Shown: positions 1-52,023 of the stretch, piece after piece
How positions within the stretch are numbered: position 1 is the first letter of the stretch
How the letters are laid out: the number at the start of each line of letters is the position of its first letter
Source: Gammaproteobacteria bacterium
GTDB taxonomy: Bacteria; Pseudomonadota; Gammaproteobacteria; Pseudomonadales; Azotimanducaceae
Assembly: GCA_026706665.1 (NCBI GenBank)
Contig: JAPOYI010000030.1
Location: forward strand, 1 to 52,023
Length of the DNA: 52,023 nt
Reading direction: 5' to 3'
The notes under the pieces: generated by a model
What the model saw: the letters and a program-made list of their open reading frames with translations, nothing else
What the model was told of the DNA's origin: nothing
Databases searched by the model: none
Position numbers and translations under genes: made by a program

Positions 1-2
1 GA

Positions 3-185
3 CAAACGGTGTGTGCGGCAAAGGATATCACATCCAGCCTGCTTTGTGTTAACACGCCCTACTTCGCCGACCCCAAGGAGGAACTGCTGTGCGTCTGCCT
101 CACGCAGGTGCTGAATGCCGGCATGATGCCGAACAACAACTACTCGGAGACATTCCAGCGGCTCGTGTACCAGTCCCTGGTCTAG
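3..185 (+). CDS. Serine hydrolase (beta-lactamase family), C-terminal fragment
   Basis: An open frame enters from the left edge and stops at TAG 183-185, giving about 60 residues. It reads NTPYFADPKEELLCVCLTQ and then ends MMPNNNYSETFQRLVYQSLV. This pattern, in which a small core strand leads to a DPKE turn, an LTQ strand and a closing helix with FQRLVYQ, is what I know from the C-terminus of class C-like beta-lactamase/esterase (CubicO-type) serine hydrolases. The catalytic SxxK and YxN motifs would lie upstream, outside the window, so activity cannot be judged. The family call rests on the short tail only. Confidence 0.7.
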   Translation, partial: QTVCAAKDITSSLLCVNTPYFADPKEELLCVCLTQVLNAGMMPNNNYSETFQRLVYQSLV

Positions 186-269
186 TCACTGGACATCGCG
201 TATCTGAGGAATAGTCCCCAAGAAAACTGCGCGATCAAGGAATCCCGATTGCAATTCGTGATCCATTTG

Positions 270-287
270 TGTTACAGGACTGTAACA
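270..287. promoter_or_regulatory. Perfect 8-bp palindrome, candidate operator
   Basis: TGTTACAG (270-277) and CTGTAACA (280-287) form a perfect inverted repeat with a 2-bp spacer. It sits between the serine hydrolase tail and the GTG start at 340, where a promoter for the small secreted protein and the outer-membrane protein would be expected. Compact two-fold symmetric sites of this size are typical of dimeric repressors such as TetR or GntR types. No regulator gene is visible next to it, so the binding protein is unknown. Confidence 0.4.
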
Positions 288-339
288 GAAGCGAGGTTGC
301 CCGATGCTTGGTCTTTCTAATGGAAGGGGAGGAACTGGA

Positions 340-711
340 GTGCCGCGACCGATTCACATTGGAATCCTGCTGGTCACCGGCATTGCACTCGTCTCCTCCA
401 TTCCGGCGTCTGCATCCGGCTCCGTTGCGCCGGGAGGCGGAAAGATCAACACCCGGGCGGCATACGCGCTGGGCAAGTCGATCACCTTCCGTGAATTGGC
501 ATGCAGGAGGACATGCCCGATCACCAGACGCGAACTTGATCGCTCACGGGCTCGAAGTCTGAAGGACAGCCTCGAGTCGGCATTCGACGAGAACAAGGCA
601 AGCACGCCGGACGACGAGCACATCAAGGTCCTCTGCAACGGCCAGGCGGAGCAATGCGCCGCCAAGCTGGAACTCGTGAACTACTACCTCACGCGCCGCT
701 ACAGGCTGTAA
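340..711 (+). CDS. Small secreted hypothetical protein
   Basis: I chose the GTG at 340 (about 123 aa) over the in-frame ATG at 304. A strong ribosome-binding site (GGGGAGGAA, about 326-334) lies just upstream of it, and translation from it begins directly with a signal peptide: a basic start (MPRPIH), a hydrophobic stretch (IGILLVTGIALVSSI) and an AxA-type cleavage region (ASASG). The mature part is small, charged and has four cysteines (an ACRRTC pair and an LCNGQAEQC pair) that could form disulfides in the periplasm. I do not recognise the family. It ends 17 nt before an outer-membrane protein gene and is probably cotranscribed with it. Function unknown. Confidence 0.6.
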   Translation: MPRPIHIGILLVTGIALVSSIPASASGSVAPGGGKINTRAAYALGKSITFRELACRRTCPITRRELDRSRARSLKDSLESAFDENKASTPDDEHIKVLCNGQAEQCAAKLELVNYYLTRRYRL

Positions 712-728
712 GGGTCGGGAGTCAGGGA

Positions 729-1604
729 ATGCACCGTCTATTCGCTACAACACTCACCTGCACGGCCATCGTTTTCTGCGTGTCCTCGCGGCCCGTGTTC
801 GGCGACGGCTCGGCGTGGCTGCCGGAGCCCGGCACGGGCCACGTCAGCCTTTTCTACGTTTCGCAGTCGGCCGAAGAGTTCTATCGCGGAACGGACAAAC
901 GACCGCTGCCCGGTGGCGGACAGGAGGACCTGGCCCAGAACACGGTCTGGCTGGGCGGGACTTACGGACTCAATGACAGTTTCGCGCTCGACGTTCAGAC
1001 GGGTTGGGCGAAGAGCCAGTTCATGACCGGACCGGGCATCCCGACGCCGAGCGACAGCTTCAGCGGCATGGTGGATACCAGTGTGGGTCTCACCTGGCGT
1101 ATCGTGGACGAGGTCGTTTCGGACCTGCCAAGCATCGCCCTCAGGGCCGGCACCATTCTCGCCGGCGACTACGAGACCGGTTTCATCAATTCGCTCGGAG
1201 ACGGCGGCGATGGCTACGAAGTATCCCTCGTGGTGGGAAGATTCCTCGGTGACCAGGTGGGGTTGTCGGCGGAACTGGGCGTCAGGAACCGCAATGAGAA
1301 CATCCCCGGGGAGCGTTTCGCCAACCTGTCCGGCATCTGGTTTCTGAACGACTCGCTCACGCTCGGCGTCGAATACAGAATGGTGAACTCCACATCCGGA
1401 CTCCAGATCGGCGGTCCGGGGTTCGCGCCGAACCGGTTCCCGGAAATCGAGGAGGACACGCAGACGGTGGGTGCAAGGCTCTACTACAGTGTCAACGAGA
1501 ACTTCAGCCTGAGCCTGTTCGGTGCGTCGGTCATCGACGGACGCAATGCGGCCGCTTCAGGCATCTTCGGGGCCGCAGCCAGCTACTCGTTCGATTTCCT
1601 TTAG
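729..1604 (+). CDS. Outer-membrane beta-barrel protein
   Basis: Start ATG 729 (291 aa) follows GGGAGTCAGGGA and begins a clear signal peptide (MHRLFATTLTCTAIVFCVSS, then RPVFGDG). The open frame extends further upstream but would overlap the preceding gene and bury the signal peptide. The mature protein alternates short amphipathic strands with Gly/Asn/Asp turns, and ends in aromatic-rich strands closing with SYSFDFL. A C-terminal Phe-x-Phe-Leu of this kind is usual for proteins inserted by the BAM complex. It resembles small porin-like or transporter-type barrels of the phenol-degradation/MetA-type superfamily, but substrate and exact family cannot be assigned. Probably the second gene of a two-gene unit. 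Confidence 0.65.
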   Translation: MHRLFATTLTCTAIVFCVSSRPVFGDGSAWLPEPGTGHVSLFYVSQSAEEFYRGTDKRPLPGGGQEDLAQNTVWLGGTYGLNDSFALDVQTGWAKSQFMTGPGIPTPSDSFSGMVDTSVGLTWRIVDEVVSDLPSIALRAGTILAGDYETGFINSLGDGGDGYEVSLVVGRFLGDQVGLSAELGVRNRNENIPGERFANLSGIWFLNDSLTLGVEYRMVNSTSGLQIGGPGFAPNRFPEIEEDTQTVGARLYYSVNENFSLSLFGASVIDGRNAAASGIFGAAASYSFDFL

Positions 1605-1629
1605 TCGCACTGCCTCACACTTCCAATTG

Positions 1630-1656
1630 GCCGGGCGACTCCGGTGATCGCCCGGC
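1630..1656. terminator. GC-rich stem-loop between convergent genes
   Basis: GCCGGGCGA (1630-1638) pairs perfectly with TCGCCCGGC (1648-1656) around a 9-nt loop. It sits between the outer-membrane protein ending at 1604 and the minus-strand gene ending at 1752, where a bidirectional terminator would be expected. Neither side has a clear T-run, so it may be a weak intrinsic terminator or an RNA-stabilising hairpin. Confidence 0.4.
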
Positions 1657-1751
1657 GCGCCAGCGCAGAACAACACGTGCGCCCGCTTCCCGCGCCCGCT
1701 GTGCCGTGGCGTCTGTCGCGCCGCGCCTCGCCGGAAGGCACGGCGGTGCTC

Positions 1752-3554
1752 TCATCTTCCGGTCGTCAGCAGCGTTACGTCCGACTGGATGGTCCGGCAC
1801 GCGGGTACCGGGGCGCCGACGCACTTGGAGCGATACCTGAAGACCGCCGTCTGCACCTGGGGTTTGACGCACCCATCCTCACGAGTGAACGCGAACTCCC
1901 AGCCCCTGACCAACTCGACCGTGTCCCGCGCCAACGAGTCAAGGAACCGGGGGCGCGCCGCGTTGGAACTGTCGTCGACCACGGCGGTCTCGTCATCCAG
2001 AGTCTCGCCCTCGGCATTGAGCGCATAGCGAACCGTGATGACGGCACCACCGTAGTTCACCCGGCGGTCGCCGGGATAGAAGTCTCCGCCTGCGGCGAAC
2101 TCGGTCTTCAGTTGCGCCGGGCACGGTGCGTCGCCCGTCTGCGGCTGCTCTTCAGATCCTCCGGGCGCGGCCTGTTCAGGCGCAATGCGCACCACCTCCG
2201 CGGCATCCGCCGCCGGTGCCGCGATCACAGGCAGCTCGACCGCCGCCGGTCTGGATTGATTGGACTCGGCTACCGGTTCCTGGCGTATCGCGTCTTGCGG
2301 CGGTCGTCCCGCCACGCGGCGCGCGATCTCGGCGCGTTCTGCTTCCAGGCGCCGTTGCTCGGCTTCGAGGCGCCGCTGTTCCGCTTCCCGTTCCGCCTCC
2401 CGGGTCCGTGCGAGTTCCTGCTGCTCCCGCAGCTCGGCTTCTCGCGCTTCCCGCGCCTGCCGTTCATCGGCAGCCAGTCGCCGAGCCGTTTCGAGAGCCG
2501 CCCTTTCCTTCTCGACTTCCGCCAGGGCGAGCTCGATCTGTTCGCGCTCGAGACGCAGCTGCTCGCGTTCCCGCGCTGCAAGCTCGATCTCCGTGGGCTC
2601 GCTCGCAAGCGACTCCACCTCGTAGGCGGTCATCACGGGTTGATCCTCGAAGACGATATCCGAACCGGAGAAGTCGGCAAAGTACTCCCGCCAGAAGTTC
2701 TTGTGGTCGCTCCTGGTGACCGGGTCCTCAGTCACGCCCTGGCGGGGCACGTAATAGATCTTCACCCCCAGGTCGTCGACGGCGCGCGGCAGCGGCACAA
2801 CGCTGTCATGCGCGTCGCGCGGTCCGCCGGAATCACCGTACTCCACACCGCTTTCCGGCTGCGAATACCATGGAGCGTGCTGCATCATGTCCGAGAAGAT
2901 GTAGAGCGAACGCCGGCCGGAAAACTCGGCGAACTCGAAGATCGTGTCTTCGATGGCCTCGACCAGGTAAGCGTTTGCGACCGCCGTCTCGCGTTGCCGG
3001 ACAACCAGGCCCTCGAGGCGGCTTCGCAACGCATCGCGCCAGGCACAGAAGCGGCCGGCCTCGTCGCGGACGGACACCGGCAACGATGTCGGCAGATCAT
3101 CGCAGTCCCGCGGCAGCCCCGTGCCTACCGCCAACTCGGCGTTATCGTAGGGCTTGCAGGTGGAATCCAAAGCTATCCTCGGCGCTGCTGCAGTGCCCGC
3201 GAGGGCGAACACCTGTAGCTCCGCATTGGCATCGAGGTCCATCGCAATCTCACGCAGCAGGTCACCGGGGAGCGAAACGTGCTCGGCACCGAGTGGCTTG
3301 CGCAGGTCGAGCAGGAACACCGCCAGCTCCGCTATGTCGTCCGCGCGAGTCGGACACAAGTCCTGCTCCACTGCAACTTCGTCCCTTGGCGAATCGATGA
3401 ACAGCATCAGTCCGACCACGGCTAGCAACACCAGAATGGGCGGGACATAGGGCACCAGCCGCCGCCGGGACCGCAGAGACGATTGGAAAGCGCGGAAAAC
3501 TGCCACGTCGACTACGCCTGATGCTTCATGCCGCATTATGTCGGCTAGCGCCAT
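1752..3554 (-). CDS. Membrane-anchored coiled-coil protein with TonB-like C-terminus
   Basis: About 600 aa. After a basic stretch (SSLRSRRRL) comes one membrane segment (PPILVLLAVVGLMLFI). A roughly 230-residue extracytoplasmic domain follows; its core (AELAVFLLDLRKPL ... RSLYIFSDMMQHA) has the strand-DxS look of a von Willebrand/Rossmann-like fold. A long Glu/Arg/Ala-rich coiled coil (EREQLRLEREQ through RRLEAERAEIARR) leads to a C-terminal domain (YGGAVITVRYALNAEGE ... VRGWEFAF) that resembles the TonB C-terminal fold. The architecture suggests a periplasm-spanning protein reaching from the inner membrane. ATG 3554 was preferred over an in-frame GTG at 3563 because GGCGGGTGGA lies just upstream. 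No ExbB/ExbD neighbours are present, so true energy transduction is doubtful. Confidence 0.5.
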   Translation of the reverse strand: MALADIMRHEASGVVDVAVFRAFQSSLRSRRRLVPYVPPILVLLAVVGLMLFIDSPRDEVAVEQDLCPTRADDIAELAVFLLDLRKPLGAEHVSLPGDLLREIAMDLDANAELQVFALAGTAAAPRIALDSTCKPYDNAELAVGTGLPRDCDDLPTSLPVSVRDEAGRFCAWRDALRSRLEGLVVRQRETAVANAYLVEAIEDTIFEFAEFSGRRSLYIFSDMMQHAPWYSQPESGVEYGDSGGPRDAHDSVVPLPRAVDDLGVKIYYVPRQGVTEDPVTRSDHKNFWREYFADFSGSDIVFEDQPVMTAYEVESLASEPTEIELAAREREQLRLEREQIELALAEVEKERAALETARRLAADERQAREAREAELREQQELARTREAEREAEQRRLEAEQRRLEAERAEIARRVAGRPPQDAIRQEPVAESNQSRPAAVELPVIAAPAADAAEVVRIAPEQAAPGGSEEQPQTGDAPCPAQLKTEFAAGGDFYPGDRRVNYGGAVITVRYALNAEGETLDDETAVVDDSSNAARPRFLDSLARDTVELVRGWEFAFTREDGCVKPQVQTAVFRYRSKCVGAPVPACRTIQSDVTLLTTGR

Positions 3555-3562
3555 GAATTCCA

Positions 3563-3593
3563 CCCGCCATTAACCCGCCATTAACCCGCCATT
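3563..3593. repeat. 11-bp tandem repeat, 2.8 copies
   Basis: CCCGCCATTAA occurs at 3563-3573 and 3574-3584, followed by a partial third copy CCCGCCATT at 3585-3593. It forms the gene-proximal end of the dispersed repeat. The other copy of that element has only one equivalent unit, so this is a local expansion, probably by slippage. Confidence 0.85.
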
Positions 3594-3723
3594 CGGGCGT
3601 CGCCGCATTTCACCCCCGCCCAGACCCTCTGGTTTTGCCCATCCCCCCGTTCCGTTCGCCCGTTCGCCCGTTCCGCACGCCGCGCCTTGATCGGCGCGGC
3701 GTACCGTTCTACGGCGCGCGCTG
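3563..3723 (-). repeat. Dispersed intergenic repeat, copy 1 (inverted, expanded)
   Basis: Read on the minus strand, this stretch matches 32650-32780 on the plus strand almost end to end. Shared blocks in the same order include CAGCGCGCGCCGTAGAACGG, GCCGATCAAGGCGCGG, GGATGGGCAA, TGGGCGGGGGTGAAA and GGCGGGTT. This copy is longer because two internal motifs are tandemly expanded: a CGGGCGAA-type unit and an 11-bp unit at the far end. It abuts the start of the minus-strand TonB-like gene and supplies its Shine-Dalgarno-like GGCGGGTGGA. It encodes no plausible protein. The remaining 173 nt up to the aldehyde dehydrogenase start hold no gene that I can see. Confidence 0.75.
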
Positions 3724-3896
3724 TTGGTCCCGAACCGTTCCAGCAACGCTGTTTACGATCCTTCTTCCTTCCTTCCCTTCCGCAGCGGGATGGAAGTCGC
3801 TTCGATTTGTGTGGAGAATGCCTACGCTCCGGCCGGAGGCGCACCCCGCCGGAAGAACCAGCTTCAACACGAGTCAAGGGAAGGCAGGATCAGATC

Positions 3897-5330
3897 ATGA
3901 GCAACAGGCAGAAGTTCTACATCAACGGCGAGTGGGTCGAGTCCTCCACCGGCGAGACCCTGGAAGTCATCAACCCGTCCACGGAGGAGCTGATCGACTC
4001 CATCGGCATGGGCGGACAGGCGGACGTCGACGCGGCGGTTGCGGCTGCAGGCGCCGCGTTCGAAACCTGGTCCGTCACCACGCGAGAGCAGCGCGTCGAG
4101 GTGATGGAGGCGATCATCGAGGTGTTCAAGCGACGTATGGGCGATCTCGCAGCCACCATCAGCGAAGAGATGGGCGCACCGATGTCGCTGGCCAACGCGG
4201 CGCAGGCGCCTGCCGGTCTCGGGCACTTCATGACGACGCTACGGGTGCTGAGGACGTTCGAGTTCGAAGAGGATATCGGCACGTCGCACGTGGTCCGGGA
4301 ACCCGCCGGCGTGTGCGCTTTCATTACTCCCTGGAACTGGCCCATCAACCAGATCGCCTGCAAGGTGGCGCCAGCCCTCGCGGCGGGCTGCACGATGGTC
4401 CTGAAGCCCTCCGAAGTGGCGCCGTTCAACGCCATCGTGTTTGCGGAGATACTCGACGAGGCCGGTGTGCCGGCAGGCGTCTTCAACCTGGTGAACGGCG
4501 ATGGACCGACGGTCGGTGCCGCGTTGTCCAGGCATCCGGGAGTCGACATGGTGTCGTTCACGGGGTCGACACGCGCCGGCGTCGAAGTTGCCCGGAATGC
4601 CGCGCCCACGGTCAAGCGCGTTGCGCAGGAACTGGGCGGCAAGTCGGCCAACATCATCCTTGACGACGCGGATTTCCCGACGGCGATCGCGAGGGACGTG
4701 TTCGGCATGTGCCTGAACTCGGGACAGTCCTGCAATGCGCCGTCAAGAATGCTGGTGCCCAAGGCGCGCATGGAAGAAGCCGCCGCCATCGCCACGGCGG
4801 CGGCCCGGAACGTGAGAGTCGGCGACCCGCAATCGGCGGACACGACCATCGGGCCCGTGGTGTCCTCGGTACAGTTCGAGAAGATCCAGAACCTGATCCA
4901 GAAGGGTATTGACGAAGGCGCAACGCTTGAGACCGGCGGCACCGGCCGACCCGATGGCCTGAACCAGGGCTACTACGTCAAGCCCACCGTGTTCTCCAAC
5001 GTCACCAACGACATGACGATCGCCCAGGAGGAGATCTTCGGTCCGGTGCTGTCCCTGATCGGCTACGAGGACGACGCGGACGCCGTGCGGATTGCCAACG
5101 ACACGATCTACGGGTTGTCGGGGTACATCTCCTCAGGGGACCCGGAACGCGCGAAGGCCATTGCCCGGCGCATTCGCACCGGCAACGTGCATCTGAACGG
5201 TGCGATCGTTGACAACAAGGCCCCGTTCGGCGGCTACAAGCAGTCCGGCAACGGCCGCGAGTGGGGTCAATACGGTTTCGAGGAGTTCCTCGAGGTCAAG
5301 GCAATCATGGGATACAACGCGGCGGGGTAA
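3897..5330 (+). CDS. NAD(P)-dependent aldehyde dehydrogenase
   Basis: 477 aa from ATG 3897 (MSNRQKFYINGEWVES). An upstream in-frame extension to 3687 runs into the repeat and has no homology-like content. All ALDH superfamily landmarks are present: the oxyanion Asn147 in PWNWP, the coenzyme loop FTGSTRAG, general-base Glu245 in ELGGK, the catalytic thiol Cys279 in NSGQSCNAPSRM, and EEIFGPVLS near the C-terminus. Length is normal for the family. It would oxidise an aldehyde to a carboxylate in the cytoplasm. The sequence looks closest to broad-specificity members, so the substrate is not assigned. It stands alone, with an unrelated minus-strand gene downstream. Confidence 0.95.
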   Translation: MSNRQKFYINGEWVESSTGETLEVINPSTEELIDSIGMGGQADVDAAVAAAGAAFETWSVTTREQRVEVMEAIIEVFKRRMGDLAATISEEMGAPMSLANAAQAPAGLGHFMTTLRVLRTFEFEEDIGTSHVVREPAGVCAFITPWNWPINQIACKVAPALAAGCTMVLKPSEVAPFNAIVFAEILDEAGVPAGVFNLVNGDGPTVGAALSRHPGVDMVSFTGSTRAGVEVARNAAPTVKRVAQELGGKSANIILDDADFPTAIARDVFGMCLNSGQSCNAPSRMLVPKARMEEAAAIATAAARNVRVGDPQSADTTIGPVVSSVQFEKIQNLIQKGIDEGATLETGGTGRPDGLNQGYYVKPTVFSNVTNDMTIAQEEIFGPVLSLIGYEDDADAVRIANDTIYGLSGYISSGDPERAKAIARRIRTGNVHLNGAIVDNKAPFGGYKQSGNGREWGQYGFEEFLEVKAIMGYNAAG

Positions 5331-5401
5331 ACCGGGCCAGACCACTGGACTCCGCCCGGACTTCACGTCGGGTCCCGATGCCAGGTTCAACGGGCCAGTC
5401 A

Positions 5402-5420
5402 CGGCGGCATTTCACCGCCG
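5402..5420. terminator. Short hairpin between convergent genes
   Basis: CGGCGG (5402-5407) and CCGCCG (5415-5420) pair around a 7-nt loop between the aldehyde dehydrogenase stop (5330) and the stop of the minus-strand gene (5431). No T-run follows on either strand, so this is only a candidate transcription end or RNA-stabilising structure. Confidence 0.3.
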
Positions 5421-5430
5421 AGGCTGAAGA

Positions 5431-5733
5431 TCAGGAAGCGCGCGTCCCCGAGAAACTGGCATTGCCGAACGCGCCGAGCACGACGTTGCCGGAGATCTCG
5501 TCTCCGCTCACCGTCGCCGAGAACTCGAGCGTCATCGCCATGGGGGACGTGATGTTCGCCTTCCATGACAGGGAGTCGCCGTCCACGGTGCCATCTTCGA
5601 TATCGATAGCGCCCTGCGGACCCGACATGTTGCCCGTCAGGGTATTGCCATCCGTGGTCAGCGTGAGCGTCGCGTTCTGGGGACCCATGGGGGTGTTCGT
5701 GACCGTGTCCCAGACTCCGTCCACATTGCTCAT
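5431..5733 (-). CDS. Small beta-rich hypothetical protein
   Basis: 100 aa (MSNVDGVWDTVTNTPMGPQN...). A clear AGGAGA lies about 8 nt before the ATG. The protein alternates short strands and Gly/Asp turns (LTLTTDGNTLTGNMSGPQGAIDIEDGTVDGDSLSW), with a final FSGTRAS. I recognise this as a type of small conserved bacterial hypothetical protein with a lipocalin- or META-like strand pattern, but I cannot name a function. It has no signal peptide, so it is probably cytoplasmic. It is oriented away from the PEGA protein gene, and the roughly 80 nt between them is where both promoters should lie. Confidence 0.65.
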   Translation of the reverse strand: MSNVDGVWDTVTNTPMGPQNATLTLTTDGNTLTGNMSGPQGAIDIEDGTVDGDSLSWKANITSPMAMTLEFSATVSGDEISGNVVLGAFGNASFSGTRAS

Positions 5734-5812
5734 TGCTTCGTTCTCCTGTGCAACGCCTCAAGGGCTGCGTGGTCCGAATCGAGTATGACAGAGTGGCCGA
5801 GCGGCTGTACAG

Positions 5813-7585
5813 TTGACGGTCACGCGATGGCGCAGAAGTGATGCCGTGCCCGAAGCCACACCCCGTAACGGGCAACCGTTGAACCGACGGCCCAGGCGCT
5901 TCGAAACCCCGAGAAGTTACCGCAATTGGGCGTTCCCCGGCATGCTGGTTCTCCTGGTCCTGGGCGGCGCTTACGGTCCCGGTCTCATCCGCGGCAACGC
6001 CACGATCCGAGTCGACTCGACTCCACCCGGCGCAACCGTCGTCCTGAACGGCGACGAGCGGGGCGTCACCCCTGTGGAACTAACTGGCGTGCCGCCCGGG
6101 GAAGCGGTGCTGCACCTTCGGCATCCGCACCGCGGCGACGAGTTGGTCCGCCTGACGCTGGAACGAGGCGATAGCAAGACGCACCACGTGTCATTCCCGC
6201 CGGCATTCGGCGCACTGGAGGTGGTGACGAATCCGCGCGGAGCGCAAGTGATCCTGAACGGAAGCGCACTCGACCAGATGACGCCAACGACCATCGAACC
6301 GATCCCCACCGGTGAACACGAGGTGGAGGTCTCGATCTATGGTCGCGAATCGAAGACCCGGACCATCGAGGTGTTCCCCGGAACAACGACCCGGCACGCA
6401 CTGGAACTCGAACGAGTTCCCATGGGCGCGTTGACGCTGCAACTGACCCCCGCCAACGCGACGGTCGAGTTGTTGGATGCGCCGCTGCCCTACTCCTCCG
6501 GCGTCCGGTTACCGATCGGCACTTACAGGTTGCGCGTCTCGTCGCCCGGCTACGATGCGCGCGAAACGGACGTGGCCGTCGCGCATGGACCCAACCGCAA
6601 GCGCGTCGACCTTGCACGGCAATACGGCCGGCTTGCGGTCGACATACGCCCCGCCAACGCCACCGTGACCGTGGTCCCGAAATCGGAAGGTGGCCGCCCC
6701 AGACCCTTCAGTGAACAGATGCACCTTCCGGCAGGGCCATTCACCGTCCGGGCCACGGCGATGGGCTATCGGAACCTCTCGCGCAACCTGACCATGACGC
6801 CTGCCGGCATCTCGCTGAGCCTCGACATGAAAAGGCTCGATGTCACGCCGGGACGGCGATTCCGCGACGAGATGAAGTCGGGCGGCGAGGGACCGGAGCT
6901 TGTCATCGTCGGCGCCGGGTCGTTTGTCATGGGTTCGGACAGAGGCCCACGCGATGAAGGGCCCGCTCGCGAAGTTCGGATACTGCAACCCTTCGCCATC
7001 GGCATATACGAAGTCAAGACAGCAGAGTTCAATCGTCTCCGCGATACCCACGCGGAAGGGGACGAACTTCCGGCCACCGGCCTGGCATTGCGCGATACGC
7101 TCGATTACCTGGCCTTTCTGTCGCGGGAAACTGGCCATACCTATCGTTTGCCAAGCGAAGCTGAATGGGAATACGCCGCGCGCGCCGGAAGCGACACGCT
7201 CTACTACTTCGGCGACGACCCCGATGCCCTGTGCGAACACGCAAACGTTGCCGACGAAACCCTGGGGGAACCATTTCCCTACTACCAGACGGCGAACTGC
7301 AGGGACGGGTTCATACGCCTGGCACCAGTCGGGAGTTTCAAACCCAACGCGTTCGGACTGTACGATGTCATCGGAAACGTGGAAGAGTGGGTTGCCGACT
7401 GTTGGCACGGGACCTACAAGGGGGCGCCTCGTGACGCGCGCGCGTGGGATGCCGGCTGCGCTCGATTCAATGTCGTTCGAGGGGGAGCGTACGATGCTCC
7501 TCCCGACGACCAGCGAATGACGTTCCGCACCATGGGCGGCGACGCGTCGGACTCCCGCGGGATGCGGGTGGTCCGGGAACTATAG
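5813..7585 (+). CDS. PEGA-repeat protein with C-terminal FGE/sulfatase-modifying-like domain
   Basis: About 590 aa. Start is TTG 5813, with GTG 5846 as an alternative; both precede one membrane segment (FPGMLVLLVLGGAYG). Three to four PEGA-type repeats follow (RVDSTPPGATVVLNGDERG; VVTNPRGAQVILNGSAL; LTPANATVELLD; VDIRPANATVTVV). The last ~240 residues form an FGE-sulfatase/C-type-lectin-like domain: GAGSFVMGS, YRLPSEAEWEYAARAG, GNVEEWVADCW, VVRGGAYD. Genuine formylglycine-generating enzymes have cysteines near the C-terminal GFR(C) motif. Here that part reads SRGMRVVREL with no cysteine, so the domain is probably a binding module and not an active oxidase. Likely anchored in the inner membrane facing the periplasm. 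The M3 peptidase gene follows 21 nt later. Confidence 0.8.
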   Translation: MTVTRWRRSDAVPEATPRNGQPLNRRPRRFETPRSYRNWAFPGMLVLLVLGGAYGPGLIRGNATIRVDSTPPGATVVLNGDERGVTPVELTGVPPGEAVLHLRHPHRGDELVRLTLERGDSKTHHVSFPPAFGALEVVTNPRGAQVILNGSALDQMTPTTIEPIPTGEHEVEVSIYGRESKTRTIEVFPGTTTRHALELERVPMGALTLQLTPANATVELLDAPLPYSSGVRLPIGTYRLRVSSPGYDARETDVAVAHGPNRKRVDLARQYGRLAVDIRPANATVTVVPKSEGGRPRPFSEQMHLPAGPFTVRATAMGYRNLSRNLTMTPAGISLSLDMKRLDVTPGRRFRDEMKSGGEGPELVIVGAGSFVMGSDRGPRDEGPAREVRILQPFAIGIYEVKTAEFNRLRDTHAEGDELPATGLALRDTLDYLAFLSRETGHTYRLPSEAEWEYAARAGSDTLYYFGDDPDALCEHANVADETLGEPFPYYQTANCRDGFIRLAPVGSFKPNAFGLYDVIGNVEEWVADCWHGTYKGAPRDARAWDAGCARFNVVRGGAYDAPPDDQRMTFRTMGGDASDSRGMRVVREL

Positions 7586-7606
7586 TCGGAAGAGGAAACA
7601 ACCAAC

Positions 7607-9454
7607 ATGACGATGACCGAACCCAATGGCGGCGAGAGCTGGGACCTCGCGAGCGAATATCCCTCGGCTGACTGTACGGAAATCGACGCCGACTTCGCCG
7701 AGCTCGATGCGCTGTCCGACGCGCGCGACCGCGTGGCCGCCATCCTTCGTTCACTGATCGACGACGCCGAATCGCTGTCCGTTGACCGCGCGGAATCAGG
7801 CATAAGGGCGGCGCGTGAAGCCTTCGTCCTGGGCGAGGCGGCCGAGCGGATTCTGCACGACCTCGAAACCTATGCCGAATGTCTTCTGAGCGTGGACAGT
7901 TCCGATGAAGCGGGGCAGGCGTTGCTCGGGCGTTTGCAGGCGTACGTGAAACGCAACGACGCCGTCGCCGAACCGTTGCGGCAGTTTCTGGACCGCGTTC
8001 CCGACGCGGTGGCGGAAGCCTTCCTGGCCGACGAGCGAACCGCGCCGGCGCGTTTTGTCGTCGAACACGCGCGCAAGCGACGCCGGGAACGCTTGAGCCT
8101 GGACCAGGAGACCCTGGCCTCCAGCCTTGCGCAGGACGGCATTCACGCCTGGGGACGCCTCTATGATCAGCTCTCCGGGACGCTGACTTGCGACGTCACT
8201 GACAACGGCGCGACCCGCACCATCGGCCTGGCCGAAACCAGCGGCTTGCTCCTCGCGCCCGACAACAGCGTGCGCGAGAGCGCCTGGCGGGCCATCAACA
8301 CTGCCTGGGATCAACATGTCGAGTCCTGCTCGGCGGCGATAAACGCGATTGCCGGATGGCGCCTGGAAATGTGCGCTCGCCGCGGCACGCACTTCCTCGA
8401 CGCCCCGCTGCACATGAATCGAATCGAACGCGCGACGCTCGACACCATCCTCGGCGTGGCGGAGGAAACCATGCCGCTGGCGCGCCGCGCAGCCCGGCTG
8501 CAGGCGAAAGCCTACGGCAAGCAACGGTATGGCCCGTGGGATCAACGCGCTCCGGCCCCCTCGTCCGGCGCCCGCGCATCGGCGTCGATTCCCTACCGGG
8601 AGGCGATCGACATCATCGCGGCTTCATACGGGTCCATCGATCCCCGGATGGGAGAATTCGTCCGGATGATGTCGGCGAACCGCTGGATAGAAGGCACCGT
8701 GGGCGGTCGCAAGCGTCCGGGCGCGTATTGCACCCGTTTCAGGAAGTCACGCTCTCCGCGCGTCTACATGACCTACACGGGCGGCGCCAGCGACGTCATC
8801 ACCCTCGCCCACGAACTCGGACATGCGTTCCACGGCTGGGTGATGCGGGAACTGCCCGACTGCCAGCACCGCTACGGCATGTCCATCGCGGAAACGGCCA
8901 GCACATTCGGCGAAACCGTCGTTCGCAACGCGCTTCTCGAACGCGCCGAGACGCCGGCGGCGGAACTCGAAATCGTATGGCAGGAGGCCGAGGCGCTGAT
9001 CGCATTCATACTGAATATCCCGACCCGTTTCGAGTTCGAACGCAACTTCTACGAAGCGCGAGAGAAACGCCCGCAAAGGCCTGACGAACTGAAGGAAATG
9101 ATGAGCGCCGCGTGGCAAAAGTGGTACGGCGACAGCCTGTCGGAACCGGACCCGTTGTTCTGGGCAAACAAGCTCCACTTCTTTATTTCGGGCTTGAGCT
9201 TCTACAACTTCCCTTATCTCTTCGGCTACCTGTTCAGCCTCGGCGTCTACGCGCGCAGGGAAGCCAGGAGTGCCGGGTTCCTCGACCGTTACGAAGCATT
9301 GCTCCGGGATACGGGACGCACCACCGCCGAGGACCTTGCTGACAAGTACCTCGACGCCGACCTGACGCAACCGGACTTCTGGCGCGGCACGATCAGGATG
9401 CTCGAGTCTCGCATCGACTACTTCGAGACCCTGGTCGGGCACGCTGCGGGATAG
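7607..9454 (+). CDS. M3-family oligoendopeptidase (zinc metallopeptidase)
   Basis: 615 aa from ATG 7607, preceded by AGAGGAA. The zinc site is intact: His402-Glu403-x-x-His406 in LAHELGHAFHGW, with the third ligand Glu429 in MSIAETASTFGE. The region around it (YMTYTGGASDVITLAHELGH) and the C-terminal LHFFISGLSFYNFPYLFGYLFS segment are typical of the PepF/M3B branch of oligoendopeptidases, and length matches. It would hydrolyse short peptides in the cytoplasm; no signal peptide is present. It lies 21 nt behind the PEGA protein gene and probably shares its transcript. Confidence 0.92.
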   Translation: MTMTEPNGGESWDLASEYPSADCTEIDADFAELDALSDARDRVAAILRSLIDDAESLSVDRAESGIRAAREAFVLGEAAERILHDLETYAECLLSVDSSDEAGQALLGRLQAYVKRNDAVAEPLRQFLDRVPDAVAEAFLADERTAPARFVVEHARKRRRERLSLDQETLASSLAQDGIHAWGRLYDQLSGTLTCDVTDNGATRTIGLAETSGLLLAPDNSVRESAWRAINTAWDQHVESCSAAINAIAGWRLEMCARRGTHFLDAPLHMNRIERATLDTILGVAEETMPLARRAARLQAKAYGKQRYGPWDQRAPAPSSGARASASIPYREAIDIIAASYGSIDPRMGEFVRMMSANRWIEGTVGGRKRPGAYCTRFRKSRSPRVYMTYTGGASDVITLAHELGHAFHGWVMRELPDCQHRYGMSIAETASTFGETVVRNALLERAETPAAELEIVWQEAEALIAFILNIPTRFEFERNFYEAREKRPQRPDELKEMMSAAWQKWYGDSLSEPDPLFWANKLHFFISGLSFYNFPYLFGYLFSLGVYARREARSAGFLDRYEALLRDTGRTTAEDLADKYLDADLTQPDFWRGTIRMLESRIDYFETLVGHAAG

Positions 9455-9478
9455 GAGCCCTCAGCCGCCCGGCGGGAC

Positions 9479-9681
9479 GTACTTCCATGGAACAAACGCA
9501 TCCGGGGAGCGCCAGCGACCCGGGGCAATTGTTCCATGGGCGGCGAGCGGGGCCGGGCCACAGGCGGAGCCGCAGGCGACGGCTGTGGGGCACTTCCATG
9601 GAACAAATCTCGTTCCTTCCGCGTCCCGGCCGCCGGGTTCGGCGCTTCCATGGAAGTACACAGCCGTCGCCTTCGGCTCCG
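9479..9681. repeat. Palindrome-rich repeat element (TTCCATGGAA family)
   Basis: The gap between the M3 peptidase and the next coding remnant carries several copies of the palindrome TTCCATGGAA. GTACTTCCATGGAA (9479-9492) has its perfect 14-bp inverse at 9646-9659. ACTTCCATGGAACAAA occurs directly at 9481-9496 and 9592-9607. CCATGGAACAA (9485-9495) is inverted at 9529-9539. In addition, a 23-bp GC-rich segment at 9565-9587 is inverted at 9659-9681 with one mismatch. The nested inverted and direct repeats look like a small non-autonomous element or a structured RNA region. No transposase is present and no coding potential is evident. Confidence 0.7.
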
Positions 9682-9693
9682 GTCTTTTGCTTA

Positions 9694-9710
9694 CGAGGGG
9701 TTCCCCCTCG
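9694..9710. repeat. 7-bp perfect hairpin
   Basis: CGAGGGG (9694-9700) and CCCCTCG (9704-9710) form a perfect stem with a 3-nt loop, just after the TTCCATGGAA element. It is not followed by a T-run, so I do not call it a terminator. Confidence 0.5.
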
Positions 9711-9744
9711 CGCTCCCCTGTTCGAGGCCATCTTCCCGCAAATG

Positions 9745-9781
9745 CCATGAAAATCGATCTTCATGAAGACAATTTTCATGG
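9745..9781. repeat. Nested AT-rich palindrome
   Basis: CCATGAAAAT (9745-9754) pairs with ATTTTCATGG (9772-9781), and between them lies a second palindrome CTTCATGAAG (9759-9768). The 37-bp site is AT-rich in a GC-rich neighbourhood. It ends 9 nt before the first codon of the DUF4143 remnant, so it may be the scar of whatever removed the front of that gene, or an operator. Confidence 0.6.
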
Positions 9782-9790
9782 TATTGACTC

Positions 9791-10165
9791 ATGACGCGCC
9801 CCCGCGTCGGCGCGTCCTGGGAAGGGTTTGTTCTCGAGCAGGTGCTCGCCATGGAACCGCACGACGAAGCCTACTTCTGGGCGACGCATCAAGGTGCCGA
9901 AGTCGATCTGATACTGCGCCGGGGCGGGAGCCTCTATGGCGTCGAGTGCAAGTTCGCCGACGCGCCGCGCATGACGCCTTCCATTCGCAACGCCCTGGCT
10001 GATCTCGGCCTCGTCCGGGTGGCCGTGGTCTATCCCGGAACCCAGCGCTTCCCGCTCGAGGAGCGTGTCGAGGTGGTGCCGCTCGCGGCGTTGTCGCGGG
10101 GTGACCCGCTGTTCGACACGACCGGCCCGCAAGCCGAATCGCCAGACCAAACATCACCATCGTGA
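9791..10165 (+). pseudogene. C-terminal remnant of a DUF4143-type AAA ATPase
   Basis: The 124-residue frame starts at ATG 9791, with a TGA in frame at 9785-9787. It reads MTRPRVGASWEGFVLEQVL, then FWATHQGAEVDLILRRGGSLYGVECKF. This matches the C-terminal DUF4143 (restriction-endonuclease-like) part of prokaryotic AAA ATPases, in which WEGF-E and AEVDxxx-G-VExK are hallmarks. The expected ~270-residue ATPase part (Walker A and B) is absent, and the region before it is the palindrome-rich patch. I read this as a degraded gene, although the short frame is uninterrupted and could still be translated. Confidence 0.7.
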
Positions 10166-10255
10166 CCAGCGGCAGCGTTTCGGCCAGCTTCGCCTTGACA
10201 CCCCCGCTGCACCTGCACAGACTCGAACGGCACCAACAGGAGGACCGAACCGTCC

Positions 10256-10981
10256 ATGATCGAAAGACACCTCGATATCGTGACCGCCGACGGCGACATG
10301 AATTCCTTCATCGTCTATCCCGAAGAGGGAGGCCCGTATCCGCTCGTCCTCTTCTACATGGACGCGCCAGGAAAGCGCGAAGAATTGCACGACATGGCCC
10401 GGCGGATCGCCACCGTCGGCTACTACGTCATTCTGCCGAACCTCTACTATCGGCAGGTGCGCGAGTTTCACCTGTACCTTCCCGGCGCCACCCGCGAGCG
10501 CATGCGCGAACTGATGGACGGGCTTTCCAATGCCATGGTGTGCCAGGACACGCAGGCGATGCTAGATTTCGCGGCGTCCGAATCTTCCGCTCGGGAGGGG
10601 CCGGTGGGAGCGGTGGGCTACTGCATGAGTGGCCCGTTCGTATTCGCGGCCGCGGCCGAGTTTCCGGATCGGATAAAGGCGTCGGCGTCGTTGCATGGGG
10701 TGAAGCTCTACGGCGACGCGCCGGACTCCCCGCACCTGACCGCGGACCGCATCCAGGGTGAAATCTATTTCGGTTGCGCGGAGACGGACAATTGGGCACC
10801 GCCGGAACTGGTCGATGCCCTGGACAAACATCTCGCGTCCACCGGGATCAACTACCGCATCGAGTGGTATCCCGGCACGAACCACGGTTTCGTCTTTCCG
10901 CAACGCGAGGGGATGTACCACAAGGCGTCGGCGGAGAGACACTGGGAGCGCCTGTTCGCGCTGTTCCAGCGCAATCCTTGA
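10256..10981 (+). CDS. Dienelactone hydrolase family alpha/beta hydrolase
   Basis: 241 aa from ATG 10256, with GGAGGA about 13 nt upstream. The fold markers of the family are present: a first strand (PLVLFYMDAPG), the nucleophile elbow GYCMSG with Cys123, an acid in ETDNWAP (Asp178) and the terminal His210 in GTNHGFVFP. A cysteine nucleophile is characteristic of dienelactone hydrolases and separates them from serine esterases. The substrate is unknown; family members cleave lactone or ester bonds in aromatic breakdown. The gene is followed 25 nt later by a TauD-like dioxygenase, suggesting a small catabolic operon with the transporter behind it. Confidence 0.88.
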   Translation: MIERHLDIVTADGDMNSFIVYPEEGGPYPLVLFYMDAPGKREELHDMARRIATVGYYVILPNLYYRQVREFHLYLPGATRERMRELMDGLSNAMVCQDTQAMLDFAASESSAREGPVGAVGYCMSGPFVFAAAAEFPDRIKASASLHGVKLYGDAPDSPHLTADRIQGEIYFGCAETDNWAPPELVDALDKHLASTGINYRIEWYPGTNHGFVFPQREGMYHKASAERHWERLFALFQRNP

Positions 10982-11006
10982 TCCGGCCGAGCCACGGGAG
11001 AGCCCG

Positions 11007-11873
11007 GTGAAAATCGCACCAAGCACGGCGACACTGGGCGCCACGGTTACCGGGGTACGCCTGGACGCCTTGTCCGATCGCGAGTGGCAGACCATCGAAG
11101 ACGCATTCCACGAGTACGCGGTCCTCGTCTTTGCCGGCGCAAACCTCTCCGAACCGGAGCACATCGCCTTCAGCCGCCGGTTCGGCCCGCTCGAACGCAC
11201 CCTGTCGCAACGGTCCGACAGACAGGAGATTTCCCTATTGTCCAACGTCGCGCAGGACGGCGGGATCGCGAAACCCGACGACAACCTGGGACTGTTTCTC
11301 AAGGGCAACCGCTACTGGCATACGGATTCTTCGTTCAAGAAGGTGGGCGCCAAGGTGTCTCTCCTGCGCGCCGTGGAAGTCCCTGATTCCGGCGGCGACA
11401 CGGAGTGGGCCGACATGCGCGCCGCCTGGGACGCGCTCGATTCCGATACCCAACGGCGGCTCGAAGGTCTCGTCGCGGTGCATTCCTACGCCTACTCGCA
11501 AGGCAAGGTCGGAGGTATCGCCCTGCTGAACAAGCGCGAGCAGGATGCGCTACCGCCCGTGCGCCAACCGGTTATGCGCGTACATCCGGCGACGGGCCGA
11601 AAGAACCTCTACGTGGGCCGTCACGCATCGCATATCGTCGACATGCCGGTTGAGGAGGGCCGGACTCTGCTCGAACAATTGACACGGGAGGCGTGCCAGG
11701 CGCCTCGGATTTTCCGTCATCGCTGGGAGGCCGGAGACATCGTTGCCTGGGACAACCGGTGCGTGCTGCATCGAGGACATCCCTGGCCGTACGACCAGCC
11801 CCGCGTCATGAAACGCACCACGGTCGCGGGAGACGGCGACAACCCCTGGGCGATCAGCGAAGTCGGCGCGTAG
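11007..11873 (+). CDS. TauD/TfdA-family Fe(II)/2-oxoglutarate dioxygenase
   Basis: 288 aa from GTG 11007 (MKIAPSTATLGATVTGVRLD), with CGGGAG shortly upstream. The open frame continues further 5' but overlaps the hydrolase gene. The iron site is complete: His105-x-Asp107 in YWHTDSSF and the distal His255 in VLHRGHPW, with the 2-oxoglutarate-binding Arg in PRVMKR. The N-terminal ATVTGVRL and YAVLVFAG patterns match TfdA- and TauD-like enzymes. It would hydroxylate a small acid (such as a sulfonate or aryloxy acid) using O2 and 2-oxoglutarate; the true substrate cannot be read from sequence. It lies between a dienelactone hydrolase and an MFS transporter. Confidence 0.9.
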   Translation: MKIAPSTATLGATVTGVRLDALSDREWQTIEDAFHEYAVLVFAGANLSEPEHIAFSRRFGPLERTLSQRSDRQEISLLSNVAQDGGIAKPDDNLGLFLKGNRYWHTDSSFKKVGAKVSLLRAVEVPDSGGDTEWADMRAAWDALDSDTQRRLEGLVAVHSYAYSQGKVGGIALLNKREQDALPPVRQPVMRVHPATGRKNLYVGRHASHIVDMPVEEGRTLLEQLTREACQAPRIFRHRWEAGDIVAWDNRCVLHRGHPWPYDQPRVMKRTTVAGDGDNPWAISEVGA

Positions 11874-11926
11874 GGTCAATTCGACGTGTTCGCACTTCCC
11901 GAGACGCCCGAGCCACGGAGGGCGGC

Positions 11927-13396
11927 GTGCGCGATTCCGTAGCTGTGCCGCGTGCCAGCGGGAATTCGAGGGACCGACTGGTCCCGTTTTCGAGCAAGTT
12001 GGCTTTCGGGGTCGGACAGTTTGCCGAGGGCCTCAAAAACACCGCCTTCAGTGCATTTGTCCTGTTCTACTACAATCAGATACTGGGGATGCCGGGCACC
12101 CTCGCCGGGTTGGCGCTCTTCATCGCGCTGATGTTCGACGCCGTCACGGACCCCGTGGCCGGCTCCCTCTCCGACAACCACCGATCCCGCCTCGGTCGGC
12201 GCCACCCCTTCATGTACGCGTCCGCACTGCCCCTGGGCCTGGCGTTCAGCGGGTTATTCGCCCCGCCGAGCGGGTTGGGCGAGTGGGGTCTTTTCGCGTG
12301 GCTGGCCGTATTCGCGATCCTCACGCGCGCCGCGATGACGCTCTACCACGTCCCTCACCTGGCGCTCGGCGCGGAAATGACCGAGGACTTCAGCGAACGG
12401 ACCCGGGTGGTGGCATACCGGCAGTTCTTCAGTGCGGCGGGTGCGGCGGGCGCGTGGATCATTGGTCTCATATGGTTCTTGGCCGATGACAGGGGCGGCC
12501 GACTCGCCGCCGACAACTATCCCCCTTTTGCTGTCGTCCTCGCGATACTGATGGTCGTGACCATCTGGTGGTCCGCGTACGGAACGCAAAAGGAGATTCC
12601 CTTCCTGATCCAACCCGCGCCGCGACCAAAAATCAATCCAATTGTTCGGATGTGCCGCGACCTGCTGGAAGGATTCGGGAACCGCTCCTTTACGTGGCTC
12701 TTCAGCGGCGTGTTGATCATCTACGCCATGGTCGGCGTCAACAGCGTCCTGGACCTCTACATGTTCCAGTACTTCTGGGATCTGGCGGACGGCGAGATCC
12801 TGCAGCTTCAAATGACCGCGATCCTGGGCCTCCTGATCGGCGCATTCCTGACCGCACCGCTGTTGCGCCGCACGGGCAAGCGTTTCGGCGTCGTGCTCGG
12901 CGCCCTCGTCTGGGCCGCCTGCCAGGTCATTCCCGTGGTGATGCGGCTCGTGGACGCGCTGCCCGAGAACGGGACCGAAGAACTCGTCTGGATCCTGACG
13001 GGGTTCAAGTTTGTCCAGGGCCTGATCATGCAACAGGCGCTGGTGGCCTTCGGTTCAATGATGGCCGACGTCGCGGACGAGCACGAGTACACGACCGGCG
13101 CACGTCACGAGGGCATCTTCTTCGGCGCCGTCTCCTTCTCCGGCAAGGCAACTTCCGGCCTCGGCAACTTCATCGGCGGCATTGGCCTCGACATCATCAG
13201 CTGGCCGCGCGGGGCGGAGATTCAGACGAGCGCGGACGTGCCAGCGGAAACGATCGCCAACCTGGGCATCCTGTATGGCCCCTGCGTTGCCGTCTTGTCC
13301 GTGGTCGCCGTGTGGTGCTTCACGCGCTACAGGCTCAACCGCGCGCGTCACGCGGAAATCCTCGCCGCGCTGAGCGCGCGACGCCGCGAAAGCTGA
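11927..13396 (+). CDS. MFS transporter, GPH (glycoside-pentoside-hexuronide) type
   Basis: 489 aa from GTG 11927, chosen because ACGGAGGG lies 6 nt upstream; the in-frame extension before it overlaps the dioxygenase gene. About 12 membrane segments can be traced. The family signature after helix 2 is clear: MFDAVTDPVAGSLSDNHRSRLGRRHPFMY, as in MelB/GPH cation symporters. Other marks are YHVPHLALGAEMTEDFSERTRV and the late VADEHEYTTGARHEGIFFG segment. It would import a sugar-like or anionic solute with H+ or Na+ across the inner membrane. Its position after the hydrolase and dioxygenase suggests that it feeds their pathway, which is inference. Confidence 0.9.
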   Translation: MRDSVAVPRASGNSRDRLVPFSSKLAFGVGQFAEGLKNTAFSAFVLFYYNQILGMPGTLAGLALFIALMFDAVTDPVAGSLSDNHRSRLGRRHPFMYASALPLGLAFSGLFAPPSGLGEWGLFAWLAVFAILTRAAMTLYHVPHLALGAEMTEDFSERTRVVAYRQFFSAAGAAGAWIIGLIWFLADDRGGRLAADNYPPFAVVLAILMVVTIWWSAYGTQKEIPFLIQPAPRPKINPIVRMCRDLLEGFGNRSFTWLFSGVLIIYAMVGVNSVLDLYMFQYFWDLADGEILQLQMTAILGLLIGAFLTAPLLRRTGKRFGVVLGALVWAACQVIPVVMRLVDALPENGTEELVWILTGFKFVQGLIMQQALVAFGSMMADVADEHEYTTGARHEGIFFGAVSFSGKATSGLGNFIGGIGLDIISWPRGAEIQTSADVPAETIANLGILYGPCVAVLSVVAVWCFTRYRLNRARHAEILAALSARRRES

Positions 13397-13411
13397 CGGT
13401 CGGTACGGAGG

Positions 13412-14095
13412 TCAGGCAGGCAGTGGCACAGCCTGGACTTCGTCCGCCGTTCGGCGACGCTCGAGTTCGCTAAGGAACTCCCAAAGTCCCCGGGCGCACT
13501 CCGAGGCCGCCGCCTCGGCCTGTTCGCCCTGCTCCGTCGTCAGGCCATCGATCTGCTCTCGCAGGGTGCGCGAGTGATATACGTCGGCCTTGGCGTGGAC
13601 CTTGAAGAACGCAAGGGTCCGTTCGTCCGTGATGTCGTAGGTTTCGCTCAGTGAACTGACCTTGGTTTCGGCGATCTCCGGAATCTGCGACTCGTAGGCA
13701 TACAATGCGCCCAGCCCCTCGGCGTAGGAACTCCGAATACGCCCGAGGAACGTGTCGATGAGCTTCGCGGTTGCCGCGTCCCGGCAGCCTTCCACCGCTT
13801 CGCGCGACTCGCCCAACCCTTCCGCAAACCGAAGCCATAGCTCGGGATGGTGCTCGTCCCCGGACTCCTCGTCGACCAGGTTGTCGAGGAGCGCTCTCCT
13901 CGCGTCGAGGTCTTCGCACTGGCTATGGACTCCGCTGACATAGCGGGGGAACGCGAGCACGTGGGCGAAATAGGACTTCGCATAGCCGCGCATGTCATCT
14001 TCGGTGAGTTCCCCCGCGACCCAGGCGCGATAGTAGGCGTGATCCAGTAGTCGCGTTCGGGAGATGGTGTCGTCCAATCGAGCGGAAAGCGTCAT
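13412..14095 (-). CDS. CADD-like (TenA/PqqC-fold) protein, putative p-aminobenzoate synthesis oxygenase
   Basis: 227 aa. ATG 14095 is preferred over the TTG 14110 because TTGAGGAGC gives a Shine-Dalgarno just upstream. The sequence (LLDHAYYRAWVAGELT ... YAKSYFAHVLAFPRYVSGVHSQCED) matches the Chlamydia CADD family. Metal-ligand spacing is preserved: Glu76, His83, Glu135, and His167-x3-Asp171-x2-His174 in KVHAKADVYHSR. From memory of the chlamydial work, CADD uses its own tyrosines and a lysine to build p-aminobenzoate. By spacing, Tyr22, Tyr38 and Lys145 here fall at those places. This suggests an alternative route to pABA for folate. It converges with the MFS gene (15-nt gap). Confidence 0.85.
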   Translation of the reverse strand: MTLSARLDDTISRTRLLDHAYYRAWVAGELTEDDMRGYAKSYFAHVLAFPRYVSGVHSQCEDLDARRALLDNLVDEESGDEHHPELWLRFAEGLGESREAVEGCRDAATAKLIDTFLGRIRSSYAEGLGALYAYESQIPEIAETKVSSLSETYDITDERTLAFFKVHAKADVYHSRTLREQIDGLTTEQGEQAEAAASECARGLWEFLSELERRRTADEVQAVPLPA

Positions 14096-14130
14096 TTCGT
14101 TGCTCCTCAAGTCAGGTGTGCTTCAAGGGA

Positions 14131-14169
14131 TCGGGCGCAAAATTGTAGCCTACCCCTTGCGCCCCGATG
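14131..14169. repeat. Imperfect long hairpin upstream of the CADD-like gene
   Basis: ATCGGGCGCAA (14131-14141) pairs with TTGCGCCCCGAT (14158-14169), an 11-bp stem with a single bulged base and a 16-nt loop. It lies 36 nt before the minus-strand CADD-like start, at the boundary with the scrambled RHS fragments. It could be an operator or leader hairpin for that gene, or the end of the island. Confidence 0.45.
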
Positions 14170-14179
14170 CGACACGGGT

Positions 14180-14842
14180 TAGCCACTTTTGGTCGTTCCG
14201 CAACGAAAGAACAGTTGCGTGATGTCGGGAATGCCGACCACCGCCACCTGGCCGGTCACGTTGAACAAGACCGAGAAGTAGGCGATGCCGAAGAAAGAGC
14301 GCGGATGAATCGTAGGAGGTCCATCCGCTGTCGCCCACGCCGCCTCCCGAATAGTTGTAGATGGCACTGGGAAAGGAGTTCCAGGTCTGAGCGATCCACG
14401 ACGAGATGGATACCGCTGCGAAGAAGATGTCCGCCCGCTCGGGTCCTTGCGAGGTCCTTGCGTAAGTCCCCTATGGCGCCACCGCTGTCTGTGCGGTCCT
14501 GTGAACCCGCCCCTTCTGTTGACACCAGGATTTGCTGCGCGCTTGGCATTCTTAGCGGCCTTGTATGCGTCGTATGCTCGAGCCGCACCCTTGACGCCAA
14601 CGCGACCCAAGTATCCCATCCCCGTCAGGGTGACGCCAACCTCGATGGCGCCGAACAAGGTCTGGGTCAATGTCCGGGTCGCTGTCGCGCTGCCGCCCAG
14701 CTTCGTCGTCGCTGTCGTGAGCCGGCCCAGCGGGTCGTAGGCGAACTCCTCCTTCTTCGCGTTGTTGCCGCCGATGCGGCTCGCCCGGCTCGCGAGCAGG
14801 CCGTCGCTGCGCCACGCGTAGGCGTTGTCCTGATACTCGGTT
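14180..14842 (-). pseudogene. Scrambled, displaced RHS segments
   Basis: Three blocks nearly identical to parts of the intact RHS gene at 16851-25376 lie here joined in an order the intact gene does not have. Read on the minus strand, block 1 (about 14842-14690) equals the RHS core near 18612-18760 (DNAYAWRSDGLLASRAS ... PLGRLTTATTKLGG). Block 2 (about 14663-14456) equals the tip near 17040-17250 (FGAIEVGVTLTG ... GRVGVKGAARAYDAYKA). Block 3 (about 14430-14213) resembles 17370-17580, an earlier tip portion (FGIAYFSVLFNVTGQVAV), in a shifted frame. Frameshifts at the joints prevent one product. It is a relic of tip exchange or deletion, as found beside many RHS loci. Confidence 0.8.
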
Positions 14843-14978
14843 GCCCCCAAACGCTCGAACGGACCTGCTCGGACCTGCCCACTAGTTGACAGTTCAGCTT
14901 TGGGGCGAAGCCTCCGTGATTTCAGCGGAATCGCCGGTTGCGATCGACCTACGACGCTCGACGCGCGCCATCCCCGCG

Positions 14979-15506
14979 CTACTTCCGGTCTTTGGCCCTC
15001 AGTCTCGCTTCCCACGCTTCATCGAGTTTCCGATACTCTTCGTCACATACGGACCTCGCCGGATTGAGGCGGCAAAACTCCAGGCCGAACCGGTCCTCCA
15101 ACGTGTGCTTGATTTCGAAGGCCAGACGATCCAGGGCCTCAACCGACATGCCTCTCTCGTCGAAAAATGCCAACGAGATGAGACTCATGTCGGGGTCGTC
15201 GTCGGTGCCGAAATCTTGGTTGCGTACGATCAAGGTCCACCTATTGCGCTCGTACGAACGGTCGTCCCAATACATGAAGGTGACGAATACGTCATCGCTT
15301 CGAGTCACCGACTTGCTCTGTTCGTGCACGACCAGGTCCCAACGCGACGCGACCTCGCGCAGGTATTGCTCGACATCGCCAGCCATCGACTTGTCGAACG
15401 CGGCCCGGTAGGCGACGTACGGAGGCTCGTGCGTGCCGCACGACGCCGCCGCAAGAGCCAGCCAAAGCCACATCGTATTTTGAACCGTCTGGATTGCGAA
15501 TCTCAT
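14979..15506 (-). CDS. Putative lipoprotein, hypothetical
   Basis: 175 aa from ATG 15506 (MRFAIQTVQNTMWLWLALAAASCGTHEPPY). The front is a short lipoprotein-type signal: a hydrophobic core followed by AAASC-G, where Cys would be lipidated. An in-frame start further upstream exists but hides the signal. The mature part is acidic, mixed alpha/beta (VFVTFMYWDDRSYERNRWTLIVRNQDFG) and matches no family I recognise. It sits between the displaced RHS pieces and two immunity-like genes on the same strand, so a former immunity role at the membrane is possible but unproven. The 285 nt between it and the next gene (15507-15791) hold no gene, only a small inverted repeat. Confidence 0.55.
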   Translation of the reverse strand: MRFAIQTVQNTMWLWLALAAASCGTHEPPYVAYRAAFDKSMAGDVEQYLREVASRWDLVVHEQSKSVTRSDDVFVTFMYWDDRSYERNRWTLIVRNQDFGTDDDPDMSLISLAFFDERGMSVEALDRLAFEIKHTLEDRFGLEFCRLNPARSVCDEEYRKLDEAWEARLRAKDRK

Positions 15507-15602
15507 TCCTGTTTTCTCAAGGCCCGTACTACGGATAGGGCGGGCCGCGTTCCCGGGGCGGATGTCCAAACCGGCCCAGAACATCCGCTGCTCCTGGTCG
15601 GA

Positions 15603-15632
15603 GTGTCAACACTCCCACGGCGTTGTTGACAC
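15603..15632. repeat. 9-bp inverted repeat in immunity-region gap
   Basis: GTGTCAACA (15603-15611) is the inverse of TGTTGACAC (15624-15632), and GAGTGTCAACACTC at 15601-15614 is itself palindromic. The 14-mer TGTTGACACCAGGA here also appears in the displaced RHS block near 14518, hinting at past recombination between these spots. Confidence 0.5.
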
Positions 15633-15791
15633 CAGGAGTCCCGCGCTGGCCGACGGCCGCGACGCCGAACGCGTCATCGGTTCCTGGCTCCGCTTCGGTA
15701 GGCCAAGGGGGCGTACTTCCGGTTCGTCGTCCGCTTACCACCCGTACCATCGTGGAAGCCCGCCAAGTTGAGGCCTGCGCGGTGGGGTCAA

Positions 15792-16340
15792 CTAGGAACG
15801 TCGTTTCTTTTCTATCAGGACGAGTGACTTCAAACCTACCGTACAGATCCATTTGCTGCCCGTGAGCACGTAGTTTTGGTCAAAATCGCAGTTATTGGTG
15901 ACATCGCAGTATGCTTCCAGTTCTGTATCTCCCTGGAAGCACACTCGCAAATCATAGGTTGTAGGATTCACATCAACCACTTGTACTTGCTTTCCGATCA
16001 ATTTAGCCAGTTCCGTACTGGCCCCAAACTCGTCGAGCGACGCGTCTCTCCATCCAAACGCAATCGACCCCTCGATCAAGACCCGCCACGCGCAGTACAG
16101 CGTTAGCCGGAAATCGGACCCACATGACTGGACGATTTCTGTCTCGCTTCCCGTTAGCCCTTCGACTCCCGTCGTCCTCTCGCCAAAGTCCAGACTAATG
16201 ACATCTGGGAACTCCGGATCGCTGCCGAAGCCGCAACAATCCTTGCCCGAAAGCTGATGAAGACGCGTCGTAACACTAACAGCCGCTTCATATGTTTGGA
16301 TCACGGATCTCACTCGCCACAAAAAAGACACCCATTCCAT
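15792..16340 (-). CDS. Immunity-like protein, paralogue 2
   Basis: 182 aa from ATG 16340; a TTG at 16364 would overlap the preceding gene by 14 nt and is an alternative. It is clearly homologous to the next gene upstream. Shared features are VISLxFGE, LYCAWRxLxxGSIxxGWRD, a VxVVDVNPxTYDLRVCFQGD segment, and a final CDVTN...NYVLTGSKW. This arrangement resembles the DUF6188-like immunity or immunity-associated proteins next to polymorphic toxins; that name is tentative. It has no signal peptide, so it should act in the cytoplasm. GC content is visibly lower than in the flanking genes. As the second copy behind one toxin it may neutralise a toxin tip that is no longer present. Confidence 0.65.
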   Translation of the reverse strand: MEWVSFLWRVRSVIQTYEAAVSVTTRLHQLSGKDCCGFGSDPEFPDVISLDFGERTTGVEGLTGSETEIVQSCGSDFRLTLYCAWRVLIEGSIAFGWRDASLDEFGASTELAKLIGKQVQVVDVNPTTYDLRVCFQGDTELEAYCDVTNNCDFDQNYVLTGSKWICTVGLKSLVLIEKKRRS

Positions 16341-16350
16341 GGACAAGAAA

Positions 16351-16854
16351 CTACTCTCTCTCAATCAGCGGAACTGACTTATAACCGACGGCCCCGACCC
16401 ATCTATACCCGCGGGTTTCAGTCCATTGACTATCGAAAAATACATAGTTGTCATCGTTTTCATCATAACTAGTGATGTCACAGAAAATGTCCATGCACAG
16501 ATCTCCCTGGAACCTGATCGATAAGTCATACGTCTTCGGGTTAATATCAACTGCTCTAACCACTAGTCCCACCAACCGATCCAACTGGCGCCTCAACGGT
16601 GTCTCCGGCCCACAGTCCCTCCAGCCTCCAATAATGGACCCCTGGCATAAGAGCCGCCATGCGCAGTACACTATCAAACCAAACTCTGGATCATACAACC
16701 GCTCTAGTTCGGTTAGATGTTTGTTTTTTGATGGTATCGCTCGTGCGGTCTTTTCGCCAAAGCCAAGGCTAATCACAGATCCCGGACCTGAGCCTCCCAC
16801 TACACGCCAACACTCGACACCTTCTATCTGTCGAATGAGAGTCGCGATATTCAC
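16351..16854 (-). CDS. Cognate immunity-like protein of the RHS toxin
   Basis: 167 aa from GTG 16854. The start overlaps the RHS stop as GTGA (16854-16851), the tight coupling expected of a toxin-immunity pair. It shares an aligned core with the following gene: VISLGFGEKT, LIVYCAWRLLCQGSIIGGWRD, AVDINPKTYDLSIRFQGD, then NYVFFDSQW. It looks like a small cytoplasmic alpha/beta protein resembling DUF6188, with no signal peptide. Base composition is AT-rich for this genome: 16441-16500 has only 22 G/C of 60. That supports recent acquisition together with the toxin tip. Direct binding to the RHS C-terminus is inferred from position alone. Confidence 0.7.
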   Translation of the reverse strand: MNIATLIRQIEGVECWRVVGGSGPGSVISLGFGEKTARAIPSKNKHLTELERLYDPEFGLIVYCAWRLLCQGSIIGGWRDCGPETPLRRQLDRLVGLVVRAVDINPKTYDLSIRFQGDLCMDIFCDITSYDENDDNYVFFDSQWTETRGYRWVGAVGYKSVPLIERE

Positions 16855-19800
16855 AATCGTCCTGCCTTTATGTCTTTGGCCACCTCGACTATTTCCCGAT
16901 ACGAAAGTCCTTGACGGCTGATTTCGTCGTGCAATTTGTCCCGTTGACTTCTGTTCAAGCCGACGGCTCGAGCAGCGTCACGGGCCATGTTGTTATGACG
17001 CTTCAGCCCGTCGCTGGACCTTAACTTACCACTGGAGCTCGGGTCCTTGCGTAACTCCCCTATAGCGCCACGCTGTCTGTGCGGTCCTGTGAACCCGCCC
17101 CTTCTGTTGGCACCAGGATTTGCTGCGCCCTTGGCATTCTTAGCGGCCTTGTATGCGTCGTATGCTCGAGCCGCACCCTTGACGCCAACGCGACCCAAGT
17201 ATCCCACCCCCGTCAGGGTGACGCCAACCTCGATGGCGCCAAACAGGATGTCGGTGGCGGTGCAGCCCTCGGCGACGTAGCACTCGTACAAATCGTACCC
17301 GGGTATCAGGACCGACGCGGTCCCCTCGACGAGTCCGCCGATTCCCCGGATGACGCCCATTGGCTTGCGCGTGATGTCGGGAGTGCCCGCCACCGCCACT
17401 TGGCCGGTCACGTTGAACAAGACCGAGAAGTAGGCGATGCCGAAGTAGAAGGCGTCGTGGTACCCGTAGGAATCGTAGGAGCCCCATCCGCTGTCGCCGA
17501 CGCCGACCCCTCCCGAGTAGTTGATCCAGGGCTCGGTGGCCGGGGCGAACCGGGACGGGACGACGGAGAAGAAGATGTCCACCCACTGGAATCGGTGCGT
17601 CGACACCACGCTCGCCAGGCCGAAGCCGCCGCCGGACGCGCCCTGTCCCTGGCACAGGAGGCCGCCGACGCCGCAGCCGACGGGCCTTTGCGACAGCCCG
17701 CTCGGGTCGACGTAGCTCATCGGGCTGTTCGACACGTAGCTGTAGCCGTTCCACGACTGCGCCGAGCCCGGGTTCCCCACCAGCGGGTCCGGGCTCAGGA
17801 ACCGCCCCAGCGTCGGGTCGTACACCCGTCCCCCGCGATGGATCAGACCCGTCCGGTCCAGGTGCTCGTGGCCCGTGTGCCCGCGCGTGCGCGGGTCGGA
17901 GGAGCCCGCCAGCGCCCAAACCTCCGACTCCGCCAAGGCCGCCGTCCAGTCCGCCCCGCGCCAGCCGCCGAACGGGTCGTAGGCCAGCTCCCGCGTACGC
18001 GATCCCGCCGCGTTCGTCGCCGCCTCCACGGAACCCAGGTGGTCCTTGTGCAGGTAGTCGACGTACTCCGCCGTCTTCGTCTTCCTGGTGCCGTCGTCGG
18101 CCGTCGCGACCGACGCGGTCTTCACGTGCCGCACCCCGTCCGCCACCCGCGCCTGCATGATGGAAGTGTGCTCCGCCCCCGAATGCGGCAGCCGCTCCTC
18201 GAACGCGCCGACGTAGTAGGTGTTCTCCGCGCGCAGGGTCTCGCCGTCCATGTGGGACGTCTTGCGGTGGTAGCGCGCCCCGTCCGGGCCGTGCGCGAAC
18301 TCGTCCCGAGACGTCGGCGTCTCATCGGTCCTGCTCCCTCCAACCGTGATCCGCTCCGGCAGGTTGCGGCCGTTCCAGTCGATGAATTTGTCGTCGACGC
18401 AGGTCGCCGAAGTGCAGTCGTATTTCGTGAGGTTGCCGTCGGCATCGTGGCTGAACTTGTGCGTCTCGCCGCCGATGGTCGCGCTCGCCAGCCGGTGCGG
18501 CTTCGACGCGTCGTAGCCGTACGCCGACACGTCGATGTCCGAGTCGACCGAACTGGTCTTGCTCTTCAGATTGCCCTTCTCGTCGTACGCGTAGCTCAGC
18601 GTCCGCTTCGCCGCGCCGCCCAGCTTCGTCGTCGCCGTCGTGAGCCGGCCCAGCGGGTCGCGGGCGAACTCCTCCTTCCTCGCGTTGTTCCCGCCGATGT
18701 GGCTCGCGCGGCTCGCGAGCAAGCCGTCGCTGCGCCACGCGTACGCGTTGTCCTGGATCTTCGCGCCGCCCTTCGCGACCGTCTCGATCCCCGTCGGCAG
18801 GCCCGTCTTCGGATCGAAGACGCGCGTCGTCGCCGCGCCGTTGCCGTAGGTCGTCCCGGTCACGTTGCCGTAGGCGTCCATCGCCGTGCGCGTCTCCAGC
18901 GCGGCGCCCGCCGAAGAGCCGTTCCGCAAGACCGTCCGGTGGCCCCGCGCGTTGTACTCGTAGTAGGCCGTCAGCCCCGAGGGATGGGCGATGGTCTTGA
19001 GCCGACCGTCGGGATAATAGCCGTATTCCCGCTCGTAGGTCCGGGCCGGGTTCCCGCCGATCTTCGTCTCCGCCTTCTTCACGCGCGCGTCGACGCCGTA
19101 CGTCAACGTCTCCCGGAAGTCCGGCGCCGATAGCCCGTCGCACGACGCCACCGCCGCCGCGCCGTGCGCCCTATAGCAGCGAGAGCCGAGAAAACCCCGC
19201 CCGTTCGCCGGGTCCCAGGTCCACTCCGCCACCCCGTCCGGGTCGAAGCGCTTCGTCGCCCGGCCCAGGGCGTCGTATTGCCAGCGCGTCGTTCCCTTGC
19301 CGTCCTTGCGGCTCGCCAGCTCCCCGAACTGCGTGTATTCGAAGTCGACCGTGCCGAGGTTCGGACTCGTCGCGCGGTCGCGGAAGCCCGCCGCGTCGTA
19401 GCGGAACGTCGTCGCCGACCCCGCCGCCGCGCGCGTCGTCGGCTGGCCCGCCCCGTTGTACGCGATCGTCACCGTCGCCCTGTCCGTCGCGGCGGTCGCG
19501 TTCGCGCCCTCGGTGCGGCTCACTAGCTCTCCCATCACGTTGTACAGGCTCACCGTCCGCCGCGTCGCCGCGACCATGCCGTCCGGGCCGATCACGGTCT
19601 CCGTCGCCGTCGCCTCGATCCGGTTGCGGTTCGCGCCGTCGACGGCGTACTTCATCTTCGCGACGCTCCCGTCGGGGCGGGTCTCGCTCAGCACGCGCCC
19701 CCGGACATCGTAGGCGTACTTGAAATAATGCGCGGTTCCGCCCGTCCTGTAGTGCGGCCGGCTCGACAGCCGCACGCGGCCCCGCGCGTCGTAGACGGTG

Positions 19801-22800
19801 TCCCGGCGCACCCGCGAGTTCGCCGCGAAACCCTCCGACTCGGTTCGGATCGTGCGGCCCAGCTTGTCCAGGTAGCGCCACGTCGTCGGCCCGATGGTCG
19901 AAGTCCGCCTGATCCGCATCACCGGCTGGACCGAATCCGTCCCCGTCGACACCGCCGCGCACGTCGTCGCCGAGCATCTCTCGTAGAAGGTCTCGATCAC
20001 CGCCCCGTCCGGCGTTTCGCGCCGCTTCTCCCGGCCGAACGCGTCGTAGGCGAGCGTCGTGGTCCGGCCGTTGGCGTCGGTCCGCGTCGCGACCAGGCCG
20101 AAGCGGGCGTCCCAGGTCAGCGTCTCGCTGTGTCCCGCCGCGTTGGTCAGCTTGCCGGGATAACGCTTGTCGACGAAGTTCGACGCCGACTCCGCGCGTC
20201 CGCCCGTCGTGGCGCCCTTCAGGTTTCCGTCCGCGTCGTAGGCGTAGCTCGTCGTCAGTTGGTGCTCGCTGTCGCCCTTGAAGCGCACGGCCTTGCCCGG
20301 ACGCATCGTGTCGCCGTGGCGATCGAACGCCGCGACCTCGGCCGCGTCCGCCGCCGAAACCCCGCCGCGGCGGTGCTTCTCCTCGATCCGGCTCGCGAAG
20401 CCGACCACCCACTTGCCGCCGCTCGCGACGTTCTCGAAAGTCGTCTTCGACGCCGTCTCGCGCTGCGGCGAACTCCCGCTTCCCGGAACCGCGCCCCACT
20501 TCGCCGACGCGCCGCTCGCGGGCGGCGCCAGCGAATGGTAGACCGTGGCGGTGGCGCCCGCGCTCGCGGGAAGACCGGATTTCAGGGTCAGCTCGCGATC
20601 CGTCTTCGTCGCCCCGATCTGGGCGCCGCCCTCGTAGTGAAAGTCGTAGATGTCGTCCGCGCGCGGCAGCCAGGTCCGCGCCGCCAGCGTCCCGCCGTGA
20701 TCGATGGCCTCCGCGGCGAACGTCGCCGCCCGCTTCGACAAGGTCTCCGTTCCCGATGCGCCGTAGAGTCCATGGTACTCGTAGACGGCGGCGACTTCGC
20801 CGTAGTGGGGGAAGTCCATCCGGTAGCGGCGGTACGTCACCACCCCGGACGCCCCGTCCGTCGACCGCGTCGCGTCGAAGCCGAGAAAGCCCCAGCGCCG
20901 GTCGCTCTTCCGGCCCCTTCCCTGGTACGCGTAGCTCGTGACATGCCAGCCGGAGGTCGCCGTCTCGGCGTCCGCCAGGCCGTCGGCCCGCTTCATCTTC
21001 GTCACCACCGCCCTCAGCGCTTCGGCGGCGTCGTTCGGATCGTCCCCCGCCAAGGCGGGCGCGCCCGCGATATTCGCCGGCGGGCTGCCGAACGGGCGCT
21101 CCGCGAACAGGAACGCGTGATCCCCCGTCTCCCGAAGGATCCCGTACTCGAACTCCGTCTTGCGACCGAGAGAGTCCGTCAGCCGGCTCACGACCGCCGA
21201 CAGATCGGCGTCCGGTGCCGCCCAGTCGATGTCGATCGGCGCCAGGCACTTCTCCCCGGCCCCCGTCTCGTCGTAGCCGCAGAGCTGGACCTTGTCCAGC
21301 CGACGCTTCGCGCCGTCGGTCTCGGTCTGCAGCCGATATGCCCGCACCAGGGTGCCGCTCAGCGCACCGTCCGCGCCGACGCTCGCGTCGCGCAGCGCGC
21401 GCACCTCGCGCAGCAGCAGGTTCTGCGCCTGCGCGCGCGTCGAACCCGGACCGAGCATCACCGGGGACAGGTCGCTTCGGTGCGCGTACTTGAACTCGAC
21501 CGCCGCGTCGCCGCCGTCGCCGTACTCGATCCGCAGCGGATGGCGCACCCCGGCGGACTCGTCCTCGTGGTACAGGTACGACATGCCGTTGCCGAAGGCG
21601 TCGGTCCGCTTGTTGATCGACCACTGGAACGCCTTCGACATCATCGCCTTTCCGTTGGAGTACGCGGTGATGTAATGCAGCTCGCTGTCCTCCGTCCCGC
21701 CGTACTCCGAGACCGAGCCGTCCGGGCCCTTGACCTCGAACCAGATGCGCGGCGCCGCGCCCTTGACGGTAACCTTCACGAAACGCTCCCGCAGCAGCCG
21801 GTACTCGGCCTTCGGCCGCAGCGCCGTCCCGGCGGTCAGCACGAGAGGTTCGCCGTCCAGGCACAGATTGTCCGTGTCGAGCAGGTTGGCCGCGGACCCC
21901 GACCGGTTCACGAAGCAGCGGCGGATCGCCGAGAAGCCGCCCAGGCGCCAGCCGTAGCCCAGAACGTCCCACGGCTGCGACTGCTCCGCCAGCTCGGCGT
22001 CGCGGCCGCCGCCATAGGAGATCGAAAGCATCGGAACGAGGCCGTTCACCCCCGGCGCGGGCTCTATCGGGATGTCGACATACGCGTCCCCGCCCTGCGT
22101 CGTCCCCGTCCGGTGCGGCGTCGAGCCGGCCTCCGTCTTCGCGACGATGTTCGAAGCCCCGACCGGCGCGTTCACGGTCACCGTGACTTCCGGAATGTCC
22201 GTCCCGGCGCAAGATGTCAGCGTCAGCGGGAACGGCATCGAGACCATCGTGACATTGCAGTGATGAAGCTCGTAGCGATGCGCGCCCGCCGCCTTGCCGG
22301 CGACGAGAAGCTCCCGACTCTCCCCCGCATAGGCCACCGTCTTCGAAGCCGCGCCCGCGGCCCCCTCCAGAAGGATGTGGAACGTATAGCCTTCGCGGGC
22401 GTCCCACGACAGCGCGTAGGCGCCGTCGCCCGAGGGGTTCGGACGCGCGCGCAGTTCGCCGGTATAGCCGCGCACCGTCGCCATGAATGTGACCGGGGCG
22501 GACGTCGCGTTCGAGGCGCCGCTGTCGTCCGTCGCCGTCACCGAGATCCTCGCGCCTCCCGGCGACGCTCCCGTCACCGTCAGGGTCTTGCCGCGCGCTT
22601 CGACCTCGGCGACCGTCGCGTCCGCGGAGGCCGCGCGGACCGTGTGCGCGTCGCCCGCGTCGGCGTCGGTCACCGCCACCGGCACCTCGATCGCGTTGTC
22701 CGCTCCGACCGCGAGCGTCCGGGCGGCGATCGGCGACACGACCGGGCGGCTGTTCGACGGCGCCGGGACCGTCACCGTCGCGGCGAACCTCGCCGCCCGC

Positions 22801-25376
22801 GACGTCGCGTTCGAGGCGCCGCTGTCGTCCGTCGCGGTCACCGCGATGGTCGCCGTGCCGCGGGACGCGCCGCGCACGGTCAACGTCTTGCCGTTCACCG
22901 ATACCGTCGCCACGGACGTGTCGTCCGAACTCGCCGACACGGTGTGGGCGTCGCCGCCGTCCCCGTCCGTTATCGTGACGGTCCTGGTCCCCGAACTCCC
23001 CCGGGATACCGTCAGGTTGGAGATCGAACCCACCGCCGGGCGGCTGTTCGGCACCGTCGCATCGAACGTCGCCGCGGCCGAGGTCGCGTTCGATTCCCCG
23101 CTGTCGTCCGTCGCCGTCACCGCGATGGTCGCCGTGCCGCGGGATTCGCCGCGCACGGTCAGCGTCTTGCCCGAAACCGAAACCGTCGCCACGGACGCGT
23201 CGTCCGAGCGCACCGAGACCGTGTGGACGTCGCCGGCGTCCCCGTCTGTCACCGCGACCGTTCTGGTTCTCGAACTTCCGCGCGACACCGTCAAATCGGA
23301 GATCGAACCCACCGCCGGACGGCTGTTCGGCACCGTCGCGTCGAAAGCCACGGCGGTCGAAGTCGCGTTCGATGCCCCGCTGTCGTCCGTCGCGGTCACC
23401 GAGATGGTCGCCGTGCCGCGGGACACGCCGCGCACCGTCAGCCGCTTGCCGTCCACTGAAACCGTCGCCACGGACGTGTCGTCCGAACTCGCCGAGACGG
23501 TGTGGGCGTCGCCGCCGTCCCCGTCCGTCACCATGACCGTTCTGGTTCCCGAACTTCCGCGCGACACCGTCAGGTCGGAGATCGAACCCACCGCCGGACG
23601 GCTGTTCGGCACCGTCGCCTCGAACGTCGCCGCGGCCGAGGTCGCGTTCGAGGCACCGCTGTCGTCCGTCGCCGTCACGGAGATCGTCGCCGTCCCCCTC
23701 GAAACGCCGCGCACCGTCAGCCGCTTGCCGCTCGCCGACACCGTCGCCACGGCCGCGTCGTCCGAGGTCGCCGACACCGTGTGCGCGTCGCCGGAATCCC
23801 CGTCCGTTATCGTGACGGTCCTGGTCCCCGAACTCCCCCGCGATACCGTCAGGTCGGAAATGGCGCCCACCGCCGGACGGCTGTTCGGCACCGTCACCGT
23901 GAACGTCGCGGCGGCCGAAGTCGCGTTCGGCGCGCCGCTGTCGTCCGTCGCCGTCACGGAAATCGTCGCCGTTCCCCTCGAAACGCCGCGCACCGTCAGC
24001 CGCTTGCCGCTCGCCGACACCGTCGCCACGGCCGCGTCGTCCGAGGTCGCCGACACCGTGTGCGCGTCGCCGGAATCCCCGTCCGTTATCGTGACGGTCC
24101 TGGTCCCCGAACTCCCCCGCGATACCGTCAGGTCGGAAATGGCGCCCACCGCCGGACGGCTGTTCGGCACCGTCACCGTGAACGTCGCGGCGGCCGAAGT
24201 CGCGTTCGGCGCGCCGCTGTCGTCCGTCGCCGTCACGGAGATCGTCGCCGTCCCGCGGGATACGCCGCGCACGGTCAGCGTCTTGCCCGAAACCGAAACC
24301 GTCGCCACGGACGTGTCGTCCGAGCGCGCCGAGACGGTGTGCGCGTCGCCGCTGTCCGCGTCCGTCACCGTCACGGTCCGGCTTCCCGTCGTCCCCCGGG
24401 ACACCGCGATATCCGCTATGGCGCCCACCGCCGGACGGCTGTTCCGCGCGTAGGTCACCGTCAGGCTCGCCGACCAGTCGCTGCACAGATTGCGGCATCC
24501 CCGCGCCCGGTAGCTGTACGCCCCCGCCGCCATCTTGCCGGAGACCGACAGGCTGCCCGGCGCCGCGTAGTGCGTCGTCGTCGAGACGCCGCCGCCGGGC
24601 GACGTCTCCTCCAGTTCGACATATGTGTAGAAGTCGTCCCCATCCGGCCCGCTCCAGCTCACCGTCCAGGCGCCGTCCGCGCTGGTGTTCTCGTCCAGGC
24701 CCAGAATCGGCGGCAGCGGCGGCTCGAACGGGTCGGACCTCCGGCCCGGCGCGGCCCGCTTCACCCGGATCATCAACGCGGCGGCGCTGGCCGCGTAGCT
24801 CGCCCCGCCGACGGTCTTGCGCAGGCTGCCGTCGCCGATGCTCCAGCCGTCCTTTCCGCTCTCGCCGTCGCCGGCGGTGCCGCGGAGGGCAGCGCCGGAA
24901 CCCCCGCCCTCCACCCGCACGGCGTACACCGCGCCAGCCTTCAGCGCCGCGCCCGCAGGCGCGATGAAGTCGTTGACGCCCGCGGCGAGTTTGCCGGGGC
25001 CGGCCAGCTCGGCCACCGCGACATGGCCCGCGCCCTCGCGCCGGTCGAGGGTCACCGTCGGCGCGTCCAGCCGGGCGCTCGCGCTCGAGAACCGGATCTC
25101 GACGCCGCCGAGGGTCGCGCCTTCGTCTCCCGCGGTGAATTCCTGGACCAGGACCGCGTCCGACAGCGACAGGTCGGCGCTCTCGGTCAGGTCGATGTTG
25201 CTCACCAGCGTCTCGGACCGCACCGGCGCTGCGACGAAAACCGAGAGCGTCGCCAGCGTCATGACCATCACCGCCGCCGCGCCGGCTCCCGAGTGACAGA
25301 CGGCGCGGCCCCCGGCACGCACCAAGTCGTCGGGGCGACACTGGCCGGAGAACCAGTGGGACCGCTGGGACACCAT
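16851..25376 (-). CDS. Secreted SpvB/RHS-repeat polymorphic toxin with Ig-like array
   Basis: Up to 2,841 aa; ATG 25376 begins right after the pntB stop. The signal peptide (VMVMTLATLSVFVAAPVRSE) is internal, so GTG 25322 or ATG 25268 may be the real start. Order, in residues from 25376: an N-terminal strand-rich domain (~50-205); an Fn3-like segment; seven ~93-aa Ig-like repeats (~312-964); an SpvB-like domain (~1100-1160, PGVNGLVPMLSISYGGG, GYGWRLGGFSAIRR); many YD/RHS repeats; the RHS core end YDPTLGRFLSPDPL (~2530) and DPSGL (~2560); then a variable tip. The tip carries a hydrophobic pre-toxin-like stretch and a small basic C-terminal domain (RHNNMARDAARAVGL ... LHDEIS). RHS shells enclose a C-terminal toxin; this one should be Sec-exported and probably acts on competitors or hosts. 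Confidence 0.88.
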   Translation of the reverse strand: MVSQRSHWFSGQCRPDDLVRAGGRAVCHSGAGAAAVMVMTLATLSVFVAAPVRSETLVSNIDLTESADLSLSDAVLVQEFTAGDEGATLGGVEIRFSSASARLDAPTVTLDRREGAGHVAVAELAGPGKLAAGVNDFIAPAGAALKAGAVYAVRVEGGGSGAALRGTAGDGESGKDGWSIGDGSLRKTVGGASYAASAAALMIRVKRAAPGRRSDPFEPPLPPILGLDENTSADGAWTVSWSGPDGDDFYTYVELEETSPGGGVSTTTHYAAPGSLSVSGKMAAGAYSYRARGCRNLCSDWSASLTVTYARNSRPAVGAIADIAVSRGTTGSRTVTVTDADSGDAHTVSARSDDTSVATVSVSGKTLTVRGVSRGTATISVTATDDSGAPNATSAAATFTVTVPNSRPAVGAISDLTVSRGSSGTRTVTITDGDSGDAHTVSATSDDAAVATVSASGKRLTVRGVSRGTATISVTATDDSGAPNATSAAATFTVTVPNSRPAVGAISDLTVSRGSSGTRTVTITDGDSGDAHTVSATSDDAAVATVSASGKRLTVRGVSRGTATISVTATDDSGASNATSAAATFEATVPNSRPAVGSISDLTVSRGSSGTRTVMVTDGDGGDAHTVSASSDDTSVATVSVDGKRLTVRGVSRGTATISVTATDDSGASNATSTAVAFDATVPNSRPAVGSISDLTVSRGSSRTRTVAVTDGDAGDVHTVSVRSDDASVATVSVSGKTLTVRGESRGTATIAVTATDDSGESNATSAAATFDATVPNSRPAVGSISNLTVSRGSSGTRTVTITDGDGGDAHTVSASSDDTSVATVSVNGKTLTVRGASRGTATIAVTATDDSGASNATSRAARFAATVTVPAPSNSRPVVSPIAARTLAVGADNAIEVPVAVTDADAGDAHTVRAASADATVAEVEARGKTLTVTGASPGGARISVTATDDSGASNATSAPVTFMATVRGYTGELRARPNPSGDGAYALSWDAREGYTFHILLEGAAGAASKTVAYAGESRELLVAGKAAGAHRYELHHCNVTMVSMPFPLTLTSCAGTDIPEVTVTVNAPVGASNIVAKTEAGSTPHRTGTTQGGDAYVDIPIEPAPGVNGLVPMLSISYGGGRDAELAEQSQPWDVLGYGWRLGGFSAIRRCFVNRSGSAANLLDTDNLCLDGEPLVLTAGTALRPKAEYRLLRERFVKVTVKGAAPRIWFEVKGPDGSVSEYGGTEDSELHYITAYSNGKAMMSKAFQWSINKRTDAFGNGMSYLYHEDESAGVRHPLRIEYGDGGDAAVEFKYAHRSDLSPVMLGPGSTRAQAQNLLLREVRALRDASVGADGALSGTLVRAYRLQTETDGAKRRLDKVQLCGYDETGAGEKCLAPIDIDWAAPDADLSAVVSRLTDSLGRKTEFEYGILRETGDHAFLFAERPFGSPPANIAGAPALAGDDPNDAAEALRAVVTKMKRADGLADAETATSGWHVTSYAYQGRGRKSDRRWGFLGFDATRSTDGASGVVTYRRYRMDFPHYGEVAAVYEYHGLYGASGTETLSKRAATFAAEAIDHGGTLAARTWLPRADDIYDFHYEGGAQIGATKTDRELTLKSGLPASAGATATVYHSLAPPASGASAKWGAVPGSGSSPQRETASKTTFENVASGGKWVVGFASRIEEKHRRGGVSAADAAEVAAFDRHGDTMRPGKAVRFKGDSEHQLTTSYAYDADGNLKGATTGGRAESASNFVDKRYPGKLTNAAGHSETLTWDARFGLVATRTDANGRTTTLAYDAFGREKRRETPDGAVIETFYERCSATTCAAVSTGTDSVQPVMRIRRTSTIGPTTWRYLDKLGRTIRTESEGFAANSRVRRDTVYDARGRVRLSSRPHYRTGGTAHYFKYAYDVRGRVLSETRPDGSVAKMKYAVDGANRNRIEATATETVIGPDGMVAATRRTVSLYNVMGELVSRTEGANATAATDRATVTIAYNGAGQPTTRAAAGSATTFRYDAAGFRDRATSPNLGTVDFEYTQFGELASRKDGKGTTRWQYDALGRATKRFDPDGVAEWTWDPANGRGFLGSRCYRAHGAAAVASCDGLSAPDFRETLTYGVDARVKKAETKIGGNPARTYEREYGYYPDGRLKTIAHPSGLTAYYEYNARGHRTVLRNGSSAGAALETRTAMDAYGNVTGTTYGNGAATTRVFDPKTGLPTGIETVAKGGAKIQDNAYAWRSDGLLASRASHIGGNNARKEEFARDPLGRLTTATTKLGGAAKRTLSYAYDEKGNLKSKTSSVDSDIDVSAYGYDASKPHRLASATIGGETHKFSHDADGNLTKYDCTSATCVDDKFIDWNGRNLPERITVGGSRTDETPTSRDEFAHGPDGARYHRKTSHMDGETLRAENTYYVGAFEERLPHSGAEHTSIMQARVADGVRHVKTASVATADDGTRKTKTAEYVDYLHKDHLGSVEAATNAAGSRTRELAYDPFGGWRGADWTAALAESEVWALAGSSDPRTRGHTGHEHLDRTGLIHRGGRVYDPTLGRFLSPDPLVGNPGSAQSWNGYSYVSNSPMSYVDPSGLSQRPVGCGVGGLLCQGQGASGGGFGLASVVSTHRFQWVDIFFSVVPSRFAPATEPWINYSGGVGVGDSGWGSYDSYGYHDAFYFGIAYFSVLFNVTGQVAVAGTPDITRKPMGVIRGIGGLVEGTASVLIPGYDLYECYVAEGCTATDILFGAIEVGVTLTGVGYLGRVGVKGAARAYDAYKAAKNAKGAANPGANRRGGFTGPHRQRGAIGELRKDPSSSGKLRSSDGLKRHNNMARDAARAVGLNRSQRDKLHDEISRQGLSYREIVEVAKDIKAGRL
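22485..24442 (-). repeat. Seven tandem 279-bp Ig-like coding repeats
   Basis: Within the RHS protein, a 93-residue unit beginning NSRPAVG and containing TVSRGSSGTRTV, GDAHTVSA, LTVRGVSRGTATISV and TATDDSGAxNATS occurs six times in close copies, plus a seventh divergent one (NSRPVVSPIAARTLAVG). At the DNA level the two neighbouring units around 23650-24165 are almost identical, so recent duplication or gene conversion is likely. The fold resembles bacterial Ig-like (Big/cadherin-like) modules that extend proteins from the cell surface. Confidence 0.85.
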
Positions 25377-25377
25377 C

Positions 25378-26739
25378 CTACGCCTTGAACTCCCCGATGA
25401 TCCCCGAGAGCGACTCCTTCGCGTCGCCGAACAACATGCGGGTGTTCTCTCCGAAGAAAAGTGGATTGTCGACTCCCGAAAACCCCGAAGCCATCGATCG
25501 CTTCAGGACGAAAACCGTGCGTGCGCGGTCCACATCGATGATGGGCATGCCATAGATGGGACTGGCCGCGTCCGTGCGCGCCGCGGGATTGACCACGTCG
25601 TTGGCGCCGATGACCACCGCGACGTCGATGTTGTCCATGCGGGGATTCATGTCGTCCATCTCGACCAGTTGGTCGTAGGAGACGCTCGCCTCGGCGAGCA
25701 GCACGTTCATGTGGCCGGGCATGCGTCCCGCGACCGGGTGGATGGCGTAGCTGACATCCGTCCCGTTGTGCTCCAGCAGGTCGCCGAGTTCGCATACGAC
25801 GTGCTGCGCCTGGGCGACCGCCATGCCGTAGCCCGGCACGAAGGTCACCGAGGACGCCGCTTCGAGTATCAGGTACGCGTCTTCGACGTTGATGGGCCTG
25901 ACCTCGCCCTCCACCGCAGTCGCCGTCTTCGCCGCGCCGAAACCGCTGAAGAGCACGTTGCCGAGCGACCGGTTCATGGCCTTGCACATGATGTTGGTGA
26001 GGATGATGCCGGCGGCGCCGACAAGGGACCCCGCCACGATCAGGATGTTGTTGTTGATCGCGAAACCGGCTGCACAGGCGGCAAGCCCCGAATAGCTGTT
26101 GAGGAGCGAGATCACCACCGGCATGTCGGCCCCGCCGATGGGAATGACGGCCATCACGCCCAGCAGCAGCGCCAATCCCAGCAGTGCGAAGAACACCCAC
26201 GAATCCGGCTGTGGCCCCATGGCGAACAGCACGCCCGCCACGATCACCGCCGCCAGAGTCATGCCGTTGCAGAAGCGTTGGCCCGCAAACACGAGCGCGC
26301 GACTCGGCAGGACCTCCGAGAGCTTGCCCCAGGCGATGACCGACCCCGACGCCGTAACGCCGCCGATCAGCACCGACAGCATGACGACGACGCCGGTGAA
26401 CGTGGACACGTCACCGCGATAAAGCGCGGCCCACCCGACCAGCAGGCTCGCCACGCCGCCCGAACCGTTGAACAGCGCCACCATCTCCGGCATCGACGTC
26501 ATCTTGACCAGCCTCGACGCCAACTGGCCGATCATCGCGCCGATCAACACGCCTACCACGATCCACTCGTAGCTCAGGATCTGCTCGGACGCCAGGGTCA
26601 CGACGACAGCGATCAGCATGCCGGTGGAAGAAATGACGTTTCCACGCCGTGCCGTGGCGGGCGAGCCAAGCATCTTGAGCCCGAAGACAAACAACACCGC
26701 CGCGGCGATGTAGGCGAGGTTGATGTAGACCGCGTTCAC
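25378..26739 (-). CDS. pntB: NAD(P) transhydrogenase subunit beta
   Basis: 453 aa. About eight or nine membrane helices occupy the first ~265 residues (MNAVYINLAYIAAAVLFVFGLKMLG onward). The NADP(H)-binding dIII domain follows, with the markers VPGYGMAVAQAQH, YAIHPVAGRMPGHMNVLLAEA, GANDVVNPAA and the terminal VLKRSMASGFSGVDNPLFF. Length and content are normal. With the two alpha genes it forms the inner-membrane enzyme that uses the proton gradient to transfer hydride from NADH to NADP+. Its ATG overlaps the preceding pntAB stop by 4 nt, showing translational coupling. The RHS gene starts directly behind it. Confidence 0.97.
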   Translation of the reverse strand: MNAVYINLAYIAAAVLFVFGLKMLGSPATARRGNVISSTGMLIAVVVTLASEQILSYEWIVVGVLIGAMIGQLASRLVKMTSMPEMVALFNGSGGVASLLVGWAALYRGDVSTFTGVVVMLSVLIGGVTASGSVIAWGKLSEVLPSRALVFAGQRFCNGMTLAAVIVAGVLFAMGPQPDSWVFFALLGLALLLGVMAVIPIGGADMPVVISLLNSYSGLAACAAGFAINNNILIVAGSLVGAAGIILTNIMCKAMNRSLGNVLFSGFGAAKTATAVEGEVRPINVEDAYLILEAASSVTFVPGYGMAVAQAQHVVCELGDLLEHNGTDVSYAIHPVAGRMPGHMNVLLAEASVSYDQLVEMDDMNPRMDNIDVAVVIGANDVVNPAARTDAASPIYGMPIIDVDRARTVFVLKRSMASGFSGVDNPLFFGENTRMLFGDAKESLSGIIGEFKA

Positions 26740-27059
26740 TGGTCTTGCCCGGAACTGGTGCCCTGATCGTCACGTCTGCGGAACATGCCGAGCATGCGGT
26801 CGGTCACCATGTAACCTCCCACCACGTTCACCGTCGCGAACCCGACGGCAACGACCCCAAGGATCGTCGCCAACGGGTTGCCATCCGGACCATCCGCTCC
26901 CGCTGCCATCAGGGCGCCCACCAGGGTGATGCCCGAGATCGCGTTGGCGCCGGACATGAGCGGCGTGTGCAGCGTCGCCGGCACCTTCGAGATGAGTTCG
27001 AAGCCGAGGAAGATGGACAGCGCCAGGATGAAGGCGAGATAGATGGGAATCAGGTCCAC
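26736..27059 (-). CDS. pntAB: NAD(P) transhydrogenase alpha subunit, membrane part
   Basis: 107 aa. Three membrane helices are evident: IPIYLAFILALSIFLGFELI, then ANAISGITLVGALMA, then ATILGVVAVGFATVNVVGGYMV, followed by the cytoplasmic tail TDRMLGMFRRRD. This is the separate C-terminal piece (alpha-2) of the split PntA seen in many alpha- and gammaproteobacteria. It completes the proton channel with PntB. The gene lies 18 nt after pntAA and overlaps pntB by 4 nt. Confidence 0.95.
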   Translation of the reverse strand: MDLIPIYLAFILALSIFLGFELISKVPATLHTPLMSGANAISGITLVGALMAAGADGPDGNPLATILGVVAVGFATVNVVGGYMVTDRMLGMFRRRDDQGTSSGQDQ

Positions 27060-27077
27060 GGTCGTTCCTCGGTGGGG

Positions 27078-28199
27078 TCAGCCCTGCCTGACAGCGTCAT
27101 TGACGATGGCGCCGTCCCGCGTCAGCACGCAGCCGGCCACGATGTCGTCCTCGGGATCGAGGACCAGCGTCTTCGCGTCGCGGTCCCAGAACGCTTCGAT
27201 GAAGTGCGACACGTTGGCGGCGTACATCTCCGATGCGTTTCGCGCCACGGTCGACGGCAGGTTGCCGCGCCCGTCCACCCTGACGCCGTTGATGACCGCG
27301 ACCTCCCCGAGAATGGCACCCTCCACGTTGCCACCGGACTCCACCGCCATGTCGACGACGACGCTGCCGGGCCGCATCGCCTCGACCATGTCGCGGGACA
27401 CGATCACGGGCGCCGGCCGCCCGAACACCTGCGCGGTGGTAATGACGACATCCGCGTCCGCCACCACCTGCTTCATGCCCTCTTTCTGCAGCGCCATCTG
27501 TTCAGGCGTCAGTTCATGGGCATATCCCTGCTCGGTCTGGCCAACCTCCCCCACGTCGATCTCGACAAATCTGGCGCCCAGGGAGCGCACCTCCTCCGCC
27601 ACGACCGGACGCGTATCGAACGCCTCCACGCGGGCGCCGAGACGCTTTGCCGTCGCAATCGCCTGCAGACCCGCGACGCCCGCGCCGATGACAAACACCC
27701 GAGCCGGCGCGATGGTCCCGGACGGCGTCATCATCATGGGGAAGATCTTCGGGCTCAACTCGGACGCGCGGGTCACGGCAGCATAGCCCGCCAGGCTCGC
27801 CTGCGACGACAGCGCGTCCATCTTCTGCGCCCGGCTCGTGCGGGGGATCATCTGCATGGAAATCGCGGTGACCCCCTGCTCGGCCATCGATCGAACCAGC
27901 GCCGTCGCGTTGAACGGGTCGAGAAAGCCGATATGGACCGTCCCGGCGCCGAGCCTTGCCACATCGTCTGCGCCGGGCTGCTCGACGCGCACGACGATTT
28001 CGGCGCCCAGGGCATCGTCCCTGCTGCCGACCGTCGCACCCGCCGCCCGATACTCCTCGTCAGGGAAACCGGATGCGGCGCCGGCGCCTGCTTCCACCAC
28101 CACGTCCAGGCCAAGTTCCACCAGTTTTCCTGCGCTGGCAGGCGTGCAGGGCGTGCGCAATTCTCCCGCGCGCCGCTCTCGTGGCGCTCCGATCAGCAT
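27078..28199 (-). CDS. pntAA: NAD(P) transhydrogenase alpha subunit, soluble NAD-binding part
   Basis: 373 aa from ATG 28199 (MLIGAPRERRAGELRTPCTP); the longer open frame upstream crosses into the divergent TRAP gene. The N-terminus aligns with alanine dehydrogenase/PntA proteins. The NAD-binding fingerprint is VIGAGVAGLQAIATAKRLGA. Downstream come FDTRPVVAEEVRSLGARF, VITTAQVFGRPAPVI and VVVDMAVESGGNVEG. It is the dI subunit that binds NAD(H) on the cytoplasmic face. First gene of the pntAA-pntAB-pntB operon. The 68-nt divergent gap to the TRAP gene should hold both promoters; I could not fix a convincing -35/-10 pair. Confidence 0.95.
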   Translation of the reverse strand: MLIGAPRERRAGELRTPCTPASAGKLVELGLDVVVEAGAGAASGFPDEEYRAAGATVGSRDDALGAEIVVRVEQPGADDVARLGAGTVHIGFLDPFNATALVRSMAEQGVTAISMQMIPRTSRAQKMDALSSQASLAGYAAVTRASELSPKIFPMMMTPSGTIAPARVFVIGAGVAGLQAIATAKRLGARVEAFDTRPVVAEEVRSLGARFVEIDVGEVGQTEQGYAHELTPEQMALQKEGMKQVVADADVVITTAQVFGRPAPVIVSRDMVEAMRPGSVVVDMAVESGGNVEGAILGEVAVINGVRVDGRGNLPSTVARNASEMYAANVSHFIEAFWDRDAKTLVLDPEDDIVAGCVLTRDGAIVNDAVRQG

Positions 28200-28267
28200 C
28201 GGCGAGTCCGTCCGTCGGGGTACACGGGCTAGGTTACAATCCTGCCTCCGTCTTTTCGAGCAAATCA

Positions 28268-29392
28268 GTGACTCGGCTAACCAATCGGTCGGCGGCCGTC
28301 GCCGTCGGCATCGCGTTTCTCGTCGGCTTGTTGGCGAGTCTTGCAATCCGGCCCATCGGGGAAGGCAGTCCCGCAACCACGGCCATATCGGACGAAGGGG
28401 GAGTCGCCGCATCGCCCCGGCTCCGCTGGCGCGTGCCCATCGCATTCGCGACAAACCTGCCGGTGCTCGGCGACAACATCCTGTACGTCCAGAACGCCGT
28501 TGAAACCGCTTCCGACGGCCGCATCGTCATGCAGCTGTTCGAGCCCGGCGAGATCGTGCCGGCCTTCAACATCGTCGACGCGGTGCGGGAAGGCAAGGTG
28601 CCCGCCGGTTACACGTGGCTCGGATACGACCAGGGCAAGATCCCCGCCTCGACGCTGATCGCCGCCGTGCCGTTCGGCATGGAGCCTTGGGAATTCAGCG
28701 CCTGGTGGTTCGACGCCGGCGGCCGACAGCTCGCGGAAGAGCTTTATGCGAAATATGACGTTCATCCGCTCTACTGTGGCCTGATCGGCCCGGAAACCGC
28801 CGGCTGGTTCCGCGAGCCCATCGAGAGTCTCGACGACATCGCGGGGCTCAAGATTCGATTCGCGGGTCTCGGCGGCAAGGTCATCGAGCAACTCGGGGCG
28901 TCCGTCACGATGATTCCGGGGGGCGAGATATTCCAGGCGCTGGAGAAAGGCGCGATCGACGCCTCGGAGTACTCGCTGCCGATCGTCGACGAGGCCCTCG
29001 GTTTCGACCGCATCGCGAAGATCAACTACTTTCCGGGATGGCACCAGCCTTTCAGCGCCGCGCACCTTGCGGTGAACAAGTCCGTCTGGGACAGCCTGGA
29101 CGCATCCCAGCGCGGCGTCTTCGAAACCGCCTGCACCGCGGGCGTCACCCGCAATCTCGCGCGCAGCGAGGCGGTGCAGGGACCGGTGCTCGCGAGCTTC
29201 GACGCAAGGGACGTGTCCACGCTGCAGTTGCCGGAACCCGTCCTGCGCGAACTGGAGCGGGTGGCCGAGACGGTGCTCGCGGAAGAGGCGGAAAGAGATG
29301 AGGACTTCCGCACGATCTACGCGGCTCAGCGGGAGTTCCGCGAGGCCTACGCGCGCTGGAAGCAGCTCGCCTACCTGCCGCGCGATTTCTAG
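28268..29392 (+). CDS. TRAP transporter substrate-binding protein, TakP-like
   Basis: 374 aa from GTG 28268, which directly starts a membrane-type signal (AAVAVGIAFLVGLLASLAI). The mature protein has the DctP-family pattern: LRWRVPIAFATNLPVLGD, then ESLDDIAGLKIRFAGLGGKVIEQLGAS, then PGGEIFQALEKGAIDASEY and PGWHQP. The last two motifs recall TakP, which binds 2-oxo acids as dimers, so pyruvate-like acids are a plausible ligand. It would deliver substrate in the periplasm to the two permeases that follow. A TACAAT at 28235-28240 could be a -10 element, but no good -35 accompanies it. Confidence 0.92.
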   Translation: MTRLTNRSAAVAVGIAFLVGLLASLAIRPIGEGSPATTAISDEGGVAASPRLRWRVPIAFATNLPVLGDNILYVQNAVETASDGRIVMQLFEPGEIVPAFNIVDAVREGKVPAGYTWLGYDQGKIPASTLIAAVPFGMEPWEFSAWWFDAGGRQLAEELYAKYDVHPLYCGLIGPETAGWFREPIESLDDIAGLKIRFAGLGGKVIEQLGASVTMIPGGEIFQALEKGAIDASEYSLPIVDEALGFDRIAKINYFPGWHQPFSAAHLAVNKSVWDSLDASQRGVFETACTAGVTRNLARSEAVQGPVLASFDARDVSTLQLPEPVLRELERVAETVLAEEAERDEDFRTIYAAQREFREAYARWKQLAYLPRDF

Positions 29393-29434
29393 TGATCCGT
29401 CAAGGGCTCTGACCCCCTTCAGGCCTCCACGCAC

Positions 29435-29983
29435 GTGACAGAACACGATCATCAGTCTGACCTTCCCGGCACGAAGTTCTCCAACGCCGTCGATCCCGTC
29501 ATCACCTGGATCGGCAACGCCGTCTCATGGGTTTGGATAGTCCTGCTTGGCGTCATAGTGATCAACGTGTTCATGCGCTACGCGCTGGGAGAAGGCCGCA
29601 TCGAATTCGAGGAAATACAGTGGCACCTGTATTCCATCGGCTTCATGATCGGCCTCGGCTACGCCGTCGTCCATGACGCGCACATTCGCGTCGACATCGT
29701 CCACGAAAGGTTGTCGCCCCTGACGCGGGCCTGGATCGACCTCTACGGCATCCTGCTCTTTGTCCTGCCGTTCACGGCCCTCATGCTCATCTACGCGGTG
29801 CCCTTCATCACCGACAGCTTCGTCACGTCGGAGACTTCTCCCTCTCCCGGCGGCCTGCCCTATCGCTGGCTGATCAAGTCCATGCTGTTCATCGGCTTCG
29901 CGCTGCTCGGGATCGCCGCCGTATCGCGGCTGACGCGGCTATGGGCGTATCTCTTCCTGCCCGGGGACCGCGATGCCCGCTAA
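29435..29983 (+). CDS. dctQ: TRAP transporter small permease (DctQ family)
   Basis: 182 aa from GTG 29435. It has four membrane helices with a loop carrying the family pattern RIEFEEIQWHLYSIGFMIGLGYAV and HIRVDIVHERLS. This is the DctQ-type subunit that pairs with the large permease in the inner membrane. It lies 42 nt behind the binding-protein gene and overlaps the next gene by 11 nt. Confidence 0.93.
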   Translation: MTEHDHQSDLPGTKFSNAVDPVITWIGNAVSWVWIVLLGVIVINVFMRYALGEGRIEFEEIQWHLYSIGFMIGLGYAVVHDAHIRVDIVHERLSPLTRAWIDLYGILLFVLPFTALMLIYAVPFITDSFVTSETSPSPGGLPYRWLIKSMLFIGFALLGIAAVSRLTRLWAYLFLPGDRDAR

Positions 29984-31334
29984 CGAGATCCTGGCGCTGG
30001 CGATGTTCGTCGCCTTCATCGCGCTCGTGTTCACCGGCTTTCCCGTCGCGTGGATTCTCGCCGGGCTGGCTGTCCTCTTTACTGCGCTCGCCATCGTCTT
30101 CGAAGTGGATTTACACCTGGCGACCGGCGTCGACTGGGCGTACACGAGCCTCTCCGTCGAACGCGTCTGGAACGTGATGGAGAACTGGGTCATGGTGGCG
30201 CTGCCCATGTTCATCTTCATGGGGCTGCTGCTCGACCGCTCGGGCATCGCGGACCGGCTGATGACGAGTTTCGCGCGGCTGTTCGGCCGCGTGGGCGGAG
30301 GGCTCGCCATCTCGGTGGCCCTGATCGGCGTACTGCTCGCCGCCACCACGGGCATTATTGGCGCTTCGGTGGTGCTGCTGGCGCTTCTAGGCCTTCCTGC
30401 GATGCTGCGCACGGGTTACGACCGGAGCCTCGCCTCCGGGACGGTCTGCGCGGTCGGCACGCTGGGCATCCTGATTCCGCCGAGCATCATGCTGGTGGTC
30501 ATGGCCGACCGCATGGCCATGTCGGTCGGCGACCTCTTTCTCGGCGCGGTGCTCCCGGGGCTGCTGCTCGGCGCGCTGTACGTCTCCTACCTCGTCGGGT
30601 ACGGCCTGGTGCGGCCCGATGGCGCGCCGAAGTTCGAACGTGCCGAACGGATCGACTTCGCCGCCATCCGTGAACTGGTCCTCGCCATCGTGCCGCCGTC
30701 GCTGCTGATCGTCGCCGTGCTCGGCAGCATCTTCTTCGGCCTCGCGACACCCACCGAAGCTGCCGGCGTCGGCGCCGCGGGCGCACTGCTCCTCGCGCTG
30801 GCCAATCGCGCGCTCGACAGGCGCGTCATGACGGAAGTGTTGCGCGAGACCACCCGCACCACCGCCTTCATATTCGGCGTGCTGATCGGCGCGACCGCAT
30901 TCTCGCTGGTACTGCGCGGACTGGGCGGCGACGAACTCATCGAGGACGCGCTCCTGTCGCTGCCGTTCGGTCCGACAGGCATCATCATCTGCATACTGTT
31001 CGCGACCTTCCTGCTCGGCTTCTTCCTCGACTGGATCGAGCTGACGCTGATCATCCTGCCGCTGGTCGCCCCGGTGGTCGCGACCCTCGGCTTCGACCCG
31101 GTGTGGTTCACGGTGATGTTCGCCGTGTGCCTGCAGACGAGCTTCCTGACGCCGCCGGTGGGATTCGCCATCTTCTACCTGAAGGGTGTCGCCCCACCGG
31201 AGGTGCGCGTGGTCGACATCTACCGGGGCGTCGCGCCCTTCATCCTGATACAGATCATCGGCCTGATGCTGATCTTCAACTGGGACGCCCTCGTGACATG
31301 GCTGCCCGAGCAGGCCTATAACGTGCGCCGATAG
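29973..31334 (+). CDS. dctM: TRAP transporter large permease (DctM family)
   Basis: 453 aa with about 12 to 14 membrane segments. Family marks include the early MENWVMVALPMFIFMGLLLDRSGIA, the TGIIGASVVLLALLGLP helix, SGTVCAVGTLGILIPPSIMLVV and the late QTSFLTPPVGFAIFYLKGVAPPEV. It is the Na+-dependent translocating subunit of the TRAP system. The ATG overlaps dctQ. The gene ends 2 nt before the stop of the convergent aldolase gene, leaving no room for a terminator between them. Confidence 0.95.
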   Translation: MPANEILALAMFVAFIALVFTGFPVAWILAGLAVLFTALAIVFEVDLHLATGVDWAYTSLSVERVWNVMENWVMVALPMFIFMGLLLDRSGIADRLMTSFARLFGRVGGGLAISVALIGVLLAATTGIIGASVVLLALLGLPAMLRTGYDRSLASGTVCAVGTLGILIPPSIMLVVMADRMAMSVGDLFLGAVLPGLLLGALYVSYLVGYGLVRPDGAPKFERAERIDFAAIRELVLAIVPPSLLIVAVLGSIFFGLATPTEAAGVGAAGALLLALANRALDRRVMTEVLRETTRTTAFIFGVLIGATAFSLVLRGLGGDELIEDALLSLPFGPTGIIICILFATFLLGFFLDWIELTLIILPLVAPVVATLGFDPVWFTVMFAVCLQTSFLTPPVGFAIFYLKGVAPPEVRVVDIYRGVAPFILIQIIGLMLIFNWDALVTWLPEQAYNVRR

Positions 31335-31336
31335 CG

Positions 31337-32134
31337 CTACAACGACTCGGTCAGGTTGCGCATGCCTTCGCCGAGCTCCATCAGCGCCGACCGGTAGATG
31401 AACCGGTCCCAGCCAATGCAGAAGTGGCGCACGCCCAGATCGATGTAGCGTTTCGCCTCCTCCACGCCACGGATCTCGATACGCGGGTGAATGCCGTGCT
31501 CGAGGGACTTCTCGATGACCTGCCGCTCGAAAGGCCAGATCTCCGGCGAACCCTGCAAGCCGGGCTGGCCCCGGGAGAAGCTGAAGTCCGCCGGCCCCCA
31601 CTGGGTCATGGAAACCCCGCGCTCCTGAGCGCGTTCGAGGACTTCGTCAAGGCGCTCCAGCGTGACGTCCTTCTCGATCATGATCGTGAACACGATGGAT
31701 TCGAGATCCGCGAGGTATCCGCGCGTGTCGTAGCTCGAGAGCGCCGGACGGCGCAGCTTGACCCCCATCATGCCGCCGGTGTTGGGCGTATCCGGGGCCA
31801 TGACCCGGTGGCACTCGTCGACGTCCTCCGGCGTGCGGACATCCGTGAACAGGATCGCCTTGAACCCCGCCCCCAGCGCAACCTGGGCCCAGAACCCCTG
31901 GGCCTCCTGGTCCAGCTTGATCATCAACGGGAGGTCGCCGCATTGGGCCGCGCGGGCCAGGTGGTAGAGGAGTTTCACGTCAAATGTCGAGTATTCGGCA
32001 ACGAACTCGCCGTAGTCGAAAAGTCCCGTATCGCCGATGATCTCCGGGATGTCCGGATCCGCGAACAGGAAGTGGGTGCCGACCGTCGGGCTGCCGGCCA
32101 CCAGCTTGTCCCGCAGCGTATTGCCCATGATCAT
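31337..32134 (-). CDS. HpcH/HpaI-type aldolase
   Basis: 265 aa. Start ATG 32134, with a second ATG two codons on. The sequence follows the class II pyruvate-aldolase/2-oxo-acid lyase family: VGTHFLFADPDIPEIIGDTGLFDY, a metal-ligand-bearing barrel with AEYSTFDV, GFKAILFTDVRTPEDVD, the late TQWGPADFSFSRG and ARHFCIGWD-type strands. Such enzymes cleave or form 4-hydroxy-2-oxo acids to pyruvate plus an aldehyde. It converges with a TakP-like TRAP transporter whose predicted ligands are 2-oxo acids, which suggests, without proving, a joint uptake and catabolic role. Exact substrate unknown. Confidence 0.85.
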   Translation of the reverse strand: MIMGNTLRDKLVAGSPTVGTHFLFADPDIPEIIGDTGLFDYGEFVAEYSTFDVKLLYHLARAAQCGDLPLMIKLDQEAQGFWAQVALGAGFKAILFTDVRTPEDVDECHRVMAPDTPNTGGMMGVKLRRPALSSYDTRGYLADLESIVFTIMIEKDVTLERLDEVLERAQERGVSMTQWGPADFSFSRGQPGLQGSPEIWPFERQVIEKSLEHGIHPRIEIRGVEEAKRYIDLGVRHFCIGWDRFIYRSALMELGEGMRNLTESL

Positions 32135-32268
32135 CGATATGTCCCCAACCGGCGTCGACAGGCGCCAAACATAGCACCTTCCGCATTCCAGCCGACCGTC
32201 AGAACGCGTTTGCGGATTGGATTCCCGGCTTGAGAAAATCGGCGGTCAAATATCGAACGGAACATCTC

Positions 32269-32649
32269 ATGGGCGTTATCGGTATCGAGGAGATCTTCCT
32301 CGACGTGAAGGACCTGGCCAAGGCGGTCGACTTCTATCACGACCTGCTGGGCATCCCCGTGGCCAGGCGCGACGCTGAGCGTGCATACCTGCAGTGCGAA
32401 CGGAGCCATGTCGTGCTGCAGGTCAAGGGCCACTCGGGGCGTCACCGGGGCGGGGGTCCGATGCATTTCTCCTTCACGGTCACCGAAGATGCCTTCGACG
32501 AGATCGCCGGGAGAGTGGTGGGACCGCAGTTCTTCACCCGCGGGCCAATGGGCAAACGGGGCGAGGGCCGGACGTTGTTCATGATCGACCCGGATGGCAA
32601 CGAGACCGAGGTCAATACCCGCTACTTGTACGGGATTCCGAAGCGCTAG
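32269..32649 (+). CDS. VOC/glyoxalase superfamily protein
   Basis: 126 aa from ATG 32269 (MGVIGIEEIFLDVKDLAKAVDFYHDLLG), with AACGGA upstream; an in-frame TTG at 32230 is less likely. It contains two beta-alpha-beta-beta-beta modules of the vicinal-oxygen-chelate fold. A first-strand metal position, HVVLQVKGH, HFSFTV and the closing DPDGNETEV are typical. Members are glyoxalases, dioxygenases or resistance proteins, so the reaction is not assigned. It stands alone and is followed directly by the dispersed repeat. Confidence 0.85.
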   Translation: MGVIGIEEIFLDVKDLAKAVDFYHDLLGIPVARRDAERAYLQCERSHVVLQVKGHSGRHRGGGPMHFSFTVTEDAFDEIAGRVVGPQFFTRGPMGKRGEGRTLFMIDPDGNETEVNTRYLYGIPKR

Positions 32650-32780
32650 CAGCGCGCGCCGTAGAACGGCACGTAGTGCCGATCAAGGCGCGGGGTGCGG
32701 GACGGGTGGGATGGGCAAGACAGATGGCTTGGGCGGGGGTGAAACCCGGCGTGCCCGTAGGGCTGGCGGGTTTCATGGCG
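32650..32780 (+). repeat. Dispersed intergenic repeat, copy 2
   Basis: This 131-bp stretch is the plus-strand counterpart of the minus-strand copy at 3563-3723. Both contain, in order, CAGCGCGCGCCGTAGAACGG, GCCGATCAAGGCGCGG, GGATGGGCAA, TGGGCGGGGGTGAAA and GGCGGGTTT. It also carries a short hairpin GGCAC-GTA-GTGCC. It fills exactly the gap between the VOC gene and the stop codon of the minus-strand synthase-like gene at 32781. No protein is evident. It is probably a genome-wide intergenic element, but only two copies can be seen here. Confidence 0.75.
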
Positions 32781-34430
32781 TTAGTTGTGCCTTTGGTCGA
32801 CCGACGCCCTCTTGGTTGAGACACCCTCAAGCAATTCGATGGTCCGCGCGACAGCTTCCCTGAGCCGAAACAACATCAACTCAGGTAGTTCGACCAGGTA
32901 GGACTCGCCGTGGATCGAGCCAATCTCGGTGTCTGCAATCACGCCTCTTGCTTCGTTCTTGGCAATCACGACATCCTGGGTACGAAAGTGCCTGATGAGC
33001 GCCTCGCGCCAAGCTGACCCCAACCGCGCTGCCGGTTTGCGGAGCAGCCGTATCATGACCGAGTCGATGGCATCCATGTCCGATGCCTCTCTTGGCGCCA
33101 AGGCGAGAACTCCTGCGTTGCCGGCCTGCCGGTAACATACCTCTCGATACTTCAGCCGAACCAACGCTCCATACGGTTGCCCCCGGAGCTTCACGACAGC
33201 GCGCCACGCACCAATCAGCGTGATGTAGTCGGCGTTTGCATGCAGACAGAGTCGCAACAGGTAGCTATCGAAGCCTGGATATACGTTAACGACTATGCGC
33301 TTGGCGCGGGTGTTCACGAATCGTGTCCGGATGAACGTGTCGATCGGGACCCTTTGTTTGGCTGCAACTTCTGGCAGGGGATTGCCTACGAGCAGCCAGT
33401 CCAACGGTTCGGGTAGCACATCCAGGAGCTCTGCTGGCAAGGATCGAATGCTGGCATTTGGACCTTCATGCCCTTTTGAGTATATGGCCCTGTTCCCGCT
33501 TACGTTTCGCGATGCCGCAAAGGCGCGCCTGGTCGGTTCGAGAACGTAGAGGTCGCTCCGACTACCGATCGCTTGCGCACCTTCGAAGTGATGAAAATCA
33601 GGCAACATCGCGTGCTGAACGAATCGCAGGCTGTGAATGACCGATTGCGCCTTGTACGCCCTGGCAAGTTGACGATCACCAAATCCGTAGGCCAGGAGCA
33701 CCCGCGTGGGTTCTCCTTGGACCAGGGACTGCACCGCGCGCCGAAGAAAGAGGCGCAGTCCTTCCTCGGTGTATGGCGGATCGGTGAAAACCAGGTGGCA
33801 GCGTTGCTGCAGTGAACGTGGGAGGGTGATGCGCAGATCGGAGAAAACGGGCCTGATCCGGAACGCGAGCCTGTGCCTTGTTGCATGAATGTATGCGAGG
33901 ATTCGTTCGTCGATGTCGACCACGACGACATCCGTGGATGGGGAAATCAGAGCCAGGGCGATAGATGTCATGTCCTGATCCCCGACCATCAGGACGGTAG
34001 CGTCGTGGAGGTTGAACGTGTTGTACATGTATGTCGCACGCCGCCAGACGGTCTCGACTGTCGCGGGCACATGGTCCAGCTGCCAGATCGGAGGCGGTCG
34101 ATCCGCGAGTACCTCGTCCAGTTTCGAGAGAATTGCAGATTCATTTGCTCGGGTAAGGGGCGAAGGTTGGGCCGCCCCAAGAACCCCGGACACAGCACGA
34201 CGGTGGCGCCCCTCGATGGTGAAACCCGCCGGAAGTTCCTGCACGAACGGGCGAAGGCTCTGTACGATTCCTTCGATAGAACTGCGTGACAACCCAGTCT
34301 TCACGACCAGGTCTGCCATCGGAGCAGGCTTGGTGGATGCGAGCAAAGCGACGACTGCGTGTGCGCGCCGGAGGTCGATGCCCCATTGGCCGCGAAGCTG
34401 GTCAAGTGCGGATTCGATGGTTGGGTTCAT
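32781..34430 (-). CDS. Bis-aminopropyl spermidine synthase-like protein
   Basis: 549 aa. Residues ~20-85 resemble a winged-helix unit (RRAHAVVALLASTKPAPMADLVVKTGLSRSSIEGIV). Residues ~140-290 carry the Rossmann core of the BpsA/DUF43 family: VLMVGDQDMTSIALAL (150-153 GDQD, where GDDD is usual), VVVVDIDERILAYI and VFTDPPYTEEGLRLFLRR. BpsA enzymes add aminopropyl groups to spermidine from decarboxylated AdoMet. The remaining ~250 residues (LDWLLVGNPLPEVAAKQRV ... VELPELMLFRLREAVART) are an extra domain that I do not recognise; archaeal BpsA is about 350 aa. It starts 6 nt after a sulfatase stop, so the two are almost certainly one operon. Substrate may differ from spermidine. Confidence 0.7.
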   Translation of the reverse strand: MNPTIESALDQLRGQWGIDLRRAHAVVALLASTKPAPMADLVVKTGLSRSSIEGIVQSLRPFVQELPAGFTIEGRHRRAVSGVLGAAQPSPLTRANESAILSKLDEVLADRPPPIWQLDHVPATVETVWRRATYMYNTFNLHDATVLMVGDQDMTSIALALISPSTDVVVVDIDERILAYIHATRHRLAFRIRPVFSDLRITLPRSLQQRCHLVFTDPPYTEEGLRLFLRRAVQSLVQGEPTRVLLAYGFGDRQLARAYKAQSVIHSLRFVQHAMLPDFHHFEGAQAIGSRSDLYVLEPTRRAFAASRNVSGNRAIYSKGHEGPNASIRSLPAELLDVLPEPLDWLLVGNPLPEVAAKQRVPIDTFIRTRFVNTRAKRIVVNVYPGFDSYLLRLCLHANADYITLIGAWRAVVKLRGQPYGALVRLKYREVCYRQAGNAGVLALAPREASDMDAIDSVMIRLLRKPAARLGSAWREALIRHFRTQDVVIAKNEARGVIADTEIGSIHGESYLVELPELMLFRLREAVARTIELLEGVSTKRASVDQRHN

Positions 34431-34436
34431 GTTTGG

Positions 34437-35936
34437 TCAGCGATAGGGAGACCAGTAGTTGCGTTTGTCGGACTTGAACCTGTACCGGCGGCGGGGGTAA
34501 GGCAGTGGATCCTGCACTCGCAATGTCCACCCGAGCAGCTTGGCCAGCATCTTCGATTGGACGTCCGCATGGTCCGGATGATCGAAGAGGTCATTCAGTT
34601 CAACAGGGTCCTCCGCCAGGTTGTAGAGTTGACCGTGTTCCTGCATATCGAAAATGAGCTTCCAGTCGCCACTGCGTATCGCGCGCATCGTTCCGCTTTG
34701 CGACCAGCCGTTCAACTCGTCGAAACCGATTGCCGGATGAAGCCCATCTTTGTACGCGTCATAGTCATCGTCGGCCGCGTAGTGCAATCCGCCGAAGCCG
34801 TGTTCCGCATAGGCGCTGTCGAATTCCTCGTCGGGATATTCGTTCCCCGTCAACAAGGGCCATAAGCTCCGTCCCTCAACGCCCCGCGGAATGTCCGTCC
34901 CTATGGCTTCGCAAAGCGTCGGCATGATGTCAGCCGTCGTGACGTGTGCTGAATGGGGTTTGTCACTGGCGACAATACCCGGACCCACGACCAGGACCGG
35001 GATGCGGATGAGAACCTCCGGCAATTCTGCACCCTTGCGTACCAGCCCATACTCACCCACATAGTCGCCATGATCCGAGAGGAAGATGACGATCGTGTTG
35101 TTCCGCAGACTTTTCGCATCCAGGTAGTCGAAGAAGCGTCTGACCTGGTCGTCGATCAATCGGAGCATTCCCAGGTAGTTGGACCGCGCGCGTGGGAGCT
35201 GCTCCGCATAGTCATGGAACGCTGTCTCGCCAAGGCGGCGCAACCATTGATACTTGAAGCCCTTCGTTTCAAGCGCCGATCGATCAGAGAGCGTTGGGGG
35301 CAGTGTTTCCGGTGGAAACATGGAGAAATAGGGCTCGGGCACCTGGTATGGGTTGTGTGGTTCGGGGAACGACAACCACAGGAAGAAAGGATCAGCCCCA
35401 GCGGGAATCCCATCGATCCAGTTCGTGGCGGCCGTCACCGCTCGGAATGGACACTGGACTTCAACGCCAAAGGGCGATGGGTCGAAGTCAGCACGCATTC
35501 GAAGGCTGGCCAGGTATTCGTCAAATGCCACCTCGTCATCTGTTCGGGCCTTGCCATATCCACCGTGGTGACCGAGGGGGAAATAGTAGTCCATCCGATC
35601 TGCATCCAGATGGGAGTGGTTTTTCCCGCAGAGCGCGGTTCTATACCCCCGCCGACGCATGACTTCGTAAAGGTCAGCCTCGAAGAACGCGTCTTCCCCG
35701 TTGTGATTTGTCCGTGCATGCGTCGCGCTGGGATACCGACCCGTCAACATGCTCACACGTGCCGGAAGGCAGGCAGGCATCGTTGTGTAAGCCCGATCAA
35801 ACCAGGTGCCCCGCGTGGCGAGACTGTCCAGGAAGGGAGTCGTATCGAGTTGAAATCCTTCGCGCCTCGATACATCGGCACGTTGCTGATCCGTCATGAT
35901 CACGACGACATTCGGTCTCAAGGCCATGACCTGCAT
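34437..35936 (-). CDS. Type I sulfatase
   Basis: 499 aa. Two possible ATGs, 35936 and 35927, differ by three codons. The alkaline-phosphatase-type sulfatase fold is complete: metal ligands in VVVIMTDQQRADV, the formylglycine motif Cys56-Leu-Pro58-Ala-Arg60 inside TTMPACLPARVSMLTGRYP, the KNHSH segment, SFPEPHNPY, and SDHGDYVGEYGL. The cysteine must be oxidised to formylglycine by an FGE or anSME. The FGE-like protein in this window lacks the needed cysteines, so the activator must be elsewhere. No signal peptide is evident, so it is probably cytoplasmic. Choline-sulfatase- or arylsulfatase-like activity is possible. It is cotranscribed with the aminopropyltransferase-like gene. Confidence 0.9.
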   Translation of the reverse strand: MQVMALRPNVVVIMTDQQRADVSRREGFQLDTTPFLDSLATRGTWFDRAYTTMPACLPARVSMLTGRYPSATHARTNHNGEDAFFEADLYEVMRRRGYRTALCGKNHSHLDADRMDYYFPLGHHGGYGKARTDDEVAFDEYLASLRMRADFDPSPFGVEVQCPFRAVTAATNWIDGIPAGADPFFLWLSFPEPHNPYQVPEPYFSMFPPETLPPTLSDRSALETKGFKYQWLRRLGETAFHDYAEQLPRARSNYLGMLRLIDDQVRRFFDYLDAKSLRNNTIVIFLSDHGDYVGEYGLVRKGAELPEVLIRIPVLVVGPGIVASDKPHSAHVTTADIMPTLCEAIGTDIPRGVEGRSLWPLLTGNEYPDEEFDSAYAEHGFGGLHYAADDDYDAYKDGLHPAIGFDELNGWSQSGTMRAIRSGDWKLIFDMQEHGQLYNLAEDPVELNDLFDHPDHADVQSKMLAKLLGWTLRVQDPLPYPRRRYRFKSDKRNYWSPYR

Positions 35937-36116
35937 CCGTCTGGGATCAGCACAGCTTCCAGGGTGGTATAGCGTCCCGCTCCTCGAAGCCCGACAGCCC
36001 CGGAGAGTTCCAGGTACGGCGCAGGTGACCGATGCGTTGCCGGCGGCGAAACGGTGCGGTGCCCATGGCGCTACGCCACGCGGAAGGCACGCGAGTGCCC
36101 TCGCCAGGTCATTTGC

Positions 36117-36806
36117 TCAGCCCGCGTGCTCGCGCAGAAACGCCAGGCACTTTTCCCACGCTTCTTCGGCTTGCCTCGGACGGTGGGATGGGCGCATGGC
36201 GTTGAGGAAGGCGTGGCCCGCTTCGTCGTATCGATGGAACGTGTAGGACTTTTCGTGCCGGTCAAGTTCCTCTGCGATCCTGTCCACGTCCGCCGGGCTC
36301 GGGTTCTCGTCCTCGTTGCCGAACAGGCCCAATAGCGGGCAGTCGATCTCGGCCGTGCGCTCGAACGGTGCCGGGTTGCCTTCGCCCCAGGGCACCATGA
36401 TGTTGCCGCCGTAGAAGACGGCGGCCGCACGTACGTCGCTGTCATGTGCCGCCCACAGGTAGGCGAGGCGGCCGCCCATGCAGAAGCCGACGACGAGTTG
36501 CCTGCCGTTGGAGCATTCGTTCAGGTACGCCTTGGTCGCATCGAAGTCCCGCAGAATCTGGTCGTCGCGCAACAGCGCCATCCGCTCCATCGGCCCGCGT
36601 CCGTCGATGTCATGGCGATGGTAGAGATCCGGCGCGACCGCGGTGAAGCCGGCGGCCTCGAGGCGCACGCAGATGTCCTGAATGAAAGGATCCACCCCCG
36701 GCGCGTGGATGCAGACAAGAACGCCGGGACGCGTCTTGTCCGGGCCGGCGACATACGCGGACATGTTCATGCCGTCGACGATCAGCGTCTCGAAACGGCC
36801 TGCCAT
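36117..36806 (-). CDS. Dienelactone hydrolase family protein
   Basis: 229 aa from ATG 36806, with GGGGGAGGA 6 nt upstream. The family core is VLVCIHAPGVDPFIQDICVRLEAAGFTAVAPDLYHR, the nucleophile elbow GFCMGG (Cys109), an acid in FGNEDENPSP and the late His198 in DEAGHAFLN. It would hydrolyse a lactone or ester in the cytoplasm. It is related only distantly to the hydrolase at 10256. No operon partner is evident: the sulfatase downstream on the same strand is 180 nt away, with no gene in between, and the mevalonate genes diverge from it. Confidence 0.9.
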   Translation of the reverse strand: MAGRFETLIVDGMNMSAYVAGPDKTRPGVLVCIHAPGVDPFIQDICVRLEAAGFTAVAPDLYHRHDIDGRGPMERMALLRDDQILRDFDATKAYLNECSNGRQLVVGFCMGGRLAYLWAAHDSDVRAAAVFYGGNIMVPWGEGNPAPFERTAEIDCPLLGLFGNEDENPSPADVDRIAEELDRHEKSYTFHRYDEAGHAFLNAMRPSHRPRQAEEAWEKCLAFLREHAG

Positions 36807-36901
36807 GGATTGTCCTCCCCCGGGCCAATCCCGCCCGATTCACAACGCGCCGCCCACACCCGTCGCCCCACCGGCGGCCCGTAGATTGGTTGAATGACAG
36901 T

Positions 36902-37924
36902 ATGATTAAACCACCGACGGGGTTCAGAGTCATTGCCGTGAAGCAGGAAGCACCCAGCAAAGCGACCGCCGGAGTCCGGCGGGCCACCGCCGTGGCGCAT
37001 CCCAACGTCGCGCTGGTGAAGTACTGGGGCAAGGGTTGTGCCGCGACGAACACCCCCGCAACTCCATCGCTCTCCATCACCCTGGACACGCTGAAAACGA
37101 CGACCACGGTGGTGGAAGTGCGCGGGACCGATCACATCGTCGTGAACGGGCGGCAGGTCGCCGATGCGAAGATCGAAGGTTTCCTGCGTCTCCTGCGGGA
37201 GAACTTCGACATACCTCCGCTCGCCGTGGATACGTCCAACAACTTTCCGACGGCCTCGGGACTGGCATCTTCCGCATCCGGCATGGCGGCACTAGTCACA
37301 GCGATCAACGGGGCCATGCGCCTGGACCTTACCCTCGAAGAACAGTCCCGATGGGCTCGTCGGGGCTCGGCTTCCGCGGCGCGGTCCATGGCGGGCGGCT
37401 TCGCCATCCTCGACGCCCGGAACGGCTGGGCCGCCGAACAACTGCTCGCGCCCGACGATTGGGCCATCAATGTGGTCGTCGCGGTCACTTCCCGCGAACG
37501 CAAGACCGTCGGCTCCACCGAGGGCATGGAACTGTCGCGGCAGACATCCCCGTTCTACGAGGCGTGGCTTGATTCGACCGTGAGGGACTGCGACGCGGCG
37601 CTCACCGCCATCGCACACCGGGACTTTGCCGCACTTGGAAGCGTTGCCGAAGCGAGCTGTCTCAGGATGCACGCGGTGATGCTGACCACAGACCCGCCGC
37701 TCGTCTACTGGAACGCCGGCACCATGGAAGGGATACGACGCATTCGCGCGTTACGCGAAACCGGGGTCGGCGTGTTCTTTACCATCGACGCCGGACCCCA
37801 GATCAAGGCCGTCTGTCTTTCCGGCGACACCGGGAAGGTGCGCGCCGCGCTCGACGACCTTCCCGGCGTGCGGGACATCCATGTCACGGGTCTCGGATCC
37901 GGCGCGACATGCGTGCCGTCGTAG
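36902..37924 (+). CDS. mvaD: Diphosphomevalonate decarboxylase
   Basis: 340 aa from ATG 36902. TTG 36890 or GTG 36938 are possible alternatives, since no clear Shine-Dalgarno fixes the start. GHMP-family signatures of this enzyme are present: ATAVAHPNVALVKYWGK, then NNFPTASGLASSASGMAAL for ATP and substrate, RRGSASAARSMAGGF and FTIDAGPQIKAVCL. It converts mevalonate 5-diphosphate to isopentenyl diphosphate with ATP, the last step of the classical pathway. It heads a cluster with phosphomevalonate kinase 36 nt downstream and the HMGR-mevalonate kinase fusion behind it. Confidence 0.93.
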   Translation: MIKPPTGFRVIAVKQEAPSKATAGVRRATAVAHPNVALVKYWGKGCAATNTPATPSLSITLDTLKTTTTVVEVRGTDHIVVNGRQVADAKIEGFLRLLRENFDIPPLAVDTSNNFPTASGLASSASGMAALVTAINGAMRLDLTLEEQSRWARRGSASAARSMAGGFAILDARNGWAAEQLLAPDDWAINVVVAVTSRERKTVGSTEGMELSRQTSPFYEAWLDSTVRDCDAALTAIAHRDFAALGSVAEASCLRMHAVMLTTDPPLVYWNAGTMEGIRRIRALRETGVGVFFTIDAGPQIKAVCLSGDTGKVRAALDDLPGVRDIHVTGLGSGATCVPS

Positions 37925-37960
37925 GCCGCCCGTCGGCGCGCCGGGACGCCGAGCCGAGTC

Positions 37961-38926
37961 GTGGTTGATCCGCGCGTCATCGAGGCGACCGCTCCCGGCA
38001 AACAGGTGCTCACGGGAGAGTACGCCGTGCTGGCAGGCGCCCCGGCCCTGGCTGCCGCCGTGGAACGTCGCGTCACGTGCCGGATCACACCGGCGACGTC
38101 AGGTGGCTGGTCGTTCGTCAGTCACGGCTTCGAGGCACGCGCCGCGCATCCCCGCGACGACCTGCCGGACGCCGGTCCCGCCGCGCTCGCAAGGTCTGCC
38201 ATGACGAGTCTCGACGTCGATTCGCGAACACTGCCCAAGCACGTGGACATCCGGATCGACTCCCGGCCCTTCTATCAGGACGCCGAAAAGCTGGGATTCG
38301 GGTCCAGCGCAGCCTGTGCCGTTGCCGTCACCGGCGCGTTGGCCGAACTGGCCCGCACGACCCCGACCCTGGAACACGCGTTGGCGACACACCGCGGACT
38401 GCAGGGCCGCGGCGGCAGCGGCGTGGATGTCGCCGCGTCCTGGTGCGGCGGCGTCATCCGGTACCAGGACCGCCGCCCGCGAAAAGCCAAGCTGCCGCCC
38501 GACATACACTACATGTTCGCGTTCACCGGAGTCGGCGCCGACACCCCCACCCTGGTTCGGCGTTTCGATGCGTGGCGGGCGGGGGGATCACCGCCGGAAC
38601 TGCGCGCCCTGGTGCAATCCGCCACGGCTGTCGCCGAGCCGGGAACCGATTTCCTGGAAGCGCTGGCCGACTACATCGATGCCCTGCTCGCACTCGATCG
38701 CGCCGCCCGGATCGGCATCTTCTCCCCCCAACACCTGCGCGCGGCCAGCCTTGCCAAAGCGTCTGGCGTCCTCTATAAACCGTGCGGCGCCGGCGGCGAC
38801 ATGGGCATGGGCGTATCGCGCGACCCCGACGCGCTCGCCGCCTACCGGGAGCGCATCGAGCGGGAGGGTTTACTCGTCGTACCGGCAGAGATTTCACCGC
38901 ATGGCCTACAAATCCGACTCCGCTAG
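37961..38926 (+). CDS. Phosphomevalonate kinase (GHMP kinase)
   Basis: 321 aa from GTG 37961 (MVDPRVIEATAPGKQVLTGEYAVLAGAPALA). GHMP kinase features are present: the first-strand APGKxxLTGEYAVL, the phosphate loop KLGFGSSAACAVAVTGAL, the GRGGSGVDVAASWCGG segment and a final GAGGDMGMGVS motif. GEYAVL near the N-terminus and the position between diphosphomevalonate decarboxylase and mevalonate kinase make phosphomevalonate kinase the best call. It would phosphorylate mevalonate 5-phosphate. Its last 26 nt overlap the start of the fusion gene, implying coupled translation. Confidence 0.88.
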   Translation: MVDPRVIEATAPGKQVLTGEYAVLAGAPALAAAVERRVTCRITPATSGGWSFVSHGFEARAAHPRDDLPDAGPAALARSAMTSLDVDSRTLPKHVDIRIDSRPFYQDAEKLGFGSSAACAVAVTGALAELARTTPTLEHALATHRGLQGRGGSGVDVAASWCGGVIRYQDRRPRKAKLPPDIHYMFAFTGVGADTPTLVRRFDAWRAGGSPPELRALVQSATAVAEPGTDFLEALADYIDALLALDRAARIGIFSPQHLRAASLAKASGVLYKPCGAGGDMGMGVSRDPDALAAYRERIEREGLLVVPAEISPHGLQIRLR

Positions 38927-41156
38927 AGGTTCGCGAATATCCGGCTTCTTCAAGCTGCCCATCAATGATCGTATTGCGGCGCTGCGCGAACGCGGCCTGC
39001 TGACCGACGAAGACGTCCAGGCGCTGACCTCTGGCGAGCACACGCTCAAGGCGGCGGTCGCCGACAGGATGATCGAGAACGTCGTCGGCGTGCTGGGCCT
39101 GCCTTTCGCCGTGGCGCTCAATTTCCTCGTCAACGGCAAGGACTACATCGTGCCGCTTTCCGTGGAGGAACCCTCCATCGTTGCCGGACTTTCGGGCGCC
39201 GCGCGCACGGCGCGCCTGTCCGGCGGATTCACTGCCGTCACGACAGACCCGGTCCTGATTGGACAGGTACAGGTGGTCGACTTCCAGGACGCCCAGGCCG
39301 CGATGGCGTCCCTGCTGGCGCACAAGGACGAGATCGTCGATCTGGCCAACAGGCTGCATCCCAACATGGTGGCTCGGGGCGGCGGCGCGCGGGACATAGA
39401 AGCGTTCCATCACACGGCGCCTGAAGACGGCCGCGAGATGGTCGTTCTGCACCTGTTGGTGGACACCCGCGATGCCATGGGAGCCAACCTCGTGAACGGC
39501 ATGTGCGAAGGGGTCGCAGGTCTCGTCGAGGCGATCACCGGCGGAAAGGTGTTTCTGCGCATCCTGTCGAATCTCACGGACCGGGCACTGGTGCGGGCGT
39601 CCGTCCGCATACCGGCGCACAACCTCGATGTCAGGGGTTACTCCGATGCCGAAGTACGCGATGGCATCATCCTTGCCAGCGACCTCGCGCTGGTGGACCC
39701 GTACCGGGCGGCGACCCACAACAAGGGCATCATGAACGGTGTTGACGCTGTCGCCATCGCCACGGGCAACGACTTCCGCGCGATCGAGGCCGCCGCGCAC
39801 GCATATGCCGCGCGCGACGGCAAGTACCGGGGCCTGACGCGCTGGAGCAGGAACCCGAGCGGCGATCTCGTCGGAGAAATAGACATGCCGATGAAGGTCG
39901 GCACCGTGGGCGGCGCGCTCGAAACCAATCCCATCGTTCGCATCGCCCATCGCCTGCTCGGCTCTCCGAATGCGACGGACCTGGCCGGCGTGATGGGTGC
40001 CGTGGGTCTGGCCCAGAACTACGCCGCGCTGCGTTCACTCGCCACCGCCGGTATTCAGCAACATCACATGACGCTGCATGCACGCAGCGTGGCATCGGCC
40101 ACCGGTGCTCCCGACGAACTGTTCGACACTATTGTCGAAGCGCTGGTGGAGTCGGGCGAGATCAAGATCTGGAAGGCGCGGGAAATTGCCGAACGCTTGC
40201 AACGCGGCGCACCCGCCATCGTGGCATCCGAGCGTGGCGAGCGCAGCGCGGCCCACGGCAAGGTCATCGTTTGCGGCGAGCACGCCGTTGTCTATGGCCG
40301 TTCAGCTCTCGCCGCACCCATACCGCTGGCGGTCGAAGCCCGCGTGCTCGACGCCAGCGAGGGAGTGCACCTGATGATCCCCAACTGGGGGCTGGATGAA
40401 CAGATCAGGCAACTCGAGGATCACCCTCGGGGTTTCGCGGCCATCCTGGCTATGCTGCTCAAGCGGCTCGACCTGGCCGACCGGCCCATGACCATCCAGG
40501 TCTTCCCCCATGTGCCCCTGGCCAAGGGTCTCGGCGGCTCTTCCGCGATGGCGGTCGCCGTCATACGCGCGCTGGATGACCACTATGCGCTCAAACTGTC
40601 GGACAGCGAAGTCAACGGCTTCGCCTTCGAGTGCGAGACGGCAGCGCATGGCACGCCTTCCGGCGTCGACAACACCGTCGCAACCTACGGTGAACCAGTC
40701 CTGTACCGGAACCCCGGGACGCCCGAGTTTCACCCGGTAGCGCCCGAGCGCAAGATCCCCATGGTGATCGGCATCTGCGGCAGGGACAGCCTGACATCGC
40801 ATACCGTCGCTCAGGTACGCGCAGCACGCGAGCGGCAGCCTGTGCTGTACGAGGCGATATTCGATCAGATCGAGTCGTTGACCCAATCCGCGGCAAAGGC
40901 CGTGCGCGAAGGCGCGCTCGACGACCTGGGCGAACTCATGAATCTCTGTCACGGAAGCCTGAACGCGCTGCAGTTGTCGACGCCAGAGCTCGAAGAAATG
41001 GTTCACATCGCACGCTCGCATGGCGCCATCGGCGCGAAACTCACCGGCGGCGGCGGCGGCGGATCCATCATTGCGCTCTGCCCCGAGTCCTCCGATGATG
41101 TAGTCGCCGCCCTGGCGACCGGCGGCTTCAAGGCACTCAAGTTCGAGATAAGCTAA
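38901..41156 (+). CDS. Fusion: class II HMG-CoA reductase joined to mevalonate kinase
   Basis: 751 aa from ATG 38901; an upstream in-frame extension lies inside the kinase gene and is discarded. Residues ~15-430 are a full class II HMG-CoA reductase: VEEPSIVAGLSGAART (Glu), DTRDAMGANLVNGMCEG (cofactor), THNKGIMNGVDAVAIATGND with Lys275 and Asp291, and HHMTLHAR with His389. Spacing matches the Pseudomonas mevalonii enzyme closely. Residues ~450-751 are a mevalonate kinase: AHGKVIVCGEHAVVYG, PLAKGLGGSSAMAVAV, GTPSGVDNTVATYG and KLTGGGGGGSIIAL. The linker is only about 20 residues. One chain would thus carry HMG-CoA through mevalonate to mevalonate 5-phosphate. No stop or frameshift separates the halves. 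Confidence 0.95.
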   Translation: MAYKSDSARGSRISGFFKLPINDRIAALRERGLLTDEDVQALTSGEHTLKAAVADRMIENVVGVLGLPFAVALNFLVNGKDYIVPLSVEEPSIVAGLSGAARTARLSGGFTAVTTDPVLIGQVQVVDFQDAQAAMASLLAHKDEIVDLANRLHPNMVARGGGARDIEAFHHTAPEDGREMVVLHLLVDTRDAMGANLVNGMCEGVAGLVEAITGGKVFLRILSNLTDRALVRASVRIPAHNLDVRGYSDAEVRDGIILASDLALVDPYRAATHNKGIMNGVDAVAIATGNDFRAIEAAAHAYAARDGKYRGLTRWSRNPSGDLVGEIDMPMKVGTVGGALETNPIVRIAHRLLGSPNATDLAGVMGAVGLAQNYAALRSLATAGIQQHHMTLHARSVASATGAPDELFDTIVEALVESGEIKIWKAREIAERLQRGAPAIVASERGERSAAHGKVIVCGEHAVVYGRSALAAPIPLAVEARVLDASEGVHLMIPNWGLDEQIRQLEDHPRGFAAILAMLLKRLDLADRPMTIQVFPHVPLAKGLGGSSAMAVAVIRALDDHYALKLSDSEVNGFAFECETAAHGTPSGVDNTVATYGEPVLYRNPGTPEFHPVAPERKIPMVIGICGRDSLTSHTVAQVRAARERQPVLYEAIFDQIESLTQSAAKAVREGALDDLGELMNLCHGSLNALQLSTPELEEMVHIARSHGAIGAKLTGGGGGGSIIALCPESSDDVVAALATGGFKALKFEIS

Positions 41157-41237
41157 TGCGCATGGGCGGGGGTCCAACACGGCACACGCCTTCGGCTGTG
41201 ACGGACTTTTGCCATCACGGAATATGAGGAGTCATCG

Positions 41238-42335
41238 ATGAGTACACCTGCGCGCGTAGTCGTTCTGCCGGACCACGAAGGACCGCTGGAGATCCGCGAG
41301 ATGGACCTTCCCGATCCGGGGCCGACACAGGTGGTTGTCCGGCAATACGCCTCCGGCATCTGCCACTCCCAGCTGCATCAGATGCATGGTCCCCGCCTGA
41401 AACCTGCGTTGCTCGGGCACGAATCTACCGGCATCGTCCTGAAGAAAGGCAACGCCGTCACCCATGTCGACGAGGGTGACACGGTGCTGCTCACCTGGGT
41501 GCCGCGCGACGCGGCGGGCATCGAGGACGCGCCCCAACGCATCAGTCTTGAACTGCCCGGCGGCGGTGTTGCATCCCACGCCGTGTTCACCTGGGCCGAC
41601 AACACGATCGCCGACCACCAGTTCGTGGTGAAGGCCGACGATGACATCGCGAAGGACGTGACCGCCATCGTCGGCTGCGCGGTCATGACGGGCGCCGGCG
41701 CGGTGCTCCATACGGCCGACGTGCAGGAAGGAGAGAGCGTGGCGGTCTTCGGCGTGGGAGGCGTCGGCCTGTCGGCCATCTGCGGCGCCCGCATGCGTCG
41801 CGCGAACCCGATCATCGCAGTAGACGTCAATGACGAGAAGCTTGCGTTCGCCAAGCGGTTCGGGGCGACGCACGGCGTCAACGCGTCAGCGGGCGACCCG
41901 GTGGAACAGATTCGCGCCCTGGTGGACCATCCCAACGACCTGGCCGTCGGCGGCGCTCCCGTCACCGGCGTCGACTATGCCTTCGACTGTATCGGCCTCA
42001 AGACCACCATGGAGCAGATCGCGCCTGCCTGCCGGCCCGGCCATTTCGGCGCCCGCCGCGGCGGCACCGCGGTCCTCGTCGGCATCCCGGGTACCAACCT
42101 GGAACTGAATGCAGGCGCGATGATCATGTTCGAGAAGCAGTTGCGGGGCAGCTTCGGCGGATCGTGCTGTCCCGACCGCGATTTCCCGATGTTCCTCGAC
42201 TGGCACGCGCGGGGTGAACTCGACCTCGAAGCGCTTGTCACGGAGCGCTACCGCATCGACGACATCAACGAAGCCACGACGGCTCTCGAGGAGGGCAGGA
42301 TCGCCGGCCGTTCGATTCTCGTGTTCGACGACTGA
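41238..42335 (+). CDS. Zinc-dependent alcohol dehydrogenase (MDR family)
   Basis: 365 aa from ATG 41238, with GAGGAG 7 nt upstream. The catalytic zinc ligands are visible in SGICHSQLH (Cys) and LLGHESTGIV (His-Glu). The Rossmann fingerprint is VAVFGVGGVGLSAICGARMR, followed by IIAVDVNDEKLAFAKRFGATH. A coenzyme-pocket segment with YAFDCIG and a dimer segment KQLRGSFGGSCC fit class III-like dehydrogenases. The usual four-cysteine structural-zinc lobe is missing: the equivalent stretch reads VPRDAAGIEDAPQRISL. It should oxidise an alcohol or a thiol adduct with NAD(P)+. It lies 82 nt after the mevalonate cluster and probably has its own promoter. Confidence 0.92.
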   Translation: MSTPARVVVLPDHEGPLEIREMDLPDPGPTQVVVRQYASGICHSQLHQMHGPRLKPALLGHESTGIVLKKGNAVTHVDEGDTVLLTWVPRDAAGIEDAPQRISLELPGGGVASHAVFTWADNTIADHQFVVKADDDIAKDVTAIVGCAVMTGAGAVLHTADVQEGESVAVFGVGGVGLSAICGARMRRANPIIAVDVNDEKLAFAKRFGATHGVNASAGDPVEQIRALVDHPNDLAVGGAPVTGVDYAFDCIGLKTTMEQIAPACRPGHFGARRGGTAVLVGIPGTNLELNAGAMIMFEKQLRGSFGGSCCPDRDFPMFLDWHARGELDLEALVTERYRIDDINEATTALEEGRIAGRSILVFDD

Positions 42336-42367
42336 CCGGCGAGGACAGACCCGCATCGACGTCGGCG

Positions 42368-45300
42368 CTATTCGGACTCGTCCTCGTCGCCCTGGCTTCC
42401 GATCCGCTCGAAGATCAGGATCCCATGCCGCGGCGTGGCGAGATAGACATGGAGTCCGTCCGGGCTTGCCGCCATGTCTTCCGGAACGGCGAATTCCGGC
42501 ACATGCCTGTTGAATCGATCCGGCTGTGTACTGGCGACGTAGTCCGTTCCTTCCAGGAATTCGAAGTTCGAGTCCCACACGACCACAAAGGCCGAACCGG
42601 TGCAAAACACGTCCGCAACAAGCGCATCCGTTCGGAGGGTGGCGAACTGACAACGATTCGTTGAGGCAGGGAAGAACGGTACCTGCCAGAACCGGGGCAA
42701 GTCGTCCAGCGTGACCGGACTCGCCGGATCTTCAAGGTCGAAGAGGTTAGTGCGCTCGCCGTCCCGGTCGAACACGAAGAGGTGCGCGTCATCGTCGCTG
42801 ATCGCGAGTGTCTCCGCTCTCGAAAGCGCTGTCTCGTTGTCTGTCCTCGTCAGTGCGCCCGTCTCGGCGTCCCGCGTATACACGTGCAACGCACTCCGCG
42901 TGACCGCATACACATGACCGTCACCGCTCGCCATTACCGCGTCCCGTAGCCCGGCCGCCTCGTGTGTCTGCACGAATCGCAAGTCGCCGGAGTCTTCGAC
43001 CGAGAACAGGTCGATGTGCTCGTCACCAACCCGATACAGGAACGCCCCCGACGAGTCCATGAAGAGATCGTCTCCGCACCTTCCCGGATCGTCGGCCACC
43101 GTGAGTTCGCCTCCATCGGTCAGCGAAGAGTCGTCTCCGTCGGACGTAAACGAACGCCAGGCGCCGCAGTCGTCGACCAGGAGCCTCGTCTGATGTGGGT
43201 CCCAAAGCAGCACGCTGCGGCGGAAATAGTCCTCGAACGATTGCGCGAGGGCCAGGCCGCCAGTCTCGGAATCGCGTTCGAATACCTGCAGGCCGAGCGA
43301 CGACCCAAGATAAAGCACATCGCCGCCGCCGTTGAACGCGAGGTCGGCCAAGCCCCGCATTTCCACCGTTTCACCATCCGAGTCGGCGTCTCCGTCAGCC
43401 AGCCGCCCGACCAGCCCAAGCCAGGTCGGCGCGTCCGTCGGCGCCCAACGCAATCCGAAAGTGCCGCCGGCCTCCTCACCGCGCCTGCCAAGCGATATCG
43501 TGTAACGAGATCCTGCCTCGGCGTAGAAGACCACTTCCGGCGATTCGGGCAAACTCTGCTGCCAGGCGCTCGACCTGATGATGTCCAATCCGCCGAGGCC
43601 ATCCGCCGAGTCCCGATGCACCGCCAGGACCCAGGACGATTCGAAATTGTCCAGCGAGAATCGGTACCAACCCGACTCCGGCGCTTCGTACGTCCACCAC
43701 AGCGTCGAGTGACCAAGGACATTGGTGCGCTGTCCGCGCTCTACCGTGGCGAACGCGTTGGTCCCGGTAACCGACCCTTCGGCGCCTTCCAGCGCAGAGG
43801 CGTTCGCCACGTCGTCGTTGTCGGGAGTCGGCCCCCAGATCAGGTCGGCCCGCGCGCGAGGCAGCATGTAGGCCGCAAGATCGCCGGACGCGAAACCCGC
43901 CGATATCCAGTGCCGCTCGCCTTCCGCGGCTTCAAACACGAGGTTGAACGGCAAGACGTCGGGGCCGTTTTCTGCCACCAACTGCAACGCTTCGGCGGAC
44001 TCCCCGTCGAATGCGGCAACCCGCAGCCAGGGGTAATCGCTGCCGTCCAGCCGCCAGGTGTAGCGGTCGTCGTGAGGCGCGTCCCACATCCACCATTTCG
44101 TCCTCACTCCGGACTCGGCGGGTTCTCCATGTTCCACCGTCGATGTCGAACTGACGTCGATGGAATGCCGCGACGATGCCTCACTCGCCAGCAGCTCTGC
44201 GCCAGCGACATCGTCGTTCGCATCCCGGCTGGACGTGCTCTCGGACCATCGCAGGGTAAACGCGCCACTCGAGGTGTACGCGTCCGGTTCCGCAACGACG
44301 ATGCGATAGGTGTTTCCTTCATGGGCAGGGAAGGTGGCCCTTGTTCCCGGGTACCCGGATACCAGCCTGAGTGTTGAAATCTCGTCGCCTTCCAGCACCA
44401 GGACCACCTTCGGGCGATCGCTTGAGAAGGTCCAGTCGCCATCGCTCGGTGCTACCCACCGGTACCAGGTGGTAGCAGCCACCTGGCCAAACCACTCGTC
44501 CGGCTCCAGGGTTGCGCCCCCGCTCGTCCCTTCGGCGTTACCGGATATACCTTCCACCAACGTGGCCTGCGCGAAATCGTCGTTGGCGGGGGGCGCTCCC
44601 GACTTCCAGCGGAGTGTCTGCGCGAGCCCCACGGTCAGATTGCTCAACCGGACCCGATACCGCTGTCCCTTCTCGGCAAAGAAAGTCGCACCCGATCGGT
44701 TGGACGAGACCGACGTGAGATCCGCGATGCGATCACCCTTGAAGACGTCGATGCGGTCATTGTGAATGTCTGGCGCATCGGCAGGCGTGGAAGTCTCGAA
44801 CCGGTATGCGCCGTTTTCCGGTGCCGTCCAGACATACCAGACGGATCCGGCCGGACGCCCTGCGAATCCCGTAAACGCAGGTTCTCCAGGCTCCGGTGTT
44901 GCGAGCAACAGGTCCACTGCGCGGGAACCCGATTCGCCCTCTATCTCCCGTGCCGATTCGAAGTCGTCGTTGGCGGGAGTTGCAACGTCCGCGTATTCCT
45001 CAGTGTCGCTCCGCTGAACGTCGATGGTCGCCGACGCCGCTTTCGCGTTCCACGCGGTGGCGGCAAAGTAGAGGCGGGCCCCGTCGGACACGCCGTCGTA
45101 CGAGACGGAGAACCTCACTTCCTGGGATTCCCCTGCACCGACCTCCCCCAGTGGTATGGACACACCCCGAAGGTTGTCCGGAGCAATTTCCGGAAGTTCA
45201 TCCGACAGGTCCACCGATATGCCGTCTTCGCGCCCGACGATTGCTTTCAGATTCAAGTCGTCGCAACCGGCCGTCGCGTCCGCGGCGTTACGGCAATCGA

Positions 45301-45400
45301 TCTGCAGCCGCGTCCCGGCGGCGACGTACGCGTCCGCCGACACCGTCACCGTGAACTCATCCCTCTCCTCCCCGGTGAGGGTTTGACTGCTGGTGCTCAT
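42368..45400 (-). CDS. Detached C-terminal part of a secreted subtilase: repeat domains plus beta-propeller
   Basis: 1,010 aa if read from ATG 45400, which overlaps the upstream protease stop as ATGA. It has no signal peptide. It contains four or five ~115-residue beta-sandwich repeats, recognisable by PANDDFxxA, a W-Y-W-x-A-P strand and AExGxRYRI. About 300 residues of propeller-like strands follow (GLADLAFNGGGDVLYLGSS, SPDGLHVYLATPRHG). Its frame reads upstream as AALAWTVIRGDSTPTLTMS, an apt continuation of the protease's last domain. I therefore think it is the rear of one ~1,770-residue protein interrupted by a frameshift near 45440-45455, real or an error. An independent protein is the alternative. 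Confidence 0.65.
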   Translation of the reverse strand: MSTSSQTLTGEERDEFTVTVSADAYVAAGTRLQIDCRNAADATAGCDDLNLKAIVGREDGISVDLSDELPEIAPDNLRGVSIPLGEVGAGESQEVRFSVSYDGVSDGARLYFAATAWNAKAASATIDVQRSDTEEYADVATPANDDFESAREIEGESGSRAVDLLLATPEPGEPAFTGFAGRPAGSVWYVWTAPENGAYRFETSTPADAPDIHNDRIDVFKGDRIADLTSVSSNRSGATFFAEKGQRYRVRLSNLTVGLAQTLRWKSGAPPANDDFAQATLVEGISGNAEGTSGGATLEPDEWFGQVAATTWYRWVAPSDGDWTFSSDRPKVVLVLEGDEISTLRLVSGYPGTRATFPAHEGNTYRIVVAEPDAYTSSGAFTLRWSESTSSRDANDDVAGAELLASEASSRHSIDVSSTSTVEHGEPAESGVRTKWWMWDAPHDDRYTWRLDGSDYPWLRVAAFDGESAEALQLVAENGPDVLPFNLVFEAAEGERHWISAGFASGDLAAYMLPRARADLIWGPTPDNDDVANASALEGAEGSVTGTNAFATVERGQRTNVLGHSTLWWTYEAPESGWYRFSLDNFESSWVLAVHRDSADGLGGLDIIRSSAWQQSLPESPEVVFYAEAGSRYTISLGRRGEEAGGTFGLRWAPTDAPTWLGLVGRLADGDADSDGETVEMRGLADLAFNGGGDVLYLGSSLGLQVFERDSETGGLALAQSFEDYFRRSVLLWDPHQTRLLVDDCGAWRSFTSDGDDSSLTDGGELTVADDPGRCGDDLFMDSSGAFLYRVGDEHIDLFSVEDSGDLRFVQTHEAAGLRDAVMASGDGHVYAVTRSALHVYTRDAETGALTRTDNETALSRAETLAISDDDAHLFVFDRDGERTNLFDLEDPASPVTLDDLPRFWQVPFFPASTNRCQFATLRTDALVADVFCTGSAFVVVWDSNFEFLEGTDYVASTQPDRFNRHVPEFAVPEDMAASPDGLHVYLATPRHGILIFERIGSQGDEDESE

Positions 45401-47688
45401 CGTGAGGGTTGGCGTGGAGTCACCCCGTATGACCGTCCACGCGAGCGCGGCACACGGGGCGCATCGGACAGTATGCGATGCGCCGCCACCCTGGCCCTGT
45501 AGGTACCGGGTTCCGGATCGCTCACGATGATCCATTCCACGTTGTCGATGCGGGAGGCGGAAACATGCTCTCCACACGCGACGGTTTCGCAGTCGCCGTC
45601 CTTGTCGAGCCACAGGTCGAGATCGTTCAGGACGGTGTCGGCAATCGCGTCCGTGGGCGGCTCGTCCCACGTCATCACGATATCCAGCCGGTTGGCTCCC
45701 TCCGGCACGACGATGTCCTGGTAGGCGTAGGTGCCATCTTCCAACGTGGCGGTAGCGCTACCACTTACCCAGCCGTCGTCCTGATCGCGGTTCAGGACGC
45801 TCGTGCGCGCCGACACGTTCCCCATGCCGTATTGCGCCTGCACCGTCCCGGGACCGTTGCTGTTGTTGGCGGGAAACGCCGCAGAATCCTCCAACCAGGC
45901 GTCGGGCCGGATGGCGCTTGCCATCAACCTCGCCCGGACCAACGCGGGGTTCTCCCGGTGCGCCGGCGAAGCATCCATCAGCAGGGCGGCAATTCCCGCG
46001 ACCGCCGGCGATGCCATGCTCGTGCCGCTCGATACGCGATAGCCTCCCCGGCTTCCGTCACCGCTGGCCGAAATGACGTTGAGCCCGATGGCTACGACCT
46101 GGGGCGCCAGGCGCCCGTCTGCGGTCGGGCCGTGGCTGCTGAAGGGCACGATGTCGCCGCTGTCCATCGACGCGCCGACCGCCAGCGAGTTCTTCGCGCT
46201 CGCGTAGTTCGAAAAACCATGTACATCGAGGTTCGACTGCGCGACGACATAGAGCTGGCGATGGCTCCAGACAATCGAATCGAGCTTGCGCTCGTCGACG
46301 CTCCTTCCCTCGAACAACCTCGAGTCCTCGCTCAAGCTCATGTTGACGATCAGGGGCTTGACCCGATCAGACATCTGGCCCCCCTCCAGGCACCCCGAGG
46401 GCCTGGAAAGAAAGTCCATCCCGCGCAGGATGCTGTCGGTGGTACCGAATCCGAAGCTGGTCAGCACCTTGGCGAAGCGGATATGGCCGACGGAGGGCGC
46501 CATGCCCGCGAATCTCGGTTCGACGTATCCGTTCCCCGCGATGGTTCCCGTGACATGGGTGCCGTGTCCTGCCGCATCTATCCACAAGTCCTCGGCCTCG
46601 CTCGCGAGAGAAGCAAAGAAAAAGTCAACCCAGGCGAAGTTCGCGCCACAGATACTCTGCCGATTCGAAGCGATGTCCAGGTGGTTGATATTGAGCCCGC
46701 TGTCCATGACGGCGATGGGAACGGACGCCCCTCCAGTACCCGAGAACTTGCCCGGAGAACCCGCGTACTCCCGCAGTGCGTCGACGCCCATCGCCGGCAC
46801 TGCCGTGTCGTGCGCCGCTTCGACGATGCCGACGGGTTCGATGGCCAGCACGAAATCCGTTTCCGCAAGGGCTTCGAGCACACCCTGGGTGACGTTGGCG
46901 GCGTAGACGCGAATCATGGGGTCGAAACGGCCCACCACCGCGCCCAACTCTTCCAACGCCCGCCGCCATTCGCCAACGGGGTCGTCAGCCATGAGGGTAA
47001 CGAACACGGGGACCTGCGCATGCGGCGGTTGCGCGATCACCTCGTTGACAAACGCCTCCGCCAGCTTGCTGCCCCGGGGCGTGACGCCCAGCCCGTCCAC
47101 CGCCGGCAGCGCCGCGATCGCTTCGAGCTGGTCCCTGTCGCCCGGCAACCTCGCACGTATCAAGGTGCCCGCCGCGCCCACGATCTCGCCACCCGCACCT
47201 GTCAACCCGGCCGCAAGATCGTCCGGTCTCCGGTTCTCTGCCAGCCCTATCCAGCCGAAGGACCAGGGACGCCCGGCAGCAACGGACTGATCGATCAGGT
47301 CCTGAATCGCCCTCGGCGAGCGCAGCCACTCCGGGTCTTCGCTTCGACGGCGTGGCGTGACGACCCGGTCGTGAATGGCCGCGGTGGGCATCTCTCCGTC
47401 AAGACCCACGAAGGAGTAGCCATCCGGCGGCGATGACGGCAAGTCGATTTCGGCTCGGTCCCGAGCGACCTCGGACGACGGCGGGCTGGCTCGAACGGCG
47501 GGTTCGGTGTCCGCATGCCCGCTCTCCGCGGCTATCCGGGCAACCGCCGCGTCAATGACCTGCCGTTGCGGCGACGGATCAACCTCTCCGGAGTCCGGCG
47601 CGACATGGATGAGGGCCGCAATGACCGCGACGCAGGCGCACCCTGCGAACAACCACGGCCCAAGCCATCGAGCTTCCCTTTCGCTCAA
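45397..47688 (-). CDS. Secreted S8 subtilisin-like serine protease
   Basis: 763 aa from TTG 47688, with AGGGAG about 10 nt upstream. An N-terminal hydrophobic segment (LFAGCACVAVIAALIHVA) serves as signal or anchor. A ~250-residue pro-region precedes the catalytic domain. The triad is intact: Asp (~330) in AVMDSGLN, His (~374) in GHGTHVTGTIAG and Ser (~560) in SSGTSMASPAVAG. A C-terminal beta-sandwich follows (DIVMTWDEPPTDAIADTVLNDLDLWL). The last ~10 residues (VPRSRGRSYGVTPRQPSR) do not look like native sequence, while the next frame continues the domain well. The gene therefore seems frameshifted close to its end and fused in ancestry to the following frame. The mature enzyme would act at the surface or outside the cell. 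Confidence 0.9.
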   Translation of the reverse strand: MSEREARWLGPWLFAGCACVAVIAALIHVAPDSGEVDPSPQRQVIDAAVARIAAESGHADTEPAVRASPPSSEVARDRAEIDLPSSPPDGYSFVGLDGEMPTAAIHDRVVTPRRRSEDPEWLRSPRAIQDLIDQSVAAGRPWSFGWIGLAENRRPDDLAAGLTGAGGEIVGAAGTLIRARLPGDRDQLEAIAALPAVDGLGVTPRGSKLAEAFVNEVIAQPPHAQVPVFVTLMADDPVGEWRRALEELGAVVGRFDPMIRVYAANVTQGVLEALAETDFVLAIEPVGIVEAAHDTAVPAMGVDALREYAGSPGKFSGTGGASVPIAVMDSGLNINHLDIASNRQSICGANFAWVDFFFASLASEAEDLWIDAAGHGTHVTGTIAGNGYVEPRFAGMAPSVGHIRFAKVLTSFGFGTTDSILRGMDFLSRPSGCLEGGQMSDRVKPLIVNMSLSEDSRLFEGRSVDERKLDSIVWSHRQLYVVAQSNLDVHGFSNYASAKNSLAVGASMDSGDIVPFSSHGPTADGRLAPQVVAIGLNVISASGDGSRGGYRVSSGTSMASPAVAGIAALLMDASPAHRENPALVRARLMASAIRPDAWLEDSAAFPANNSNGPGTVQAQYGMGNVSARTSVLNRDQDDGWVSGSATATLEDGTYAYQDIVVPEGANRLDIVMTWDEPPTDAIADTVLNDLDLWLDKDGDCETVACGEHVSASRIDNVEWIIVSDPEPGTYRARVAAHRILSDAPRVPRSRGRSYGVTPRQPSR

Positions 47689-47836
47689 TGCACATTACTC
47701 CCTGGATCTTCAGTGGTGGCCAACGTTTCGGCCTGTTCGCGCCGCAGAAGTTCCCTTGCTCCATGCAACGAACAACTTGCCCCGACAGCGAGAATACCCG
47801 ACCATCCCGTCGCGCGACACAGGCAAGGGGGTCCGT

Positions 47837-48655
47837 GTGAAAGGAGGCATTGGCCGCAACCTTTACCTCGCATTCTGTGTGGCGGTGTTCATTTTCCTCA
47901 TCGCGCCGATCCTCGTCGTCGTGCCCCTGAGTTTCAATGCCGAGCCGTATTTCACGTTCACCGAGGGAATGCTGCGGCTGGACCCGGACGCCTGGTCCCT
48001 GCGGTGGTATCGAAGCGTTGCCGAAGACATTGAATGGCGCCGCGCGCTCGTGAACAGCATCGTGATCGGCGTCTGCGCGACGGCTCTCGCCACCGTGCTC
48101 GGCACCCTCGCAGCACTCGGCCTTGCCAACCCCGCCATGTACGGCCGATCACTGGTCATGACACTGCTGATCTCACCGATGGTGACGCCGGTGATCGTCT
48201 CTGCCGCGGGCATGTTCTTTTTCTATTCGAGTCTCGGGCTCGCACAGACCCACGTCGGACTGATCCTTGCCCATGCGGCGCTGGGCACGCCGTTCGTCGT
48301 CATCACGGTGACCGCGACGCTCGCCGGGTTCGACCGGAACCTGATGCGCGTCGCCGCCAGCCTTGGGGCCGGCCCATGGCGGAGTTTCTGGCGCGTGCAA
48401 TTCCCCCTCATCGCTCCCGGCGTCATCTCCGGGGCGCTGTTCGCTTTCGCGACGTCATTCGACGAAGTCGTGACGGTCCTGTTCATGGGCGGCCTGGAGC
48501 AGCGCACCATCCCGCGCCAGATGTGGGCCGGCATCCGTGAACAGATCAGCCCCGCTATCCTCGCAGTCGCGACCCTGCTCATCGCTTTCGCGCTGTTCTT
48601 CATGCTCACCGTGGAATGGCTGCGCCGGCGGAGCGCGAGGGCGGCCGAGGCTTGA
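47837..48655 (+). CDS. ABC transporter permease, PotC-like (polyamine type)
   Basis: 272 aa from GTG 47837; an extension upstream overlaps the divergent protease gene. There are six membrane helices. The typical EAA loop is DRNLMRVAASLGAGPWRSFWRVQFPLIAPGVISGALFAFATSFDEVVTVLF. The pattern LxRWYRSV and MFFFYSSLGLAQTHVGLILAH match the spermidine/putrescine permease PotC. It would form the inner-membrane channel with a partner permease. Usually PotB precedes PotC; here the preceding gene is a protease on the other strand, so no first permease is visible. The ATPase gene follows 76 nt later. Confidence 0.9.
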   Translation: MKGGIGRNLYLAFCVAVFIFLIAPILVVVPLSFNAEPYFTFTEGMLRLDPDAWSLRWYRSVAEDIEWRRALVNSIVIGVCATALATVLGTLAALGLANPAMYGRSLVMTLLISPMVTPVIVSAAGMFFFYSSLGLAQTHVGLILAHAALGTPFVVITVTATLAGFDRNLMRVAASLGAGPWRSFWRVQFPLIAPGVISGALFAFATSFDEVVTVLFMGGLEQRTIPRQMWAGIREQISPAILAVATLLIAFALFFMLTVEWLRRRSARAAEA

Positions 48656-48731
48656 TCATCGAGCTTTCGCCCCATGGGAAGGCCGGGCGCCCGCGTATAC
48701 TTGCGCCAGGCGGCAGGCATCCGAGGCTTCA

Positions 48732-49832
48732 TTGAATCCCGAACCGGCGCACGTCGAGTTCGACGGCGTGAGCAAGAGCTACGACGGCGTCACCGAGATC
48801 GTGCGCGATCTCAATCTGGCGGTCCGTGAAGGCGAATTCCTGACCCTCCTCGGCCCGTCGGGATCCGGAAAGACGACCTGCCTGATGATGCTTGCCGGAT
48901 TTGAAACGCCGACTTCCGGTACCGTCCTCATCGGCGGGCGCGCGGTGGACGACGTACCTCCGCGCCGGCGTGGAATCGGGGTGGTCTTTCAGAACTACGC
49001 ACTGTTCCCGCACATGACGGTGGGCCGCAACCTGTCATTCCCGCTCGAAGTCCGGAATCTCCGCCAGGCCGACATTCGCGAGCGTGTGCAACGCGCGCTG
49101 CGCCTGGTGCGGCTCGAGGGGTTTGAAGACCGCCGTCCCGACGCCCTTTCAGGTGGACAGCAACAACGCGTCGCCATCGCCCGGGCATTGGTGTTCGAGC
49201 CAAGCCTGGTGTTGATGGACGAGCCTCTGGGCGCCCTCGACCGCCGTCTCCGCGAGGAGATGCAATACGAGATCCGGCGCATCCACCGCACCCTCGGGGT
49301 CACGATCGTCTACGTCACCCATGACCAACAGGAAGCGATGGCGATGTCCGATCGCGTTGCCGTCTTCAACGGAGGCCGAATCCAGCAGGTCGCGCCCCCC
49401 GAAACCCTCTACGAGGAGCCGGAACGCGTGTTTGTCGCCACGTTCATCGGCGACAACAACCTGCTCCACGGCCGCGTACTCGGTGTGGAACAGGACATCT
49501 GCACGGTAGACACCGGCAACGACGTCGTGAGCGCGTTTCTCGTGGCGCCTCGCAAGGTCGGTGACGCCGTCACGCTGACGATCCGTCCCGAACGGGTGGC
49601 GCTTGCACCCACACCGGGCACATTCAGCAACGAGTTCGAAGCCCCGATCGAAGACATCGCCTTCCTCGGAGACCATCTGCGCGTGCGGCTGGCCGTGTGC
49701 GGGAGCGCCGACTTCGCCATCAAGATTCCCAACACCGTCGGCCACGGCGCGGTATTGAAGGGGGATCACGTACGCATCGGTTGGACACCCACCGATTGCA
49801 GGGCGTTGACGCCGGACGAGGAGATCGCATGA
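48732..49832 (+). CDS. ABC transporter ATPase, PotA-like
   Basis: 366 aa from TTG 48732. Walker A is GPSGSGKTT (41-49), the signature is LSGGQQQR (139-146) and Walker B is LVLMDEPLG (~159-167). A Q-loop (VFQNYALFPHMTVG) and an H-switch (VTHDQQEAM) are also present. The C-terminal TOBE region (TLTIRPERVALAP) is the regulatory domain of the MalK/PotA type. It drives uptake through the PotC-like permease. Its TGA overlaps the ATG of the binding-protein gene (ATGA at 49829-49832). Confidence 0.93.
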   Translation: MNPEPAHVEFDGVSKSYDGVTEIVRDLNLAVREGEFLTLLGPSGSGKTTCLMMLAGFETPTSGTVLIGGRAVDDVPPRRRGIGVVFQNYALFPHMTVGRNLSFPLEVRNLRQADIRERVQRALRLVRLEGFEDRRPDALSGGQQQRVAIARALVFEPSLVLMDEPLGALDRRLREEMQYEIRRIHRTLGVTIVYVTHDQQEAMAMSDRVAVFNGGRIQQVAPPETLYEEPERVFVATFIGDNNLLHGRVLGVEQDICTVDTGNDVVSAFLVAPRKVGDAVTLTIRPERVALAPTPGTFSNEFEAPIEDIAFLGDHLRVRLAVCGSADFAIKIPNTVGHGAVLKGDHVRIGWTPTDCRALTPDEEIA

Positions 49833-50902
49833 ATGGATACCGGGCGGGGCTTGCGCTGCTGCTTGCGACGTGCTGCCACGCCGCCGCGGAATCCCTGACC
49901 GTGGTTTCATGGGGTGGCGCCTACGAGCAGGCGACCCGGAAAGCGGTACTGGAGCCATTCTCGGCCGCAACGGGGGTCGAGGTGCTCGTCGAGGTCTACA
50001 ACGGCGGCCTCGCCCAGGTGCGCGCCCAGGTCGAGACCGGCAATGTTCACTGGGACCTGGTCGACCTCGAAATGGCGGACATCATCCTGGGCTGCGACGA
50101 GGGGCTGCTAGAACTCATCGCACCCGAAGACCTGGCGCCCGCTGCCGATGGCAGGCGGACCGCCGACGACTTCTTCCCCGGAACGCTCACCGACTGCGGT
50201 GGCGCCTTCATCGTCTACTCCACGGTCTACGCCTACAACACGGAGACTTTCCCCGGCGACAAGCCGACCACCATCGCCGACCTGTTCGATATCGAGAGTT
50301 TCCCGGGCCGCCGAGGCATGCGCCGCACGGCGCAGGCGAATCTCGAGTTTGCCCTGATGGCGGACGGGGTGCCCATCTCGGATGTTTACGCGACGCTCGG
50401 AACCGAGGCGGGCATGGCACGCGCCTTCCGCAAACTCGACACCATCAAGGACGATATTGTCTGGTGGGAGACCGGTGCACAGCCGCCGCAGATGCTTGCC
50501 GACCGCGAGGTGGTGATGAGTACCGCCTACAACGGCCGTATCTTCGATGCGGCGGTCATGGAAAAGCAGCCCTTCGTCATCGTGTGGGACGGCCAGGTGC
50601 TGGACACCACCGGTTGGGTCATCGTGGCGGGGACGCGAAACCTGGATGCTGCCCGCAGGTTCCTTGCCTATTCGTCCCGGCCCGACAGGCAAGCAGATCT
50701 CAGCCACTACATCTCGTACAGCCCCGGCAGGCTATCCGGTGCCGCATTGATCGGCACCCTCCTGGCAACCGGCATGGACATGCGACCGCATGTCCCCACC
50801 AGCGCGCAGAACCTCGACCGAGCCCTGCCAATCAATTCCGAGTGGTGGAGCGATCACGCCGACGAGGTAAACGTGCGGTTCAGCGCCTGGCTGGCGCGCT
50901 GA
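49829..50902 (+). CDS. ABC transporter substrate-binding protein, PotD-like
   Basis: 357 aa from ATG 49829. The signal peptide is MNGYRAGLALLLATCCHAAAES. The mature protein follows the spermidine/putrescine-binding PotD/PotF pattern: LTVVSWGGAYEQATRKAVLEPFSAATGVEV, then LVDLEMADIILGCDEGLLE, then FIVYSTVYAYNTETF and SPGRLSGAALIGTLLA. WDLVDLE and NAEFP-like acidic patches are common in polyamine binders. The ligand could equally be another cation such as betaine or an opine. It would act in the periplasm and pass solute to the permease in front of it. Confidence 0.9.
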   Translation: MNGYRAGLALLLATCCHAAAESLTVVSWGGAYEQATRKAVLEPFSAATGVEVLVEVYNGGLAQVRAQVETGNVHWDLVDLEMADIILGCDEGLLELIAPEDLAPAADGRRTADDFFPGTLTDCGGAFIVYSTVYAYNTETFPGDKPTTIADLFDIESFPGRRGMRRTAQANLEFALMADGVPISDVYATLGTEAGMARAFRKLDTIKDDIVWWETGAQPPQMLADREVVMSTAYNGRIFDAAVMEKQPFVIVWDGQVLDTTGWVIVAGTRNLDAARRFLAYSSRPDRQADLSHYISYSPGRLSGAALIGTLLATGMDMRPHVPTSAQNLDRALPINSEWWSDHADEVNVRFSAWLAR

Positions 50903-51212
50903 CGATCAATTGCAGGGGCAATAGCAATAGCGCCGCGAACCGATCACCTCAAGTCGGCATTCCTCGGCCAGACAGCTCCGTCCGTCCGATCTTCGCAGTC
51001 ATCGCTCTCGCTCATTGCGGCAATCTACTCCAACGCGAAGCAGACATCGGCCATAGCGCCCATGCCGTACTTCCTGCGAATCTTCATCCTTTCTGGACGC
51101 CTCCTTGGCCAGCCATGACGGAAACGCTCGATGGTGGAAGCTCGCAGCTACGCAATTCGGACCACCCGTGCTACTGTTGCCGAGTCGCATCGCCCGCACG
51201 GGAGAATCGCGC
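50903..51212. other. Gene-free stretch
   Basis: About 310 nt separate the ABC binding protein and the Uma2-like gene. I see no convincing gene. A short plus-strand hairpin (ATTGC-AGGG-GCAAT near 50919-50932) follows the transporter and could help end transcription. A ~20-codon minus-strand frame has a start and a weak Shine-Dalgarno but no recognisable content. A promoter for the next gene should lie near the right end, where CGGGAGA also gives its ribosome-binding site. Confidence 0.5.
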
Positions 51213-51962
51213 GTGAAGCCAGTCGACAGCGTCCCGCCGAAACGGGGAACCGCCGCGAGCACCGCCGTGTGTTACCCGAGCAGCGACGGCAAGCCCATGG
51301 CTGAAACCGAGCGCCACGCGATCGCGACGATCAACGCGTGGCAGGCGCTTCGCCGGCAATTCGCCGACCGGGAAGACGTATATGTCGGCGTCGACATGCT
51401 CTTGTATTACGTCGAAGGAGATCCGCGCAAATCAGTCGTGCCGGACATATTCGTGGTGTTCGGGGTGCCCAAGCTTCCGCCGCGCGATAACTGGTTGGCC
51501 TGGCGCGAAGGCAAGTTGCCGGACTTCGTACTGGAAGTGACGTCGCGCCGCACCCGTCATCGGGATGAAGGACCGAAGCGGGAACTGTACCAGCGTCTGG
51601 GAGTCGAGGAGTATTGGCAATACGACCCAACCGGCGATTACCTGGATCCCAGGCTCAAGGGCGCTCGATTGACTGGACCCGCGTACCGGCCGATCCCGGC
51701 GACCATCGGGCCGGGCGGCATCCAATGTGCTTCCCGCCCGCTCGGGCTGGAGTTGCACCTGTCCGGGAATGCACTGCGTTTCTTCGATCCGGCGCGTGCC
51801 GAATACCTGCCAACGCCGTACGAGGACCAGGTTCGCGCCAATCGAGAGGCGGACCGGGCGAATCGGGAGGCGGATCGGGCGAATCAAGAGGCGGATCGGG
51901 CCGAGGCGGCCCTGCATCGCGTGGCCGAACTGGAAGCGGAATTGCGGAAAGCGCAGCGCTAG
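51213..51962 (+). CDS. Uma2-family (DUF820) putative endonuclease with heptad tail
   Basis: 249 aa from GTG 51213, with CGGGAGA upstream; a longer frame from 51105 lacks a Shine-Dalgarno. The PD-(D/E)XK core of Uma2 proteins is present: Asp78 in VVPDIFVVFG, Glu108 in DFVLEVTSRRT and the hallmark LGVEEYWQYDP at 130-138. The final ~50 residues form a helical tail with heptads RANREAD, RANREAD and RANQEAD, then a leucine-rich end (LHRVAELEAELRKAQR), probably a coiled coil. Uma2 proteins are widespread, especially in cyanobacteria, and their biological role is unclear. Confidence 0.88.
   Translation: MKPVDSVPPKRGTAASTAVCYPSSDGKPMAETERHAIATINAWQALRRQFADREDVYVGVDMLLYYVEGDPRKSVVPDIFVVFGVPKLPPRDNWLAWREGKLPDFVLEVTSRRTRHRDEGPKRELYQRLGVEEYWQYDPTGDYLDPRLKGARLTGPAYRPIPATIGPGGIQCASRPLGLELHLSGNALRFFDPARAEYLPTPYEDQVRANREADRANREADRANQEADRAEAALHRVAELEAELRKAQR
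51840..51902 (+). repeat. 21-bp tandem coding repeat, three copies
   Basis: Three 21-nt units (51840-51860, 51861-51881, 51882-51902) encode the heptads of the Uma2-like tail. Units differ by a few bases. They lie within the coding frame, so copy number can change without a frameshift. Confidence 0.85.
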
Positions 51963-52023
51963 CTAGGCCTGCCGTGTCATGAGAAAGAAGGCTGGACAAC
52001 GGGCATTTGCCATTGTAGCCTGT

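Follow-up and report, generated by a model that had tools for sequence, protein, structure and literature searches.

A natural fusion of HMG-CoA reductase and mevalonate kinase, probably a bifunctional enzyme of the mevalonate pathway in Gammaproteobacteria

A single gene from a member of the gammaproteobacterial family Azotimanducaceae encodes a class II HMG-CoA reductase (HMGR) and a mevalonate kinase (MVK) in one polypeptide, and the product is very probably bifunctional, with a biosynthetic role in the mevalonate pathway. The gene lies in the window, i.e., the whole 52,023-nucleotide stretch of contig JAPOYI010000030.1 (assembly GCA_026706665.1) that was analyzed. Literature searches on the fusion and related topics turned up no description of an HMGR-MVK fusion. 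The gene is organized as follows.

38901..41156, + strand: fused HMGR/MVK gene, 751 amino acids (aa), stop codon at 41154-41156
38931..40193, + strand: class II HMGR domain, residues 11-431, including a putative C-terminal flap (TIGR00532 and alignment with a solved class II enzyme)
39357..39377, + strand: cofactor-helix motif HPNMVAR, residues 153-159, of the form HxNxxxR
40197..40238, + strand: interdomain linker, residues 433-446, variable among orthologues
40239..41153, + strand: MVK domain (GHMP kinase), residues 447-751 (TIGR00549, invariant residues, best solved match 2hfs)

Translation bears out the preliminary description, which had reported a single 751-residue frame without a stop at 38901-41156 (+ strand) holding a complete HMGR and a complete MVK, enzymes of consecutive steps: both halves exceed curated cutoffs, and nine catalytic residues are kept in 51 of 51 full-length fused copies. 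Pfam places HMG-CoA_red at residues 21-394, GHMP_kinases_N at residues 517-597, and GHMP_kinases_C at residues 664-738, all above cutoff. Among NCBIfam models, TIGR00532 matches residues 4-394 with 399.8 bits (cutoff, 259.95) over model positions 15-395 of 395, and TIGR00549 (mevalonate kinase) matches residues 451-726 with 235.2 bits (cutoff, 163.05). No thiolase family in Pfam or NCBIfam matched the protein, which is thus not a fusion of the MvaE type. The MvaE protein of Enterococcus, an acetoacetyl-CoA thiolase fused to a class II HMGR (PMC10070635, PMC13001223), likewise unites two enzymes of the mevalonate pathway in one natural protein, but its thiolase is N-terminal to the HMGR, whereas here the HMGR is N-terminal and the MVK is C-terminal. 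The two steps joined in MvaE are, moreover, nonconsecutive, with the synthase step between them, in contrast to the consecutive HMGR and MVK steps.

Conservation was assessed over 71 fused loci, reduced to 58 distinct ones after identical duplicates were dropped and to 51 after removal of 7 cut at the locus end. In the reductase half, E90, K275, D291, and H389 are invariant (51/51) and correspond to the catalytic Glu, Lys, Asp, and His of class II HMGRs. The Lys275, Asp291, and His389 singled out beforehand are therefore all present, as is the Glu of VEEPS, which is E90 by its position in the alignment with a solved class II enzyme; that alignment spans residues 11-431 and so runs through the region of the C-terminal flap, a domain of three helices in class II enzymes. 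The best solved matches to this half include 9v7y (394.6 bits), 1qax (390.1 bits), and 6dio. The Pseudomonas mevalonii-type enzyme (1qax) has the same catalytic residues but is free-standing. In the kinase half, K454, E460, S547, E579, and D590 are invariant in the same 51 copies and correspond to a set of MVK residues known from the rat enzyme, namely, Lys, Glu, Ser, Glu, and the catalytic Asp. The best solved match to this half is a mevalonate kinase, 2hfs (157.7 bits). Identity is 39% to the kinases of two Anaerolineales loci (L034 and L035) and about 23 to 30% to free-standing kinases of other Gammaproteobacteria at the loci compared. Both 2hfs and the Anaerolineales kinases belong to the same GHMP kinase family but are unfused.

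The fusion is carried by 23 of the 37 examined genomes of the window's family, a search of all 37 revealing no further HMGR, and it also occurs in Salinisphaera and other Gammaproteobacteria, representing several lineages; one of the orthologue searches relied on exact peptide patterns and so reaches close relatives only. The draft state of the window's genome (252 contigs) is the sole point in favor of an assembly artifact or of neighboring genes joined by chance. However, other assemblies contain 31 fusion loci, of which 27 are complete (4 are cut at contig ends), and the same open frame recurs in Salinisphaera strains and in three genomes of the window's genus that consist of one contig each (G002, G004, and G008). 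Such agreement among assemblies refutes an artifact, to which we give practically no credence; the stop or frameshift at about 40170-40260 that would have spoken against the fusion was not found, and other assemblies have the frame open there. A plasmid-borne fusion was also rejected: 57 plasmid records match, 0 of them cover 80% of the query, and the best 20 of the 57 matches fall on the reductase half, one extending to residue 473.

Fused sequences fall on one side of a branch in the trees of both domains (support of 100/98 for HMGR and 91/93 for MVK), suggesting that a single fusion event likely lies behind all fused copies. The trees comprised 23 of the 51 fused sequences with 18 (HMGR) or 14 (MVK) free-standing ones and were midpoint rooted; some free-standing sequences are long-branched, and joins among them may be false. 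Pairwise identities of the two domains covary across the fused copies (r = 0.93, 1,275 pairs). Seven unfused gammaproteobacterial loci (L173 to L179) also hold an HMGR, a decarboxylase relative, and an MVK on one stretch, but there the HMGR and MVK genes are separate, about 1.9 to 9 kb apart, and neither domain tree places them with the fused sequences.

The genes around the fusion form a cluster consistent with a mevalonate pathway.

36890..37924, + strand: diphosphomevalonate decarboxylase (TIGR01240, 234.2 bits; cutoff, 171.35)
37961..38926, + strand: GHMP kinase, probable phosphomevalonate kinase (GHMP_kinases_N above cutoff)
41238..42335, + strand: zinc-dependent alcohol dehydrogenase (Pfam ADH_N and ADH_zinc_N)

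The last 26 bases of the GHMP kinase gene are shared with the start of the fused gene. Its product scores below both kinase models (TIGR01220, 54.6 versus 165.7 bits; TIGR00549, 59.6 versus 163.05 bits), and its probable identity as a phosphomevalonate kinase follows from gene order; relatives of it adjoin the fusion at other loci too. At eight loci, tblastn recovered the order decarboxylase, kinase, HMGR-MVK, and IDI with an HMG-CoA synthase nearby, five of them in Salinisphaera (L023, L025, L026, L032, and L033), one labeled Lysobacterales (L024), and two in Woeseiaceae (L027 and L028). Neighbors of about 481 to 485 aa at two further loci (L010 and L012) were rejected as HMG-CoA synthases and are amidases. 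The alcohol dehydrogenase is the downstream neighbor of the fusion in several relatives, and its putative link to the pathway is one of position. Between 36600 and 41400, we found no promoter-like sites and 2 terminator-like sites (versus 2.5 in shuffled sequence), and there were no Rfam matches anywhere in the window.

Neither DXR nor IspH, markers of the MEP pathway that bacteria ordinarily use, was matched in any of the 23 family carriers, and the same searches were positive for each in 9 of 14 control genomes. The mevalonate pathway therefore appears to replace the MEP pathway in carriers, for which the fused gene is in turn predicted, on family knowledge, to be essential. Type 1 IDI exceeded the cutoff in 22 of the 23 carriers (G005 lacks an IDI match); type 2 IDI did so in 3 of 58 genomes, none of them carriers. 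Five family genomes lack DXR, IspH, and HMGR alike, one of them 64% complete (G006) and four 91 to 100% complete (G011, G018, G023, and G036), so absence in drafts does not always imply another route.

In the proposed reaction sequence, the N-terminal HMGR would use two NAD(P)H (NADPH is the probable form) to reduce HMG-CoA to mevalonate with release of CoA, the tethered MVK would phosphorylate mevalonate at the expense of ATP, and the adjoining kinase and decarboxylase would carry phosphomevalonate to IPP. Fusion would set a 1:1 enzyme ratio and place an ATP-driven, effectively irreversible step beside a reversible one, so that flux would be pulled toward IPP; such coupling is plausible and, like both activities and their direction, is what we infer from knowledge of the two families. 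True substrate channeling, in which the reductase would hand mevalonate to the kinase active site before it could mix with the bulk solvent, goes further. Consecutive enzymes share one frame in all 51 full-length copies, and the kinase comes after the putative C-terminal flap of the reductase, as channeling might favor; however, the linker varies from 10 to 37 aa and 0 of its 14 query positions are invariant. This variability suggests that the domains do not dock in a fixed geometry and makes channeling unlikely. Fixed stoichiometry and proximity of the two domains are a plausible benefit of the fusion.

The enzyme might instead serve salvage or degradation, with external (e.g., host) mevalonate imported, the kinase leading to IPP, and the reductase oxidizing the surplus to HMG-CoA. 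The P. mevalonii reductase is degradative and oxidizes mevalonate to HMG-CoA, enzymes of its type are the closest solved structures to the reductase domain, NCBIfam labels the TIGR00532 family "degradative," and HMG-CoA synthase is unmatched in the window's genus. The cofactor helix points the other way. P. mevalonii HMGR is reported to use NADH, with Asp146, Leu148, and Leu152 as determinants (PMC10070635); the equivalent residues of the fusion are His153, Asn155, and Arg159. The published form of the helix is Dx(V/L)xxxL in NADH-dependent (degradative) and (H/Y)xSxxxR in NADPH-dependent class II enzymes (PMC13370337). Among the 51 fused copies, it reads HxKxxxR in 29, HxNxxxR in 12 (the window's copy included), and HxRxxxR in 10; the NADH-type Asp is thus His in every copy, and of 18 free-standing relatives, 4 have Asp here (L083 to L086). 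The first and last positions fit the NADPH motif in 51 of 51 copies but the middle Ser is absent, so cofactor use is uncertain, with family knowledge indicating that it is probably NADPH. Since the NADH-type Asp is missing, a biosynthetic role is probable, whatever the family label says. The synthase gene beside the fusion at the eight loci, mostly in Salinisphaera, also speaks against salvage, and carriers in which DXR and IspH were not found must derive their IPP from mevalonate. A salvage role is accordingly quite improbable.

The biosynthetic route needs a source of HMG-CoA. No more than 6 of the 23 carriers gave a strong match to HMG-CoA synthase, leaving the substrate source unexplained in the other 17, and all 9 genomes of the window's genus, 3 of them single contig, were without a match. 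An archaeal-type synthase was rejected as the missing enzyme: TIGR00748 exceeded its cutoff in 0 of 58 genomes and was unmatched in the genus's 9. Sub-cutoff matches in carriers (G020, 72 bits; G033, 101 bits; G022, 130 bits) are not tied to the mevalonate pathway, since DXR-bearing genomes have them too (e.g., G010, G017, and G053). A similar gap is reported for most Legionella species (PMC13001223). Genomes of the window's genus contain methylcrotonyl-CoA-carboxylase-like genes, a hydratase gene adjoins the carboxylase cluster (L165 and L166), and, given the lack of a synthase match, HMG-CoA may come from leucine. Tentatively, the carboxylase and a methylglutaconyl-CoA hydratase could make HMG-CoA in this genus, perhaps in most family carriers, and the fusion could drive it irreversibly to IPP before HMG-CoA lyase splits it, comparable to the use of leucine for sterols by trypanosomatids.

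Overall, the fusion naturally couples the HMGR step to an ATP-driven kinase step, and several lineages have retained it. It may be of use in terpenoid engineering, and its presence in named Salinisphaera strains opens it to experimental test. It brings out the gap at HMG-CoA synthase in 17 of the 23 carriers, it shows a single gammaproteobacterial family changing over from the MEP pathway to the mevalonate pathway, and, if the leucine-fed route is true, these bacteria would have an essential mevalonate pathway fed by leucine.

The fused gene occupies one uninterrupted frame, as the preliminary description had claimed, and lies beside two of the other genes listed here.

36890-37924, diphosphomevalonate decarboxylase, upstream of the fused gene
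37961-38926, GHMP kinase, probable phosphomevalonate kinase, overlapping the fused gene by 26 bases
38901-41156 (+), fused HMGR/MVK gene, one open frame of 751 aa
G000:C47:29028-29495 (in the window's genome), type 1 isopentenyl-diphosphate isomerase (IDI)

Both the N-terminal class II HMG-CoA reductase (HMGR) half and the C-terminal mevalonate kinase (MVK) half score above the curated cut-offs of Pfam and NCBIfam, which bears out the claimed joining of the two enzymes. The best stretches of the 40 distinct solved sequences matched fall either within the reductase half (at most residues 11 to 433) or within the kinase half (starting no earlier than residue 444), and none of the 40 spans both. 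The GHMP kinase scored 54.6 bits, below the phosphomevalonate kinase model's cut-off of 165.7, and is named a probable phosphomevalonate kinase because of its gene position. A zinc alcohol dehydrogenase gene (41238-42335; no NCBIfam model above cut-off) lies downstream of the fusion and is near it in several relatives too.

Elsewhere, the window encodes a 549-aa protein with a branched-chain polyamine synthase (BpsA) C-terminal domain (32781-34430, -; 116.7 bits; no NCBIfam match), a sulfatase (34437-35936, -), a sulfatase-modifying-factor (FGE) domain joined to PEGA domains (5813-7585, +), a 2,841-aa protein that matches an RHS repeat and contains bacterial Ig-like (Big_2) stretches (16851-25376, -), and an NAD(P) transhydrogenase beta subunit (PNTB; 25378-26739, -). 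TRAP transporter genes for DctP, DctQ, and DctM (27956-31334, +) lie some 5.5 kb ahead of the mevalonate genes.

The HMGR-MVK fusion is a real and conserved feature. When one genome per species was scanned with exact peptide patterns, which reach close relatives only, 33 loci were returned: 31 with the fusion (27 of them complete and 4 truncated by a contig end) and 2, from Anaerolineales, with a free-standing MVK. Among the fused loci are those of Salinisphaera hydrothermalis C41B8, S. japonica YTM-1, Salinisphaera sp. Q1T1-3, a Woeseiaceae MAG, Chromatiales MAGs, and Candidatus Azophilus lithoversatilis (Candidatus Azotimanducaceae, Pseudomonadales). In a sample of 58 genomes, the fusion was present in 23 of the 37 from the family Azotimanducaceae (here called carriers), compared with 0 of the 21 others from the order Pseudomonadales. 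In two carriers (G001 and G025) it is divided between two contigs, one piece on each, and one draft genome (G003) has two different copies (G003:C191:3863-6112 and G003:C162:59312-61558), which share 73% and 68% identity with the window's. Of 369 evenly sampled Gammaproteobacteria, 51 gave matches at an E value of 1e-10 or better; nine of these, counting the window's genome, carry the whole fusion, one (G237) has a fused piece cut at a contig end, and no fusion occurred among the rest whose loci were examined.

The 71 loci with fused frames yielded 58 distinct proteins, 51 of them full length. Nine positions, which we take to be the catalytic residues of the Pseudomonas mevalonii (HMGR) and rat (MVK) enzymes, are unchanged in all 51: K275, D291, and H389, proposed earlier as catalytic along with a Glu that corresponds to E90, and K454, E460, S547, E579, and D590 in the kinase. 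Invariant columns number 99 of 413 in the reductase and 44 of 294 in the kinase; the linker, which is 10 to 37 aa long, has none among its 14. The two halves show correlated pairwise identities (r = 0.93, 1,275 pairs). In maximum-likelihood trees of 23 fused rows with 18 (HMGR) or 14 (MVK) free-standing rows, the fused rows fall on one side of a branch with support of 100/98 for HMGR and 91/93 for MVK; the MVK tree is the weaker of the two (93% of 200 bootstrap trees, with long branches meeting). These sequence patterns are most simply read as the outcome of a single fusion event, after which both halves descended together.

In the fused enzyme, the HMGR domain would convert HMG-CoA to mevalonate via two hydride transfers, and the tethered MVK domain would phosphorylate the product. 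Parts of one source (PMC10070635) describe the HMGR reaction as reversible and the C-terminal flap of class II HMGRs as shutting over the active site. ATP-driven phosphorylation beside a reversible HMGR would draw the reaction forward, and the fusion would set the supply of both enzymes at 1:1. The kinase directly follows the flap region and so may ride on a mobile element, and the variability of the linker speaks for a flexible tether and against a tunnel between the domains.

NCBIfam labels the reductase family "degradative." As set out in sections of a July 2026 preprint (PMC13370337, after Miller and Kung), NADH enzymes carry Dx(V/L)xxxL and NADPH enzymes (H/Y)xSxxxR. The fused rows have HxKxxxR (29 rows), HxNxxxR (12, including the window's), or HxRxxxR (10). 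Asp occupies the first position in 4 of the 18 free-standing relatives (L083-L086); in the remaining 14 this position holds Ala, Ile, Leu, or Ser and agrees with neither motif. An NADH-type class II HMGR accepts NADPH as well after one Asp-to-Lys replacement, according to portions of PMC12292504. We infer that the fused enzyme probably uses NADPH or both cofactors and works in the biosynthetic direction.

Full-text searches of open-access papers, aimed at the fusion and at related topics, turned up no description of an HMGR-MVK fusion; subscription papers or domain-architecture databases may list it. The portions examined of a 2026 review of bacterial isoprenoid pathways (PMC13001223) name the two activities of MvaE and IspDF fusions and leave this one unmentioned. 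We rate natural fusion of mevalonate-pathway enzymes as a known kind and the HMGR-MVK combination as a new variant.

HMG-CoA synthase was sought with PF08540, a 489-aa family synthase (P0002), and the archaeal-type TIGR00748, added because PF08540 failed to pick up some archaea, being positive in 4 of the 14 controls. Strong matches occurred in six carriers (G012, G013, G016, G019, G022, and G030) and by none of the three queries in the other 17, two of which gave weaker scores (G020, 18.5 bits to P0002 and 72 to TIGR00748; G033, 101 to TIGR00748; TIGR00748 cut-off, 353). None of the nine genomes of the window's genus (G002, G004, and G008 being one contig each and G006 a noncarrier) matched any query. 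Elsewhere among the carriers the gene adjoins the fusion, so it looks to have been lost or replaced in this genus.

PF01039 carboxyltransferases were present in all 10 genomes tested, 5 of them from the window's genus. The top-scoring group in G004 (L171:9158-10765), the only genome in which identity was checked, best matched Pseudomonas aeruginosa methylcrotonyl-CoA carboxylase beta (772 bits), nearly equal to two chains labelled acetyl-/propionyl-CoA carboxylase (770 to 771 bits), against about 270 for the classical propionyl-CoA type. By eye, a small presumed DUF35/OB-fold-like protein lies downstream of the carboxylase genes in L170 and L171, and L171 also has what we take to be a thiolase-like protein; the two may form an acyl-CoA condensing pair. 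A second cluster, present in both G000 and G004, encodes an HMG-CoA lyase-like protein (173.8 bits, below the cut-off of 246), a carboxyltransferase whose best solved match is methylcrotonoyl-CoA carboxylase (475.9 bits), a protein that by eye resembles a biotin carboxylase, and an enoyl-CoA hydratase whose sequence does not tell its substrate. This cluster (L165, L166) directly precedes genes that, by eye, we take to resemble dnaA, dnaN, recF, and gyrB. We hypothesize that leucine breakdown supplies HMG-CoA in the window's genus; leucine feeds sterols via HMG-CoA in Trypanosoma brucei, as parts of PMC5993337 report.

All PF00368 HMGR matches in the 37 family genomes fall within the fusion or its pieces (G001, G025), in 23 genomes; three genomes of the same order have a free-standing HMGR. 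The MEP-pathway markers DXR (TIGR00243) and IspH (TIGR00216) were found in the same 30 of the 58 genomes, IspH above cut-off in 29 and as a fragment in G038. Both occur in all 21 order genomes outside the family, in 9 of the 14 family genomes that lack the fusion, and in none of the 23 carriers; each search was positive in 9 of 14 control genomes. Five family genomes with no DXR, IspH, or HMGR match count against a neat pattern. One (G006) is only 64% complete; the others (G011, G018, G023, and G036), listed as 91 to 100% complete, reflect either a gap in the assembly or some unknown route. HMG-CoA synthase adjoins IDI in G018 and G036 (L190, L191), with HMGR absent from the stretches examined. 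Type 1 IDI exceeded its cut-off in 22 of 23 carriers (exception, G005). HMG-CoA synthase, decarboxylase, kinase, HMGR-MVK, and IDI genes stand together in Salinisphaera (L023, L025, L026, L032, and L033), in a locus labelled Lysobacterales (L024), and in Woeseiaceae (L027 and L028). Given the missing DXR and IspH and the grouped genes, the mevalonate pathway appears to substitute for the MEP pathway in carriers, and the fused gene should be essential.
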